A DNA stretch of 64,000 bases from positions 1 to 64,000 of the forward strand of contig CAIUSV010000040.1 in assembly GCA_903901915.1 (NCBI GenBank), in the 5' to 3' direction. Below the pieces are notes generated by a model. That model was not told where the DNA came from. It ran no database searches and saw only the letters and a program-made list of their open reading frames with translations. The position numbers and the translations under genes are program-made. This document shows, piece after piece, positions 1 to 64,000 of this stretch (positions within the stretch are counted from its first letter, which is position 1; every line of letters begins with the position of its first letter). The DNA comes from an uncultured Rhodospirillaceae bacterium. GTDB lineage: Bacteria; Pseudomonadota; Alphaproteobacteria; Rhodospirillales; Magnetospirillaceae.

Positions 1-2253
1 ATCGACGGCGAGATGGGCGGCCTGACGATTGCTCATCCGGGTGTAGGACAGCAGATCGTGGACCAGATCGCCCATGCGCCGGGCGCCGTTGACGATGAAG
101 CCGAGATATTCGGTGGCGGTGGCGTCGAGACCGCCGCCCAGGTGGCGTTGCAGCATCTGCGAGAACGACACCACCGTGCGCACCGGTTCCTGAAGGTCGT
201 GCGAGGTGATGTGGGCGAACCGTTCCAATTCGGCATTCATGCGCGACAGGGCATTCACCGAATCATGCAGTCGGTTTTCGGCGGCCCGGCGTTCCTCGCG
301 GGTCCGGAGGGCGATGATGCCAAAGGCCAGATCCCCCGCCAGTTCTTCGAGAAGGCGGATTTCGTCCGGGGTGAAGGCATTGACCTCGGTGGAGTAGATC
401 AACAGAGCGCCGAAAGCGGTCCCGATCTCATTCTTGAGCGGCAGGGCGATGCCCGAGCGATATCCGTTTAGCATCGCGTCGGTCCGCCAGGAGGCCGCTT
501 GCGGTTCGTCGGAGAAATCCTGAATGCAGACGATGCTGGCGGTTCTGATCGCCGTGCCCGCCGGATCCGGGCCGCGCCCTTCGGTGGGCTCCCCGTTGAG
601 GTTGGCCTTCTCCAGATGGCCGCTATCGGCCCCGGCCCAGGCGACGGGGCGGATGGTTCCGGCCTCGTTGTGCTCGGCATATCCGACCCAGGCCATGCGG
701 TAGCCGGCCTCGTCGCAGACGATGCGGCATATCTCGTTCAGCAGGCTCTGCTCGTCCACGGCGCGCATCAGGGTCTGGTTGCAGTTGCTGATGGCGCGAA
801 GTTCGCGGTTCCGCCGTTGCAAGGTGGCTTCGGCCAGTTTGCGGGGGGTGATGTCGCGGGAAACCGTCATTACGCTGACAACGTGACCGTCGCGATCGAG
901 TTCGGGGAAAGCGAAAACGTTGAACCAGTGGTCGATGCCGTCGGCTTTCGGCCACACCACGTCGGTGTCCTCGGGGATGGCGCTGTCCAGCACCCGGCGA
1001 AGCAGTCCCTGGAGAACCGCCGCGCTGGCCGGGGGCAGTGGAGAGACCTGGAGCGGGGCGCTGGCAATCCATTGAGGCGGTGGCGCCTCCGCCTCCCTGG
1101 TATAGCTCGGGTTGACATAGGTGCGCCGACAGTCGCGGTCGTAGCGCGCGATGATGTCCGGGGAGTTTTCGATCAGGGCGCGGTACACCTGCTGCGCCTC
1201 ATAGAGGGTATCCTCGGCCCGCCGGCGGTCCGTGATGTCGGCGAAGCTGACGACCGAACCCAATACCGCACTGTCGGCGATCACGGGATCAACCCGGTAC
1301 TCCGCCGGAAAACGGCTGCCATCGGAGCGGGTCAGGGTGATTTCGCCGGAAGCGGTATTGCCATGCCGGATGACACCGCAGATGGGGCATTCGGCCGGTT
1401 GGGCGGGTACTCCGAGATGGAGAAGGTCGTGAGCGGGCCGTCCCGCCAGATCGGCATCGGGTGCCAGCCCCAGGATGCGTTGTGCCGCGGCGTTGCAGAA
1501 GGTGATCTTACCCGCCAGATCAGTGCCGTAGATGCCCTCCTGGGTGGAGTTGAGCAGAAGGCTCAGGTTTTCCCGGCTCTCCAGCAACTGGCGCGTACGT
1601 TCCAGAACTTGTTGTTCGAGGCGATCATTGGTTTCGCGCAGGCGCTTCTCGGCGTCGCGACGGGCCTCGTTTTCATGGGTCAGCGCCTCGTTGCTGAGGC
1701 GCAGGCTGGAATAGGCCTCCTGTAGGCGGGCATGGCCGCGTACCGCGTTCTTCAACGTCATCGCGATGTAGGCGAACAGCGTCGGCATGACGTAGGACAT
1801 CTCGTCCAGGCTGACGTGAGTATCGATCAGCTTCAGCACCCCGATCACTTCGGCTCCCACCGCCAGCGGCACTACCCAGGTCCACGCCTTCTCGAACGGC
1901 GTCGACGTCAGTTTGGTGGAGGTGAAATCGGCGGCGACGGCGAAGGGCTTACGCAGTTCAACCGCCTCCAGCACCAGATCGTCATTGATGGCCGAGACCT
2001 GTCGCCGGCTGCCGTCAAGCCGTGCCAGCCGGATGCCATCCTCGGTGAAGACATAGAGGTGGGCATCGGTGCCGCCGATGTTCTCGACCATGCCGGTGAT
2101 GACCGTCGCCATGCACTCTTCGAGTTCATCCTGGCCACCCAAGCGGTTCATCAGGTGGATGATCAACTGAAGGTAGGATTTTTCCCGGGCGAGCCGCCGG
2201 GTGCGATCCTTCAGTGTCGGTCTGGTCGGTGTGCCGCGCGCGGACGGGGTCAT
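1..2253 (-). CDS. PAS/GAF sensor histidine kinase, C-terminus outside the window
   Basis: The frame is open from ATG at 2253 to the window edge, giving at least 751 residues. In order: a GAF-like domain (about 25-165), a coiled linker (about 170-220), a PAS domain (about 225-345), a second PAS domain (about 350-480), a second GAF domain (about 490-650), and a HisKA dimerization/phosphoacceptor domain. The H-box reads HITSHDLQEPVR, with the phosphoacceptor His near residue 685. The ATPase domain lies off the window. No membrane segment is visible, so it is probably a cytoplasmic sensor. The start overlaps the stop of the DUF1638 gene by 4 nt (ATGA), so the kinase is probably co-translated with the corrinoid genes. 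The signal sensed is unknown, and no response regulator is visible on this side. Confidence 0.9.
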   Translation of the reverse strand, partial: MTPSARGTPTRPTLKDRTRRLAREKSYLQLIIHLMNRLGGQDELEECMATVITGMVENIGGTDAHLYVFTEDGIRLARLDGSRRQVSAINDDLVLEAVELRKPFAVAADFTSTKLTSTPFEKAWTWVVPLAVGAEVIGVLKLIDTHVSLDEMSYVMPTLFAYIAMTLKNAVRGHARLQEAYSSLRLSNEALTHENEARRDAEKRLRETNDRLEQQVLERTRQLLESRENLSLLLNSTQEGIYGTDLAGKITFCNAAAQRILGLAPDADLAGRPAHDLLHLGVPAQPAECPICGVIRHGNTASGEITLTRSDGSRFPAEYRVDPVIADSAVLGSVVSFADITDRRRAEDTLYEAQQVYRALIENSPDIIARYDRDCRRTYVNPSYTREAEAPPPQWIASAPLQVSPLPPASAAVLQGLLRRVLDSAIPEDTDVVWPKADGIDHWFNVFAFPELDRDGHVVSVMTVSRDITPRKLAEATLQRRNRELRAISNCNQTLMRAVDEQSLLNEICRIVCDEAGYRMAWVGYAEHNEAGTIRPVAWAGADSGHLEKANLNGEPTEGRGPDPAGTAIRTASIVCIQDFSDEPQAASWRTDAMLNGYRSGIALPLKNEIGTAFGALLIYSTEVNAFTPDEIRLLEELAGDLAFGIIALRTREERRAAENRLHDSVNALSRMNAELERFAHITSHDLQEPVRTVVSFSQMLQRHLGGGLDATATEYLGFIVNGARRMGDLVHDLLSYTRMSNRQAAHLAVD

Positions 2254-2843
2254 GGCGCTCCGCTCAGCCGGTCCAATGCCTTCGCCAGCACCCTTTCGAG
2301 ATGGTCCAGCCCCGCGTCGGTCCAGCGCAACGGCAGAGCGACCGAAGCGGCGGCGTGTTCGGCGGCGGCGGTGAAGTCGCTGGAACACGGCGTGCGGACG
2401 GCCAGGATGTGGGTGCGATCGCCGGCGAATATCTCGGCGGCGATCTCCTGGTGTGGGCCAAACATTTCCGCCATGACGCGGTCCCAGCGCCGCGCCCAGT
2501 CCTCCAGCAGGAAGTAGGCGCCGTCGGCCAATTCCCGGTCGAAGCGCTCGCGCCCCAGCAGCATCTCGATGCAGTTTCGTCCCTCGGTGCGGAAGGTTCC
2601 TGCGTCGGCGACCATGCGGTCGATCAGCGGGTGGCAGCAACCGTAGAAAACGATCGGGCTGCGGTCGTGCTGGCGGGCCAGGGTGTCGGTGAGTTGCCGG
2701 CCCAGCCGGGTCATATTGGTATCCAGCCCCGGGTCGAGAAAGGTGGTCTCCAGCGGCCAGTCGTTGCAGGCGCAAAGATGCCTGATTTCCTTGTGGAGGA
2801 TGCCGCAGCCGACCAGCGAAGGCGGAGCCGGGGGCATGGTCAT
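2250..2843 (-). CDS. DUF1638 family protein in the corrinoid operon
   Basis: A 197-residue soluble protein that I recognise as DUF1638-like. Proteins of this family often sit beside corrinoid methyltransferase genes, but their biochemical role is unknown. Cysteines are frequent: one in the N-terminal VGCG segment, two in LCAC, a Cys-Cys-His-Pro in FYGCCHP near residue 70, and one in RNCIEM near residue 90. That suggests metal or corrinoid chemistry, which is an inference. The ATG at 2843 overlaps the stop of the upstream methyltransferase gene in ATGA, and its own stop overlaps the kinase start the same way. A second in-frame ATG lies two codons later. Confidence 0.8.
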   Translation of the reverse strand: MTMPPAPPSLVGCGILHKEIRHLCACNDWPLETTFLDPGLDTNMTRLGRQLTDTLARQHDRSPIVFYGCCHPLIDRMVADAGTFRTEGRNCIEMLLGRERFDRELADGAYFLLEDWARRWDRVMAEMFGPHQEIAAEIFAGDRTHILAVRTPCSSDFTAAAEHAAASVALPLRWTDAGLDHLERVLAKALDRLSGAP

Positions 2844-3886
2844 GGTGCGGCCCCCGCTTCCAGCCGCCCGTACTCGAACGCGGCCTCCAGCATGGTGCGG
2901 ACGGTGCGCTCGGGCAGGGCCAACGGCATCAGCAGGGTACCGAACAGGAAGCGGCCGCCCGTCTTTCCGGCGTTGACGATGCGGGCGACTTCGGCGCGGA
3001 TTTCCTCCTCGCTCCAGCGCACCAGCTTGATGTCGTCGATGATGCCGCAGACCAGTCCGCGACCGGCAACCTGTCGGACGCCCTCGGCGACATCCTCCAG
3101 CGGGCTGAGGTAGAAGCTCCGGAAGTCCAGGGCACGGATGACGCCGTCGATCACCCGGTTCATGCGGGCGCCGCCGCAATAATAGACCATGTCGGCGACG
3201 CCGCCGGTCTTCAGGTCGCGCCGCATCCACGGCAGCGACAATTCGTCGAACATCCGGCGGGACACGATATCGGTGGAGCCGAACGGGTTGGAATAGACCA
3301 GGACATCGGCGCCGGCGGCGCGGTAGGCGGCGATCTCCTTGGCACAGAACTCCGAGCATTTGGCCAACAGCTCGTCGCGCAGGTCGGTGGGACCAAGCAA
3401 CAGCAGTTCCATCCACTTTTCCATGCCCATCAGCAGCGCCGGCAAGGCCATCGAGGCGGTGATGTAGGCGCAGATCGGGACTCGTCCGCCGATCTCGGCC
3501 CGCAGCAGCTCGATGCACCGGCGGACCGGGGCGAACTGGGGATGGCCGAACAGGTCGTCGGGGACACGAAGGCGGTGGATGTCGGCGGGGTCCTTGATGA
3601 TGAAGTCGGCGACGTTGGGCGGGCCGTCCTCGGCGTATAGGATATCCCGGCAACCCAGCAGTTCGGCCTCCTTGCCGACGTAAAACAGGCTCCAGACGTT
3701 GTCGTAGCCGTAACGTGCCCGCATACGCAGTTGGGCTTCCGCCACCAGATCCGCCGAGTTGTAGTAGTCGCGCAACGACACCCCCATCTCCCGCGCGCCC
3801 TGGTCAAGCAGGTTGCAGAAGACCGGAATGCGATCGCAGGGGGATCCCTGGGCGGCGGCGCGCAGTCTGTCCATTCCCGTGATCAT
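2840..3886 (-). CDS. UroD/MtaA-like corrinoid methyltransferase
   Basis: A 348-residue protein of the uroporphyrinogen decarboxylase/MtaA/CmuA superfamily, a TIM barrel. Members either decarboxylate uroporphyrinogen or move methyl groups between a corrinoid protein and a thiol. The corrinoid-protein gene directly upstream, coupled by an ATGA overlap, argues for methyl transfer. In MtaA-type enzymes zinc is held by His-x-Cys and a later Cys. Here the first motif reads Tyr-Tyr-Cys (235-237), so the His is replaced, and the C-terminal segment (GRFLFGTLLMPLALP) has no Cys. Either the metal site is altered or the substrate is not a simple thiol. The enzyme class is fairly secure; the methyl donor and acceptor are unknown. 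Confidence 0.85.
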   Translation of the reverse strand: MITGMDRLRAAAQGSPCDRIPVFCNLLDQGAREMGVSLRDYYNSADLVAEAQLRMRARYGYDNVWSLFYVGKEAELLGCRDILYAEDGPPNVADFIIKDPADIHRLRVPDDLFGHPQFAPVRRCIELLRAEIGGRVPICAYITASMALPALLMGMEKWMELLLLGPTDLRDELLAKCSEFCAKEIAAYRAAGADVLVYSNPFGSTDIVSRRMFDELSLPWMRRDLKTGGVADMVYYCGGARMNRVIDGVIRALDFRSFYLSPLEDVAEGVRQVAGRGLVCGIIDDIKLVRWSEEEIRAEVARIVNAGKTGGRFLFGTLLMPLALPERTVRTMLEAAFEYGRLEAGAAP

Positions 3887-4551
3887 CGCCGCACCTGCCC
3901 GATCAGCCCGATGATGGCCCGGCCGGCGGAAATGCCGTCGGGAGCCCAGGCATCGGCGCCGACCCGCCGGTAGAGATAGGGGTCGAAACGGAAGGGCGCG
4001 CCGCCGGCGGCAATCTTGATCCGGTCGGCAAGGCCGCGCTGATCGATGATCTCGCGCACCGCCAGACAGCCCTCGGGTCCCTGGGCTGTGTGCATCATCA
4101 TCGCCGAAATGCCGATGACATCGGCACCGTGGGCGACCGCCTCATCGACGAAGCGTTCCGGCGGAACGTTGACGCCGAGGTCGATGGCCTCGACCATCAG
4201 CGAGCGCAGGCAGCCCATGACGATGCGCTTGCCCAGGGAATGAAGATCGCCCTTGGCGGTACCCACCACCGCCTTGCCCACGACCTTGGGCGGCTTGGCG
4301 AACAGCGGCAGCATTTCCTCGGTGACTTGCGAGGCGATCTGGGCGGTCATGAAGTGTTGGGCGAGGTTGCTGTCGAAATCCTCGGCGATGGCCCGCATCA
4401 TGGTTTCGACACCGGGGATCACCACCTTGAAGACGATGTCCTCGGGGCTGCACCCCTGCCAGACCGCCTCCCGCACCACGGAAAGCGCGCGGTCGCGGTC
4501 GGTATCGAAGACCGCCTCGTTGTAGGCACGGATGATGGAGTCCAGCATCAT
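3883..4551 (-). CDS. B12-binding corrinoid protein (MtaC/MtbC-like)
   Basis: A 222-residue methyl-carrying corrinoid protein. An N-terminal helical cap domain (about 1-85) is followed by a B12-binding Rossmann domain (about 88-215). The base-off/His-on motif D-x-H-x-x-G is present as GDLHSLG (Asp102, His104, Gly107), and a distal AAGGAPF segment lies near the nucleotide tail site. The length fits the MtaC/MtbC/MttC family. It is the first gene of a four-gene minus-strand run joined by ATGA overlaps. The ATG at 4551 has a good upstream ribosome site (GGGAGA). An adjacent Met codon at 4548 is an alternative start. No gene for a substrate-specific B subunit such as MtaB, MttB or MtgB is visible. 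Confidence 0.92.
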   Translation of the reverse strand: MMLDSIIRAYNEAVFDTDRDRALSVVREAVWQGCSPEDIVFKVVIPGVETMMRAIAEDFDSNLAQHFMTAQIASQVTEEMLPLFAKPPKVVGKAVVGTAKGDLHSLGKRIVMGCLRSLMVEAIDLGVNVPPERFVDEAVAHGADVIGISAMMMHTAQGPEGCLAVREIIDQRGLADRIKIAAGGAPFRFDPYLYRRVGADAWAPDGISAGRAIIGLIGQVRR

Positions 4552-4628
4552 GGCCCGTCTCCCACGAAAGGATCAGTGTATACCCTTTGGAGTAGTGGAG
4601 CTATCCTGATGCTTGGGGATGGCGTGGT
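4552..4628. promoter_or_regulatory. divergent promoter region of the corrinoid module
   Basis: This is the space between the divergent corrinoid-protein and activator genes, so it must hold at least the minus-strand promoter. A TATACA element on the minus strand near 4576-4581 could be a -10 box, but no convincing -35 accompanies it. No cobalamin-riboswitch B12 box is visible. The region grows to 194 nt if the activator starts at 4746. Confidence 0.4.
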
Positions 4629-5843
4629 ATGGGCGCGATGTCTCGATCGCATGACGTCGGATCAGGAGGCGGGCAAACGATCCCGGCGAGGTCGGATTGG
4701 CAGCCGCTGGTCGATCTGCCCCCGCTGGTCATGTCCCCGCAGGTCATGTCGACGACGGCGAGGGTGGCGGCGGTTGATCTGGGGTCCAGCCGCATCCGTG
4801 TATCGTTGTGCGACTTTGCCGCCGGGCGGCGGCTGGGAGCAATGGTTGGCGCCAATCCCCAGCTTACCGAGGGCGTCGATGTGCTGACCCGGCTGGCGGC
4901 GGCGCGTGAACCGGAGGCAGCCGCCAGGCTGGCGGAACTGGCGGTGAAGGCGATCGGCGAGGGACTTGCCGAGGCCCGGGTTCAAGCCGGTGGCGATACC
5001 CCTCGGGTGGAGCGGTTGGCCATCGTGGGCAACACCGCCATGCTGTCGCTGCTGAGCCGGCGCGGCAGCCAAGACTTGCTGCAACCCGAGCATTGGGGCC
5101 GACCGATCGATTGCCGACCGGTGGAAACCGGGGCATGGCGGAAGTGCTGGGGCCTTGCCGATGTCGCCGAACTGGTGGTGGTCGAGCCGCTGGGGGGCTT
5201 TGTCGGGTCGGATCTGCTGGCCGCGGCGCTGGCGTGCGGCCTGACCGGTGGGCCACCCGGCAGCCTGCTGATCGATTTCGGCACCAATACCGAGATTGCC
5301 CTGTGGGATGGCGAAACGGTCTTGGTCACCGCCGCGGCCGGCGGCCCGGCCTTCGAGGTCTGGGGCGCATCGGGACATCGCGCCTCGACCACGGTCGGTC
5401 TGATCGCCGATCTGCGTCGCCGGGGGGAACTCGACCGGTTGGGGCGACGACGGGCGGGCGGTGAGCGCCATCCGCACCCATCCTGTGCCCAGGTCGATGG
5501 CTTTGTCCGGGCAAAGGCGGCGGTGGCCGCCGGGGTGGAGTATGTACTGGTCCGGTCGGGGATGACCGGCCCCGGACTTGTACGTACCATCGTTACCGGC
5601 GCCTTCGGCCACGATCTCGATGTGAACGACGCGCGGGAGATCGGGCTGGTGCCGGCGGGTGGCGCGGTGGAATTGCGGCAGGATCTCGCCCTGCTTGGCT
5701 GCGAGATGATGGCGGCGGGGACTCCGGTGGCGGTGGAGGGACTGCGGGAGGTACGGCGGCGGGCGCGACTGATCAATCTGGCCATCGCGCCCGAGTACGA
5801 GGATCTGTTCGTCCACAATTTAAAATTGCAGCCCTCTGACTAA
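4629..5843 (+). CDS. RACo-type corrinoid reductive activator, ASKHA domain only
   Basis: This protein resembles the C-terminal ATP-dependent ASKHA part (DUF4445) of corrinoid activators such as RACo and RamA, which reduce inactive Co(II) corrinoid to Co(I). The sugar-kinase/actin fold motifs are visible: a phosphate loop VDLGSSRIRVSL near residue 50, LLIDFGTNTEIAL near residue 220, and an AAGGPAFE segment near residue 240. Known activators begin with a [2Fe-2S] ferredoxin domain, and no CxxxxCxxC pattern is seen here. With the start at 4629 the protein is 404 residues; the first 39 look partly non-coding in base use, and ATG at 4746 is an alternative giving 365 residues. It is divergent from the corrinoid-protein gene, its likely substrate. 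The electron donor is unknown. Confidence 0.82.
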   Translation: MGAMSRSHDVGSGGGQTIPARSDWQPLVDLPPLVMSPQVMSTTARVAAVDLGSSRIRVSLCDFAAGRRLGAMVGANPQLTEGVDVLTRLAAAREPEAAARLAELAVKAIGEGLAEARVQAGGDTPRVERLAIVGNTAMLSLLSRRGSQDLLQPEHWGRPIDCRPVETGAWRKCWGLADVAELVVVEPLGGFVGSDLLAAALACGLTGGPPGSLLIDFGTNTEIALWDGETVLVTAAAGGPAFEVWGASGHRASTTVGLIADLRRRGELDRLGRRRAGGERHPHPSCAQVDGFVRAKAAVAAGVEYVLVRSGMTGPGLVRTIVTGAFGHDLDVNDAREIGLVPAGGAVELRQDLALLGCEMMAAGTPVAVEGLREVRRRARLINLAIAPEYEDLFVHNLKLQPSD

Positions 5844-6538
5844 CGAAAACGGAAGGGAACCGAGAAGGTAAGCTGCGCCGGGGTGGCTCCGGCCGGCGGC
5901 GGCGGGAATGGGGTGGCGGCGCGTACGGTGGCCAGGGCCGCGCGGTTCAAGGCGGGATCGCCATCCGACTCGATCACCTCGGCCGAGATCAGGCCGCCGT
6001 CCTCGGCCAGGGCGAAGACGACGGTGGCGGTCCCCGGCAATTTCATGCCGCGCGGCTTGTGGGCGGCGATCCTGGCCCAGATGAGTTGGGCATATCGGCG
6101 CAGACCGTCATCATCGGACGGGCCGCCGGTTCCCGCATGATCGGGAGGCGGAGGAGGGGAGGGCGCCGACACCACGGTGTTGGCGGGCTCCGCCATTTGG
6201 TCGCCAATTGGCTGGTCGGTTGCGGCGGTGGGTGGTTCGGCCACCGGCTTGGGGGCGGAAATCGCGCGTGATCTCGGCTTGGAAGCGGGGGTTGGTATTG
6301 GGGGGGGCTTGGACGGTTCCGCTGCCGGCGGGTCGTTCGGGATGGAAGAGGGGACGGTGGGCTGGACGATTTCGACGGTGAAATTGCCCGAGTCTCCCGA
6401 AACGGCGACGGTATCGACCATCATCAGCAGCACGACGGCGTGAATCCCGAAGGACAGCGCCAAGCTCAACCATTTCCCCGCCCGACTCCAGCCGGGGCGG
6501 CGAACGGGAGGAACGCGGTCGTCGATTCGTCCTGTCAT
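5840..6538 (-). CDS. tonB: TonB energy transducer
   Basis: A 232-residue TonB. A short cytoplasmic N-terminus precedes one membrane anchor (KWLSLALSFGIHAVVLLMM, about 20-42). A long periplasmic Pro/Ala/Lys-rich stretch (about 60-145) follows, then the C-terminal TonB fold (about 150-232) ending in FSVPFRFR. It couples the ExbB/ExbD proton-driven motor to an outer-membrane receptor; no exbB or exbD is in the window. It lies directly downstream of a TonB-dependent receptor and probably serves it. An ATG at 6592, touching the receptor stop, would add 18 residues, but a strong hairpin (6552-6585) lies between the two, so 6538 is preferred. Confidence 0.88.
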   Translation of the reverse strand: MTGRIDDRVPPVRRPGWSRAGKWLSLALSFGIHAVVLLMMVDTVAVSGDSGNFTVEIVQPTVPSSIPNDPPAAEPSKPPPIPTPASKPRSRAISAPKPVAEPPTAATDQPIGDQMAEPANTVVSAPSPPPPPDHAGTGGPSDDDGLRRYAQLIWARIAAHKPRGMKLPGTATVVFALAEDGGLISAEVIESDGDPALNRAALATVRAATPFPPPPAGATPAQLTFSVPFRFR

Positions 6539-6551
6539 GGCCGTGATAGCG

Positions 6552-6585
6552 CCGGAGGCGACCGCCGGCCGGAAGTCGCCTCCGG
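6552..6585 (-). promoter_or_regulatory. hairpin between receptor and tonB genes
   Basis: A perfect 11-bp inverted repeat (6552-6562 and 6575-6585) with a 12-nt loop lies between the receptor stop and the preferred tonB start. There is no downstream U-run on the minus strand, so it looks more like an mRNA-processing or attenuation element than a simple intrinsic terminator. Confidence 0.55.
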
Positions 6586-6591
6586 GGGGCA

Positions 6592-8754
6592 TCAGAACTT
6601 CACCGTCACGCCGGCGTTGAACGAACGTCCCGGCGCGGGAAGGGGGCCGACCTGTCCCTGGCGGGCGCTGCTCCTCCAGTCGGCATAATCGACGCCGCCG
6701 AGCGGATGGTAGTAGCGGCGGTCGAACAGGTTGTCGATGCCGAGGTTGAGTTGAACGCTTTCCCAGTCATAGCCCGAGCGCAGGTTGATCAACGCATAGC
6801 CGGGAGTCCGCCGTTCGTTGCGTAGCGGGTCGACCTGGGTCTTGGCCGCGACCAGGGCCAGTTCCACCGCGCTTTTCCAGCCGCCCAGGCTGTGCTCGAT
6901 CGCGGTTTTGCCGTTGATCGGCATCATGTGGTAGAGGCTTTTTCCGGTGTTGACCGATTCGCCGTGAACCCAGCCCACCACTCCGGACCACCGGACGTTA
7001 CCGTAATCGGCATTCCGCCAGAGACCGGCGCCGCCCGACAGATCGACGCCGTACATCATGGCATCGTGATTGGCGATCTTCAGCAGCGGAAAGGAACTGC
7101 CGCTGCTGAAGATGTTGGATACCGGGCTGACGCCGATATAATCGACCACATAGGTGTAATACGGGGTGATCTTGGCGGTCCAGTCCTTGGCGGCGGGATC
7201 GTGCAGGGCGGCGGAGAGGCTGATCGTGTGGGCAACCTCCGGCCGCAGATCGGGATCGCCGACATAACCGTTGACGTCGCCGAACCAGTTGTTCATCTCG
7301 CTGTCCATGGACTGGGTGCCCCAGGAATAGCGTTCATAGAGATTGGGCGAGCGGCTCTTGCGGGCGTAGCCGAACTCGTTGGTGCTGGACTGCGTCGGCT
7401 CGTAGCGCACCAGCGCCGTCATGTCGAAATTGTAGTCGACCCGCGCCCGGTCGCGGGCGTTGAAGGCGGTGGCCGCCCGGTAGTCCACGGCGTTCATCCC
7501 GCCGTTGCCGTAGGCCGCCACAGGGCCGGTGTCGCTCCATACGGTATCGTTCCTGGCGCCCAGCAGGGTTGACCATTCCGGTGCCCATCGGCTCTCCCAT
7601 TCGATGAACGTACCCAGCCGGTCGCGCCGGCCATCGTGGATGTTCTTGTAGGCGTTGGGGCTCATCATGCCGCTGCCGGCCTGGGGCCACCAGTCTTCCA
7701 GCCGGAAGACGTGCAACTCGTTGCCCAGTCGCAAGGTGTCGGTGGTACCGAGCGGAAGTTCCGCCTTCACTTCGTAGCCGGCGTCGGTGCCTTTGGTTTT
7801 CATGGGCATGTTGCCGGTTCTTTCCGACAAGATGATGTTCATGTCGTGGCGGACCGACTGCCAGAACACCTTGGTCTCCAGCTTGCCCCAGTCGAACTCG
7901 CCCTCGTGGCGGCCGTTGAGGAAGGTGCTCCGGTTGCCGGTAAGGTCCATGCGCTGGTTGGCGAAGCCCTCGTACGGGATGAACTGCTGGCCGCCCTGGA
8001 TGGCGACGAACTGTCCCTCGTGCCGGGCGGCCAGGGTGGCGGCATGGTTGCGGGACTCATACAAGGTGGAATGGACGGCGGTATGGTCGCCGCCGGCATA
8101 GTAGTCGCGGCCTTTTACCCACGATCCGGTGTAGCCGAGGCTGAAGATGCCGGTGGCGGCGGTCAGGGCCGCCGATCCGCCGATGCCGTCATTGACGCTG
8201 CGATAGAAGGTGGAAAGAGATCCCTCGGTGTGGACGGACTCACCCGGATTGGCGAAAACCGGCGGCGTCGATTTCACCACGATGGAACCGCCGATATTGT
8301 CGCCGCCGACGCTGACCGGCGAGATTCCCGCCCACACATCCATCACCGCCACTCGTGACGGATCGATATAGGACAGGCTGGGGTTCATGTGGTTGGGGCA
8401 GGCCGAGGTCAGTTCCATGCCGTCGACGGTGACCCTCAGGCGGTCGTCGCCCAGGCCGTGGATGTCGGGCAGCGCCGAGACCCCGCCGCCGGTATAGAGG
8501 TTGACTCCCGGCACGGTCTCCAGAAGGGCCGCGGCATCGGTGGTTCCCGGAGCCTTGCTGTAGCGGGCCGGACCAAGCACGACGCGGTCGGCGGGCGGTG
8601 TGGCAAGATCTCCCGACGTTTCCACCTGAACCGGTGGCAGCGGCGTGGCGCTCTGGGCCGAAGCCGTCGTCGTGGCGAGCGATAGCGCGGAAACCATGAC
8701 CATGCCCGACAGCAAGGCATGAATGGACGTGGATGCTTTCAATCTTGGTGACAT
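6592..8754 (-). CDS. TonB-dependent receptor, OprC/NosA copper-receptor type
   Basis: A 720-residue outer-membrane receptor. A signal peptide (about 1-34, ending TTTASAQ) is followed by a TonB-box-like start of the mature chain, a plug domain (about 65-170), and a 22-strand barrel ending in aromatic GVTVKF. The plug contains ACPNHMNPSLSYIDP, with Cys-x-x-x-Met followed by Asn-Pro. In OprC of Pseudomonas a CxxxM motif at the equivalent plug position binds copper, so copper is the likely substrate. The neighbours, a DUF2946 protein upstream and tonB downstream, match copper-receptor loci. ATG at 8754 has a GGGGA ribosome site; ATG at 8784 lies inside a hairpin and is less likely. Confidence 0.88.
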   Translation of the reverse strand: MSPRLKASTSIHALLSGMVMVSALSLATTTASAQSATPLPPVQVETSGDLATPPADRVVLGPARYSKAPGTTDAAALLETVPGVNLYTGGGVSALPDIHGLGDDRLRVTVDGMELTSACPNHMNPSLSYIDPSRVAVMDVWAGISPVSVGGDNIGGSIVVKSTPPVFANPGESVHTEGSLSTFYRSVNDGIGGSAALTAATGIFSLGYTGSWVKGRDYYAGGDHTAVHSTLYESRNHAATLAARHEGQFVAIQGGQQFIPYEGFANQRMDLTGNRSTFLNGRHEGEFDWGKLETKVFWQSVRHDMNIILSERTGNMPMKTKGTDAGYEVKAELPLGTTDTLRLGNELHVFRLEDWWPQAGSGMMSPNAYKNIHDGRRDRLGTFIEWESRWAPEWSTLLGARNDTVWSDTGPVAAYGNGGMNAVDYRAATAFNARDRARVDYNFDMTALVRYEPTQSSTNEFGYARKSRSPNLYERYSWGTQSMDSEMNNWFGDVNGYVGDPDLRPEVAHTISLSAALHDPAAKDWTAKITPYYTYVVDYIGVSPVSNIFSSGSSFPLLKIANHDAMMYGVDLSGGAGLWRNADYGNVRWSGVVGWVHGESVNTGKSLYHMMPINGKTAIEHSLGGWKSAVELALVAAKTQVDPLRNERRTPGYALINLRSGYDWESVQLNLGIDNLFDRRYYHPLGGVDYADWRSSARQGQVGPLPAPGRSFNAGVTVKF

Positions 8755-8769
8755 GTCGATTCCCCAACC

Positions 8770-8795
8770 CGGCAGTTCCCGCACGGGGACTGCCG
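8770..8795 (-). promoter_or_regulatory. hairpin just upstream of the receptor ribosome site
   Basis: Two 7-nt arms (8770-8776 and 8789-8795) continue, after one mismatch, into a 4-bp inner stem, making an almost continuous 12-step hairpin. It ends about 15 nt before the receptor start codon. It could control access to the ribosome site or mark a processing point between the DUF2946 and receptor genes. Confidence 0.5.
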
Positions 8796-8885
8796 ATAGC
8801 CTCCCGGCGTTGCAGCCCGGGGGCGGAAGTCCAAAGGAGCCGGCGCCGCGTCCTGGCGCGGGCCGGCGATGAAGCGGCTTCGGAC

Positions 8886-9266
8886 TCAGGCGCTGGGGGG
8901 CGCCCTTGCGTTATTGTGGAGGGAGAAGACGTCCGGCGGTATCGCATCGGCGCCACGCGCGAAGGCGATGGCCGTGGTTGGCTCGATCGGCGCGATGACG
9001 CCAAGGGCGGGCGGAGTGAGTTGGATATCCTGGCTGGCGTGGCAAACGACGCAGCAATCATGGGCCGCGCGGGGTTGATCGCTACCACCACTTGGTTCAC
9101 CCGCCGTGGGTGAATGGCAAATTTCCCCGGCGAGACCGGATGGCCCCTGAAGAAGCGAAGGAGAACGGGCAGACAGATCGCCGACCGAGCCGAGGAACAG
9201 GACAAGGGAGAGCAGCCACGCAACCGCGCCCTTCCACGTTCCCCTAGTCGGCCCTTGATCAGCCAC
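8886..9266 (-). CDS. DUF2946-like small exported protein
   Basis: A 126-residue protein with one hydrophobic N-terminal segment (AVAWLLSLVLFLGSVGDL, about 14-32), probably a signal peptide or anchor. The periplasmic part holds the pattern HDCCVVCHASQD (Cys-Cys-x-x-Cys-His, about residues 69-77), a plausible metal site. DUF2946 proteins are often encoded next to TonB-dependent copper receptors, and this copy lies 131 nt upstream of one on the same strand. The start is GTG at 9266 with a GGGGGAA ribosome site. The exact biochemical role is unknown; copper binding or delivery to the receptor is an inference. Confidence 0.75.
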   Translation of the reverse strand: MADQGPTRGTWKGAVAWLLSLVLFLGSVGDLSARSPSLLQGPSGLAGEICHSPTAGEPSGGSDQPRAAHDCCVVCHASQDIQLTPPALGVIAPIEPTTAIAFARGADAIPPDVFSLHNNARAPPSA

Positions 9267-9400
9267 CGCGTTCCCCCAACCAGATGCATCGGTATAGAAC
9301 GGTTCTTCTTTTCCGTACAGCCGCTTTCAGCCGTGCCGCGGGTAAGAATGGCCCAATAACTAGGCCATGAGTGGTAAGGGGGTGATTCCGGCGTGAAACA

Positions 9401-9433
9401 AAGAAAAAGGCCGGAAACCTAAGGTTTCCGGCC
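9401..9433 (-). terminator. intrinsic terminator of the tRNA transcript
   Basis: A perfect 12-bp inverted repeat (9409-9420 and 9422-9433) is followed on the minus strand by a T-rich run (complement of 9401-9408). It lies directly downstream of tRNA-Asn and should end the tRNA transcript. Confidence 0.9.
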
Positions 9434-9438
9434 CTATC

Positions 9439-9513
9439 TGGCTCCGGAGGAGGGATTCGAACCCCCGACCAGCCGGTTAACAGCCGGCTGCTCTACCGCT
9501 GAGCTACTCCGGA
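9439..9513 (-). tRNA. tRNA-Asn (anticodon GTT)
   Basis: The 75-nt sequence folds as a cloverleaf: acceptor TCCGGAG/CTCCGGA, D arm GCTC-GAGC, anticodon stem GCCGG/CCGGC with loop CTGTTAA, and T arm GGGGG-TTCGAAT-CCCTC. The discriminator is G and the 3' CCA is encoded (9439-9441). Confidence 0.97.
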
Positions 9514-9590
9514 TCGGCGAACTACCGCGACATGCGCGGCAAGCCGATAAAATCCAAGCTCGCGATCACGTCGCCCTGGCCCGGGGACGG

Positions 9591-9664
9591 TGGAGGCCGA
9601 GGCCGGAATTGAACCGACGTACGCGGATTTGCAGTCCGCTGCATAGCCACTCTGCCACCCGGCC
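9591..9664 (-). tRNA. tRNA-Cys (anticodon GCA)
   Basis: A 74-nt cloverleaf with acceptor GGCCGGG/CTCGGCC, anticodon loop CTGCAAA giving GCA, T-loop TTCAATT, discriminator T and encoded CCA. It lies 77 nt upstream of tRNA-Asn on the same strand and probably shares its transcript. Confidence 0.97.
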
Positions 9665-9704
9665 CAACCGGTCCGGCCGGCCTTGGGCCGACGTGAGGAC
9701 CGAG

Positions 9705-9733
9705 CTTATACGCGCTGGCGTTCTCGCGGTCAA
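9705..9733 (-). promoter_or_regulatory. sigma-70 promoter for the tRNA-Cys/tRNA-Asn operon
   Basis: On the minus strand, TTGACC (9728-9733) and TATAAG (9705-9710) are separated by exactly 17 nt. The predicted start of transcription falls about 35 nt before tRNA-Cys. Confidence 0.8.
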
Positions 9734-9758
9734 GCCGCTGCTGCATGGTGCTACGGCA

Positions 9759-9787
9759 TTGTTTTTGGGCGCGACCGCGCCTATAAA
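9759..9787 (+). promoter_or_regulatory. sigma-70 promoter for the PCMT-tolC genes
   Basis: TTGTTT (9759-9764), a 17-nt spacer and TATAAA (9782-9787) stand about 75 nt before the ATG at 9861. It is back-to-back with the tRNA promoter. Confidence 0.7.
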
Positions 9788-9860
9788 TTCCGGCGGCGGC
9801 GTTGTCCCGAATCCGGGGACGGTCCGCCGGTTCGGCTGCGCACCAGGGAGCAGGCTCGTC

Positions 9861-10514
9861 ATGGATTTCGTCACCGCACGCCATAAGATGATGGACAATC
9901 AGATCCTCACCAACCGGGTCACTGATCCCCGGGTGTCCGAGGCGCTTGCCTCGACGCCGAGGGAGGTCTTCCTGCCCCGTCAGATGCGCGGGTTCGCCTA
10001 TGTGGACGAAGACGTGGCGATCGGGGGCGGTCGCTTCCTGATCGAGCCGCTGGTTCTGGCCCGTCTTCTCCAGAAGGTCGGTATCGGCAAGACCGATGTG
10101 GTTCTGACCATCGGCGACGCCACCGGCTGGGCCAGCGCCGTGGTCTCCAAGATCGCCAGCACCGTCGTGTCGCTGGAGTGCGAGCCCGAGATGGTGTCGC
10201 GCTCGACCGCGACCCTGTCCGAGCAGGGGGTGGATAACGTCGCGGTTGTCCATGGAGACCTTGCCGCCGGTTTTCCCGCCCAGGCGCCTTATGACGCTAT
10301 TGTTTTCATCGGCGCGGTGGCGGAGATCCCCGCCGCGATCATCCGCCAGCTTGCTGACGGTGGCCGTCTGATTGCGGTGGTTGACGATGGAAACGGTATC
10401 GGTCGAGGGGTTCTGGTGGTCAGGGCCGGCGACTCGTTCGGTCGCAATACGCTGTTCGACGCCCAGACGCCTCACTTGCCCGGTTTCGCGCCCAAACCGA
10501 AATTCGTGTTCTGA
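9861..10514 (+). CDS. PCMT-family methyltransferase-like protein
   Basis: A 217-residue protein of the protein-L-isoaspartate O-methyltransferase (PCMT) family. The N-terminal PCMT region has MMDNQILTNRVTDPRV and REVFLP, and the SAM-binding Rossmann fold follows (VVLTIGDATGWASAVVSKIA, near residue 85). The usual glycine-rich motif is GxGxGY; here it is IGDATGWA, so SAM binding may be altered. Active enzymes repair isoaspartyl residues in the cytoplasm. Alphaproteobacteria commonly have such a gene directly upstream of tolC, as here, and the two may be co-transcribed from the promoter at 9759. Whether this copy is a repair enzyme is not certain. Confidence 0.85.
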   Translation: MDFVTARHKMMDNQILTNRVTDPRVSEALASTPREVFLPRQMRGFAYVDEDVAIGGGRFLIEPLVLARLLQKVGIGKTDVVLTIGDATGWASAVVSKIASTVVSLECEPEMVSRSTATLSEQGVDNVAVVHGDLAAGFPAQAPYDAIVFIGAVAEIPAAIIRQLADGGRLIAVVDDGNGIGRGVLVVRAGDSFGRNTLFDAQTPHLPGFAPKPKFVF

Positions 10515-10633
10515 AACTTCTGTCGGCCGGTGGCGTGCGTCGCCGTCCGGCAGCCGCCCCGGGCCGGGAATAGTCCTTGATCTTCCGGTCCGGGCCGTTA
10601 AGGTTCGGGGACGATCTTCCGGCTGCTTTAGGA

Positions 10634-12040
10634 ATGGGAGTCCCGGTATTGTCGCGCAGAATTGGTATGTTGAGGGCTGGAACAAGTCTGGCCGGCGTGC
10701 TGCTGATGACGTTGGTCGCAGTCGAACCCGCCTGTGGTGAAACCCTCGACGAGGTGCTGGCGTCGACCTACTCCGGCAATCCAACCCTGCTGGCGCGGCG
10801 CGCGAGGTTGCGGGCGGCGGATGAAGCCGTGCCACAGGCGCTGGCCAACTGGCGTCCCACGGTATCGATGGCGGGGTCGGTCGGCCGAGGCAACTACAGC
10901 AACAACGCCTACAGCCGGTACGAGGTGACGCGCAACCCCAAGACCGGCTCGGTCACCCTTACCCAGCCGCTGTTCCGGGGGGGGCGCACCGTCGCCGCCA
11001 CCTCCCAGGCCGAAAACAACGTCCTGTCCGAGCAGTCCCTGCTGGCCGCCACCGAACAGTCCATCCTGCTGGCCGCCGCCAACGCCTATCTCAACGTGGT
11101 GCGCGACGAGGAAGTGCTGAAGCTGTCCGTCAACAACGAGCAGGTGCTGCGTCGGCAGCTCGAAGCGACGCAGGAGCGCTTCAAGGTCGGCGAGATCACC
11201 CGCACCGACGTCAGCCAGGCGGAGGCCCGCCTGTCCAAGGCGACCGCCGATCGGGTCGCGGCCGAGGGAACGCTGCAAAGCTCGCGGGCCAATTATATCA
11301 ACAACGTCGGGCGGCCGCCGGAGGCGTTGCGTCAACCGGCGGTGCCCGCGGCTCTGCCGGCCAGTCTCGACGAGGTCAACGCCGTCGGCCTCAGGGATAA
11401 TCCCAATGTCGTGGCGGCGGATTACGCGACCGCCGCTGCCAAGGACGGCGTCGATCTGGTGTTCGGCGAATTGCTGCCGACGGTGTCGGTCAGTGCCGAT
11501 GTAAGTCGGACACTCTCGACGGCGACCATCAAGTCCGAGACCATCGCGCGCGAAGTGCTGCTGAACCTGTCGATCCCCCTTTACGAGGGCGGTGCCACCT
11601 ATGCGCGGGTGCGGGCCTCCAAGCATACCGCAGGGCAGCGCCGCATCGAATCCGATCAGGCGCGACGCGATGCCGTCGAGACCGGAACCAAGGCCTGGGA
11701 GGGGTTGCAGGCCGCCCGCGCCCAGGCGAAGGCCTATGACAGCCAGATCAAGGCATCGGAACTGGCTCTGGCCGGCGTTCGCGAGGAATCCAAGGTGGGA
11801 TCGCGCACCGTACTCGACGTGCTCAATGCCGAACAGGAACTGTTCGATGCCCGCGTCAATATGGTTAAGGCGCAGCACGACGTATTGGTGGCCGCGTTCC
11901 AGGTAAAATCCGCCATGGGCCAGTTGACAGCCAAGGCCCTCAATCTTTCCGTCGAAATCTACGATCCGGCCAAACACTCCGACGATGTGCGATGGAAGTG
12001 GATCGGCAACGGCATCGACAGCGTGAATGGATACGAGTAG
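10634..12040 (+). CDS. tolC: TolC-family outer-membrane export channel
   Basis: A TolC-family channel of about 468 residues. A signal peptide (hydrophobic LAGVLLMTLVAV, cleavage near ACGETL) is followed by two tandem repeats of beta strands and long coiled-coil helices. Visible landmarks are TLDEVLASTYSGNPTLLARRA at the mature N-terminus, TQPLFRGG in the first repeat and LSIPLYEGG in the second, each a typical TolC strand pair. It forms the trimeric exit duct for type I secretion and multidrug efflux; no inner-membrane or adaptor genes are adjacent. The start is uncertain: ATG at 10634 (used here), ATG at 10667 or TTG at 10577. Confidence 0.92.
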   Translation: MGVPVLSRRIGMLRAGTSLAGVLLMTLVAVEPACGETLDEVLASTYSGNPTLLARRARLRAADEAVPQALANWRPTVSMAGSVGRGNYSNNAYSRYEVTRNPKTGSVTLTQPLFRGGRTVAATSQAENNVLSEQSLLAATEQSILLAAANAYLNVVRDEEVLKLSVNNEQVLRRQLEATQERFKVGEITRTDVSQAEARLSKATADRVAAEGTLQSSRANYINNVGRPPEALRQPAVPAALPASLDEVNAVGLRDNPNVVAADYATAAAKDGVDLVFGELLPTVSVSADVSRTLSTATIKSETIAREVLLNLSIPLYEGGATYARVRASKHTAGQRRIESDQARRDAVETGTKAWEGLQAARAQAKAYDSQIKASELALAGVREESKVGSRTVLDVLNAEQELFDARVNMVKAQHDVLVAAFQVKSAMGQLTAKALNLSVEIYDPAKHSDDVRWKWIGNGIDSVNGYE

Positions 12041-12184
12041 AAGGATAGGGACTTTGGGGAATGCCGGCAGCGCACCGAATTTCCTCTTTGAGGGTCCGCA
12101 GGATTTTAATGATTTGTTACCGACCGTACGGCATTATTGCGGCGGGACCCCGTTTCGGGCGCAGGCAGACAAGATAGCCGTGAC

Positions 12185-12895
12185 ATGAGCGAAGACAAGC
12201 CCCAGCAAGAACCATCAATGGAGGACATCCTTGCCTCCATCCGGCGAATCTTGTCGGAGGATGAGGTCGAGGATAAGCCGAAGGCGCCGGAGCCACCGCC
12301 GCCCGAGCTCGAGCCCGAGCCGGAACCCGAGCCGGAACCTGAGCCCGAGCCTGAGCCTGAGCCTGAGCCGGTACCCGAACCGGCGCCGACCTTCGCTCAG
12401 GATGATATCGACTCCATGTTCGACACGCCGGCGCCGGCGCCCGAACCGGAGCCCGAGCCAGAGCCCGAAGACGATGTTCTCGAATTGACCGAGGACATGG
12501 TGCTGGAAGAGGCGCCGGAAGAGCCCGAGCCCGCCTTCGACATCAATGATTTCAAGGCCGATCTCGGTGATTTCGAGCCCGAACCGGTGGTCGCCGCTCC
12601 GTTGATCGATGATTATCAGCCGCCGCGCCGTACTTCCCGCCCGGCCGATGACGACGCGCTGATGGATCCGCCAAATATCGAGCATGGCGCCTCGTTGCTG
12701 TCCAATCTGGCGCGCGAGATCGTCCGGCAAAAGTCCTTCGGTCTCGGCAACAGTGCCGTGACTCTGGAGGATTTGGTCAACGAGTTGCTGCGTCCGATCC
12801 TTAAGGAATGGCTCGATCAGAACCTTCCCTACATGATCGAACGCATCGTCAAGAAAGAGATCGAGAGGATGGTCAATCGGTCCGAGGACTACTAG
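12185..12895 (+). CDS. popZ: PopZ-type polar organizing protein (DUF2497)
   Basis: A 236-residue PopZ homologue. The N-terminal helix [17 protein letters not shown] (about 11-27) is the conserved partner-binding region. A very acidic, proline-rich linker (about 30-160) contains ten Glu-Pro pairs in a row. The C-terminal DUF2497 region (about 170-236) holds the oligomerization helices ([11 protein letters not shown] and [26 protein letters not shown]). In Caulobacter PopZ forms a polar matrix that tethers ParB-bound centromeres and collects cell-cycle regulators; the same role is inferred here. The start at 12185 fits the N-terminal motif; an upstream in-frame start would add 16 residues unlike the family. 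It lies upstream of valS. Confidence 0.92.
12311..12370 (+). repeat. Glu-Pro codon repeat in popZ
   Basis: Ten consecutive 6-nt units of the form GAR-CCN encode an unbroken Glu-Pro repeat. Most units differ only at the third codon positions. A shorter second run lies near 12440-12470. Such tracts are prone to length change by slippage. Confidence 0.9.
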
Positions 12896-12917
12896 CCTCC
12901 GCCGGACCCATGCCACC

Positions 12918-12953
12918 AAGGGCGGCCCGGCGGATCGGGCCGCCCTTGCCGTT
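12918..12953 (+). terminator. hairpin between popZ and valS (terminator or attenuator)
   Basis: A perfect 12-bp stem (12918-12929 and 12936-12947) with a 6-nt loop is followed by GCCGTTT. It lies 23 nt after the popZ stop and about 30 nt before the valS start. The U-run is short, so it could terminate popZ or act as a partial attenuator for valS. Confidence 0.6.
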
Positions 12954-12984
12954 TCCAACCCGAGAAGAGGGCGAGACGTTCGCC

Positions 12985-15648
12985 ATGCTGGATAAGACTT
13001 ATCGCCCCGCCGAGGTCGAGCCGAAGCACTACCAGAGCTGGGAGGAGTCCGGCGCATTCGCCGCGCATGCCGATTCTGGCGGCAAACCCTATGCCATCAT
13101 GATGCCGCCGCCCAACGTCACCGGCAGCCTGCACATGGGGCACGCGCTTACCTTCACGCTTCAGGACGTGCTAATCCGCTATCGCCGCATGACCGGATGC
13201 GACGCCTTGTGGCAGCCAGGCACCGACCACGCCGGTATCGCGACCCAGATGGTGGTGGAGCGGCAACTGGAAGGCCAGGGCATCACCCGTCATGATCTTG
13301 GTCGCGCCAAATTCATCGATCGGGTGTGGGAGTGGAAGGCCGAGTCCGGTGGTACCATTACCCGGCAGCTTCGCCGTCTGGGCGCCTCGCCCGATTGGGC
13401 CAGGGAACGCTTCACCATGGACGAGGGCCTGTCCAAGGCCGTTCGCAAGGTCTTCGTCACCCTGCATCGCCAGGGACTGATCTATCGCGCCAAGCGCCTC
13501 GTCAACTGGGACCCCAAGCTGCACACCGCCATCAGCGACCTGGAGGTCGAGCAGCGCGAGGTGAAGGGCCATATGTGGCACTTCAAGTATCCCGTGGAAG
13601 GTTTTGATAATACATATATTACCGTGGCGACGACCCGGCCGGAAACCATGCTGGGCGACAGCGCCGTCGCGGTGCATCCCGAGGACGAGCGTTATGCAGG
13701 TCTGGTCGGCAAGATGGTGCGGTTGCCCATCGTCGGCCGGCTGATTCCCATCGTCGCCGACGAATATTCCGATCCGACCAAGGGCACCGGCGCGGTCAAG
13801 ATCACCCCGGCGCACGACTTCAACGACTTCCAGGTCGGCACCCGCCATGGCTTGGCGCTGATCAACATTTTCGACCGCGATGCGCGGACCACCGACGCGG
13901 TTCCCGAAGCCTATCGTGGCCTTGACCGTTACGAGGCGCGCAAGAAGGTGGTCGCCGAATTCGAGGTCCAGGGGTTGCTCGATCGCATCGAGCCCCATAC
14001 CCACATGGTGCCGTACGGCGATCGGTCCGGTGTGGTGATCGAGCCGTGGCTGACCGATCAGTGGTTCGTGGATGCCGCCACCCTGGCGAAGCCGGCGATC
14101 GAGGCGGTGGAGACCGGCAAGACCCGCTTCGTCCCCCGGCATTGGGAAAACACCTATTTCGAGTGGATGCGCAACATCCAGCCCTGGTGCATTTCGCGCC
14201 AGATCTGGTGGGGCCATCAGGTACCGGCCTGGTACGGTCCCGACGGGCAGTTCTTTGTCGAGGAGGATGAGGCCGCCGCCGTCGCCGCCGCCACCGCGCA
14301 TTATGGCAAAGCGGTCGATCTGGTGCGCGATTCCGATGTGCTCGACACTTGGTTCTCCTCGGCGCTGTGGCCGTTCTCGACGCTGGGGTGGCCGGATCAG
14401 ACGCCGGAACTGGCGCGTTACTACCCCGGCGACGTGCTGGTGACCGGCTTCGACATCATTTTCTTCTGGGTCGCCCGCATGATGATGATGGGCATCCATT
14501 TCATGGGCGACGTGCCGTTTCGCGACATCTATATCCACGCCCTGGTCCGCGACGAGAAGGGCCAGAAGATGTCGAAGTCCAAGGGCAACATCATCGACCC
14601 CCTGGACCTGATCGATAAATACGGCTGCGACGCATTGCGCTTTACCCTGGCAGCGTTGGCGGCGCAGGGCCGTGACGTCAAGTTGGCGGAAAGCCGGGTG
14701 GAGGGGTATCGCAACTTCGCCACCAAGCTGTGGAATGCCGCCCGATTCTGCCAGATGAACGAGTGCCGGCCGGTGGCGGGATTTGATCCCGGCGCGGTGC
14801 GCCAGACCGTCAATCGCTGGATAGTCGGCAAGACCGCCGAGGCGGCCGACAAAGTCGGTGCCGCCATCGAGAATTACCGGTACGACGCCGCTGCCGGTGG
14901 TGCCTATCAGTTCGTCTGGGGCAGCTTCTGCGACTGGTATCTGGAATTCGCCAAGCCGATCTTCACCGGCGCCGACGAGGACGCCAAGGTGGAAACCCGC
15001 GCCACCGCCGCCTGGGTGCTGGAACAGATTCTTCATCTGCTGCATCCGTTGATGCCGTTCATTACCGAGGAGCTGTGGTGCCAGACCGCCGAGCGTTCGG
15101 AATCGCTGATGCTGCGGCCGTGGCCCAAATTGGCGAGCTTGCATGATGCCTCCGCCGAGGCCGAGATGGATTGGGTGGTTCGCGTCATCTCGGCGGTACG
15201 GGCGGTGCGCTCCGAAATGAACGTGCCGCCTTCGGCCCAGGTGGATCTGCTGGTCAGCGGTCTTGCCCCGGCCCGGCGGGCGTGGGCTGCGACCCACACG
15301 GATCTGATCGTGCGTCTCGCCCGCCTAGCCGATTTCGCGCCGGATGCCGATGCCGCGCGGGTGGCGCAGGCGTCTTCCCACGGTGCCGCCCAGATGGTGG
15401 TTGACGAGGCCACTTTGGTGATGCCGCTGGGCGGCGTCATCGATGTGGACAAGGAGCGCGCTCGCCTGGACAAGGAGATCGCCCGGTTGCAAGGCGAGAT
15501 CGCCAAGGTGGATAAAAAGTTGGGCAACGCCGATTTCATCGCCCGCGCGCCGGAAGAGGTGGTCGTGGAACAGCGGGAGCGGCGTGACGATTGGTCCGCG
15601 GCCGTCATCAGGCTCCGTGAAGCGTTGGATCGTTTGTCGGGGGCTTAG
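12985..15648 (+). CDS. valS: valyl-tRNA synthetase
   Basis: An 887-residue class I aminoacyl-tRNA synthetase that charges tRNA-Val. The HIGH-type motif is [15 protein letters not shown] (about 38-52), the editing CP1 domain covers about 190-350, and KMSKS is present as [10 protein letters not shown] (about 525-535). An anticodon-binding domain follows, and the C-terminal coiled-coil arm (about 820-885) has the repeated Lys/Glu pattern typical of ValRS. The length is normal for the bacterial enzyme. The ATG at 12985 is preceded by GAAGAGGGCGAG. The gene sits after popZ behind a strong hairpin. Confidence 0.97.
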
Positions 15649-15729
15649 GTACGAAGTCGCAAACCGGTGTTTCGCACGGGGGTGTTCCCCGTGTTATCAC
15701 CATCGCAAAGCACTTGATGCGGGAAAGCC

Positions 15730-17652
15730 ATGGCGGAGCTTGGCGAGCGCCTGTTGAGGGAGTTGACCTACCGCTACATTGCCGTTCTGGCAGTGCTGGG
15801 GGCGCTTGCGGTGCTTTCGTTCCTGGGGATCACCCGCCTTACCGCCGAAGCCGGCGGCAGCGCTGAGCGGGTCAATCTGGCCGGTCGCCAACGTATGCTG
15901 GTCGAGCGCGTTGCCTTTGCCGCCAATCATCTGGCGACGCGGCACGGCGGCGAGCCGTCGGCCGCCGCCGACCTGCTGGCGGAAAGCCTCGATATGCTGG
16001 AAACCCACGGCGCCGAGATCCTCGGCGGCGCCAAGGGCGCGCCACCCGAGGCCGTGTTGGAGGTGTTTCACGGGGAAGGGTGGCATCTCGACCGGGATCT
16101 GCATGATTTCGTCGCCCACGGACGATCGCTGTTGACGCGCACGACGACGGTGGCGACGGACGATCCCGATCTCAAGGCGATTTCGGCGGCGGCCTCTGGG
16201 GCGCTGCTCGACGCTCTCGAGGAGGTCACCCTCCGCTTTCAGCGCGATAGCGAAGGCCGTATGAGCGATCTGATGGCGTTGCAAGGCGCCGCCCTGGTGG
16301 CGACGCTGTTGACATTGGTGGGAGCGGCGCTGGGGGTATTCCATCCCATGGTGTTGCGTCTGCGCGCCGATATCGAGGACCGCTTCCGCTCGGCCCGGGA
16401 TTTGCGCGAGAGCGAGGAGCGGCTGTGGCGCATCCTGGAGGAAAGTCCGGTCGGTGTCTCGGTCTCGCGCCGGTCGGACGGCGTGGTGGTATTCGCCAAC
16501 ACCCGCTTCACCGATATCCTGGGTATGCCCAAGGAGGAGTTCGTCGGGTCGTGCGCCCGTGGCCATTATGTTGACGCCAAGCAGCGCAGCAGCGTGCTCG
16601 AAGCGTTACGCCGCGATGGGCACATCGATGATGCCGAGGTCGAGTTCCGTCGCAAGAACGGTGAGCCGTTCTGGAGCCTGCTGACCATCCGCTCGACCTT
16701 TTTCGAGCGCGAGCCGGTTAACCTCGCCTGGATCTATGACATTACCGAACGCAAGGTGGCCGAACAGCAGGTCCTACTCGCGGCCAAGGTGCTTGATACG
16801 GTGACCGAGGGGGTGGTGATCACCAACGCCCGCAACCAGATCATTTTCGTCAATCCTGCGTTTACCACCATTACCGAATACAGCCGCGACGAGGTGGTCG
16901 GCTGCGACCCCAGCATCCTGAGTTCGGGCCGCCACGAGGAGGAGTTCTATGCCGCTCTGTGGAACCAGTTGCATCAGAACGGTCGCTGGTCGGGCGAGGT
17001 CTGGAACCGCCGCAAATCGGGAGAGTTTTTTGCCGAATGGCTGTCGATCTCGGTGATTCGTGATGCCACCGGGCTTTTGACCCATTACGTGGCGGTGTTC
17101 TCCGACATCACCCATCGTAAGGAAGATGAGGAAAGGGTGTGGCGGCAGGCCAATTACGACGCGCTGACCGGGTTGCCGAACCGGTCGCTGTTTTTGGACC
17201 GCCTGACCCAGGCGGTGCGTCAGGCCAAGCGCGAAAACAACCGGTTCGCCCTGATGTTTCTCGACCTGGACGGCTTCAAGGCGGTCAACGACACCCTCGG
17301 TCATGCCGCCGGCGATGTCTTGCTGCAGCAGGCCTCGGTACGGTTGGCGGACTGTATGCGCGGCAGCGACACCTTGGCCCGTCTTGCCGGTGACGAGTTT
17401 GTCGTCATTCTGCAAGGCGTCCGGGGGCGCGAGGACCCGGCCGTGGTTGCCGGCAAGATCCTGGAACAGCTGGCGCGGCCGTATCAACTTGAAGGTGGCA
17501 TCGCCCATGTCCAGGGGTCCATCGGCATCTCGATCTTTCCCGAGGATGCCGATGACGGCCCCGGTCTGGTCCGGGCGGCCGATGCCGCCATGTACATGGT
17601 CAAGCGTGGCGGCAAGAATGACTTCCGTTTCGCCGGCGATCCCAAGGGGTGA
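15730..17652 (+). CDS. membrane diguanylate cyclase with PilJ-type sensor and two PAS domains
   Basis: A 640-residue inner-membrane protein that probably makes cyclic di-GMP. A membrane segment (about 15-38) leads into a periplasmic sensor resembling the type IV pili/NarX-like N-terminal domain, with NLAGRQRMLVERV near residue 50. A second membrane segment (about 178-205) follows, then PAS domains (about 235-340 and 350-460) and a GGDEF domain (about 475-635). The active-site motif is AGDEF (553-557), a tolerated variant of GGDEF. An RxxD inhibitory site (RGSD) lies five residues before it, so product inhibition is likely. There is no EAL domain. It stands alone, 5 nt before the convergent hemerythrin gene. 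Confidence 0.92.
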   Translation: MAELGERLLRELTYRYIAVLAVLGALAVLSFLGITRLTAEAGGSAERVNLAGRQRMLVERVAFAANHLATRHGGEPSAAADLLAESLDMLETHGAEILGGAKGAPPEAVLEVFHGEGWHLDRDLHDFVAHGRSLLTRTTTVATDDPDLKAISAAASGALLDALEEVTLRFQRDSEGRMSDLMALQGAALVATLLTLVGAALGVFHPMVLRLRADIEDRFRSARDLRESEERLWRILEESPVGVSVSRRSDGVVVFANTRFTDILGMPKEEFVGSCARGHYVDAKQRSSVLEALRRDGHIDDAEVEFRRKNGEPFWSLLTIRSTFFEREPVNLAWIYDITERKVAEQQVLLAAKVLDTVTEGVVITNARNQIIFVNPAFTTITEYSRDEVVGCDPSILSSGRHEEEFYAALWNQLHQNGRWSGEVWNRRKSGEFFAEWLSISVIRDATGLLTHYVAVFSDITHRKEDEERVWRQANYDALTGLPNRSLFLDRLTQAVRQAKRENNRFALMFLDLDGFKAVNDTLGHAAGDVLLQQASVRLADCMRGSDTLARLAGDEFVVILQGVRGREDPAVVAGKILEQLARPYQLEGGIAHVQGSIGISIFPEDADDGPGLVRAADAAMYMVKRGGKNDFRFAGDPKG

Positions 17653-17656
17653 CGGA

Positions 17657-18076
17657 TTACCCCAGCTGGGCGAGGTAAGGGCGATAGGGCTTGTCGTCGG
17701 CGACGATGTGATCGACCAGCCAGCGCTGAAGATACCGGGCGGTTTCAAGGGTAAGCGCGCTGAAATCGGCGGTGCCCCGATCAAGCGCGACGAAGCGTTC
17801 GAGCAGCAACCGCGCTTCGGTCAGCAGCCGTTCGTGTTCCACCCGGTGGGCGGCCAGATGGGGGTAGGAAACGCGGTCCATCAGCGTTTCCTCCTCGATG
17901 AAATGGCGCCTTGTCTGCTCGATCAATTCGGCCAGGATCTTGTCGAGACGGGCAGGCTCCGTCCCCTCGCGGGCAGCTACAAGGAAATCGTTGGTCAGGG
18001 CCACCAGCCGCCGGTGCTCGGCGTCCATGGCCGGGATGCCGACCTTGAGGTTATCCGACCACTCGATCAACGTCAT
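17657..18076 (-). CDS. bacteriohemerythrin
   Basis: A 139-residue four-helix oxygen-binding di-iron protein. All ligand motifs are visible: a first His in MDAEHRRL, His-x3-Glu in RRHFIEEE, His-x3-His in HRVEH, and His-x4-Asp in HIVADD. The domain fills the protein, so it is a free-standing carrier or oxygen sensor rather than part of a receptor. ATG at 18076 is preferred over GTG at 18085 because AAGGAG lies at good spacing. Its start overlaps the stop of the uracil-DNA glycosylase gene (ATGA), so the two are probably co-translated. The gene converges on the diguanylate cyclase. Confidence 0.94.
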   Translation of the reverse strand: MTLIEWSDNLKVGIPAMDAEHRRLVALTNDFLVAAREGTEPARLDKILAELIEQTRRHFIEEETLMDRVSYPHLAAHRVEHERLLTEARLLLERFVALDRGTADFSALTLETARYLQRWLVDHIVADDKPYRPYLAQLG

Positions 18077-18738
18077 TGACGACACTCCTTAACGGCGTCG
18101 AGCAGGGTGGTGACGGCGGCCACGAACATCGGTCCGGTGAGGCGCCCGGTGTTGGTGTTGTAGCGCGAGCAGTGATAGCTGTCGACCAGCACCACCCCGG
18201 CGGGGGCCGCCAGGCGATGCACCGCGCCATGTCCGAACGCGAAGGCTGATTTGCGCAGGCCCAGGGCGGCCAAAACCTGGCCGTGGGACTCGCGGCCCAG
18301 GCTGAGGATACCTCGCAGATTGGGCATGGCGGCGATCTCGGCGGCGAGAAAGGGTCGGCAGGCGGCGAATTCCGCCGGCAGCGGCTTGTTGGCCGGTGGC
18401 ACGCACCGCGCCGCGTTGGTGACGCGGCAGTTCGCCAGGGTGAAGCCGTCGTTGAAGCTGGCTCCGTAGCTCCCATGGGCCAGCCCCAAATCCGCCAGGG
18501 TGGCGTAAAGCAGATCGCCGGCGTAGTCACCGGTGAAGGGGCGGCCGGTACGGTTGGCTCCCTTCAGTCCCGGCGCCAGCCCGACCACCAGTATCTCGGC
18601 GTCAAGTCCGCCGAACGACGGCACCGGGGCATGATGCCAGCCGGGATAAGTGCGGCGGTTGTCGGCGCGGAATGCCACCAGGCGGGGACACCGTTCGCAC
18701 TCGCGCTCGGGTTCGGCCAGTCGCACCACCTCAGTCAC
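18073..18738 (-). CDS. uracil-DNA glycosylase family 5 (UDGb-like)
   Basis: An Fe-S uracil-DNA glycosylase of about 221 residues. Motif A is GLAPGLKGANRTGRPFTGD, as in family 5 enzymes, and the second motif is HCSRYNTNTGRL near the C-terminus. Four cysteines fit the [4Fe-4S] cluster: a CxxC near the N-terminus (ECERCPRL), one in RCVPP and one in AACRP. It removes uracil and other deaminated bases from DNA. The start is uncertain: GTG at 18747, 18738 or 18729 all suit the family, whereas GTG at 18807 would overlap the upstream gene by 77 nt. I chose 18738 as a compromise. Confidence 0.88.
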   Translation of the reverse strand: MTEVVRLAEPERECERCPRLVAFRADNRRTYPGWHHAPVPSFGGLDAEILVVGLAPGLKGANRTGRPFTGDYAGDLLYATLADLGLAHGSYGASFNDGFTLANCRVTNAARCVPPANKPLPAEFAACRPFLAAEIAAMPNLRGILSLGRESHGQVLAALGLRKSAFAFGHGAVHRLAAPAGVVLVDSYHCSRYNTNTGRLTGPMFVAAVTTLLDAVKECRQ

Positions 18739-19291
18739 CGCCGCCACGGTCGTCTCGATAGGCTTGTGCCCGGGCGATCTGGGATTCCAGATCCAGTAAT
18801 TCGACAAAGGTGTCGGCCTGACGGCGCAACTCGTCGGCCACCATGGGCGGCTGCGAGCGGATGGTACTGACCACGGTGACGCGCACCCCCTTGCGCTGAA
18901 CCGCCTCGACCAGACGGCGGAAGTCTCCGTCGCCGGAGAACAGAACCGCGTGATCCAGGTATGGGGCCATTTCCATCAGGTCGATGGCCAGCTCGATATC
19001 CATGTTGCCTTTGATCTTGCGCCGGCCGGTGGCATCGGTGAATTCCTTGGTCGGCTTGGTGACCATGGTGTAGCCGTTATAGTCAAGCCAGTCTACCAGC
19101 GGCCGTATTGGAGAATACTCTTGGTCCTCCATCAATGCCGTGTAGTAGAACGCTCGTACAAGTCTACCTTTCGCGGCAAAAAGCTGAAGAAGTTTTTTGT
19201 AGTCTATGTCAAAACCAAGTCCGCGAGCGGCGGCGTACAGATTTGATCCATCAATAAATAGTCCAATTCGCTCACTTGAATAGAATTGCAT
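18731..19291 (-). CDS. NYN/LabA-like (DUF88) PIN-fold protein
   Basis: A 186-residue NYN domain protein of the LabA/DUF88 type, a PIN-like fold usually acting as a metal-dependent RNase. Conserved acidic residues appear in order: LFIDGSNLY (Asp near 14), NMDIELAIDLM (Asp near 98 and 104) and LFSGDGDFRRL (Asp near 122 and 124). The length is typical. ATG at 19291 fits the family start. It heads a minus-strand run with the glycosylase and hemerythrin genes, which overlap one another. Its RNA substrate is unknown. Confidence 0.85.
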   Translation of the reverse strand: MQFYSSERIGLFIDGSNLYAAARGLGFDIDYKKLLQLFAAKGRLVRAFYYTALMEDQEYSPIRPLVDWLDYNGYTMVTKPTKEFTDATGRRKIKGNMDIELAIDLMEMAPYLDHAVLFSGDGDFRRLVEAVQRKGVRVTVVSTIRSQPPMVADELRRQADTFVELLDLESQIARAQAYRDDRGGGD

Positions 19292-19408
19292 GTGAAACCT
19301 ACTGGTTGAAATTAAATTATCCACCCCGAGCGGTGAAAAATGTCCCCTAAAGGTAGGCGGCGACGAGGGTGTTCGCAAGGGGAACCCGGCGGTATCCGCG
19401 CAGTGGGC

Positions 19409-19436
19409 TTGCTTTCCGGAGCGCGGGGGCTATATA
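19409..19436 (+). promoter_or_regulatory. promoter for rpoZ
   Basis: TTGCTT (19409-19414), a 16-nt spacer and TATATA (19431-19436) lie about 40 nt before the rpoZ start. The AT-rich stretch near 19300-19320 probably serves the divergent NYN gene. Confidence 0.6.
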
Positions 19437-19477
19437 AGCTGTCTTCTTTCTCCGGTTGTCCAGGGTAGGGATTATCG

Positions 19478-19867
19478 ATGGCGCGCGTAACGGTTGAAGA
19501 TTGTGTACTGAGGATTCCGAACCGCTTCGAGCTGGTTCTGGTGGCGGGCCAGCGTGCCCGCGATGTTTCCGCCGGCGCCAGGATCACGCTGGAGCGCGAT
19601 AACGACAAGAATCCGGTGGTCGCGCTGCGCGAGATTGCCGAGGGCACCGTCGATCTGGATCTGCTGCAAAATGCCCTGATCCAGGGCTTGCAGAAGCATG
19701 TCGAGGTCGACGAGCCGGAAGAGGACGAGATGGAGGGCTTCGTGCCCGACCGCGACCTTACCTTCGAGACCATCGCCAACGAGGACGAGATGGTCGAGGA
19801 CGGCATGTCCATCACCGAGGACGGGATGGATCTGGACGCCGATGCCGCCGGTCTTGCCGACGAGTGA
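19478..19867 (+). CDS. rpoZ: RNA polymerase omega subunit
   Basis: A 129-residue omega subunit. The conserved core [20 protein letters not shown] continues with [12 protein letters not shown] and [13 protein letters not shown] (to about residue 60). An acidic C-terminal tail (about 75-129) is typical of alphaproteobacterial omega. It helps assemble the beta-prime subunit and, with DksA, forms ppGpp binding sites on polymerase. The next gene is rsh, which makes and degrades ppGpp; this pairing is conserved in many proteobacteria. Confidence 0.96.
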
Positions 19868-20010
19868 TCCGTGGTTTCGCGGTGGCTCCATTCCGCTTTG
19901 AGGGGGATGGGGCGTCGCGGGAACGGTTTCCTCTTTTCCTTTGGGCGCTCGCCGTACACACTCGTTAGGAATGGCGGCCGCGGCGGTCGCCGTGTTGGGA
20001 TGCTGTCGGC

Positions 20011-22167
20011 ATGATGCGCCAATTTGAATTGGTCGAGCGCGTCAAGTCCTATGATCCGGGGGCGGACGAGGACGCCATCAACCGCGCCTATGTCTTCGCC
20101 ATGAAGATGCACGGTTCGCAGCTTCGCGCCTCGGGCGACCCCTATTTTTCCCATCCTATCGAGGTTGCCGGCATTCTGACCCGCTATCGGCTGGATTGCG
20201 CCTCGATCATTACCGCCCTGCTGCACGATACCATCGAGGATACTCCGGCCACCCAGGAGGATATCGAGCGGCTGTTCGGCCGCGAGATCGCCCGGCTGGT
20301 GGATGGCGTCACCAAGCTGAACCGCATCGAGCTTCAGTCCGACCACGCCAAGCAGGCGGAAAATCTGCGCAAGCTGGTGCTGGCCATGAGCGAGGACATC
20401 CGTGTCCTGCTGGTCAAACTGGCCGACCGCATGCACAACATGCGCACCCTGCATTACATCAAGAACCCGGACAAGCGCCGGCGTATCGCCATGGAGACCA
20501 TGGAGATCTACGCGCCGCTGGCCGAGCGTATCGGCATGCAGGGCATCAAGATGGAGCTGGAGGATCTGGCCTTCGGCGAGCTTCATCCCGATGCACGGGC
20601 TTCGATCGTGGCGCGCCTCTCCTTCCTGCGCGAGCAGGGCGGCGATCTGATTGGCCGTATCCTCGAGGAGTTGCGCAAGATTCTGGGCGAGGCGGGTCTT
20701 AGCGCCACCGTATCGGGGCGCGAGAAGACGCCCTATTCCATCTGGCGCAAGATGCAGCACAAGAATGTCGGTTTCGAGCAATTGTCCGACATCATGGCCT
20801 TCCGCGTCTCGGTGGACAGTGTGCAGGACTGCTATCAGGCGCTGGGAGTGATCCATTCCAAGTACCCGATGGTGCCCAATCGCTTCAAGGACTACATCTC
20901 GACCCCCAAGCCCAACGGCTACCGTTCGCTCCATACCGGCGTGTTCGGTCCCGAGCGCCATCGTATCGAGGTGCAGATTCGCACCAACGAGATGCACGAG
21001 GTGGCGGAATTGGGGGTGGCCGCCCATTGGAAGTACAAGCAGGACGGCGGCAATCTCACCGACGGGCGCCAGTACCGCTGGTTGCGCGAGTTGCTCGACA
21101 TCTTGGAGCATGCCTCCAACCCGGAAGAGTTCCTGGAACATACCAAGCTGGAAATGTTTCAGGATCAGGTGTTCTGCTTCACCCCCAAGGGTGATCTGAT
21201 CTCGCTGCCGCGCGGTGCCTGTCCGGTGGATTTCGCCTATGCCGTCCATTCCCAGGTGGGCGACACCTGCGTCGGCGCCAAGGTCAACGGCCGCATCATG
21301 CCGCTTCGGACCCAGCTCCAAAACGGCGATCAGGTCGATATCATCACGTCGAAGGCGCAGACGCCCAATCCCACCTGGGAGCGGTTCGTCGTCACCGGCA
21401 AGGCGCGCGCCCGCATTCGCCGTTTCATCCGCACCCAGCAGCGGGCGCAGTACACCGAACTGGGCCGCGCCATCCTGGTGCGGGCGTTCCGTCAGGAAGG
21501 CTACGATTTCACCGAGAAAGCCGCCGACGGGGTTTTGAAGATCTTCAAGGCTCCCAGCGTCGATGATCTGTTGGCCATGGTGGGCGAGGGCAACCTGACC
21601 GCCCGCGAGGTGGTCTCCTCGGTGTTCCCCGAACTGAAGGCCCAGGCCAGCCGCCCCGATAACGTGGTGGCGCTGAAGGCGCGCGGCGGCAAGGCGGCAT
21701 CGGACAAGAAGGACAAGGGCGGGGCGGTGCCGATCAAGGGGCTGATCCCCGGCATGGCCATGCATTTCGCCGGTTGCTGCCATCCGCTGCCGGGTGACCG
21801 CATCGTCGGTATCGTCGCCACCGGCAAGGGCGTCACCATCCACACCATCGACTGCGAGAATCTGGAGCAGTACGCCGACCAGCCGGAGCGCTGGCTTGAT
21901 CTCGCCTGGGACGATGCGGAATCCAACGGTCATGTCGGCCGCATCGATCTGGTGGTGGCCAACGAACCCGGCGCGTTCGGCGCGATTTCGACGGTGATTG
22001 CCAAGAATATGGGCAATATCACCAATCTCAAGATCACCAACCGCACCACCGATTTTTTCGAGATGCTGATCGACATCGAGGTGCGTGACGTCAAACACCT
22101 CACCAACGTCATCGCGGCGTTGCGCGCCACGCCCGCCATCAACTCGGTCGAACGCGCCCGCAATTGA
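20011..22167 (+). CDS. rsh: bifunctional (p)ppGpp synthetase/hydrolase
   Basis: A 718-residue long RelA/SpoT homologue. The N-terminal HD hydrolase keeps its ligands ([12 protein letters not shown] and LLHDTIEDT). The synthetase domain (about 240-350) has [20 protein letters not shown] and [11 protein letters not shown]. The motif RFKD in NRFKDYIS is the RxKD signature of bifunctional enzymes; RelA-only enzymes have ExDD. A TGS domain (about 385-450), a helical/zinc-finger-like region with CCHPLPGD and a C-terminal ACT domain (about 640-718) follow. It controls the stringent response in the cytoplasm, often ribosome-associated. Confidence 0.97.
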
Positions 22168-22197
22168 TATTATTTCGAGCCCCCTCAATCACCGGGC

Positions 22198-22277
22198 ACC
22201 CTGCGTCCACAGGGTTTGGCTCTCGCGCCATCAGGCGCGCCGGGCCTTGCCCGCAACTCCCCACCAATATTGGTGGG
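22198..22277 (+). promoter_or_regulatory. four tandem inverted repeats in the rsh-pdxJ spacer
   Basis: The 133-nt spacer contains four short perfect stems in a row: 22198-22203/22210-22215 (6 bp), 22224-22229/22234-22239 (6 bp), 22241-22245/22249-22253 (5 bp), and an 18-bp palindrome with no loop (22260-22277). The last one lies 23 nt before the pdxJ start. The set looks like a structured leader or an operator; it resembles no riboswitch class I know. Confidence 0.6.
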
Positions 22278-22300
22278 TCGGTAGCAGGAGTCCCACGGCC

Positions 22301-23035
22301 ATGACCCGCCGCCTTCGTCTCGGCGTGAACATCGATCACGTCGCCACCATTCGCAACGCTCGTGGCGGTCGCCATCCCGATCCGGTGCGGGCCGCCCATC
22401 TCGCCGCGAGCGCCGGCGCCGACGGCATCACCGCCCACCTGCGCGAGGATCGCCGTCACATCGCCGACCGCGACATCGAACGCCTGTCCAACGAGATCGC
22501 CCTGCCGCTGAATTTCGAGATGGCGGCCACCGAGGAAATGGTTGCCATCGCGCTCCGCCATCGGCCCCATGCCGCCTGCATCGTGCCCGAGCGACGCGAG
22601 GAGCGCACCACCGAGGGCGGTCTTGATGTCGCCGGCAACGTCGCCACACTGAAGCCGCTGGTGGGGCGGTTGGTGGAGGCCGGGATTCGCGTCTCCATGT
22701 TCGTCGAGGCCGATCCGCGCCAGTTGGACGCGGCGCGGGCGGTGGGGGCGCCGGTGGTGGAACTGCATACCGGGGCCTATTGCGACGCCGAAGGCGCCGG
22801 CCGTGACCGCGAATTCGCCCGTATCATTGCCGCCGCCGGCCATGCCGAGGCCATCGGGCTGGAATGCCACGCCGGCCACGGCCTCAGCTACGACACCGTC
22901 AAGCCGGTGGCGGCCATCGCCACCATTGCCGAACTCAACATCGGCCATTTCCTGGTGGGCGAAGCGATCTTCATCGGCTTCGAGGCGTCGATCCGCCACA
23001 TGCGGGCGTTGATGGACGAGGCGCGCGGGCGATGA
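22301..23035 (+). CDS. pdxJ: pyridoxine 5'-phosphate synthase
   Basis: A 244-residue TIM-barrel enzyme that condenses 1-deoxy-xylulose 5-phosphate with 3-amino-2-oxopropyl phosphate, the last ring-forming step of DXP-dependent vitamin B6 synthesis. Diagnostic segments are [17 protein letters not shown] (N-terminal), [36 protein letters not shown] and [14 protein letters not shown]. The ATG at 22301 has a GCAGGAG site at good spacing. It is preceded by the tandem-repeat leader. In many relatives acpS follows directly; here lepB does, after 114 nt. Confidence 0.96.
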
Positions 23036-23149
23036 TCTCGGCCATCGCGGCTTGACAGCGGCGTTGCGGGCTGGCTTGATCTGCGCGGCCCTGGGACTGT
23101 CTCCTCGGTGGTCAATTCAATTAATTCAAACGGTTGGACGGCGACGCTG

Positions 23150-23893
23150 ATGTCTAAAGGTAAGTCGGGCGGGATGGTTGAAACGGTGCGGACCATCGTT
23201 TACGCCATGCTCATCGCCGGGGGCGTGCGGACGGTGGCGTTCGAGCCCTTCAACATCCCGTCGGGATCGATGATCCCCAGCCTGCTGATCGGCGATTATC
23301 TGTTCGTCTCGAAATACGCCTATGGCTACTCGCGCTATTCCATGCCGTTCGGTATCGGTCCCGGCGGCGGCCGCCTCATGGAGAAGGCGCCCCAGCGCGG
23401 CGATGTGGTGGTGTTCAAGAAGCCGCCAGAGAACAAGGTGGACTATATCAAGCGGGTCATCGGATTGCCGGGCGACCGCGTTCAGGTCAAGGGCGGCATC
23501 CTCCATATCAACGGCGCGGCGGTGGATCGCAAGCGTGTCGAGGATTTCGTCGAACGTGACCGCGACGGCAACATCATCCGGGCGCCGCAGTATGTCGAGA
23601 CCCTGCCTAACGGCAAGACCCATCGCATCATCGAGTTTCTTGGCGATAACGGCCCGGCCGACAACACCATCGAATACGTGGTGCCGCCTGGCCATTATTT
23701 CATGATGGGCGATAACCGGGATAATTCGGCGGATTCCCGCTTTCTGTCCGAGGTCGGCTACGTCCCGGCGGAGAATCTGGTGGGGCGTGCCGAACTGCTG
23801 TTCTTCTCGGGCGACGGCAGCGCCGCGCTGTGGGAGGTTTGGCGTTGGCCGTGGGCGATCCGCTACGCGCGGCTGTTGCAGGGTATCGAGTGA
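23150..23893 (+). CDS. lepB: signal peptidase I
   Basis: A 247-residue inner-membrane protease that removes signal peptides from exported proteins. One membrane segment (TVRTIVYAMLIAGGVRTVAF, about 12-31) precedes the catalytic Ser in PSGSMIPSLL. The general-base Lys lies in VDYIKRVIGLPGD, and the late box GHYFMMGDNRDNSADSR is present. ATG at 23150 puts the anchor at the usual place; GTG at 23108 would add 14 residues. Its stop overlaps the rnc start (GTGA). Confidence 0.96.
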   Translation: MSKGKSGGMVETVRTIVYAMLIAGGVRTVAFEPFNIPSGSMIPSLLIGDYLFVSKYAYGYSRYSMPFGIGPGGGRLMEKAPQRGDVVVFKKPPENKVDYIKRVIGLPGDRVQVKGGILHINGAAVDRKRVEDFVERDRDGNIIRAPQYVETLPNGKTHRIIEFLGDNGPADNTIEYVVPPGHYFMMGDNRDNSADSRFLSEVGYVPAENLVGRAELLFFSGDGSAALWEVWRWPWAIRYARLLQGIE

Positions 23894-24582
23894 GGGAGAT
23901 GGCCGGGGCGGACTCCCAACTCGGCGACCTTCTGGGGCATCGCTTCGCCCGGCCCGAACTGCTGACCCAGGCGCTGACCCATCCGTCCGTCACCCAGAAC
24001 CGGCGGCGTCAGTCGGCACCTTACGAGCGGCTGGAATTCCTTGGCGATCGGGTGTTGGGGCTGGTGGTGGCCGACATGTTGTTCCACCACTTTCCCGACG
24101 AGGCCGAAGGCGCCTTGGCGCGCCGGTTCACTGCCTTGGTGCGGCGTGAAGCGGTGGCGCGGGTGGCGGTCGCTATCGGCTTGGCCGATGTTCTTACCAT
24201 GGCTAAGGGCGACGAGGAGGCCGGCGGTCGGGGCAATCCCGGCATTCTGGCCGATGCCTGCGAGGCGGTGATCGGCGCCCTTTACGCCGATGGTGGCTTC
24301 GAGGTGGCGGCGGCATTCGTGCGTCGCCAGTGGCAGGTACTGATGGAGGAACTGGCGGCACCGCCCAAGGATGCCAAGACGGCGCTTCAGGAATGGGCGC
24401 AGGGGCGGGGCAAGCCGTTGCCGGTTTACCGCACCTTGGGGGCCGAGGGACCGCCGCACGATCCGATGTTTCTGGTCGAGGTCGGGGTCGAGGGCCAGGG
24501 CGCGGCCACCGGCCGAGGTCCTTCCAAACGCACGGCGGAGCAGGCCGCCGCCACCGCCCTGCTGGAAAAGGTGAAAGCATGA
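23890..24582 (+). CDS. rnc: ribonuclease III
   Basis: A 230-residue double-strand-specific endoribonuclease that processes rRNA and other structured RNAs. The RNase III signature ERLEFLGDRVLGLVVADML holds the catalytic acids, with the second acidic cluster in ADACEAVIGALYADGG. A dsRNA-binding domain occupies about 160-230 (DAKTALQEWAQ to RTAEQAAATALL). The GTG at 23890 overlaps the lepB stop and has AGGG at proper spacing; ATG at 23899 has its ribosome site too close. The stop overlaps era (ATGA). Confidence 0.95.
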   Translation: MREMAGADSQLGDLLGHRFARPELLTQALTHPSVTQNRRRQSAPYERLEFLGDRVLGLVVADMLFHHFPDEAEGALARRFTALVRREAVARVAVAIGLADVLTMAKGDEEAGGRGNPGILADACEAVIGALYADGGFEVAAAFVRRQWQVLMEELAAPPKDAKTALQEWAQGRGKPLPVYRTLGAEGPPHDPMFLVEVGVEGQGAATGRGPSKRTAEQAAATALLEKVKA

Positions 24583-25493
24583 CCGCCCTTATCGCGGAAT
24601 CCGACCGTCGCTGCGGCTTTATCGCCGTGGTGGGCGCGCCCAACGCCGGCAAATCCACCCTGGTCAATGCCCTGGTGGGAACCAAGGTTTCCATTGTATC
24701 ACCCAAGGTCCAGACCACCCGCTTTCGGGTGTTGGGCATCGTCATGGCCGAGGCCGCCCAGGTGATTCTGGTCGACACCCCCGGTATTTTCGAGCCGAGG
24801 AAACGGTTGGAACGCGCCATGGTCGCCGCCGCCTGGAGCGGGGCCAGCGATGCCGATCACATCTGCCTGCTGGTCGATGCTGCCAAGGGCTATGACGATG
24901 ACGCCCGTGCCATCGTCGCCCGGCTGCGAGACGCCGGACGCAAGGCGATCCTGGTGCTCAACAAGGTCGATCTGGTCAAGCGTGACAAGCTGTTGGGACT
25001 CACCGCCGCCCTCGATGCCGAGGGTCTGTTCACCGACGTATTCATGATCAGCGCCTTGAAGGGTGACGGCGTCGCCGACCTTCTGGCCCATCTGGCGGGT
25101 CTGGTGGCACCGGGACCGTGGATGTTCCCCGAAGATCAGGTCTCCGACCTGCCGCAGCGGCTGCTGGCGGCCGAGATCACGCGTGAAAAGGCGTTTCTCG
25201 CTCTTTATCAGGAACTGCCCTATTCCCTGCATGTGGAAACCGAAAGTTGGGAGGAGCGTGATGACGGCTCCGCCCGCATCGATCAGGTGATCTACGTCGA
25301 ACGCGACAGCCAGAAGCCTATCGTGCTGGGCAAGGGCGGCAAGCAGATCAAGGCCATCGGTGCCGCCGCCCGCGCCGAGTTGGAGGAATTGCTGGAACGC
25401 CGGGTCCACCTATTCATCCATGTCAAGGTCCGGGATGACTGGAGCGAGAAGCGTGGCCACTACAACGATATCGGCCTGGATTTCGATGCCTAG
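24579..25493 (+). CDS. era: GTPase Era
   Basis: A 304-residue Ras-like GTPase that binds 16S rRNA and assists 30S assembly. G-box motifs are GAPNAGKST (G1), TTRF (G2), DTPG (G3) and NKVD (G4). The C-terminal KH domain carries IVLGKGGKQIKAIG. The C-terminus IGLDFDA is short, as usual. It is translationally coupled to rnc by ATGA. A nested inverted repeat begins at its stop codon. Confidence 0.97.
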   Translation: MTALIAESDRRCGFIAVVGAPNAGKSTLVNALVGTKVSIVSPKVQTTRFRVLGIVMAEAAQVILVDTPGIFEPRKRLERAMVAAAWSGASDADHICLLVDAAKGYDDDARAIVARLRDAGRKAILVLNKVDLVKRDKLLGLTAALDAEGLFTDVFMISALKGDGVADLLAHLAGLVAPGPWMFPEDQVSDLPQRLLAAEITREKAFLALYQELPYSLHVETESWEERDDGSARIDQVIYVERDSQKPIVLGKGGKQIKAIGAAARAELEELLERRVHLFIHVKVRDDWSEKRGHYNDIGLDFDA

Positions 25494-25598
25494 CCCGGAT
25501 TTTCCCCGCCCCTTCGGGGTCGCGTTTCGGCTGCGGATTGCCGGCGTCGCGGCTCCCCGAAACGCGATCAAATCGACAGGGGTGGGAGAAATCCGGGC
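25493..25598. repeat. nested inverted repeats after era, REP-like or structured RNA
   Basis: An outer 10-bp pair (25493-25502 with 25589-25598) encloses a 5-bp hairpin (25504-25508/25515-25519) and an 11-bp pair (25520-25530 with 25557-25567). On either strand this makes a multi-branched fold filling the whole era-to-25605 spacer. The order resembles REP/BIME-like extragenic palindromes or a structured leader. Confidence 0.55.
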
Positions 25599-25604
25599 CA
25601 GCCC

Positions 25605-25811
25605 ATGACTCCACGCGGCTTTGCCATCACCCTGGTCTGGCTGGGGGCGGCGCTGTTGCTGGGGCTGCTGCTGTTCCGTCTGGTCGGTGGCGCCTGGAGC
25701 CTGGACGACGACGAGGTGCCGCCGGTATCGTCCCGGCAGAAGGCGTTGGCCGTCGTCGCCCTGATCGTCACCGTTCTGGGAACCGCAATCTTCATCTGGG
25801 ATTGGCTGTGA
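25605..25811 (+). CDS. small two-span membrane protein upstream of recO
   Basis: A 68-residue protein with two hydrophobic helices (about 8-26, AITLVWLGAALLLGLLLF, and about 46-66, ALAVVALIVTVLGTAIFIWDWL) joined by an acidic loop (SLDDDEVPP). I do not recognise a family. Support comes from coding-like base use, the membrane pattern and its position: the stop lies one base before the recO start at 25813, implying co-translation. The ATG at 25605 follows the nested repeat with little room for a ribosome site. Confidence 0.65.
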   Translation: MTPRGFAITLVWLGAALLLGLLLFRLVGGAWSLDDDEVPPVSSRQKALAVVALIVTVLGTAIFIWDWL

Positions 25812-25812
25812 C

Positions 25813-26526
25813 ATGGAATGGGACGACGAGGCAGTGGTGCTGTCGGTCCGCCGTCACGGCGAAAACGCCGGAATCGCCGGTCTGCTGACTCGTGGTCATG
25901 GCCGTCATGCCGGTTTGGTTCATGGCGCGTCATCCAAGGCCAATCGCGGCGTTCTACAGCCGGGCAATCAGGTGCGGGCGGCGTGGCGCGGCCGGCTGGC
26001 CGAACAGTTGGGGACGCTGAGGCTGGAACTGGTCCACGCCCATGCCGGCGGCGTACTTGACGATCCGGCGCGGTTGGCGGCCTTGTCGTCGGCCTGCGCC
26101 CTGGCGGAATTGGCGCTGCCCGAGCATCAGTCGCACCCAGCTTCCTATGCGGCTCTGACGGCGTTGCTGCACGCCCTGGCCGCCGATTCGTGGCCCAGCG
26201 TCTATGTTCACTGGGAACTGGCGCTGCTGCGCGACATCGGCTTCGGCCTCGACCTCACCGCCTGCGCCGTCACCGGCGAGACCGCCGATCTGGGTTTTGT
26301 CAGCCCCCGGACCGGCCGGGCGGTGTCACGGGTGGCGGCGGGGCCGTGGAAGGAACGGCTGTTGCCGTTGCCGCGCTTCCTGGTCGAGGGCGGCGAGGGG
26401 GATGCCGCCGCTATCCTCGATGGGCTGGCGCTGGCCGGGTACTTCCTCGACCGCCATGTTCTGGCTGCCCACCATGCCGCCATGCCCGCCGCGCGCCTAC
26501 GACTGGTTGACCGCTTGCGCAACTAG
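25813..26526 (+). CDS. recO: DNA repair protein RecO
   Basis: A 237-residue recombination mediator that, with RecR, loads RecA on SSB-coated single-stranded DNA. The N-terminal OB fold (about 1-80) starts [17 protein letters not shown] and has [17 protein letters not shown]. The C-terminal helical domain follows, with the [25 protein letters not shown] segment where many homologues carry a zinc site; here only one Cys remains. The order era-recO-parC fits alphaproteobacteria. Confidence 0.93.
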
Positions 26527-26560
26527 GGTACTATATCTGGCTTTTGCTCCGAGGACTCAG

Positions 26561-28783
26561 ATGACCAAACCCGCCGTTACCGGCGATATCCGCGAAACGC
26601 CGCTTGCCGAGGCTTTGGGCGAGCGTTATCTCGCCTACGCCATGTCCACCATCGTGTCGCGTTCGCTGCCGGATGTGCGCGACGGGCTGAAGCCGGTGCA
26701 CCGGCGGCTGCTGTTCGCCATGCGCCAGTTGAAACTTGACCCCGATGGCGGTTTCAAGAAGTGCGCTCGTGTGGTCGGCGACGTCATCGGCAAGTATCAT
26801 CCCCACGGTGACGTCGCCGTCTACGACACCCTGGTGCGTCTGGCCCAGGATTTCGCCGTGCGCTATCCGCTGGTCGAGGGCCAGGGCAATTTCGGCAATA
26901 TCGACGGCGATAACGCCGCCGCCATGCGTTACACCGAGGCCAAGCTGACGGCGGTGGCGGCGGCGCTGATGGATGGCCTCGACGAGGATGCCGTCGATTT
27001 TCGCCCCACCTACGATGGCACCGAGGAAGAGCCGGTGGTGATGCCGGCGGCGTTTCCCAATCTGCTGGCCAACGGCGCCGCCGGTATCGCCGTGGGCATG
27101 GCCACCAGCATTCCGCCTCACAACGCCGGCGAAATCTGCGCCGCGCTGGGTCATCTGATCGACAGACCCGATTGCGGCATCGACGAATTGATCGAACGCA
27201 TGCCGGGGCCGGATTTCCCCACTGGCGGCGTCCTGGTCGAAACCAGGGAGGCCATCGCCGAAGCCTACCGCACCGGCAAGGGGGCGTTTCGCGTCCGCGC
27301 CAGATGGGCGGTGGAAAAGCTCTCGCACGGCCTGTATCAGATCGTCATCACCGAGATTCCCTACCAGGTGCAGAAGGCCAAGCTGGTGGAGAAGATCGCC
27401 GAACTGCTGTCCGACAAGAAGTTGCCGCTGCTGGCCGACATCCGTGACGAATCGGCCGAGGACATCCGGCTGGTGCTGGAGCCGCGCAACCGTACCGTCG
27501 AGGCCGAGTTGGTGATGGAGCAGCTGTTCCGCCAGACCGACCTGGAGACGCGGGCCTCGCTCAATATGAACGTGCTTGACGCCCAATCGGTGCCCCGGGT
27601 GATGAACCTCAAGGAGGTGTTGCAGGCTTTCCTTGATCACCGCATGGAAGTGCTGGAACGGCGGTCGCGCTTCAGGCTGGACAAGATCGCCAAGCGACTG
27701 GAAATCCTCGACGGCTTTCTCAAGGTCTATGCTGATCTCGACGAGGTCATCCGGATCGTCCGCTTCGCCGACGAGCCCAAGGCCGAGCTGATCCGTCGCT
27801 TCAAACTTTCCGAGATCCAGGCCGAGGCCATCCTCAACATGCGCCTGCGGGCGCTGAACAAGCTTCAGGAACTGGAGATTCGCACCGAACACGGCGGGCT
27901 GTCGGCGGAACAGGCCGACCTGTTGGACCTGCTGGCCGATCAGGGCCGTCGCTGGCGGACCATCGCCGCCCAGATCGAGGAGACCGCCAAGGCGTTCGGT
28001 GGCGCTACCGCCCTGGGGCGGCGGCGGACCGAGCTGGGGGCGGCACCTTCGGCGGTGGTGGTACCGATCGAAGCCTATGTCGAACGTGAAGCCATCACCA
28101 TGGTGCTGTCGGACAAGGGGTGGGTTCGGGCGCTCAAGGGCCATGCCGACAATCCCGAGGCGTTGAAGTTCAAGGAAGGCGACCAGCTCGCCTTTCTGAT
28201 CAAGACCTGGACCACCGACAAGATCCTGGTGTTCGCGACAGACGGCCGTTTCTACACCATCGGCGGCGACAAGCTGCCGTCGGGGCGCGGCCATGGCGAG
28301 CCGCTGCGCCTGATGATCGATTTGGGCAACGATGTCGATATCGCCGCCGTGATGGTTCATCGGCCGGGGCGTAAGCTGCTGCTGGCCTCGGATGGCGGCC
28401 ATGGTTTCGTCATCGAGGAAACCGAGGTGCTGGCCCAGACCCGGGCGGGCAAGATGGTGCTCAACGTCGCCGGCGGGGAGAGGGCGAAATTCTGCGTGCC
28501 GCTGGAGGGTGATGCCGTTGCCGTGATCGGTGACAACCGCAAGCTTCTGGTGTTCATGGCCGATGAAATCCCCGAGATGAGCCGGGGACGGGGGGTCATT
28601 CTCCAAAAATACCGCGACGGCAAGGTTGCCGACATCAAGGTATTCACCCTGGCCCAGGGCCTGAGCTGGTCGCTGGGCGAGCGGGTGCGGACCGAGCTTG
28701 ATCTGACCCCCTGGCTGGGCAAGCGTGCTTCGGTCGGCCGCCTGCCGCCCACCGGATTCCCTCGCGGTAACCGGTTCGCCTGA
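26561..28783 (+). CDS. parC: DNA topoisomerase IV subunit A
   Basis: A 740-residue type IIA topoisomerase subunit that, with ParE, unlinks daughter chromosomes. The N-terminal [26 protein letters not shown] motif is split across the breakage-reunion domain start, and the catalytic Tyr lies in [10 protein letters not shown] (near residue 128). Quinolone-region residues are in [13 protein letters not shown]. The C-terminal beta-propeller (about 500-735) lacks the GyrA box, which supports ParC over GyrA. The ATG at 26561 has GAGGACTCAG upstream. Confidence 0.95.
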
Positions 28784-28895
28784 CCGGGGTGAAACAAACG
28801 TTTATTCGTTTTCCGTGGTCCTTTGTTGTGGTTACATGATGGCGAACGGGGGCGAAGCCCCCCGGTGCGCACCAACCTCACGGGGAAACGCGATC

Positions 28896-30110
28896 ATGAT
28901 CAGGACGAAATGGATGGGTGCCGCCGCTCTGGCGCTGGCCACCGCCTTTGCCGGTGCTTCGGCCGAGGCCGAGCAAAGCGTGAAGATCGGCATTCTCACC
29001 GATATGTCGGGGCCGTATTCCGACATGGGTGGGCCTGGTTCCGTGGCTGCCGCTCAATTGGCCATCAACGATTGCCTGGCCGCCGAGTGCAAGGGCATGA
29101 AGATCGAGGTGGTCTCGGCCGACCATCAGAATAAGCCCGACATCGGGGTGCAAAAGGCGCGCGAGTGGGCCGACGTCAACAAGGTCAACGCCATGGCCGA
29201 CCTGACCAACTCGGCGGTGTCGCTGGGGGTGCAGAAGCTGACGGTCGAACATAATTTCGTCGCCATGTATTCCGGCCCGGCCACCACCAAGCTGACCAAC
29301 GAGGACTGCTCGCCCAACGGCTTTCACTGGATGTTCGACACCTATGCCCTGGCGGCGGGTTCGGCCCAGGCGATCACCAAGATGGGCGGCAAGAGCTGGT
29401 ACTTCGTCACGGTCGACTATGCCTTCGGCCATTCGCTCGAAGCCGATTCCGCATCCATGGTGAAATCGTTGGGCGGCACGGTGGTCGGCAGCATCCGCCA
29501 TCCCCTCAACGCGCCCGACATGTCGTCGTTCCTGTTGTCGGCGCAAAGCTCGTCCGCCCAGGTCATCGCTCTGGCCAACGGTGCCGCCGACACCATCAAC
29601 GCCATCAAGACCGCGCGCGAGTTCGGAATCGTCCAGTCGGGCAAGCAGGTGGTGCCGCTATTGATCTTCCTCTCCGACATTCGCAGCCTGGGCCTCGACG
29701 CCGCCCAGGGGCTGACCTTCACCGAAGGCTTCTACTGGGATCAGGACGATCTGGCGCGCAACTTCTCGGCGCGCTTCCAGAAGGCGTTTCAGGACCGCAA
29801 GCCGACCATGGTTCAGGCGGGGGTGTATTCGAGCGTGCTGCACTACCTGCGTTCGGTGGCGGCGGCGAAAACCACCGATGCCAAGGTCGTGGCGGCCAAG
29901 ATGCGCGAACTGCCGATCAAGGACGCGGTGATGCGCAACGCCTCGATCCGTCCCGACGGTCGGGTCATTCACGACATGTTGCTGGTCAAGGTCAAAACCC
30001 CGGCCGAATCCAAGGGTGGCTGGGATTTCTACACCATCCAGGCGACCATTCCGGCGGCAGAGGCGTTCAAGCCGCTGTCGGCCTCGGCCTGTCCGTTGGT
30101 GAAGAACTGA
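28896..30110 (+). CDS. periplasmic substrate-binding protein, branched-chain amino acid type
   Basis: A 404-residue type I periplasmic binding protein of the LivJ/urea/amide family. The signal peptide MIRTKWMGAAALALATAFAG cleaves near ASAEA. The mature start VKIGILTDMSGPYSDMGGPG is the usual first strand and ligand loop, and YVTVDYAFGHSLE-like and DMSSFLLSAQSS segments follow in the second lobe. Cysteines near 45, 50, 127 and the C-terminus could pair. No permease or ATPase genes lie nearby, so it is an orphan whose transporter and ligand are unknown. The ATG at 28896 has GGGGAAA upstream. Confidence 0.88.
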   Translation: MIRTKWMGAAALALATAFAGASAEAEQSVKIGILTDMSGPYSDMGGPGSVAAAQLAINDCLAAECKGMKIEVVSADHQNKPDIGVQKAREWADVNKVNAMADLTNSAVSLGVQKLTVEHNFVAMYSGPATTKLTNEDCSPNGFHWMFDTYALAAGSAQAITKMGGKSWYFVTVDYAFGHSLEADSASMVKSLGGTVVGSIRHPLNAPDMSSFLLSAQSSSAQVIALANGAADTINAIKTAREFGIVQSGKQVVPLLIFLSDIRSLGLDAAQGLTFTEGFYWDQDDLARNFSARFQKAFQDRKPTMVQAGVYSSVLHYLRSVAAAKTTDAKVVAAKMRELPIKDAVMRNASIRPDGRVIHDMLLVKVKTPAESKGGWDFYTIQATIPAAEAFKPLSASACPLVKN

Positions 30111-30851
30111 TCAAACCGTATCCCCGGCGGCGGCATCCAGCAGATGCCAGCCGTCGGGGCTGAACGCCTCAAGCGGTTGGAACCGCGTCTTGTAGGACAT
30201 CTTGTGGCTGTCGGCGATCCAGTAGCCGAGATAGACATAGGGCAGGGCGCGGCGCCGCGCCTCGGCGATCAGCCACAGCACCACGTGGGTGCCCAGGCTG
30301 TTGCGGCCGAGGTCGGGCTCGAAGAAGCTGTATACCGCTGATAAACCGTCGCCCATGCGGTCGGCCAGACAGACCGCCGCCAAGGAGTCGTCGGGCTGAC
30401 GGAATTCCACCAGGAAAGTGTCGACCGGGCTGTCCTCGACCATGGAGCGGTAGTCGTAGAACCCCATCATCGCCATGTCGCCACCGGAATGGCGTGATTC
30501 TTGGTAGCGGGCGAACAGGCGGAACTGTTCGGCGCTGGCTCGCGCCGGCAATTCGTGGACCGTCAACCCGGCATTGACGCGAGCGATGCGCCGCATGGTC
30601 TTGCCGGGGGTGAAACCATTGATGACGATGCGCACCGGAACGCAGGCGTTACAGCCGGGGCAGGCGGGGGTATAGGCGATGGAATGGCTGCGGCGGAAAC
30701 CGGCGCGGGACAATGCCTCGTGCAGTACATCGGCATCGGCGCCATTCAACTCGGTAACGATCTTGCGCTCCAGCCGTCCGGCCACATAGGGGCAAGGCAG
30801 GGGCGCGGTGGTGAAGAAGAAGTGCGGCCGTTTGAGGGGGAAATGGTCCAT
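30111..30851 (-). CDS. bpt: aspartate/glutamate leucyltransferase
   Basis: A 246-residue Bpt/ATE-family transferase that adds leucine from Leu-tRNA to N-terminal Asp or Glu, marking proteins for ClpS/ClpAP (N-degron pathway). The ATE N-terminal region has CPYVAGRLERKIVTEL and the cysteine motif PACPGCNACVPVRI. The ATE C-terminal GNAT-like region has FARYQESRHSGGDM, YLGYWIADSHKMSYK and RFQPLE. The length and motifs fit the bacterial Bpt group rather than eukaryotic arginyltransferase. It follows the RDD gene on the same strand. Confidence 0.94.
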   Translation of the reverse strand: MDHFPLKRPHFFFTTAPLPCPYVAGRLERKIVTELNGADADVLHEALSRAGFRRSHSIAYTPACPGCNACVPVRIVINGFTPGKTMRRIARVNAGLTVHELPARASAEQFRLFARYQESRHSGGDMAMMGFYDYRSMVEDSPVDTFLVEFRQPDDSLAAVCLADRMGDGLSAVYSFFEPDLGRNSLGTHVVLWLIAEARRRALPYVYLGYWIADSHKMSYKTRFQPLEAFSPDGWHLLDAAAGDTV

Positions 30852-30914
30852 CGCTTACCGTAACCTGTTGCCAACCCTCGATATGGTGCCGCAACCCTGC
30901 CGTCGCCAGTCGGA

Positions 30915-31433
30915 TCAACGCCCCGGTCCACCCCACTGGCTCGGGTCGTTGACCACCACGGTGCCGGCGAGAAAATCATGCACGGCGCGGCGGCGTGGAT
31001 TGAACAGGGCCACCACCAGGATCAGCGTACAGGTCGCGGCGATGGAGCCGTAGAACCCGACCGTCTGGATCATCGCCTGGAACAGGGTCGGGCGTCCACC
31101 GTTCTGCTCGGCCCCGGCGGCGACGGACATGACCTTGATGCCGGCGGCGCGCATGCCCAGCGTCGCCGAACGTCGGCCGGCGATGGTCAGGGTGTGATAG
31201 CCGATGGGCACCAGCGACAGCAGAACCAACAGCGCCGGCCACAGCAGCCCAAAACTGAGCGCGCCCAGGATGACGGCGGCCACGAAAGCCATGCCGGTCA
31301 GCAGCGCCACCACCACCAGATCCAGCAGATAGGCATAGATCCGGCGTGCGGTGATGCCCATGTAATAACGGGGATGGCCCCAGGGATCGCCCCATTCGGG
31401 GATATGCTCGATGATGGCGGGGCCGGTCTGCAT
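30915..31433 (-). CDS. RDD-family membrane protein
   Basis: A 172-residue inner-membrane protein. The RDD signature appears as ITARRIYAYLLDLVVVALL (Arg near 28, Asp near 34), and a second acidic/aromatic pattern sits at RAVHDFLAGTVVV near the C-terminus. Three hydrophobic segments are visible (about 33-60, 62-82 and 118-140). RDD proteins have been linked to transport, but function is not assignable here. An ATG at 31433 starts the gene; motB ends 12 nt upstream, so it may share the motAB transcript. Confidence 0.85.
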   Translation of the reverse strand: MQTGPAIIEHIPEWGDPWGHPRYYMGITARRIYAYLLDLVVVALLTGMAFVAAVILGALSFGLLWPALLVLLSLVPIGYHTLTIAGRRSATLGMRAAGIKVMSVAAGAEQNGGRPTLFQAMIQTVGFYGSIAATCTLILVVALFNPRRRAVHDFLAGTVVVNDPSQWGGPGR

Positions 31434-31445
31434 GGCGGCCGACGA

Positions 31446-32453
31446 TTACTTCTTGATCACGGCCGAGGGGGGCGTGGTCGAAGTCTTGTTCATGGGTACC
31501 GCCAGCGCACCGGATTCCGCGGGACCAAGATCGTTCTCGCGCAGCAGGATGATGCTGATGCGACGGTTGCGCAGACCCTTGGGGTCGTTCTTGTCCAACG
31601 GGTCCTGGTCGGCGCGACCGACCACCCGATCGATCCGGCCTTCCGGCACCCCCGAGGCGATCAGGGCACGACGGCTGGCCAGGGCGCGGTCGGCGGACAA
31701 CTCCCAGTTGGTGTACCCCGAAGGATCGCGGAACGGTACCGCGTCGGTGTGTCCGGAAATGGCGATCCGGTTATCCGGCAATTGCCGAATGACGCGGGCG
31801 ACCATATCGAGCATCGCCTTGGTGTGGCCGAACGGCGCGCTGGACCCCGACGGGAACATGGCGAGGCCCTCCTGGTCGGTGATCTGGATGCGCAAGCCTT
31901 CGGGGGTGTTGTCCACCAGCATGCTGCCCTGGAACTGCTTCAGTTCGGGGATACCCTTGACCGCGCCTTCCAGGATCTCCTTGGCCTTGTCGAATTTCTG
32001 CTGTTCGCGTTGCGCCTGAGCCGCCTTGAACTCCTGCTCGCTCATCCCCGACTTGTCCTTGCCGTCCTTGCCGTCGCCTTCCTGGTCGGACGGAAATTCC
32101 TTGGAACCGGTAAGGTCCTCGCCGCCGGGGCCGATGGAGGAGGGGGGGAGGTGTTGCACCAGGCTGGGCGATGACGTGCTGGCGGTCTGGGCGCCTTCGC
32201 TGCTGATCACCTTGCCGGCCAGCATGCCGCCGGCACCCGACGAGCTTTTCGATGCCATGGTCGGGGCAAAATAGTTGGAAACCCCGGTAAGCTGTTCCTC
32301 GGTAACGGCGTTGAGCAGCCAAAGCAGCAGGAAGAATGCCATCATGGCGGTCACGAAGTCGGCATAGGCCACCTTCCACGCGCCACCATGGTGGCCGCCG
32401 GCTACCTTCTTGACCCGCTTGATGATGATCTGTTGACCGCCTTCCGCCGCCAT
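31446..32453 (-). CDS. motB: flagellar motor stator protein MotB
   Basis: A 335-residue stator subunit. One membrane helix (VAYADFVTAMMAFFLLLWLLNA, about 28-50) carries the proton-binding Asp in ADFVTAM. A long periplasmic linker (about 60-170) is rich in Ser, Gly and Lys. The OmpA-like peptidoglycan-binding domain (about 200-320) includes ISGHTDAVP, NWELSADRA and RNRRISIILL. With MotA it forms the proton-driven stator. The N-terminal HHGGAWKVAYADF is the standard MotB start. It follows motA by 12 nt. Confidence 0.96.
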   Translation of the reverse strand: MAAEGGQQIIIKRVKKVAGGHHGGAWKVAYADFVTAMMAFFLLLWLLNAVTEEQLTGVSNYFAPTMASKSSSGAGGMLAGKVISSEGAQTASTSSPSLVQHLPPSSIGPGGEDLTGSKEFPSDQEGDGKDGKDKSGMSEQEFKAAQAQREQQKFDKAKEILEGAVKGIPELKQFQGSMLVDNTPEGLRIQITDQEGLAMFPSGSSAPFGHTKAMLDMVARVIRQLPDNRIAISGHTDAVPFRDPSGYTNWELSADRALASRRALIASGVPEGRIDRVVGRADQDPLDKNDPKGLRNRRISIILLRENDLGPAESGALAVPMNKTSTTPPSAVIKK

Positions 32454-32465
32454 GTCCGGACCCTA

Positions 32466-33326
32466 TCAGTCGGGTGGCAGGTTGGTGACGGTCTCTTCCA
32501 GTTCCTGGAAGGTCGGGCGCAACAGGTCGGGCAGAATCTTGCGGGCGAATTCGATGGAGACCTGGGGCGCATAGCCCTGCATGTGCCCGAGCAACCCGGC
32601 CTTCATGGCCATGAAGTAGTAGTGATCCGAATCGAAACACAGCTGCATGTTGCGCGAGATGGGGGCGACGAAGGCATAGGAAATCAGCACGCCGGAAAAG
32701 GTTCCCACCAGCGCGGCGCCGATCAGATGACCCAGAACCTCGGGGGGTTCGGTGATGGAGCCCATGGTATGGATGACGCCCAGCACCGCCGCGACGATAC
32801 CCAGCGCCGGCATGGCGTCGCCCATCAGGTTCACCGCGTGCGCGATCTCGTGGTAGTGCTTGTGGTGCGCCTCAAGCTCGCCATCGATAATGGCTTCAAG
32901 CTCGTGGGCGTTGCTGGTGCCGAGCGTCAGCAGCCGCAGATAATCGCACAGGAACGTACGGGAGTGATGATCGCCGTTGAACTTGGGAAACTTGCCGAAC
33001 AGCGGACTCTCGTCCGGCTTTTCCACATGGCTTTCCAGCGCCAAATCACCTTTGGTCTTGGCCAGCTTGAACACGGCATAAAGCATGGACAGCAGTTCGA
33101 TGTAATCGTCCTTGCCGTGATGGGCGCCCTTGAAGACCTGGGAGATGTTGGCGGCGATGCCGGCGATGATGGTCTTGGTGTTGCCCAATAGCATCGAGCC
33201 GACGGCGGCGCCGATGATGATAATCCACTCGAAAGGCTGAAACAGCACGCCGAGATGGCCGCCAGGGGCCGCGTAACCGCCGATGACGCTGACGAATGTC
33301 ACGACGATGCCAATGATAGCGAACAT
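32466..33326 (-). CDS. motA: flagellar motor stator protein MotA
   Basis: A 286-residue four-span stator subunit. Membrane helices lie at about 1-20 (MFAIIGIVVTFVSVIGGYAA), 30-50, 165-195 (GDAMPALGIVAAVLGVIHTMG) and 200-225. The conserved Pro motifs of MotA are in the third segment, and a charged cytoplasmic loop (about 60-160) interacts with FliG. ATG at 33326 gives the usual N-terminus; an upstream in-frame start would add 8 residues. motA and motB form a two-gene unit here with no other flagellar genes nearby. Confidence 0.95.
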   Translation of the reverse strand: MFAIIGIVVTFVSVIGGYAAPGGHLGVLFQPFEWIIIIGAAVGSMLLGNTKTIIAGIAANISQVFKGAHHGKDDYIELLSMLYAVFKLAKTKGDLALESHVEKPDESPLFGKFPKFNGDHHSRTFLCDYLRLLTLGTSNAHELEAIIDGELEAHHKHYHEIAHAVNLMGDAMPALGIVAAVLGVIHTMGSITEPPEVLGHLIGAALVGTFSGVLISYAFVAPISRNMQLCFDSDHYYFMAMKAGLLGHMQGYAPQVSIEFARKILPDLLRPTFQELEETVTNLPPD

Positions 33327-33379
33327 ACAACACCCCTGCTCCGCCGTCATAGGTGGACGGACAGATCATTCTCACATTC

Positions 33380-33420
33380 CGGAGAATGCTATAATTCCTG
33401 CCCGCTGTCGCGAGTCAACT
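33380..33420. promoter_or_regulatory. divergent promoter region between motA and flavin reductase
   Basis: A perfect plus-strand -10 (TATAAT, 33390-33395) has no clear -35. On the minus strand TTGACT (33413-33418) stands 19 nt before a TATAGC box. No obvious sigma-28 box is seen. Confidence 0.4.
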
Positions 33421-33544
33421 GCGTTGTGGTGACGAAAAATGTTGATTTGGGCCAACCACCGCCAATTCGCTACAGGCGCCATTTGACCTCGCTGGTGGAT
33501 CGACATTAATCTCAGCCCCTGTCTCTTGCTGATTCGAGCCGCTC

Positions 33545-34039
33545 ATGTCGTTAGACTCTCGACTGTTTCGCAAAACGCTGGGGTGCTTCGCATCCGGAGT
33601 CACCGTGATCACTACCCTGTCGCCGGGAGCCAGGGAGCCGCAGGGGGTCACGGTCAGCGCGTTCTCGTCGCTGTCGCTGGATCCGCCGCTGGTGCTGTTC
33701 TGTCTGGCCGAGCGCACGGCCTGCCTCGATGCCTTCCGCACTTTCGGCCATTTCGCCGTCAACGTGCTGTCGGAGCACCAGCGCGACCTGTCGATCCGTT
33801 TTGCCAGCCGCGCCGAGGACAAGTGGCGGGGGGTTGAATGGAGCGCCGGAGAAAGCGGCGTTCCCATGCTCGCCAATTGCCTGGCCAGCCTGGAGTGTTC
33901 GTTGGTCCAGGTGTCGGAGGGCGGCGATCATCTGATCTTCGTCGGCCGGGTTGAACGGGTGAAGCATCATGAGGGCGGCAGCCCGCTGATCTATTTTCGG
34001 GGCAGTTACCTCGACCCGGTGCCCCTGGATGCCGTTTAG
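33545..34039 (+). CDS. flavin reductase family protein
   Basis: A 164-residue flavin reductase-like domain protein that would bind FMN and reduce it with NAD(P)H, usually for a two-component monooxygenase. Typical segments are ALGCFASGVTVIT-like LGCFASGVTVITT, GVTVSAFSSLSLDPPLVLFCL, HFAVNVLSEHQ and the GDHLIFVGRV strand near the C-terminus. No partner oxygenase is adjacent, so its physiological partner is unknown. It is divergent from motA. Confidence 0.9.
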   Translation: MSLDSRLFRKTLGCFASGVTVITTLSPGAREPQGVTVSAFSSLSLDPPLVLFCLAERTACLDAFRTFGHFAVNVLSEHQRDLSIRFASRAEDKWRGVEWSAGESGVPMLANCLASLECSLVQVSEGGDHLIFVGRVERVKHHEGGSPLIYFRGSYLDPVPLDAV

Positions 34040-34100
34040 CGGGGAAATCGCTTTTTCACGTCGAGGGACTCGGGTCGGAGGCATTTGAACGGTGGCCGGG

Positions 34101-36479
34101 CTACGGCTTGCTGGTCAACGTCAGGATGGCGCTGGCGCTGGCATTGTCGCCGGTCGGCCAGGGCAGGCGGTTGTCGCGCCAGGCGGCCAGCATGTCGGAA
34201 TAATGGCGTGACAGGACATGGCCGGACTGGCCGGTGGCGATGCCGAAGCGGCTGTTGTTCAGATCGGCGAGATCGAAGACCACCCGGAGGCCGGGGCCGT
34301 GATCGTGGGAAAAGCCGGTGGCCGAGCTGTCGGGCCGGTAGCTGCCGCGCGATATCGTAAAGTCGTCGCCATCGCTGGCGATATCGAGATTGGCGAAGCG
34401 GCCCAGCAGCGGCACTCGGCCGAGGATGGGGTTGTCGAAGCGGGCGCGGTGGGCGTCGCCCCATTTCCACCGGGTCATGTCGGCACCCCAGGTGGTGGCA
34501 AGATCCTTGAGCGCCTCGTCGAGGCTGCGCTCGATCAGGTCGTCGCAGCTTTCCGGTTCCGGTGTGGTGACGTCGTCGCACCAGTGGCGGCGGCGGGTCA
34601 ACGCCTCGATCAGGCGCTGGGGCCGCAATGACCGTACGCTGTCGAACCGCTCGCCCAGTTCGTCGGCGAAGATGGCGCGGTTGAGGCGGTCGAGCCATGC
34701 CGCCAGGATCAGCGGCTCGGCCCGGTCGCGCGATGCGGTTCCATCCCATTCGGCCACCAGATGGGCGGCTTTGCGGGCGCCAGCCGATTTGAACTCGACC
34801 GTGGTCAGCAGTTCCTTGATCTCTTGGGCGGGCAGCGACACGGCGTCGCCTTGGATTGCCGACATGTCGGCCAACGACATCCGCCGCAGCGGCGCCAACA
34901 GATCGCGGATGCGTTGGGCGCGGTAGCCGTCGGGCCACGTCGCGGTGATCAGATAAGGGTAAGAATCGCCCACCACCTTGTTGTTGGCGTTGATCAGCAA
35001 TCCCGAACGGGGATTCAGCGTCTGTGGCAGCTTGGCAAAGGGAACCCAACCGGTCCAATCGCTTTCGCCGGTCCAACCCCGGGCGGGCAGGGTGCCGTTG
35101 CCGGACTTGCGAATCGGCAGGCGCCCGGCGGTATAAAAACCGATGTTTCCAACGGTATCGGCATAGCCGATGTTGAGGACCGGCGCCTGAAGATCCTTGA
35201 GCGCGGCGACGAAGGCGGTCCAGTTGCCCGCGAGGTTGAGGCGAAGCAGCGCCTGAAGTCCGGTATCGGCGCCTCCCAGCGCAACGGCGGAAAATGCCAC
35301 CACTTCGCCGGGACCGCCCAGGTTGCCGGCTGCGGCGAGATCGGAAATCACCGGGCCGTGACGGGTCTCGCGTATCTTCAGGAGGACGTCGCCGCCACCC
35401 TTGACCCGGATGGTCTCCTCGCGCGTCGTGAACGGGCGGGAGCCGCCGGGAGTCTTGTAGGCGCCATCGCCGACCAGCTTCTCCACGAACAGATCGACGG
35501 TGTCGGCGCCGGTTGACGTGAACCCCCAGGCGATGCGGCGATTATGGCCGATGATGTGGAACGGCATTCCCGGCACGGTGGCGCCGCTCAACGTCAGCCC
35601 TGGAGCGTCGATGCTGGCGAGATACCATGGGATGGGCGCGCGGAAGGCGAGATGCGGGTCGTTGGCCAGAAGCGGCTTGCCGGTGGCGGTAAGGCTGCCG
35701 GCGACGACCCAGATATTGGAGGCCAGGGTTGGCCGGGCGGCTTCGGGTACGATGTCGAGCAGTGCCCTGCCGCCGTCCGGCGTCAGGGTGACCGGAGCCT
35801 CGGCGGGGGGCGCGGGAAACAATTCCTGGATACGTTTTGGGTCCAATTGCCCGGCAAGTTGGCCGCGCAGCACGTCATCTTGCCAGTTGCCGGCCAATTG
35901 CAGCGCCATGGTCTTTTGCCATACCATCGAATCGGCTGGCCGCCACGGTTCCGGGGTGAGCCGCAGAACGGTATATTCCAGCGGCAGCCGGTGGCGATGT
36001 TCCGTCAGCCACGCATTGACGCCGTCGGCGTAGGCGTCAAGCGCCGCGCGGGTCGGCTGGTCAAGGGCGGCCAGCGACAATTCCGCCAGGCGGTAAAGTC
36101 CCAGGGTGCGCATGAAGCGGTCGCTGACCAGACCGGCTTCGCCCACCGCTTCGGCCAATCGTCCGGCGCCGACCCGACGTTGCAGTTCCATTTGCCACAT
36201 GCGGTCCTGGGCGTGGGTCCAGCCCAGGGCGAAATAGGCGTCGTGGCTGCTGCGGGCGGTGATCGCCGGCACGCCCAGGCTGTCGCGCTGGATGGTGACG
36301 CTTTGCTCCAGTCCGGGCACGACGAGGCGGCCATCGATACGAGGCAGCGAACTCATCAAGACCACCCAGGCCACGGTGGCGCCAAGAATCAGCACCAGCG
36401 CCGGGATGCTGACACGCCTTCGCCAACGCCCCGCTTCGGAGCCGCCGGATCGTTTCAGGTCGGCAGCACCAGATGACAA
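34101..36479 (-). CDS. penicillin acylase family Ntn hydrolase
   Basis: A 792-residue proenzyme of the penicillin G acylase/acyl-homoserine lactone acylase family. A short N-terminal anchor or signal (VSIPALVLILGATVAWVVLM, about 23-42) directs it to the periplasm. The alpha chain has DSLGVPAITARSSHDAYFALGWTHAQDRMWQMELQRR. The nucleophile Ser begins the beta chain at SNIWVVAGSLTATGKPLLANDPH (near residue 260). Family members cleave amide bonds of penicillins, AHLs or related acyl amides; the substrate here is unknown. The start is TTG at 36479 with GGAG about 9 nt upstream. Confidence 0.92.
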   Translation of the reverse strand: MSSGAADLKRSGGSEAGRWRRRVSIPALVLILGATVAWVVLMSSLPRIDGRLVVPGLEQSVTIQRDSLGVPAITARSSHDAYFALGWTHAQDRMWQMELQRRVGAGRLAEAVGEAGLVSDRFMRTLGLYRLAELSLAALDQPTRAALDAYADGVNAWLTEHRHRLPLEYTVLRLTPEPWRPADSMVWQKTMALQLAGNWQDDVLRGQLAGQLDPKRIQELFPAPPAEAPVTLTPDGGRALLDIVPEAARPTLASNIWVVAGSLTATGKPLLANDPHLAFRAPIPWYLASIDAPGLTLSGATVPGMPFHIIGHNRRIAWGFTSTGADTVDLFVEKLVGDGAYKTPGGSRPFTTREETIRVKGGGDVLLKIRETRHGPVISDLAAAGNLGGPGEVVAFSAVALGGADTGLQALLRLNLAGNWTAFVAALKDLQAPVLNIGYADTVGNIGFYTAGRLPIRKSGNGTLPARGWTGESDWTGWVPFAKLPQTLNPRSGLLINANNKVVGDSYPYLITATWPDGYRAQRIRDLLAPLRRMSLADMSAIQGDAVSLPAQEIKELLTTVEFKSAGARKAAHLVAEWDGTASRDRAEPLILAAWLDRLNRAIFADELGERFDSVRSLRPQRLIEALTRRRHWCDDVTTPEPESCDDLIERSLDEALKDLATTWGADMTRWKWGDAHRARFDNPILGRVPLLGRFANLDIASDGDDFTISRGSYRPDSSATGFSHDHGPGLRVVFDLADLNNSRFGIATGQSGHVLSRHYSDMLAAWRDNRLPWPTGDNASASAILTLTSKP

Positions 36480-36619
36480 CTTCGCGTCTCCGTGACCGGT
36501 AGACCCTAGGTGGTACCCCGGACCCGCGCCGCTGTAAAGCGTCGCATCGGCTATGGCGGCCCCTGGGCGCCTTGGTATAGATTTCGGCTCGGGATACCCT
36601 GCCGAGGACGAGGATACTC

Positions 36620-37024
36620 ATGATCGGAAAGCTCAACCACGTCGCTATCGCCGTGCCGGATCTCGATGCGGCCACGGCACTTTATCGCGATACCCTGGGG
36701 GCCAAGGTCTCGGCGCCGCTACCGCAGCCGGCGCACGGGGTGACGGTGGTGTTCGTCGAACTGCCCAACACCAAGGTCGAACTGCTGCATCCTCTGGGGG
36801 AGAAATCCACCATCGCCGGCTTTCTGGAAAAGAACCCAGGCGGCGGCATCCACCACATCTGCTATGAGGTCGCCGATATCCTGGCGGCGCGCGACCGGCT
36901 CAAGGCCACGGGGGCCCGCGTGCTGGGCGACGGCGAGCCCCGTATCGGTGCCCACGGCAAGCCGGTACTGTTTCTTCATCCCAAGGATTTCGTCGGAACC
37001 CTGGTCGAGCTGGAGCAGGCTTGA
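36620..37024 (+). CDS. mce: methylmalonyl-CoA epimerase
   Basis: A 134-residue vicinal-oxygen-chelate enzyme that interconverts the R and S forms of methylmalonyl-CoA in propionyl-CoA metabolism. Both halves of the fold are visible: LNHVAIAVPDLDAATALYRDTLG and GGGIHHICYEVADILAA, with metal ligands in NHVAIAV, HHICYEV and the final VELEQ. The length is standard. Its stop overlaps the TTG start of the next gene. Methylmalonyl-CoA mutase is not in the window. Confidence 0.93.
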   Translation: MIGKLNHVAIAVPDLDAATALYRDTLGAKVSAPLPQPAHGVTVVFVELPNTKVELLHPLGEKSTIAGFLEKNPGGGIHHICYEVADILAARDRLKATGARVLGDGEPRIGAHGKPVLFLHPKDFVGTLVELEQA

Positions 37025-37575
37025 GCTGGTATTGCGACACGGCGCCGGACCATCCGGTCCACCGGCCGTACCATGACCTGGAATACGGTTTTCCGCTGGA
37101 CGACGAGGCGGGCCTGTTCGAGCGCCTGTGCCTGGAGATCTTCCAGGCCGGGTTGTCGTGGTTGATCGTCCTTAGGAAGCGTCCGGCGTTGGTGGCGGCC
37201 TTCGACGGTTTCGATCCCGCGCGGGTGGCGGCCTATGGCGTGGCGGATCAGGCCCGGCTGATGGCCGATGCCGGGATCATCCGGAATCGCCGTAAGATCG
37301 ACGCCGTGATCGAGAATGCCCGACGTGTTGTGGCCCTTCGCGCGTCACACGGCTCTTTCGCCGCCTGGATCGCCGCCCATCATCCCTTGACCAAGGCCGA
37401 GTGGGTCAAGGTGTTCCGGCAAACCTTCCTGTTCATGGGCGCCGAGGTGGTCAACGAATTTCTGATGAGTATCGGCTATCTGCCGGGGGCGCATCGGGAC
37501 ACCTGCCCGGTTTTCGCCCGGATCCGCGAGCGCAATCCGGCGTGGATGTGTCAGCCGTCCCAATTCCATGGCTGA
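37021..37575 (+). CDS. tag: DNA-3-methyladenine glycosylase I
   Basis: A 184-residue HhH-superfamily glycosylase that excises 3-methyladenine from alkylated DNA. Family landmarks are YHDLEYGFPL, FERLCLEIFQAGLSWLIVLRKR and NRRKIDAVIENARRV. Zinc ligands seem present: Cys5 in WYCD, His18 in RPYHD, and the C-terminal His-x3-Cys of AHRDTCP. The start is TTG at 37021, overlapping the mce stop as TTGA, so the two are probably co-translated. Confidence 0.93.
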   Translation: MSWYCDTAPDHPVHRPYHDLEYGFPLDDEAGLFERLCLEIFQAGLSWLIVLRKRPALVAAFDGFDPARVAAYGVADQARLMADAGIIRNRRKIDAVIENARRVVALRASHGSFAAWIAAHHPLTKAEWVKVFRQTFLFMGAEVVNEFLMSIGYLPGAHRDTCPVFARIRERNPAWMCQPSQFHG

Positions 37576-37579
37576 AAAC

Positions 37580-37620
37580 GCAAACGGCAAGACCGGTTTC
37601 CCAGCCTTGCCGCCTTTTGC
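37580..37620 (+). terminator. probable terminator after tag
   Basis: A 6-bp stem (37586-37591/37606-37611) nested in an outer 5-bp pair (37580-37584 with 37616-37620) ends in a short T-run (37615-37618). The loop is 14 nt, so it is a modest terminator. Confidence 0.4.
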
Positions 37621-37912
37621 GTCTCCGGCGCTGCCGATGGCGGCGCGCCTGGACCTACCCCTCCCGAAACTCAAGCCGTCCCGTATGTGACCGGCTGTCC
37701 GGATATGCTGCCCGTTTGCCGAGCTTGAGGAGAATGTACGCAATCTCCTTCCATTCGTCACTCATTTTTTTGGTGAAGATTTCTTGAAATCGGGCTTGGA
37801 CGAAAGTGTTGAAACAGGGCGGGGGAGGGCGTGGAACCCTCCGCCGGATTTTCACCACAATTCAATCGTTTGGTGGGACAATCCTGTTCGCGACCAACCG
37901 GGGAATGCCGCC
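37621..37912. promoter_or_regulatory. intergenic region before the exported low-complexity protein
   Basis: Together with the terminator this makes a gene-free stretch of over 300 nt. It is more AT-rich than its surroundings near 37740-37800. The interrupted palindrome GATTTC-TT-GAAATC lies at 37778-37791, a possible operator 120 nt upstream of the next start. No convincing gene was found. Confidence 0.4.
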
Positions 37913-38779
37913 ATGTCACGTCATCTGCTCGCCGCTGCCTTGTGTGTCCTTGTCGCCGGTTCGGGTTCGGTCTCGGCGCAGCAGGTATCCGGCGGAAGCG
38001 GGGGGCCCTTGGTGATCTCCATCACCAAGGCGGACTGCTCGCGACTGATCTCGCATGTTCCGGCGCCGGACGTGGCCTACAAGCCCGGCGTGGATGTGCG
38101 CGGCAAGCCGGTGGTCTCGGCCGATGCCGATCCGGCCGCCGCCGCCTTCGCCAAGCGGGTGTTGCCCGAGGTGCTGGAAATCCCGATCAACATCAACCCG
38201 CTGAACTACGGCCAGCGCAATACCGCCAACGCCAACAAGGCCGCGGCGGCAACGGCGGTTTCCAACAACACGGCGGCCATCGCCGCCGCCAAGACCCAGG
38301 CGACGACACTGAGTAACCAGTTGGCGGCTCTCAACAGCCAGAAAAGTACGTTGGCAGCCAATTACGCCACGGCGACCGCAGCCAATACGGCATCGACCGG
38401 TGGTTCTGGCGCCAATTCGATTCTGCTGGCGGCCCGCGCCAAGCGACAGGCCGAAATCGATTCGAGCTACGCGTCCGATGTGGCGTCGGTCAACGCCAAG
38501 ATCACGTCCGCCAACTCCGCCATCACCGCCAACAATACCACGCTGACCAACCTTCAAAGCCAGGACACCTCCCTGCGGCAGACATATACCAACACCGACA
38601 TGGCCACCCAGGGGACCTTGGCGGGCATTTCGGCCAAGGGCCTCGACGCCACTCAGACCAGGGTCGGTACCGTCAAATACGACATCGCCCGGAATACCTT
38701 CACCTATAACGATCAGCCCATGCTGTCCGAGGATCAGCAAAAGCTGGCCGAAGCCTGCGCCAAACAGGGCGTGCGCTAA
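37913..38779 (+). CDS. exported Ala/Asn/Thr-rich coiled-coil protein
   Basis: A 288-residue protein with a clear signal peptide (MSRHLLAAALCVLVAGSGSVSA, cleavage before QQ). I do not recognise a family. The mature chain has a short N-terminal domain (about 25-100, with one Cys in KADCSRLI), then a long low-complexity helical region (about 105-235) made of Ala, Asn, Thr, Ser and Gln with heptad-like Leu/Ile spacing and very few charges. A C-terminal part (about 240-288) holds a Cys near residue 283. Glycines interrupt the helical region near TGGSGANS. The composition resembles stalk segments of surface proteins. The ATG at 37913 has GGGGAA upstream. Confidence 0.78.
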   Translation: MSRHLLAAALCVLVAGSGSVSAQQVSGGSGGPLVISITKADCSRLISHVPAPDVAYKPGVDVRGKPVVSADADPAAAAFAKRVLPEVLEIPININPLNYGQRNTANANKAAAATAVSNNTAAIAAAKTQATTLSNQLAALNSQKSTLAANYATATAANTASTGGSGANSILLAARAKRQAEIDSSYASDVASVNAKITSANSAITANNTTLTNLQSQDTSLRQTYTNTDMATQGTLAGISAKGLDATQTRVGTVKYDIARNTFTYNDQPMLSEDQQKLAEACAKQGVR

Positions 38780-38851
38780 CCGCTTCATTGCCAAGCCGAC
38801 CGGCATTGCCTAAAGTCCCCGCCTGTTTTCCGCAGTTCCGAGGGCCACCTG

Positions 38852-40141
38852 ATGCGTCTGTCCGCGTTTTTCCTGCCGACACTCAAGGAAACACCCCACG
38901 AGGCGCAGATCGCCTCGCACCGCCTGATGCTGCGGGCGGGGATGGTGCGTCAGTCGGCCGCCGGCATCTACTCCTGGCTGCCGCTGGGATGGAAGGTGCT
39001 GCGCAAAATCGAACAGATCGTGCGCGAGGAACAGGATCGCGCCGGCGCCCAGGAACTGCTGATGCCGACCATCCAGTCGGCCGACATCTGGCGCGAAAGC
39101 GGCCGCTATGACGCCTACGGCAAGGAGATGCTGCGGTTCAACGACCGCCACGACCGCGAGATGCTGTATGGCCCCACCAACGAGGAACTGATCACCCATC
39201 TGTTCCGCGACAACATCAAGAGCTATCGCGACCTGCCCAAGATCCTCTATCACATCCAATGGAAGTTCCGCGACGAGGTACGGCCTCGCTTCGGCGTCAT
39301 GCGCGGGCGCGAGTTCCTGATGAAGGACAGCTATTCCTTCGACATGGATTTTGAAGGCGCCAAAAGGTCTTACGAGGCGATGTTCACCGCCTACCTGCGG
39401 ACTTTCAAGCGCATGGGCCTGACCGCGATTCCCATGCAGGCGGATTCGGGCGCCATCGGTGGCAACCTGACCCACGAGTTCCACGTCCTGGCCGAAACCG
39501 GCGAAAGCGGCGTGTTCTACGATGTGGCCTATGACGAACTGGCGGCCAAGGGCGAGATCGACCTTCAGGCGTTGAACAAGCTTTATGCCGCCACCGACGA
39601 AAAGCACGTCCCCGGCGGCCCCAACGTTCCGCCGCCCGAGCGCCTGCGCGAGGCGCGCGGCATCGAGGTCGGCCACATCTTCTATTTCGGTACCAAGTAT
39701 TCCAAGGCGATGAACGCGGTGATCCAGGACCGCAACGGCGAGCCGGTGTTCGTCGAGATGGGGTCCTACGGCATCGGGGTGTCACGGCTGGTCGGCGCCA
39801 TCATCGAGGCCTATCACGACGATCGCGGCATCAAATGGCCGGAATCGGTGGCGCCGTTCAAGGTCGGTCTGGTCAACCTCAAGGCCGGCGACGTCGCCTG
39901 CGATACGGTATGCGACGATCTCTACGGTGCGTTGACGCGGGCCGGGATCGAGGTGCTGTATGACGATCGCGACGAACGGGCCGGCGTCAAATTCGCCGAC
40001 ATGGACTTGATCGGCCTGCCCTGGCAACTGGTGGCCGGCCCCAAGGGGGTGGCGCAGGGCATCGTCGAGTTGAAAAACCGCGCCACCGGCGAGAAGGTGG
40101 AGCTTTCCGGGGAATCGGCGCTGGCGCGTCTGATCGGGTAA
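38852..40141 (+). CDS. proS: prolyl-tRNA synthetase, short type without the INS editing domain
   Basis: A 429-residue class II synthetase that charges tRNA-Pro. Class II motifs are visible: [19 protein letters not shown] (motif 1), [26 protein letters not shown] (motif 2) and [16 protein letters not shown] (motif 3). The anticodon-binding domain occupies about 335-429. The usual bacterial enzyme is about 570 residues and has an inserted YbaK-like editing domain between motifs 2 and 3; that insertion is missing, as in alphaproteobacteria generally. Mischarged Ala-tRNA-Pro would need a separate editing protein. Confidence 0.96.
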
Positions 40142-40150
40142 GGGGCAGTC

Positions 40151-41395
40151 ATGATCTTCGGCGCGTTCGAGCGGATGGTGGCGTTCCGATACCTGCGGGC
40201 GCGGCGCAAGGAGGGCTTCATTTCGGTGATCGCCGGCTTTTCCCTGGCCGGCATCGGCCTGGGGGTGGCGACGCTGATCGTGGTTATGGCGGTGATGAAC
40301 GGCTTTCGCCACGAGTTGCTTGGCCGTATTCTCGGCATCAACGGCCATATCGGCGTCTATGGCGCGGGGCCGGCCTTGACCGGATTCGATCCATTGGCCG
40401 AGTCGATCCGCCGGTTGCCCGGCGTCACCAAGGCGATTCCCACCGTCGAGGGGCAGGTGTTCGCCACCGCCGGCGGCGGCGGCACCGGCGCCATGGTGCG
40501 CGGAGTGCGGCCGAATGACCTGCTGACGCGCCAGATCTTCCAAAAGAACTACCGGGGCGATCCGGCGGAGTTTCGCGGTGACGACGCGGTGATCATCGGC
40601 ACCCGCCTTGCCGATAAGCTGGGATTGCGGATCGGCGACACCATCTCGCTGATGTCGCCCAAGGGCAATGTCACCGCCTTCGGTACGGTGCCCCGGGTGC
40701 GCGGCTACCGTGTGGCGGGAACTTTCAGCGTCGGTATGTTCGAGTACGATTCCGGCTTTGTCTTCATGCCGATCGAAGCGGCGCAGACCTATTTCCGCAT
40801 GCCCGATTCGGTGACCCAGATCGAGGTATTCCTGGAGAACCCCGATATGGTGCCCGATACGCGCAAGGCGATCCTGGACCTGACCGGGGGGGAAGCGCGC
40901 ATTTACGATTGGCAGCAGGCCAACGCCAGCTTCTTCAATGCCATCCAGGTCGAACGCAACGTCATGTTCCTGATCTTGACCCTGATCATCCTGGTGGCGG
41001 CGTTCAACATCATCTCCAGCCTGATCATGCTGGTGAAGGACAAGGGGCGCGATATCGCCATCCTGCGCACCATGGGGGCGACGCGAGGCATGATCCTGCG
41101 CATCTTCTTCCTGTCCGGGGCCTCCATCGGTGTGGTGGGAACGGTGTGCGGCACCTTGCTGGGGGTGTGGTTCGCCACCCATATCGAGGCGATCCGCCAG
41201 TTCATCCAGTCGATCATCGGCCGCGACCTGTTCGCCGCCGAGATCTATTTCCTGACCCAACTGCCTGCCCGGGTCGAAACCGGCGAGGTGGTGACGGTGG
41301 TGCTGATGGCGCTGGGCCTTTCCTTCGCCGCCACCATCTACCCGTCCTGGCGCGCCGCCAACCTCGATCCGGTGGAGGCGTTGCGCTATGAATGA
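40151..41395 (+). CDS. lolC: lipoprotein-releasing ABC permease LolC/LolE family
   Basis: A 414-residue inner-membrane permease of the Lol system, which extracts outer-membrane lipoproteins for LolA. The first membrane helix (about 22-45) lies after [37 protein letters not shown]-type sequence, a large periplasmic domain spans about 50-265, and three more helices follow (about 270-295, 318-345, 375-398). The motif [13 protein letters not shown] before the third helix is the ATPase-coupling segment. Only one permease gene is present, as in many alphaproteobacteria, so it probably works as a homodimer. It overlaps lolD by 8 nt. Confidence 0.93.
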
Positions 41396-42065
41396 CGGTC
41401 TCGAACTGCGGGGCGTTTGCCGCAGCTTCCGCCAGGGCAAGGACTCGCTCGATGTGCTGCGCGGTGCCGCCCTGTCCATTCAGCCGGGCGAGATCGTCGC
41501 CCTGGTCGGGCCGTCGGGCGCCGGAAAGTCCACCCTGCTTCACATCGCCGGCCTATTGGAAAAGCCCGATGCCGGCGAGGTGATTCTGGCCGGCAAGGCC
41601 GCCGGCGCCCTGAGCGAAGGGGAGCGGACGCGGCTGCGTCGGCTGCACCTCGGCTTCGTCTACCAGTACCACCACCTGTTGCCGGAATTCTCGGCGGTGG
41701 AAAATGTGGTGCTGCCGCAGATGATCGCCGGCACCTCGGCCGGCAAGGCTCGGACCCGCGCCCTGGAGTTGTTGCGACGGATGGGGCTGGCCGAACGGGC
41801 CGAGCATCGCCCCGGCCAGCTTTCCGGCGGCGAGCAGCAGCGCGTCGCCATCTGCCGCGCCCTGGCCAACGCGCCGCGCGTTCTGCTGGCCGACGAGCCT
41901 ACGGGTAATCTCGATCCCCACACCGCCGACGGGGTGTTTCAGGAACTGATCAAGCTGGTTCGCGGTTCCGGCGTTGCCGCACTGATCGCCACCCATAACC
42001 CCGACCTAGCCCGGCGCATGGATCGGATCGTTCGCCTGGAAGAGGGCGCGCTGGTGGCGGGATAG
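41388..42065 (+). CDS. lolD: lipoprotein-releasing ABC ATPase
   Basis: A 225-residue ABC ATPase. Walker A is GPSGAGKST (about 43-51), the Q-loop region follows with [16 protein letters not shown] (the Lol/MacB-type pattern), the signature is [12 protein letters not shown], and Walker B is [12 protein letters not shown]. The H-loop His lies in IATHNPDLA. It powers lipoprotein release with the adjacent permease, whose last codons it overlaps. The next gene is dnaE, 11 nt downstream, a common arrangement in alphaproteobacteria. Confidence 0.96.
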
Positions 42066-42075
42066 GGAGGACCGG

Positions 42076-45000
42076 GTGCCCAGCCACGCCGATTTCGTTC
42101 ATCTTCGCGTTCACACCGCCTATTCGCTGGCGGAAGGCGCCATCAAGCTCAAGCAGTTGATCAAGCTGTGCGAGACGATGGAGATGCCGGCGGTGGGGAT
42201 CACCGATACCGGCAACCTGTTCGGGGCGTTGGAATTTTCCACCTCCTGCGCCGACGCCGGTATACAGCCGGTTATCGGCGTTCAGCTCGCCATCCGTCGC
42301 GATGATGGGGCGCCGGCCAGGGATGGCCGTAAGCCCGAGCCGGATCCGCTGGTGCTGCTGTGCCAGACCGAGGCCGGTTATCTCAACCTGCTGAAGCTGG
42401 TCTCCAAGGCATTTTTGAAAACCGATGCCGGCGAAACCCCGCAGGTGACATTGTATGACCTGGAGACCCACGCCGACGGCCTGATCGTGCTGACCGGCGG
42501 CCCGGCCGGGCCGGTGGGGCGTTTGCTGGCCGACGGTCAGGCGGACAAGGCCGAGATCGTGCTGGCGCGGCTGGCGCGGGCGTTTCCCGGCCGCACCTAT
42601 GTGGAGCTGATGCGTCACGGTCTGGAGGTCGAGGACCGTATCGAGCCGGCATTGATCGCTTTTGCCTACAAGCACGATCTGCCGCTGGTGGCGACCAACG
42701 AACCATTCTTCGCCGACCGCGCCATGTATGAGGCCCACGACGCCCTGATCTGCATCGCCGAAGGGTCGTATATCTCTCAGGACGAGCGCCGCCGCCTCAC
42801 CCCCGAGCACTATTTCAAGTCGCCCGCCGAGATGCGGGCGTTGTTCGCCGATCTGCCCGAAGCCTGCGACAATACCCTGGTGCTCGCCCGGCGTTGCGCC
42901 TTCATGGTCAAGAAGCGCAAACCGATCTTGCCGCCGTTCCGCATGGACGGTCTGACCGAGGTCGAGGTGTTGCGCAAAAAGACCCTCGAGGGTCTGGATA
43001 TGCGGCTGGAAAAGTACGTCTTCAGGGCCGGAATGACCGACGAGGAGCGCGAGCACGCCGCCAAGCCTTATCGCGAGCGGGTGGAGTACGAGCTTGGCGT
43101 CATCGAGCAGATGGGCTTTCCCGGCTATTTCCTGATCGTTTCGGACTTCATCCAATGGTCCAAGGCCCACGACATTCCGGTGGGGCCGGGGCGCGGGTCC
43201 GGTGCCGGTTCGGCGGTGGCGTGGGCGCTGACCATCACCGATCTCGACCCTCTGCGCTGGGGCCTGCTGTTCGAGCGCTTCCTCAATCCCGAGCGCGTGT
43301 CGATGCCCGACTTCGACATCGACTTCTGCCAGGACCGCCGGGAAGAAACCATCCGCTACGTCCAGGACCGCTACGGCTACGAGCAGGTGGCGCAGATCAT
43401 CACCTTCGGCAAGCTTCAGGCCCGCGCCGTGCTGCGCGATGTCGGCCGGGTGTTGCAGATGCCTTACGGTCAGGTCGATCGCCTGTGCAAGATGGTGCCC
43501 AACAACCCGGCCAAGCCGGTGACGCTGGAACAGGCGCTGGAAACCGAGCCGCTGCTGAAGGACATGAGGGAGCGCGACGAAGCGGTCGGGCACCTTCTCG
43601 ATATCGGCATGAAGCTGGAGGGGCTTTATCGCCACGCCTCGACTCATGCCGCCGGGGTGGTGATCGGCGATCGGCCGTTGGACGAGCTGGTACCGCTTTA
43701 CCGCGATCCCCGCTCAGACATGCCGGTGACTCAGTTCAACATGAAGTGGGTGGAATCGGCCGGGCTGGTCAAGTTCGACTTCCTGGGGCTGAAGACCCTG
43801 ACGGTGATGGTGACCGCCGTTAAACATATCAAGAAAACCAAGGGATTGGAGGTCGATCTTTCAGCAATTCCGCTAGACGACGCCAAATCCTACGACCTGT
43901 TGGCCCGTGGTGACGGTGCCGGCGTGTTCCAGTTGGAAAGCTCGGGCATGCGCGATGTGCTGCGCAAGATGGTGCCCAACCGGCTGGAAGACCTGATCGC
44001 GGTGGTGGCGCTGTACCGTCCTGGCCCCATGGACCAGATTCCGCGCTACATCGCCTGCAAGCACGGCAAGGAAGAGCCGGACTACATGCATCCCTCGCTG
44101 GAACCGATCCTGAAGGAGACCTTCGGGATCATGGTTTACCAGGAACAGGTGATGCAGATCGCCCAGGTGTTATCGGGCTACACCCTGGGCGGTGCCGATC
44201 TGCTGCGCCGTGCCATGGGCAAGAAGGACGCCGCCGAGATGGACCGTCAGCGGGCCACTTTCGTTGATGGCGCGGTGGCGCGGGGTGTCGACGGCGCCCA
44301 AGCGTCGATGATCTTCGACAAGGTCGCCAAGTTCGCCGAATACGGCTTCAACAAGTCCCACGCCGCCGCCTACGCCCTGATCGCCTATCAGACTGCCTGG
44401 CTCAAGGCCAACCATCCCGCCGAGTTCATGGCTGCGACCATGACCTACGACATGGCCAACACCGACAAGCTCAATTCGTTCCGTCAGGAACTGGACCGCA
44501 TGGGCATCAGACTGCTGCCGCCCGATATCAATGCTTCCCGCGCCGAGTTCGCCGTCGAGTCGCTGTCCGATGGCCAATTGGCGGTGCGCTACGCCCTGGC
44601 GGCGCTGAAGAATGTCGGCCATGCCGCCGTGGCGGCTTTGGTGGATGAGCGCGAGCGGGGCGGACGGTTCCGTGACCTGGGGGATTTTGCCGCCCGGCTC
44701 GACGCCAAGACGCTCAACCGCCGCCAGTTGGAGAATATGGTCAAGGCCGGGGTGTTCGACGCCCTCGACAAGAATCGGGGACGGCTGTTCAAGAACGCCG
44801 ACACCCTGACCCGCTACGCCGCCCAGGCGGCCGAGGATCGGTCCTCCAGCCAGATGAGCCTGCTGGGCGGGTCGAATGCCCCTACGCTCAAGCTGGAAAG
44901 CGGTTCCGACTGGTCGCCCCACGAAAAGCTCAACCAGGAATTCGAGGCGGTGGGGTTCTACCTCTCGGCCCACCCGCTGGACGCCTACGCCAAGAGCATG

Positions 45001-45536
45001 AAGCGCCTCGGCGTGCTCAAGATCGTCGAGTTGCCCCGTCACCTGCAATCGGGGGGCAAGGGGCGGGTCAGGCTGGCCGGTTCGCTGCTGTCCAAGCAGG
45101 AACGGGTGTCGGCCAAGGGCAGCCGTTATGCCTTTCTGCAATTCTCCGACGCGTCCGGCATGTTCGAGGTCACTTGCTTTTCGGAAACCCTGGCGGCATC
45201 GCGTGAATTGCTGGAGGCCGGCGGGCCGTTGCTGTTGGAGGTGGATGCCAAGCTGGAGGAGGAGCAGTTGCGCCTGACCTGCCAGCGCCTCGCTTCGCTG
45301 GACCAGGAATCGGCCAAGGCCGCCGCCGGTATTCGCGTCATCATCGAGACTCCCGATCCGATTTCCGAACTCAAGGCGCTGATCGAGGGCGAGGGGCGCG
45401 GCCGTAACCGCATCGCCATCGTCGCTCGCGCCGGTGGTCGCGAGGTGGAACTGGGCCTCAAGGGTGCCATCGCCATCACCCCAAAATTCATGAACGCCCT
45501 GCGCTCGATATCCGGTATCGCCGAAGTGGAAGAGAT

Positions 45537-45540
<4 letters not shown>
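42076..45540 (+). CDS. dnaE: DNA polymerase III alpha subunit
   Basis: A 1154-residue replicative C-family polymerase. The PHP domain starts DFVHLRVHTAYSLAEGAI. The catalytic aspartates lie in RVSMPDFDIDFCQDR (near residues 413-415) with the earlier GPGRGSGAGSAVAWAL palm motif. The fingers, beta-binding and helix-hairpin-helix regions follow, and an OB fold lies at about 1000-1075 (RVRLAGSLLSKQERV). A clamp-binding motif (QMSLLGG) is near residue 925. The start is GTG at 42076 after GGGAGG. The length is typical of DnaE1, not the error-prone DnaE2. The stop overlaps the next gene as ATGA. Confidence 0.97.
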
Positions 45541-48280
<2,740 letters not shown>

Positions 48281-48321
48281 TCATATCGTCCCGCCGCCTC
48301 GCCGCCAGTAAAGAAATGTCC

Positions 48322-48361
48322 ATGAAAGAGCAAGGGGCTGGCCTTTGCCAAGGCCAGCCCC
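48322..48361 (-). terminator. intrinsic terminator after the metY-like gene
   Basis: A perfect 12-bp stem (48334-48345/48350-48361) with a TGCC/GGCA loop is followed on the minus strand by TTGCTCTTTC. It lies 18 nt beyond the metY-like stop and separates it from hemB. Confidence 0.7.
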
Positions 48362-48379
48362 GCCAGAAAGGCGACCGGA

Positions 48380-49672
48380 TCAGGCGGCGGCGAGCGCCTG
48401 GGTCAGATCGGCGAGGATATCGTCGATGTGTTCGATGCCGACCGACAGCCGGATGTAGCCGGGGGTCACGCCCGAGGCCAGTTGATCTTCCGCCGACAGT
48501 TGCGAATGGGTGGTGGTGGCGGGATGGATGGCCAGCGACCGGGCATCGCCGATATTGGCGACATGATAGAACAGCTTCAGCGAGTCGATGAACTTGCGCC
48601 CCGCCTCGGCACCACCCTTGAGTTCAAATCCCACCAGGGCGCCGTAGCCGCCCTTGAGCGCGGCGTCGGCGCGGCGGCGGTATTCGCCGTCCTGAAGGCT
48701 GGGGTGGATGACCTTGACCACCTTGGGATGCTTGACCAGGAAATCGGCTACCGCCTGGGCGTTGCGGTTGTGCTCGCGGATGCGCAGCGGCAGCGTCTCC
48801 AACCCTTGCAGGGTCTGAAACGAGTTGAACGGCGACGGCGCCGCGCCGATGTCGCGCAGCAAGATGACGCGGGCGCGGATGATGTAGGCGATGGGCCCCA
48901 GCGGCTTGACCGCCTGGGTCCACACCGCGCCGTGATAGCTGGGGTCGGGTTCGTTCAGCAGCGGGAAGCGCTTGGCGTGCTTTTCCCAGTCGAAGGTGCC
49001 GCCGTCAACGATGAGGCCGCCGATGGAGGTGCCGTGACCGCCGATGTACTTGGTGGTGGAATAGACCACGATATGGGCGCCCAGTGCCAGGGGCTTGGCG
49101 ATGATCGGGGCGGCGGTATTATCGACGATCAGCGGCACCCCGATCTTTTCCGCCAGCTTGGCGACCTCGGCGATGGGGAACACCTGAAGCTTGGGGTTGG
49201 GCAGGGTCTCGGCATACCAGGCGCGGGTCTTGTCGTCGGTGGCACGGACGAAGGCTTCGGGATCGGCGGGATCGACGAAGCGGGCTTCGATGCCGAACTG
49301 CTTGAAGGTGTTGGCAAACAGATTCCAGGTGCCGCCGTAGAGATCGGTGGAGGTGACGAAATTGTCGCCCGCCTGGGCGATATTCAGAATGGCGAAGGTG
49401 CTGGCGGCTTGACCCGACGAGACTCCCAGGGCGGCGACGCCGCCTTCCAGCGCGGCGATGCGCTGTTCCAGCACGTCGGTGGTGGGGTTCATCAGGCGGG
49501 TGTAGATATTGCCGAGTTCCTTCAGGGCGAACAGATTGCCGGCATGTTCGGTATCGCGGAACTGGTATGAGGTGGTCTGATAGATCGGGACGGCAACCGA
49601 ACTGGTGGTGGGATCGGCGCGGTAGCCGGCGTGCAGCACGATGGTTTCGGGGTTCTTGCTCGTCACGGTCAT
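48380..49672 (-). CDS. metY: O-acetylhomoserine sulfhydrylase-like PLP enzyme
   Basis: A 430-residue Cys/Met-metabolism PLP enzyme, most like O-acetylhomoserine (thiol)-lyase, which makes homocysteine from O-acetylhomoserine and sulfide. Landmarks are AVPIYQTTSYQFRDTEHA, NIYTRLMNPTTDVLEQRIAALE, SSGQAASTFAILNI and the PLP-lysine motif VYSTTKYIGGHGTSIGG. The C-terminal SVGIEHIDDILADL is typical. The length suits MetY rather than shorter MetB/MetC enzymes. ATG at 49672 with AGGAGCCCGAGG upstream is preferred; the frame is open for 48 more codons but these are AT-rich and unlike the family. Confidence 0.92.
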   Translation of the reverse strand: MTVTSKNPETIVLHAGYRADPTTSSVAVPIYQTTSYQFRDTEHAGNLFALKELGNIYTRLMNPTTDVLEQRIAALEGGVAALGVSSGQAASTFAILNIAQAGDNFVTSTDLYGGTWNLFANTFKQFGIEARFVDPADPEAFVRATDDKTRAWYAETLPNPKLQVFPIAEVAKLAEKIGVPLIVDNTAAPIIAKPLALGAHIVVYSTTKYIGGHGTSIGGLIVDGGTFDWEKHAKRFPLLNEPDPSYHGAVWTQAVKPLGPIAYIIRARVILLRDIGAAPSPFNSFQTLQGLETLPLRIREHNRNAQAVADFLVKHPKVVKVIHPSLQDGEYRRRADAALKGGYGALVGFELKGGAEAGRKFIDSLKLFYHVANIGDARSLAIHPATTTHSQLSAEDQLASGVTPGYIRLSVGIEHIDDILADLTQALAAA

Positions 49673-49897
49673 TGGCCTCGGGCTCCTGTACTTAACGTGG
49701 GGTCTGGGTGGGCAGTCGTGGTGAATCGGCGCAGCGGCAACGTCGGCCTGGGCGTATTTTATGGCAATCAAAAAAATTTCACATCGATTTTTCCGTATGT
49801 CAATATAATAGTCCACTTATAATGTGGATAATATGGTGGAGGTCGACGAGGCCGCCCAGTCGGATTATGCTGGTGGCCTGATGCGCGAGGGACCGCC
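49673..49897. promoter_or_regulatory. AT-rich divergent promoter region
   Basis: This spacer between the divergent metY-like and DUF6898-like genes has a strongly AT-rich core (about 49755-49835). A consensus TTGACA lies on the minus strand at 49798-49803, but no good -10 follows at 17 nt. I saw no SAM-riboswitch core that I could identify with confidence. Confidence 0.45.
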
Positions 49898-50089
49898 ATG
49901 GCCGTGACCGGCGAGGTATTGTTTGAATTCCGTCGGATCGGAAACTCCGTCAAAGTCACGGCGTTTCATCCTCCCACCCTGACTGAAATCTCGGTGGTGG
50001 GGGCTGCCAATGCCGGTCAGGCACAGTTACAGGCATTGGCGCTAAAGCGTCTGGAATACGTCCTGGCCAAGCGGCAGCCATCCGGCTGA
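49898..50089 (+). CDS. small DUF6898-like protein
   Basis: A 63-residue basic protein. The sequence GEVLFEFRRIGNSVKVTAFHPPT followed by EISVVGAANAGQAQLQALALKRLEYVLAKR matches a small conserved protein family of Rhodospirillales (DUF6898, from memory). It seems to form a beta sheet followed by one helix. The ATG at 49898 has GAGGGA upstream and a strong terminator follows. Function is unknown. Confidence 0.75.
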   Translation: MAVTGEVLFEFRRIGNSVKVTAFHPPTLTEISVVGAANAGQAQLQALALKRLEYVLAKRQPSG

Positions 50090-50094
50090 AGACA

Positions 50095-50128
50095 AAAACG
50101 GCCGAATTCCCTCGAATCCGGCCGTTTT
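50095..50128. terminator. bidirectional intrinsic terminator
   Basis: A perfect 10-bp stem AAAACGGCCG/CGGCCGTTTT (50095-50104/50119-50128) has A- and T-runs on its outer ends. It ends both the DUF6898-like gene and the convergent mucR. Confidence 0.9.
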
Positions 50129-50151
50129 GCGATCCCTCGGCAGGAAAGGGC

Positions 50152-50607
50152 CTAGCGGCGGCCCCGGCGTACCGGCTTCGTCTCGGCCTCGCCAGACTTG
50201 CGGCCCAGCCCGATCTTCTTGGCGAAATCCGAGCGCTGCGCCGCGTAGCTCGGCGCCACCATCGGATAATCGGGAGGTAGACCCCACTTCGCCCGATACT
50301 CATCCGGCGTCATGTTGTAGGTGGTACGAAGGTGCCGCTTCAGCATCTTCAACTTCTTGCCGTCCTCGAGACAGACGATGTAGTCGGGCGTGACCGACTT
50401 CTTGACGGTGACGGCAGGCTTCGGAGTCTCGGACTTCGCCTCCGGCTGCCCGCCTTCCAAGCATGAAAGCGATCCGTACACGGTGTTGATCAGGTCCGGA
50501 AGCTGGCTGGCAGTAACCGGATTCTTGCCGACATAAGCGGCGATGACATCGACCGCCATGCGCAGCAGGTCGTCGCGACTGGACTTTTCCGAGTTTGTAT
50601 CGTTCAT
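50152..50607 (-). CDS. mucR: MucR/Ros-family transcriptional regulator
   Basis: A 151-residue regulator of the Ros/MucR family, which binds AT-rich DNA and controls exopolysaccharide, motility and cell-cycle genes in alphaproteobacteria. An N-terminal oligomerization region (about 1-60) precedes the single prokaryotic zinc-finger domain (about 75-125): DYIVCLEDGKKLKMLKRHLRTTYN continues into MTPDEYRAKWGLPPDYPMVAP. The Cys, Asp and first His ligands are present, but the place of the second His is Thr-Tyr-Asn. The start is ATG at 50607. The AT-rich DNA upstream suggests autoregulation. Confidence 0.93.
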   Translation of the reverse strand: MNDTNSEKSSRDDLLRMAVDVIAAYVGKNPVTASQLPDLINTVYGSLSCLEGGQPEAKSETPKPAVTVKKSVTPDYIVCLEDGKKLKMLKRHLRTTYNMTPDEYRAKWGLPPDYPMVAPSYAAQRSDFAKKIGLGRKSGEAETKPVRRGRR

Positions 50608-50943
50608 CTCGCTACCCAACTGAAGTTTGGCCCCCTGATTGTGGCAATGAAGGCATGTGTGGTCTTGGCTGTCAATTGGAAACTTCGATAGATGAATAAT
50701 GAGTTCTTGGGTGGGAGCGCGATTGCAATAATCGCGATGCGGTAACCGGCGGCAATACCCCCGTGGTCTGTGGGGAGGGGGGCGGTTCTATTGGACCGGC
50801 CAGCTATACGGCCATTCCCCCCTCTATTGCCGTCCGGTCGGGCGTACGCCTGGGGCGCGCCCCATAAGCTTGTGGCGCATTGGCAAGACGATCCGACATA
50901 TGGTATCTAGCGGTCTCGTCACCCGTTTGTCTGGACAGGCCCA
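50608..50943. promoter_or_regulatory. 336-nt divergent control region of mucR and rpiB
   Basis: This gene-free stretch holds a minus-strand TTGACA (50670-50675) suited to mucR and a plus-strand pair TTGGCA (50880-50885), 18-nt spacer, TATCTA (50904-50909) suited to rpiB. A 7-bp hairpin or operator (50718-50724/50730-50736) lies between them. AT-rich patches near 50680-50735 are typical of MucR targets. No gene was found. Confidence 0.5.
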
Positions 50944-51387
50944 ATGACCGCACGGACCATTGCCATTGCATCGGATCATGGCGGCGTCGAACTGAAGGCG
51001 CTGCTCGCCGCGGATCTTGCCGAACTTGGGTGGAGCGTGCTCGATCTCGGCACCGACGGCACCGCTTCGGTAGACTACCCCGATTTCGCCCTCAAGGTGG
51101 CGGATGCCCTTGCGGCCAGACTGGCCGAACGCGGTTTGCTGATTTGCGGCACCGGCATCGGCATTTCCATCGCCGCCAACCGTCACGCCCATATCCGCGC
51201 GGCCCTGGTGCATGATGCCTTCGGCGCCCGCATGGCGCGCCAGCATAACGACGCCAACGTGCTGGTTCTTGGCGGTCGCACCACCGGACCCGAGGTGGCG
51301 CGCGATTGCCTGAGGATTTTCCTTGAAACCCCGTTCGAGGGCGGACGTCACGCGCGGCGCGTGGCCAAGCTTTCCGATAATTCGTAG
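50944..51387 (+). CDS. rpiB: ribose-5-phosphate isomerase B
   Basis: A 147-residue RpiB/LacAB sugar isomerase converting ribose 5-phosphate and ribulose 5-phosphate. Motifs are [16 protein letters not shown] (Asp and His of the active site), SVDYPDFA, the catalytic Cys in [15 protein letters not shown], and [15 protein letters not shown]. The length is standard. It is followed after 25 nt by glyA, a common alphaproteobacterial pairing with nrdR and the rib genes. Confidence 0.95.
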
Positions 51388-51412
51388 ACCCGCCCGACCT
51401 GAGAGAGAATCG

Positions 51413-52699
51413 ATGTCCAGTGCACTGACCACCGACGCCTTTTTCCGCACTTCCCTCGCTGATTGCGATCCCGACGTGTTCGGTGCCATCGCCCACGAAC
51501 TCAAGCGCCAGCAGGATCAGATCGAATTGATCGCGTCCGAGAACATCGTGTCTCGCGCGGTGCTGGAAGCCCAAGGCTCGGTGATGACCAACAAGTATGC
51601 CGAGGGGTATCCCGGCAAGCGGTATTATGGCGGCTGCGAATTCGTCGATGTCGTCGAGACCCTGGCTATCGAACGGGCCTGCAAGATGTTCGGCTGCACC
51701 TATGCCAACGTCCAGCCCAGTTCGGGCTCCCAGGCCAACCAGGGCGTGTACATGGCCCTTCTGGCGCCCGGCGACACCATCATGGGCATGTCGCTGGCGG
51801 CCGGCGGTCATCTGACTCATGGCGCCTCGGTCAATCAGTCGGGCAAGTGGTTCAAGGCGGTGCAGTACGGTGTGCGCAAGCAGGACGCCCAGATCGACTT
51901 CGACGAGGTCGAAGATCTGGCCCGCACCCATAAGCCCAAGTTGATCATCGCCGGCGGGTCGGCCTATCCGCGCGAAATCGACTTCGCCCGGTTCCGCCGG
52001 ATCGCCGACGAGGTCGGGGCGTTCTTCATGGTGGACATGGCCCATTTTGCCGGTCTGGTGGCGGGTGGTGCCTATCCCAACCCGCTGCCCCACGCCCATG
52101 TGGTGACCACCACCACCCACAAGACGCTGCGCGGCCCGCGCGGTGGCATGATCCTGTCCAATGACGCCGACATCGGCAAGAAGATCAACTCGGCCATCTT
52201 CCCCGGTATCCAAGGTGGGCCGTTGATGCATGTGATCGCCGGCAAGGCGGTGGCATTCGGCGAGGCATTGCGTCCCGAATTCAAGCTTTACGCCCGTCAG
52301 GTGGTGGACAACGCCCGCGCCCTGGCCGAAATCCTGATTCGGCGTGGTCTGGACATCGTCTCGGGCGGTACCGACTCTCACCTGATGCTGGTGGACCTGC
52401 GGCCGAAGAAGCTGACCGGCAAGGCCGCCGAGGCCAGTCTCGAACGTTCGGGCATGACCTGCAACAAGAACGGCATCCCGTTCGATCCCGAGAAGCCGAC
52501 CGTGACGTCCGGTATCCGCCTCGGCACCCCGGCGGCGACCACTCGCGGCTTCGGCATCGCGGAGTTCCAGGCGGTGGGCGAGTTGATCGGCGATGTGCTC
52601 GACGGTCTGGCCGCCAACCCCGAGGATAATTCCGCGGCCGAGGGGCGCGCCCGTGCCGAAGTGGGCAAACTGTGCAAGCGGTTCCCGATCTACCAATAG
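51413..52699 (+). CDS. glyA: serine hydroxymethyltransferase
   Basis: A 428-residue fold type I PLP enzyme that transfers the serine hydroxymethyl group to tetrahydrofolate, giving glycine. Conserved segments are [41 protein letters not shown], the PLP-lysine motif [16 protein letters not shown], and [11 protein letters not shown] near the C-terminus. The ATG at 51413 has GAGAGAGAA upstream. It supplies one-carbon units and starts the nrdR-rib cluster side. Confidence 0.97.
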
Positions 52700-52759
52700 C
52701 CAACTAGGCCAGGGTGGGGGCCTGCTCGGCTCCCGCTGATTTTCCGGGGGGAAAATGTC

Positions 52760-53221
52760 ATGCGGTGTCCGTTTTGCGGTCACGACGATACCCAGGTGAA
52801 GGATTCGCGGCCGACCGAGGATAATTCGGCGATCCGGCGGCGGCGAAGCTGTCCCGAATGCGGGTCGCGTTTCACCACTTTCGAGCGGGTCCAGATCCGT
52901 GATCTGGTGGTGATCAAGAAGGATGGGGCGCGCTCGCCGTTTGACCGCGACAAGGTGCTGAAATCACTGAAGATCGCGCTTAGGAAGCGCCCCGTGGACG
53001 AAGAGCAGATCGAGCGCATCGTCAATGGTATTCACCGCCGGCTGGAGAGCATGGGCGAGAACGAGGTTCCGTCCAAGTTCATCGGCGAATTGGTGATGGA
53101 GGTGCTGATGGACCTGGACAAGGTCGCCTATGTCCGTTACGCCTCGGTCTACCGCAATTTCCGCGAAGCCAAGGACTTCGAGGATTTCCTGGGGAAAATG
53201 GGTGCCCGCCGCCCCGACTGA
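52760..53221 (+). CDS. nrdR: transcriptional repressor NrdR
   Basis: A 153-residue repressor of ribonucleotide reductase genes. The zinc ribbon has CPFC at residues 3-6 and CPEC at 31-34, with the intervening [17 protein letters not shown] pattern. The ATP-cone domain (about 49-139) starts [20 protein letters not shown]. dATP/ATP binding controls its DNA binding. ribD overlaps its end by 20 nt. The NrdR boxes it would bind were not identified in this window. Confidence 0.96.
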
Positions 53222-54329
53222 TCCGTCACAGACCGAACGCGATCGCGCCCATATGCGGGCGGCGCTTGCGCTGGCGCGCCGTGGGCTTGGCTCGGTCTGG
53301 CCCAATCCGGCGGTGGGATGTGTCATCGTCGCCGACGGCCGGGTGGTCGGTCGCGGCTGGACGCAGCCCGGAGGGCGCCCCCATGCCGAAACCGAGGCGC
53401 TGGCCATGGCCGGCAATGCCGCCGTTGGCGCTACCGTTTACGTCACTCTTGAGCCCTGCGCCCATCACGGCAAGACGCCGCCCTGCGCCGATGCACTGGT
53501 TGCCGCCGGTGTCGGCCGGGTGGTGGTGGCGGTGCGCGATCCCGACCCTCGCGTGGCCGGCCGGGGCATCGAACGCCTGCGTGGCAGCGACATCGTCGTT
53601 ACCGAAGGGGTGCTGGAGCCGGAGGCGGCGGAACTCAACGCCGGCTTCTTCCATCGTATCGGTCGCGGGCGGCCGCTGGTGACGCTGAAGCTGGCCAGCA
53701 CGCTGGATGGCCGCATTGCCACCCATTCCGGCGACAGCCGCTGGATCACTGGCGAACCGGCGCGGGCGATGGCCCACTTGCTGCGGGCCGAGTCCGACGT
53801 CGTCATGGTCGGCAGCGGCACCGCCCTTGCCGACGATCCCGACCTGACCTGCCGGCTGCCCGGATTGGCCGATCGTTCGCCGGTTCGCGTTGTCGTCGAC
53901 GGACGTCTTCGGCTGCCGCTGACCAGCCGGCTTGTCGCTACCGCCAATGACAGTCCGACCTGGCTGCTGACCTTGGAGGGCTGTGACGGTAGTCGTTGTC
54001 AGGCGTTCGAGGATGCCGGAGTCGATGTCGTCGAGATCCCCGCCGGCCGCGATGGTGCCGTAGACCTTGCTCTCGCCCTGAAAGCCTTGGCGGAAAGCGG
54101 CGTTACCCGCGTGCTGGTCGAGGGCGGTGCCCACCTCTCGGCGGCGTTGCTGCGTGCGGGGTTGGTTGACCGCCTGGTCTGGTTCCGGGCGCCGCGGGTG
54201 ATGGGTGGCGACGGCTTGGCCGCGGCGGTCGGGTTCGGCGTCGATCATCTCGCCCAGACGCCACGGTTTGAGCGCGTTGACATCCGTCCGGTCGGCGACG
54301 ACGTGATGGAGACTTATTCCCGATTGTAA
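53202..54329 (+). CDS. ribD: riboflavin biosynthesis deaminase/reductase
   Basis: A 375-residue bifunctional enzyme. The N-terminal cytidine-deaminase-like domain (about 15-160) has the zinc motif PHAETEAL and [11 protein letters not shown]. The C-terminal reductase domain (about 165-370) has [26 protein letters not shown] and [14 protein letters not shown]. It deaminates and reduces the pyrimidine intermediate derived from GTP. The GTG at 53202 has GGGGAAAATGG upstream and overlaps nrdR by 20 nt; ATG at 53253 is an alternative. Confidence 0.95.
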
Positions 54330-54340
54330 GAGGTAGCCCC

Positions 54341-54934
54341 ATGTTTACCGGCATCGTCACCGATTTCGGCGAGGTGCGGCGTGTGATTCGCGGCGAGGGC
54401 CGTGAGACCCGCTTCGAGATCGCCAGCCACTACGACAGTGCCACCATCGGCATTGGCGCTTCCATCGCCCATAATGGTGTCTGTCTGACCGTGGTCGAGA
54501 CCGGCCCCGGCTGGCACGCCATCGAGGCGTCGGCGGAAACCCTGTCCAAGACTACGCTGGGTGGCTGGGATACCGGCACCCGCGTCAATCTGGAGCGGGC
54601 GCTTAAGGTTGGCGATGAACTGGGCGGCCATATCGTCTCGGGGCATGTCGATGGGGTGGCCCGGGTGGTGGACATCAGTCCCGACAACCAGTCGCTTCGC
54701 TTCACCTTTGAGACTCCCGAGGAATTGGCGCGCTTCGTGGCGCCCAAAGGGTCGGTCGCGCTCGATGGCGTCTCGCTGACCGTCAATGAGGTTGACGGCC
54801 GCCGCTTTGGGGTCAACATCATTCCCCATACCCAGGCGGTAACCACCTTTGGCACCTATCGGCCAGGCAGTGTCGTGAATATGGAAATCGACATGCTTGC
54901 GCGCTATGTTGCCCGCCTTCTGGAAAGGGGCTAG
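54341..54934 (+). CDS. ribE: riboflavin synthase alpha chain
   Basis: A 197-residue riboflavin synthase that dismutates two lumazines to riboflavin. Two lumazine-binding repeats are visible: MFTGIVTDFGEVRRV with IAHNGVCLTVV, and GHIVSGHVDGVARV with ALDGVSLTVNEV. It follows ribD by 11 nt and precedes the ribBX gene by 7 nt, so all three are probably one transcript. Confidence 0.96.
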   Translation: MFTGIVTDFGEVRRVIRGEGRETRFEIASHYDSATIGIGASIAHNGVCLTVVETGPGWHAIEASAETLSKTTLGGWDTGTRVNLERALKVGDELGGHIVSGHVDGVARVVDISPDNQSLRFTFETPEELARFVAPKGSVALDGVSLTVNEVDGRRFGVNIIPHTQAVTTFGTYRPGSVVNMEIDMLARYVARLLERG

Positions 54935-54941
54935 CGCCATC

Positions 54942-56054
54942 GTGTCCGAGTATCATCAATATCTGTCGAGCATCGAAGACATCATCGAGGAGGCCCGCCA
55001 GGGCCGCATGTTCATCCTGGTCGATGACGAGGACCGCGAGAACGAAGGCGATCTGGTCATCCCGGCGGTGATGGCCACGCCCGAGGCGGTCAATTTCATG
55101 GCTCGCTATGGCCGAGGTCTGGTCTGTCTGTCGCTGTCGCGGCCCCGTGTCGAGGAGTTGGGACTCAAGCTGATGAGTTCCGACAACGGCACCCGCATGC
55201 AGACGGCGTTCACCGTCACCATCGAGGCGAGGGAGGGGGTCACCACCGGCATTTCCGCCGCCGACCGCTCCGCCACCATTCAGGTGGCCATCGACCCGAA
55301 CAAGGGGCGCCACGACATCGTCACCCCCGGGCATGTCTTCCCCTTGGTGGCGCGCGATGGCGGCGTTCTGGTCCGCGCCGGCCACACCGAGGCGGCGGTG
55401 GATATCTCGCGGCTGGCCGGGCTTAACCCGTCGGGGGTGATCTGCGAGATCATGAACGACGATGGCACCATGGCGCGCATGCCTGATCTGGTGAAGTTCG
55501 CCCAGCATCATCAGCTCAAGATCGCCACCATCGCCGATCTGATCGCCTATCGCCGCCGCAACGACAAGATCGTCGCCCGCGAAGTCGAATCGAAGTTCCA
55601 TTCCAAATGGGGCGGCGACTGGCGCATGGTGGTTTACGTCAATACCGTGGCCTATGCCGAGCACATCGCTCTGGTGAAAGGTGACCTGAACGCCGGTGGG
55701 CCGGTGATGGTTCGGGTCCATGCCGTCAACGTACTGGATGACGTGTTGGGCGACCAGGGCTCGGGCAAGGCCGGCGAACTTCATACCGCCATGGAAATGA
55801 TCGCCGAACATGGCAGCGGCGTGGTTGTGCTGATCCGCGAGCCGCGTGCCAACAGCATTTCCGATCGTGTCCGTGCCCATGCCGAACAGCGTCCGCCGAC
55901 TCCGGCGTTGCGTGATTACGGTGTCGGCGCCCAGATCCTGCTGGACCTTGGGGTCCAGGAAATGATCCTGCTGTCCAACACCAGACGCTCGATCGTCGGC
56001 CTCGACGGTTATGGCCTTAAGGTGGTGGAGCAAAAGCCGATCGTTATCGGCTGA
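54942..56054 (+). CDS. ribBX: RibBX: active DHBP synthase with degenerate GTP cyclohydrolase II domain
   Basis: A 370-residue fusion. The N-terminal RibB domain (about 1-205) keeps its acidic active site (ILVDDEDRENEGDLVIPA) and makes 3,4-dihydroxybutanone 4-phosphate. The C-terminal domain has the GTP cyclohydrolase II fold, but its three zinc cysteines are gone: the usual SEC is AVN and the RCDCG region is GSGKAG. The REGRGIGL-type catalytic stretch reads REPRANSISD. This is the RibBX arrangement described in proteobacteria, so a separate RibA must exist elsewhere. The start is GTG at 54942 with AAGGGG upstream. Confidence 0.92.
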   Translation: MSEYHQYLSSIEDIIEEARQGRMFILVDDEDRENEGDLVIPAVMATPEAVNFMARYGRGLVCLSLSRPRVEELGLKLMSSDNGTRMQTAFTVTIEAREGVTTGISAADRSATIQVAIDPNKGRHDIVTPGHVFPLVARDGGVLVRAGHTEAAVDISRLAGLNPSGVICEIMNDDGTMARMPDLVKFAQHHQLKIATIADLIAYRRRNDKIVAREVESKFHSKWGGDWRMVVYVNTVAYAEHIALVKGDLNAGGPVMVRVHAVNVLDDVLGDQGSGKAGELHTAMEMIAEHGSGVVVLIREPRANSISDRVRAHAEQRPPTPALRDYGVGAQILLDLGVQEMILLSNTRRSIVGLDGYGLKVVEQKPIVIG

Positions 56055-56069
56055 AGGGGAGTGACCGTC

Positions 56070-56522
56070 ATGGCCCGGGTCCTGATCATCGAGGCGCGGT
56101 TCTACGACCATATCGCCGACGGCCTGCTCAAGGGCGCCCGCGAGGCGTTGGACAAAGCGGGCGTCGAGCACAACCTGCTTACCGTGCCCGGCATCTTCGA
56201 GCTGCCGGCGGCGCTGAAACTGGTGCTGACGGCGGCCGAGCAGGGAAACGATGCCGCCCGCTACGACGGTTTCGTCACGCTGGGCTGCGCCATTCGCGGT
56301 GAAACCGACCATTACCATCATGTCGGGACCGAGTGCATGCGCGGTATCGCCGATCTGTCCATGGCCTATGATCTGGCCTTGGGCAACGGCGTTCTGACGG
56401 TTCATAACGAGGCGCAGGCGTTGGCGCGATCCGAGCCGGCGCGAAAAAACTTCGGTGGTCAGGCCGGGCGGGCCTGCCTGCGCATGATGGCGGTCAAGCG
56501 CGAGCTGGGTTTGGCCAAATGA
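56070..56522 (+). CDS. ribH: lumazine synthase
   Basis: A 150-residue lumazine synthase that forms the riboflavin precursor. Signature parts are [40 protein letters not shown] and [15 protein letters not shown] at 56070 has AAGGGGA upstream; GTG at 56061 would add three residues. It assembles as an icosahedral or pentameric complex in known homologues. nusB follows after 34 nt. Confidence 0.95.
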
Positions 56523-56556
56523 GCAAGCAGAGCGTTCCATGCCCGAGGGCTGCACA

Positions 56557-57024
56557 ATGAGCGTGAATCCCTCGGTGGCGCGGCGCAGTGCCGCCCGTCT
56601 GGTAGCGGTCCAGGTGCTTTACCAGATGGAGATGACCGGGGTTTCCGCCGAACAGGCGCTGCAAGACGGTAAGGACCGGCGGGCGTCTGAACCGCGCGGG
56701 CGTATCGCCGACCCGGACAACTCGCTGTTGGGGCAAGTGGTGCGCGGCGTTGCCGGCGAGATCGACCGGCTTGATGGGCTGATCGGCGAGGCGCTGACCG
56801 GCGACTGGACGGTGGAACGGCTCGAATCGGTGCTGCGCGCCGTGCTGCGCGCTGGCGCCTGGGAGTTGGGGGCGCGGCAGCAGACGCCGGCCCGTGTTTG
56901 TATTTCGGAATGGGTCGATGTCGCCCACGCCTTTTATTCCGGTCCCGAGCCCGGATTGGTCAATGCCGTGCTCGACCGTCTTGCCCAGCGTCTTCGTTCG
57001 GCGGAGATGGGCAAGGCGCAATGA
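56557..57024 (+). CDS. nusB: transcription antitermination factor NusB
   Basis: A 155-residue all-helical protein that, with NusE/S10, binds boxA RNA for rRNA antitermination. Landmarks are [47 protein letters not shown] and [11 protein letters not shown] ending in [16 protein letters not shown] at 56557 has GAGGG at good spacing and is preferred over ATG at 56539. The stop overlaps thiL as ATGA. Confidence 0.94.
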
Positions 57025-58058
57025 CCGTCGCGGACGACGACGGCGCACCCGATGAATTCGGCCTGATCGCCGAATTGTTCGCGCCGTTGGCCGCCGGCTA
57101 TCCCGGGGCGCTGGGCCTGACCGACGATGCCGCCTTCATGCCAGCCGAACCGGGAACCGACACCGTGGTCACCATGGATGCCATGGTGGCGGGGGTTCAT
57201 TTCCTGCCTGACGATCCGCCAGACCAGATTGCCCGCAAGCTGGTGCGGGTCAATCTGTCGGATCTGGCCGCCAAGGGGGCGTCCGTCTCCGTGGTGATGC
57301 TGGCCGCTGCCTTTCCCGTCGGGATCAGCCGCGGCTGGTTGCGGCGCTTTGCCACCGGGTTGAAGCAGGATCTTGACTATTTCGGTGTTGTATTGATTGG
57401 CGGTGATACCGTTTCGACCCCGGGGCCGTTGACCTTGGCGCTGACGGCGTTTGGCAAGGTGGCGGCGGGGCGGGGGCTGCTGCGGTCCGGTGCCCGGCCG
57501 GGGGATGAGGTCTGGGTGTCCGGCTCGATTGGTGATGGGGCATTGGGGCTGCGGGCGTGTCGTGGCCAACTGGAACATTTGGCGGACGGCCATGTGGCCG
57601 CTTTGGCGGAACGCTACCGCCTGCCCAATCCCCGGACCCGGCTGGGGCCGAGTCTGCTGGGGTTGGCCAGCGCCAGCATGGATGTGTCCGACGGTCTGGT
57701 TCAGGATCTCGGTCATCTCTGCCGCGCCTCCGGGGTGGCCGCCGAGGTCGAGGCGGCGTTGGTGCCGCGCTCCGCCGCCGCCGAGGCGGCTTTGGCGGCG
57801 GATCAGTCCTTGCTTGCCACGATGCTGACGGGAGGAGATGATTACGAGCTTTTGTTCACCACGCCGGCCGGGGCGGCCGACGTCCTAGAGCGCCTGTCCC
57901 GCGAACTGGCGGTTCCGTTGACCCGGATCGGTCGGATCGTCGCCGGTGACGGGCGGGGTGGGGTTGTGGTTCTGGGGGGCGATGGCGCGCCGCTGGCCCT
58001 GGCCCATGGGGGATGGCGGCATTTCCGGAGCGAGGGGGGCGACGGTTGGTCCGGCTGA
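57021..58058 (+). CDS. thiL: thiamine-monophosphate kinase
   Basis: A 345-residue PurM-like ATP-dependent kinase that makes thiamine diphosphate from the monophosphate. Motifs are [67 protein letters not shown] and [11 protein letters not shown]. It is coupled to nusB by ATGA, and its end is overlapped by the next gene. The cluster rib-nusB-thiL is conserved in alphaproteobacteria. Confidence 0.95.
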
Positions 58059-58510
58059 TATTCATCGTAGTCGCCCTGCTCATGGTGATCGGCGCCGGTG
58101 TCGGGGGGATGTACTTCTTCGGCATCGACCCCCTGGCCAAGCTGGGCATCACCAATCCGATCGCTCACAAGGCCGAACTGCCGCCGCCACCACCGCCACC
58201 GCTGCCCACCTATGTCGATTTCGGCATTCTTATCGTTCCGGTGATTCAGGATCACGAAGTCAAGAAGCAGGCGGAAATGATTGTTCGCCTCGAGGTCGAG
58301 CCCAAGAATAAGGAAATCGTCGCCAAGAACCTGCCACGGTTGCAGAACGCCTATCTCGAGGACATGATCGGCTATCTCAGCTTGTCGCTACGCGACGATC
58401 AGCCCATCGATATTCTTTCTGTCCGTCGCCGTCTGCTCTCGGTTGGGGACAAGACGTTAGGCCCCGGATATCTCAAAGACGTCGTGATCGAGAACCCCAG
58501 CCTCAAGTAG
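58046..58510 (+). CDS. FliL-like single-pass membrane protein
   Basis: A 154-residue protein with one N-terminal membrane helix (about 4-24, [21 protein letters not shown]), a seven-proline run near residue 46, and a periplasmic domain (about 55-154) with [30 protein letters not shown] and [14 protein letters not shown]. The topology and strand-helix pattern resemble FliL, but the gene is in the thiL-hppA interval and not with flagellar genes. The likely start is TTG at 58046 with GAGGGGGG upstream, overlapping thiL by 13 nt; ATG at 58013 is an alternative. The proline run would need EF-P. Confidence 0.7.
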
Positions 58511-58730
58511 GTACGGCCCCACCCGTTCGTGGGGGATGGGGAGGGGTGGGCGACCCTGCCCGGGCGGAAAATTTCCCGATTGGCGATGCCGCGAGCATTT
58601 TATTGCATCGCAAGGGTTATTCTGGCAGTTTCTCCACGCTTCCGTCGGTTTCCTCACCCTCCCAGCCTTCGATGTGGGACGCAGTGCGGGATACGACGCC
58701 AAGAAGATTCATCAGGGGACTCGAACCACA

Positions 58731-60812
<2,082 letters not shown>

Positions 60813-60837
60813 TCCCGCGCATTGAAGCGTAAATGAG

Positions 60838-60868
60838 AAACCCCGGCTGGAAACAGCCGGGGTTTTTT
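60838..60868 (+). terminator. intrinsic terminator of hppA
   Basis: A perfect 9-bp stem (60841-60849/60854-60862) with a GAAA tetraloop is followed by six T. It lies 25 nt after the hppA stop. Confidence 0.95.
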
Positions 60869-60915
60869 GTCGAGCAGGCGGTGAAAGGCGGCGGAAACGT
60901 CCCGGCCGCAGGCCG

Positions 60916-61374
60916 CTACTTCTTTTCCTTGCTGTCCTTGCTGAAACGACCGACGTTGCCCATCAACTGTTGCAGCAGGGTAAGCTCCTTGCCGGCCGAC
61001 GGGGTTTCCCGATCAACCGGTACGATATCCTTGCCGTCGGCCAAGCCCTTGGTCTCGAAGACCCGGACGATGCCGTTGCGGTCGAAGACCACGGAAATAA
61101 CCTTGCGTTCCTTGACCTCGGGGGCGAAGAACGCGACGGTTTCGGTCACCGTCGAGATATAGTGCCACGTCTCGTCGCCGTAGGGGACGACGGTTGACGG
61201 CGTCCCCAGCAGGGACTGCACGTCGTCGCGGGTACTTTTGCCGACCTTGACCTGTTCAAGCTGTTCGGGCGGCGGCAGATTGCCCCGCAGCTCCACGATG
61301 GGGGCGCAGGCTGGCACCGCGGTTATCGCCACGGCGGCGAACAAGGCAAAGCGGACTACGGAAAGGTTTTTCAT
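60916..61374 (-). CDS. bamE: outer-membrane assembly lipoprotein BamE
   Basis: A 152-residue SmpA/OmlA-domain lipoprotein of the beta-barrel assembly machine. The signal peptide ends at a lipobox-like AVPAC (Cys near 23), which is a weak match because Pro replaces the usual small residue. The BamE domain follows: LEQVKVGKSTRDDVQSLLGTPSTV, then the WHYISTVTETVAFF and VISVVFDRNGIV strands. The C-terminus is Lys-rich. ATG at 61374 is used; TTG at 61380 is also in frame. It is convergent with hppA. Confidence 0.92.
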   Translation of the reverse strand: MKNLSVVRFALFAAVAITAVPACAPIVELRGNLPPPEQLEQVKVGKSTRDDVQSLLGTPSTVVPYGDETWHYISTVTETVAFFAPEVKERKVISVVFDRNGIVRVFETKGLADGKDIVPVDRETPSAGKELTLLQQLMGNVGRFSKDSKEKK

Positions 61375-61503
61375 TCGCAACGAAGCCGGAGCATTGACGA
61401 CGGGCGGCCAGCGTGGCCAATGTGGAGGAACATTGCACCGCGCCCCACCGCCTTGTCAACGTCGCCGCCTGAGTTTCGGGTGTGGTGGCGTCAGGACTCC
61501 GGA

Positions 61504-62079
61504 ATGCCGATCCGCCGCATCTTCGACCGTCACCGCCGCGATAACGCCGCCCATGGCCTTTACGTCGCCATCATCGCCCAGGCGAGACTGCCCGACTTTT
61601 ATCTTCGCCTGGGTGTTCCCGACACCCTGGATGGCCGGTTTGACCTGATCGTGGCGCACGCCTTCCTGGTCATGCGCCGCCTCAAGCAGGAAAGCGGGAC
61701 GGCGACCGAGGAGGCGCGGGCGCTGTCGCAAGCGTTGTTCGACCTGATGTTTGCCGATATGGATCAGAATCTAAGGGAAATCGGGGTGGGCGACATGTCG
61801 GTCGGCAAGAAGGTCAAGCAGATGGCCCGTGCGTTCTACGGCCGTGTCGCCTCCTACGAGGATGGGCTGGCGGCTCCGGCCGACAGCGATGTGCTGGAGG
61901 CCGCCCTCGGCCGCAATCTCTATGGTACCGTCGCCGGCGGTGCCGATCCGGGTGCCGTCGCCGCCGTGGCCGCCTATCTTCGGCTTCAGGCCGAGGCTTT
62001 GTCGGGGCAGGATATGACAGGGTTACTGGCCGGAAAAGTGGCGTTTGTTGCCCCGGAGGATGCCGGCCATGGGCGCTGA
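61504..62079 (+). CDS. CBP3/UQCC1-like ubiquinol-cytochrome c chaperone
   Basis: A 191-residue protein of the CBP3/UQCC1 chaperone family, which in mitochondria assists cytochrome b synthesis and bc1 complex assembly. Recognisable parts are HGLYVAIIAQARLPDFYLRLGVPDTLDGRFDLIVAHAFLVMRRL, LFDLMFADMDQNLREIGVGDMSVGKKVKQMARAFYGR and the NLYG segment near residue 140. Alphaproteobacterial members are usually followed by yceD, as here. ATG at 61504 fits the family start. A role in bc1 assembly is inferred. Confidence 0.88.
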   Translation: MPIRRIFDRHRRDNAAHGLYVAIIAQARLPDFYLRLGVPDTLDGRFDLIVAHAFLVMRRLKQESGTATEEARALSQALFDLMFADMDQNLREIGVGDMSVGKKVKQMARAFYGRVASYEDGLAAPADSDVLEAALGRNLYGTVAGGADPGAVAAVAAYLRLQAEALSGQDMTGLLAGKVAFVAPEDAGHGR

Positions 62080-62608
62080 TGTGGAATTCTCCCGTCCCGT
62101 CCGCGTCGATCAGCTTTCGGCCAGGATCAACCGTCTGAATGTCGTTGCCGATGGGGCCGAGCGCATCCGGCTGGCCGCCCGTTTCGATCTGGTCGAGCTT
62201 CGCTCGCTGGAAGCCGACGTCGAGCTGCGTCCGCTGGGACGAAGCGGGCGGGTGCGGGTCAAGGGCGGGCTGACCGCCGAAGTGGTTCAGACCTGTGTCG
62301 TGACCCTGGCGCCGCTGGAGGCGACGGTGACCGAAGTGTTGGACCTGACCTTCGGCCCTTGCGAAGCCGCCGAGGATGAAACGGGCGAGGTCGACCTGTC
62401 CTGGGATCGGGATGATCCCCCCGACCCGATTATCGACGGTGTCATCGACATTGGCGAGGCGGTGGCCGAGCATCTGGCACTGGCACTCAACCCGTTTCCG
62501 CGCGCTCCGGATGCCGAGTTCGAGCCGCCGGCCGAACGCGAGGACGCGCCGGACGAGCGTGTCGGCCCCTTCGCCGGCCTGGCGACGCTGCGGCGCAAAA
62601 ATGAGTGA
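62069..62608 (+). CDS. yceD: YceD/DUF177 family protein
   Basis: A 179-residue DUF177 protein. It has FSRPVRVDQL at the start, an inner beta region with VVQTCVVTLAPLEATVTEVLDLTF, and the acidic PDPIIDGVIDIGEAVAEHLALALNPFPR segment. Homologues in bacteria and plants sit next to rpmF and have been linked to 23S rRNA processing. ATG at 62069 has GGAGG at 9-nt spacing and overlaps the CBP3-like gene by 11 nt. rpmF follows after a putative terminator. Confidence 0.9.
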   Translation: MGADVEFSRPVRVDQLSARINRLNVVADGAERIRLAARFDLVELRSLEADVELRPLGRSGRVRVKGGLTAEVVQTCVVTLAPLEATVTEVLDLTFGPCEAAEDETGEVDLSWDRDDPPDPIIDGVIDIGEAVAEHLALALNPFPRAPDAEFEPPAEREDAPDERVGPFAGLATLRRKNE

Positions 62609-62620
62609 CTGTTGGCAAAA

Positions 62621-62664
62621 AGCGGGGTGGGGGAAACCATTCCCTTGCCCCGCGCTGTCTTTTT
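62621..62664 (+). terminator. possible terminator between yceD and rpmF
   Basis: A GCGGGG/CCCCGC stem (62622-62627/62648-62653) continues inward through a short bulge into a second GGGGAA/TTCCC pairing. TCTTTTT follows at 62658-62664. Since yceD and rpmF are usually co-transcribed, it may be only a partial stop. Confidence 0.5.
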
Positions 62665-62712
62665 GGCTAATAAACCACCCTTTCCCATCATGGGTCGAAG
62701 TGAGTAGATGAG

Positions 62713-62898
62713 ATGGCTGTTCCCAAGAAGAAGACCTCTAAATCCCGTCGCGACATGCGTCGCTCCCATCACGCTCTGACCAACGTGGTCAGTGTCGAGT
62801 GCCCGAATTGCGGCGAGGTGAAGTTGCCGCATCACGTCTGTGGCTCTTGCGGCCATTACGATGGGCGCGAAGTGGTTGTCGCCCAGGTCGAGGCCTGA
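62713..62898 (+). CDS. rpmF: 50S ribosomal protein L32
   Basis: A 61-residue ribosomal protein. The basic N-terminus [20 protein letters not shown] is followed by a zinc ribbon with CPNC and CGSC (about 30-47). The length and order before plsX are typical. Confidence 0.97.
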
Positions 62899-62932
62899 TC
62901 AGCCCCATGCCTGAAAAGCGGAGGGTCGGCCG

Positions 62933-63988
62933 GTGAGCGGAGCCGTCACCATTTCCATTGACGCCATGGGGGGAGATGCCGCTCCCGACATGGTGGTGGA
63001 AGGGGTGCGTCTGGCTCATGAACGTCTGCCGCACGTCCGCTATCTGTTGTTCGGTGACGCCGCGCGGGTCGAGCCCCTGCTGGCCCGCTATCCCGAGATC
63101 AAAGGGGTCTGCTCGGTTCGTCATACCGACGAGGCGGTGTCCAACGACGCCAAGCCCGGGCAGGTACTGCGGACCGGGCGGCGGTCCAGCATGTGGCTGG
63201 CGGTCGATGCCGTCCATAACGGCGAAGCTGCCGGGGTGGTGTCGGCGGGCAATACCGGCGCGCTGATGGCGGTGTCGAAATTCGTGTTGCGCATGCTGCC
63301 GGGGATTGATCGCCCGGCCATCGCCGGCATGTTTCCCACCGTCAAGGGCGAGACGCTGATGCTCGACCTTGGTGCCAACGTCGATTGCAATTCCAACAAT
63401 CTGGTTGAATTCGCGGTGATGGGCGAGGTCTATGCCCGCGCGGTCCTGGGATTGGAAAAGCCAAGCATCGGCCTTTTGAATGTCGGTTCCGAGGATATGA
63501 AGGGCAACGACGCGGTCAAGACCGCCGCCGGGGCGCTACGCGACAGTCACCTGCCCATCAGCTTTTTCGGCTTCGTCGAGGGTAATGACATCTGCGCCGG
63601 CACGGTGGACGTGGTGGTGACCGATGGCTTCACCGGCAACATCGCGCTGAAGACCGCAGAGGGTACGGTGAAACTCTATTCGACCTTTCTCAAGGAAGGG
63701 TTCAAGAGTTCCCTGCTGGCCAAGTTCGGCTATCTGTTTGCCCGCCACGCCATCAACAAGGTCCGCATCCGTACCGATCCCCGCCGCTACAACGGCGCCA
63801 TGTTTCTCGGCCTCAACGGTATCGCCGTCAAAAGCCATGGTGGCACCGATGCCTTCGGCTTCGCCAATGCCATCGGGGTCGCGGTGGAATTGGTGTCTCA
63901 CGGCTACAACGACCGTATCCGCCGGGAATTCGACCGCTTGAAGCCGGTTGACGCTCCATCCCCCCATCTTGCTGCCGGAACGCGGTGA
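62933..63988 (+). CDS. plsX: phosphate acyltransferase PlsX
   Basis: A 351-residue enzyme that makes acyl-phosphate from acyl-ACP for phosphatidic acid synthesis. Landmarks are ISIDAMGGDAAPDMVVEG, LFGDAARVEPLL, VSAGNTGALMAVSKFVL, LDLGANVDCNSNNLVEFA, LLNVGSEDMKGND and VTDGFTGNIALKTAEG. The start is GTG at 62933 with GGAGGG upstream. fabH almost certainly follows at the window edge. Confidence 0.96.
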   Translation: MSGAVTISIDAMGGDAAPDMVVEGVRLAHERLPHVRYLLFGDAARVEPLLARYPEIKGVCSVRHTDEAVSNDAKPGQVLRTGRRSSMWLAVDAVHNGEAAGVVSAGNTGALMAVSKFVLRMLPGIDRPAIAGMFPTVKGETLMLDLGANVDCNSNNLVEFAVMGEVYARAVLGLEKPSIGLLNVGSEDMKGNDAVKTAAGALRDSHLPISFFGFVEGNDICAGTVDVVVTDGFTGNIALKTAEGTVKLYSTFLKEGFKSSLLAKFGYLFARHAINKVRIRTDPRRYNGAMFLGLNGIAVKSHGGTDAFGFANAIGVAVELVSHGYNDRIRREFDRLKPVDAPSPHLAAGTR

Positions 63989-63992
63989 CCCC

Positions 63993-64000
63993 ATGATCGC
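63993..64000 (+). CDS. fabH: probable start of fabH (8 nt only)
   Basis: The last bases read ATG ATC GC, 4 nt after the plsX stop. FabH follows PlsX in most proteobacteria and often begins Met-Ile or similar, so this is the likely first codon. The identification is by context only. Confidence 0.35.

Follow-up and report, generated by a model that had tools for sequence, protein, structure and literature searches.

The corrinoid methyl-transfer genes at the start of this contig, a kind of set that normally serves metabolism, adjoin a sensor kinase gene, and comparison with relatives showed that the same set adjoins, or is fused with, signalling proteins in many unrelated bacteria, which suggests the sensing of a methylated compound or of the cofactor's state. 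We consider a sensory role for the module likely, and we lean, somewhat less firmly, toward the narrower view that the corrinoid/UroD/DUF1638 set is the sensory input for a two-component or c-di-GMP output and not a complete C1 pathway. On whether the module works by methyl transfer, we regard the case as about evenly balanced.

Gene Organization of the Locus

The window (the whole stretch of DNA analysed, 64,000 nt, C40:1-64000) begins at the contig start, and the ATPase domain of the kinase lies outside it; two fragments, C79:1-153 at the start of its contig and C32:39040-39165, resemble the missing kinase end, with 82% and 79% identity to locus L014, respectively. Coordinates and Pfam matches bore out the arrangement described in the sequence-only reading, namely four minus-strand genes joined by three ATGA overlaps, with a divergent RACo-like gene (Table 1). 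ATGA stands on the minus strand at each overlap (3883-3886, 2840-2843, and 2250-2253), the gap between the RACo-like and corrinoid genes is 77 bp, and the kinase domains run, by Pfam and the dedicated profile, in the order dedicated GAF-like, PAS, PAS, GAF, HisKA.

Table 1. Features of the module in the window.
Feature	Position	Strand	Basis
Corrinoid (cobalamin-binding) protein, 222 aa	3883-4551	-	Pfam B12-binding 2.3e-22, B12-binding_2 6.9e-5
URO-D (MtaA/CdmB-like) protein, 348 aa	2840-3886	-	Pfam URO-D 6.2e-47
DUF1638 protein, 197 aa from ATG at 2843	2250-2843	-	Pfam 1.1e-24
Sensor histidine kinase, truncated 3' by the contig end (751 aa read)	1-2253	-	Pfam
Dedicated N-terminal GAF-like domain of the kinase, residues 13-184	1702-2217	-	Profile match C40:1699-2217
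RACo-like corrinoid activator	4629-5843	+ (divergent)	Pfam RACo middle and C-terminal regions

Because the same 4-base overlaps recur among the adjacent gene pairs of fetched relatives (corrinoid/UroD 60/73, UroD/DUF1638 30/59, DUF1638/kinase 19/50), the junctions exceed what chance would give. Recent acquisition of foreign DNA was rejected on composition, with nothing striking in a GC content of 0.658 where the remainder of the window has 0.640. Only two tRNAs and no known RNA element were found at the gathering threshold in positions 1-15000, and positions 4400-5000 gave neither a consensus sigma-70 promoter nor an intrinsic terminator.

Corrinoid Protein, Activator, and UroD Protein

The residues D102-x-H104-x-x-G107, S149, and GG183-184 of the corrinoid protein are invariant in 60 aligned sequences. 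D-x-H-x-x-G with Ser and Gly-Gly is the base-off cobalamin-binding motif, and by this motif the protein classes as a methyltransferase corrinoid protein with predicted corrinoid binding. Fer2, the N-terminal 2Fe-2S domain, is missing from the RACo-like protein of the window and from that of L014; L070 and L018 do have it. In an alignment with six other RACo proteins, the window protein is also short of about 30 ASKHA residues and the G-x-CGSG motif. With neither the Fe-S domain nor a complete ASKHA domain, it is possibly impaired, and the intact RACo on contig C52 might serve the module in trans.

At 160.7 bits against a curated cut-off of 23.9 for the URO-D domain, the second protein is a member of the UroD superfamily; its closest solved relative is 4ay7 (1.7e-20), and its match to CdmB is distant (3.5e-8). 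The zinc ligands of MtaA and MtbA are His-x-Cys plus a distal Cys. In the columns of the 4ay7 ligands our clade carries Tyr (57/59), Cys (54/59), and Thr (55/59), and the window protein has Tyr235 and Thr317 at two of the three MtaA positions. With two of three ligands replaced and every NCBIfam cut-off missed (MtaA 71.8 of 400 bits, MtbA 56.2 of 600, MtaA/CmuA family 71.0 of 235.4), membership of MtaA/MtbA was rejected. Loss of these ligands is no bar to function, since CdmB works without zinc, according to the available excerpt of PMC13222342; the same excerpt describes CdmB, MtvB, OdmB, and VdmB as UroD-family proteins acting as the substrate-side methyltransferase in bacteria.

The UroD protein may thus itself be the substrate-specific subunit, and the earlier statement that the locus has no such B subunit is not established, although MttB and MtaB are indeed absent genome-wide. 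The parallel statement about a pterin-binding methyltransferase holds for the unit, as the pterin-binding, methyl-accepting MTII is not among the five genes of the module, but not for the genome, where contig C52 carries a separate corrinoid/UroD/RACo/MTHFR cluster with a pterin-binding methyltransferase.

DUF1638 and Its Fusions

DUF1638 has conserved residues Cys11, Cys68-His69-Pro70, Asn88-Cys89, and Cys151 (numbered from the ATG at 2837) and a confidently predicted structure (pLDDT 93.2). It had no match among solved structures up to E 1 and, by Foldseek of the model, none at E ≤ 0.001; a search of viral contigs gave one pattern match and no relative. In a second UroD clade, DUF1638 forms the kinase N-terminus in 7/7 uncut loci, in L016 it is fused to PAS-GGDEF, and in L061, L071, and L087 it is fused to the dedicated GAF domain plus a kinase; the DUF1638 matches in L016 and in four of the seven second-clade fusions lie below the Pfam cut-off. 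As a control, 16 of 41 possible genomes were fetched, which yielded 12 DUF1638 loci outside the module that have corrinoid proteins and are without UroD, the dedicated GAF domain, or a kinase motif. We propose that DUF1638, a companion of corrinoid proteins, serves here as a coupling part.

Linkage to Signalling Proteins Across Relatives

A scan based on the UroD protein found 129 relatives in many phyla, and the best 80 of these were kept. Seventy-two loci were readable, that is, had a called UroD gene followed by a gene on the same strand; the UroD gene was not called in L063, L090, and L094. Genes were called with a codon-usage script that missed DUF1638 in 4/16 control loci, and all loci were counted, including L014/L026 and L015/L070, which are apparently the same contigs, and L028/L029, which look near-identical. 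The gene neighbourhood was recovered in other genomes, its adjacency to a kinase conserved over many phyla, and the module is present in cultured strains such as Methylobacter tundripaludum SV96 and several Methylomonas.

The product of the next same-strand gene, usually a histidine kinase, contained one copy of the dedicated GAF domain in 67/72 loci; the fetched loci held 78 occurrences of the domain in all, and the other 11 fell inside module loci too. Among 398 sampled genomes, a sample not fully independent because the GAF profile was built from public genomes that possibly include some of them, the domain occurred in 11, and the same 11 had a strong UroD match about 0.6 kb away. The domain is predicted to adopt a GAF fold (pLDDT 91.9); many GAF domains were among the top Foldseek matches (188 at E ≤ 0.001), and its Pfam GAF_3 match is weak (20.1 bits against a cut-off of 27). 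We propose it as the receiver of the module's signal.

Sensor outputs vary: among the 25 commonest families listed, HisKA and HATPase_c each occurred in 52/67 sensors, GGDEF in 3/67, and EAL in 2/67, the scan covering 67 of 78 sensors and omitting nine longer than 1150 aa along with those of L014 and L015. UroD distances correlated with those of the GAF domain at 0.82 and with those of the kinase core at 0.52 (the same 43 loci; pairs non-independent). With other references, each on a different locus set and again with non-independent pairs, the values were 0.58 for the GAF domain and 0.67 for the kinase core against the corrinoid protein, and 0.62 for both against DUF1638; here the GAF domain does not track the module better than the kinase core, which is a point against the sensory reading.

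Proteins of other kinds occupy the sensor position in L021, L065, and L072, and L085, which represents a small third lineage, keeps the gene order with a PAS kinase. Neither DUF1638 nor the dedicated GAF domain is universal, since 14 UroD-sensor pairs have no intervening DUF1638 gene and the second-clade sensors are without the GAF domain. These exceptions count against the sensory reading, as do the fusion matches below the Pfam cut-off, the finding of only 39 RACo genes near the 80 loci, and the impaired look of the RACo-like protein in the window.

Proposed Mechanism and Alternatives

Taken together, the sequence comparisons support a genuine association of the module with the signalling protein, DUF1638 and the GAF domain being the likely coupling parts. 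In the working we propose, a RACo-type activator would keep the corrinoid protein in the Co(I) state, and DUF1638 would read the state of that protein. The dedicated GAF domain would receive this information, or the kinase itself where the two are fused; the kinase would then signal through response regulators, and some lineages would drive a GGDEF or GGDEF-EAL output. The earlier suggestion of a sensor for corrinoid or methyl status gains strong comparative support from the adjacency, the dedicated GAF domain, the DUF1638-kinase and DUF1638-GGDEF fusions, and the varying outputs, but we only infer whether a methyl donor or the redox state of the corrinoid is the signal, in which direction the system responds, and in what order the components make contact.

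Chance adjacency in kinase-rich genomes is scarcely credible as an explanation. The host genome does hold 90 matches to one kinase core (E ≤ 1e-8), and a HisKA or GGDEF motif occurs in 78/757 other genes of the 80 loci, but the counts for one specific GAF domain (67/72 loci, 11/11 genomes) and the gene fusions contradict it. A light sensor, in which photolysis of methyl- or adenosyl-corrinoid alters the corrinoid protein and the kinase reads the change as in CarH and photocobilins, seems very improbable: among solved structures the corrinoid profile is closest to two corrinoid proteins of methyltransferases, 7xcn and 3ezx, and to the predicted cobalamin-binding 1y80, and the B12 photoreceptors known to us come without a methyltransferase and activator. 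The profile does weakly match 8j2w, 8j2x, and 8j2y, and B12-domain photoreceptors with GGDEF-type outputs have been described (PMC10979010, PMC11796333).

Two readings deserve more weight, though we think both unlikely. The module might sense redox state or oxygen, the signal being Co(I) versus Co(II) corrinoid that RACo resets; UroD would then do no more than hold or tune the corrinoid protein, and a methyl donor would play no part. In the neighbour clusters no other partner but RACo (39 genes) recurs, and DUF1638 has been linked to B12 reactivation (excerpt of PMC5764234); against this, the UroD-type methyltransferase is highly conserved in sequence and retained in every clade seen, and the fetched second-clade loci gave no RACo match. 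We give slightly less credence to a metabolic demethylation module whose expression is under its own kinase, with enzymes from other loci, for example those of C52, carrying the methyl group onward. The corrinoid protein, UroD protein, and activator do belong to catabolic families, and the genome has the C52 pterin-binding methyltransferase and an MTHFR-type protein. However, no pterin-binding or other C1 gene was found among the 25 largest neighbour clusters listed, fusion with DUF1638 links the kinase to the proteins of the set themselves, and co-directional neighbours are mostly further signalling genes (25 commonest families listed; 77 of the 82 downstream genes scanned, leaving aside two short ones and three module sensors), for which reason we favour a module induced by its own substrate less.

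Returning to the sensory reading, we envisage a class of input systems made up of a corrinoid protein, a UroD-like methyltransferase, usually DUF1638, and optionally RACo, in which a methyl donor would be reported by real methyl transfer to cobalt. In such systems, whose genes occur in at least three UroD lineages across many phyla, DUF1638 and/or the GAF domain would relay the corrinoid state to kinases or c-di-GMP enzymes; our opinion on this generalization is evenly divided. If it is true, bacteria would detect a chemically unreactive methylated compound through a reaction with it and would use ATP to reset the system. It would also assign a role to DUF1638 and explain why methanotrophs, Geobacter relatives, and iron oxidisers carry such genes next to kinases.

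Comparison With Known Systems

As the sequence-only reading had supposed, no description of a pathway or module with exactly this gene set was found in the open-licence literature searched. MtaA/MtbA of methylotrophic methanogens share with the window unit the UroD fold and a corrinoid partner, whereas the unit adds the kinase and DUF1638 and differs at the zinc-ligand positions noted above. MsmS and RdmS are sensor kinases encoded near methylsulfide methyltransferase genes in Methanosarcina, a placement like that of our kinase; unlike the module, they sense through their own heme and, to our knowledge, are not fused to corrinoid-module proteins. In the CdmB/OdmB/VdmB/MtvB demethylase and dehalogenase systems, a UroD-family protein feeds a corrinoid protein, as here, but those systems have a methyl-accepting MTII where the module has kinases instead (excerpt of PMC13222342). 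Type 1 mlp clusters resemble the module in having UroD-like proteins, one corrinoid protein, Ram/RACo, and no folate methyltransferase; their definition asks for two or more Mlps together with a corrinoid protein and Ram, all genes being co-directional (excerpt of PMC10418091), and the module, with one UroD gene and a divergent RACo, was rejected as a member. The text of that paper contains neither "sensor" nor "DUF", and its two occurrences of "kinase" are metabolic enzymes. In Phaeobacter methionine synthesis, DUF1638 accompanies a corrinoid protein and a RACo/RamA-like activator, as here; unlike here, that set has no kinase, and the excerpt of PMC5764234 proposes no specific DUF1638 function. 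CarH and the photocobilins, set apart above as light sensors, are like the module in using a B12-binding domain for signalling, in some cases near a GGDEF-type output (PMC10979010, PMC11796333).

The corrinoid module in the window

The window's own genome is 4.1 Mb with a completeness of 99.86%, and the window is the start of its contig C40. The sequence-only reading had described four minus-strand genes joined by three ATGA overlaps beside a divergent RACo-like gene, which coordinates and domains bore out; the overlapping genes encode a corrinoid protein, a URO-D (UroD) protein, a DUF1638 protein and a sensor kinase with PAS, GAF and HisKA domains, the kinase gene being incomplete and extending past the end of C40. 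Two fragments on other contigs (C79:1-153, where that contig begins, and C32:39040-39165) share about 80% identity with the kinase end of L014, one of the fetched loci (L numbers) with related UroD genes; kinase paralogues may have caused the break in the assembly.

The product of the RACo-like gene is a short protein in which Pfam matched the middle region and part of the C-terminal region and no Fer2, and when aligned with six other RACo proteins it lacked the Fe-S domain, about 30 ASKHA residues and the G-x-CGSG motif. Fer2 was also missing from the L014 RACo and present in that of L070. Gene decay is one possible cause in the window, an assembly artefact another. At window 5840-8784, outside the module, two genes run towards the RACo gene, one for a TonB-type protein and one for a TonB-dependent receptor with a Plug domain.

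Positions of features in the window and in fetched loci
Feature	Sequence	Position	Strand	Basis or remark
ATGA overlaps of minus-strand genes	window	3883-3886, 2840-2843, 2250-2253	-	sequence
RACo-like gene	window	4629-5843	+ (divergent)	Pfam
Two tRNA genes	window	9442-9513, 9594-9664	-	
Corrinoid C1 cluster, complete-looking	L018 (own genome, C52)	2794-10587		separate from window module
Hybrid kinase with hemerythrin start and PAS, in the usual sensor place after DUF1638	L065	11729-15163		Pfam
Kinase with ethylene-receptor-like N-terminus (ETR1_N, 3.6e-26)	L072	11633-13918		beside corrinoid-UroD fusion and DUF1638

A dedicated GAF domain ties the sensor to the module

The signalling protein is part of the module. 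A profile built from the first ~190 residues of three module kinases matched 78 proteins in the fetched loci; the domain itself, when modelled, is a GAF fold (pLDDT 91.9). Where a same-strand gene follows UroD, directly or with DUF1638 in between, its product matched in 67 of 72 cases; the 11 further matches all lay in module loci (the window, L014, L015, L063 and, further along the gene runs of L022, L024, L027, L033 and L036, seven more genes). Two of the five misses were L033 and L036, in which this dedicated GAF is encoded further down the run. In the other three, L021, L065 and L072, the profile found no dedicated GAF; the start of a second L065 protein (4860-7700) resembles, by eye, the ethylene-receptor-like kinase of L072.

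Across 398 genomes of the phylum, the dedicated GAF occurred in 11, the window's own among them, and strong UroD matches (at least 537 bits) occurred in the same 11, spaced ~610-660 bp from it, room for one DUF1638 gene. Six more genomes held only weaker UroD matches (~200 bits). The chance adjacency of kinase and module that the sequence-only reading had left to be checked by a neighbourhood search is thus countered by both the next-gene count and all 11 strong-UroD genomes.

On the same 43 loci, UroD distances correlated with those of the GAF domain at 0.82 and of the kinase core at 0.52, while GAF and kinase core correlated at 0.50 despite sharing one polypeptide. With the corrinoid protein as reference the values were 0.58 (GAF) and 0.67 (kinase core), and with DUF1638 0.62 for both, each on different locus sets; in the wider table 15 of 15 pairs lay beyond 500 permutations. 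The wider table is thus less decisive, and we take the correlations as no more than support for co-inheritance and, in the case of UroD, for coupling to the GAF domain.

The input of the module sensors is constant and their outputs vary: Pfam found HisKA in 52 of 67, HATPase_c in 52, receivers in 23, GGDEF in three, EAL in two and DUF1638 in three. A HisKA or GGDEF motif was present in 51/78 module sensors vs 78/757 other genes of the 80 loci. Co-directional neighbours were also mostly signalling genes, with receivers in 47/77 downstream and 26/48 upstream proteins scanned and HisKA in 24/77 and 23/48; CheW-type and MCP-type genes (two of each by Pfam) lie directly upstream of the module in L025 and L027. 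Genes for PhnD-like periplasmic binding proteins were seen repeatedly in runs near the module (Phosphonate-bd in 3/77 downstream and 3/48 upstream proteins; by eye, at L021 11806, L055 3939, L057 16284, L072 4532 and L093 4911).

Distribution and the place of DUF1638

UroD matched at E<=1e-30 in 4 of 60 genomes (own plus 59 relatives) and in 1 of 16 other genomes of the genus, and the module is therefore accessory. A three-protein UroD alignment, scanned against 84,980 genomes, found 129 relatives, of which we kept the best 80; by record titles these include Geobacteraceae, Methylomonas, Methylobacter, Nitrospirae, Chloroflexi, Bacteroidetes, Gallionellaceae, Mariprofundus, Anammoxibacter and others. 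Their commonest order was RACo, corrinoid protein, UroD, DUF1638, signalling protein. Clustering of genes up to six positions away gave a cluster of 171 members, rich in proteins of kinase type, clusters of UroD (78), corrinoid protein (72), DUF1638 (57) and RACo (39), and next a 15-member cluster, REC-GGDEF-EAL-like by its example; the 25 clusters listed held no methyltransferase or C1 family beyond the module.

In the UroD tree (97 rows), the window's clade (83 rows) was separated from a second clade (9 rows) with SH-aLRT 96. DUF1638 formed the N-terminus of a HATPase_c protein in all seven uncut second-clade loci (L134, L136 and L142, cut by contig ends, are left out), five also with HisKA; four of these DUF1638 matches fell under the Pfam cut-off (19.3 to 26.1 bits vs 27) and are weak, though consistent in position and context. 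No RACo was found in the second-clade loci fetched. First-clade fusions of DUF1638, dedicated GAF and kinase occurred in L061, L071 and L087 (L061 and L087 by Pfam), and a PAS-GGDEF protein of L016 has a DUF1638-like N-terminal part (22.8 bits). Fourteen UroD-sensor pairs had no DUF1638 gene inside, which counts against DUF1638 as sole link.

Divergent second copies of corrinoid protein, UroD and DUF1638 stand beside the first-clade module in L040 (17212-20994) and L085 (15135-19518). In this third small lineage a PAS protein follows DUF1638; that of L085 also carries HisKA, HATPase_c and a receiver, and that of L040 is cut.

DUF1638 itself was present in 57 of the 398 genomes. From 41 DUF1638 genomes without a listed UroD match we fetched 16 control loci, and DUF1638 was called in 12. 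Eleven of these 12 had a corrinoid protein and five RACo; module UroD, dedicated GAF and HisKA/GGDEF motifs were found in 0/12. This pattern agrees with two reports, in which Phaeobacter methionine synthesis needs DUF1638 and a RamA-like protein, the specific role of DUF1638 not being proposed (PMC5764234), and both proteins are more abundant in Ruegeria growing on N-osmolytes (PMC12478193).

A separate catabolic-looking set and the proposed signal

One genome holds both a catabolic-looking corrinoid set and, separately, the window set with its kinase. The C52 cluster encodes a corrinoid protein, a UroD protein matching the chloromethane methyltransferase CdmB (2.2e-35), a RACo with all domains, a pterin-binding methyltransferase, an MTHFR-type protein and, by eye, an amidohydrolase-like protein. 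The earlier statement that the module has neither a B subunit nor a pterin-binding methyltransferase extends to the whole genome for MttB and MtaB, but not for the pterin-binding methyltransferase. A second corrinoid protein-UroD pair lies on C84 (L017 8839-10751), with no recognised activator in the fetched stretch.

The corrinoid protein kept D-x-H-x-x-G, Ser and Gly-Gly in 60/60 sequences, and the UroD profile aligned with 4ay7 over positions 6-339 of 344. At what we take to be the MtaA zinc-ligand positions, the UroD set had Tyr (57/59), Cys (54/59) and Thr (55/59); with Tyr and Thr at two of the three, the protein is probably not an MtaA-type thiol methyltransferase. It may instead be a substrate-side methyltransferase or a ligand binder, because zinc-free UroD-type enzymes exist: CdmB is one that feeds a corrinoid protein (PMC13222342).

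We consider a sensory role for the module probable. UroD would methylate the corrinoid protein or not, RACo would reset it, and DUF1638 with the GAF domain would read its state, setting a kinase or c-di-GMP output. That the signal is methyl transfer has, in our judgement, an even chance; that the redox state of the corrinoid is signalled instead seems unlikely.

The open-licence PMC literature, outside which most subscription papers lie, gave no account of a corrinoid methyltransferase module that serves sensory input, and no pathway with this gene set, as had been supposed earlier. The parts belong to known families and the two-component output is known; the input class appears undescribed. 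The closest printed work found there is on the type 1 mlp clusters (PMC10418091).
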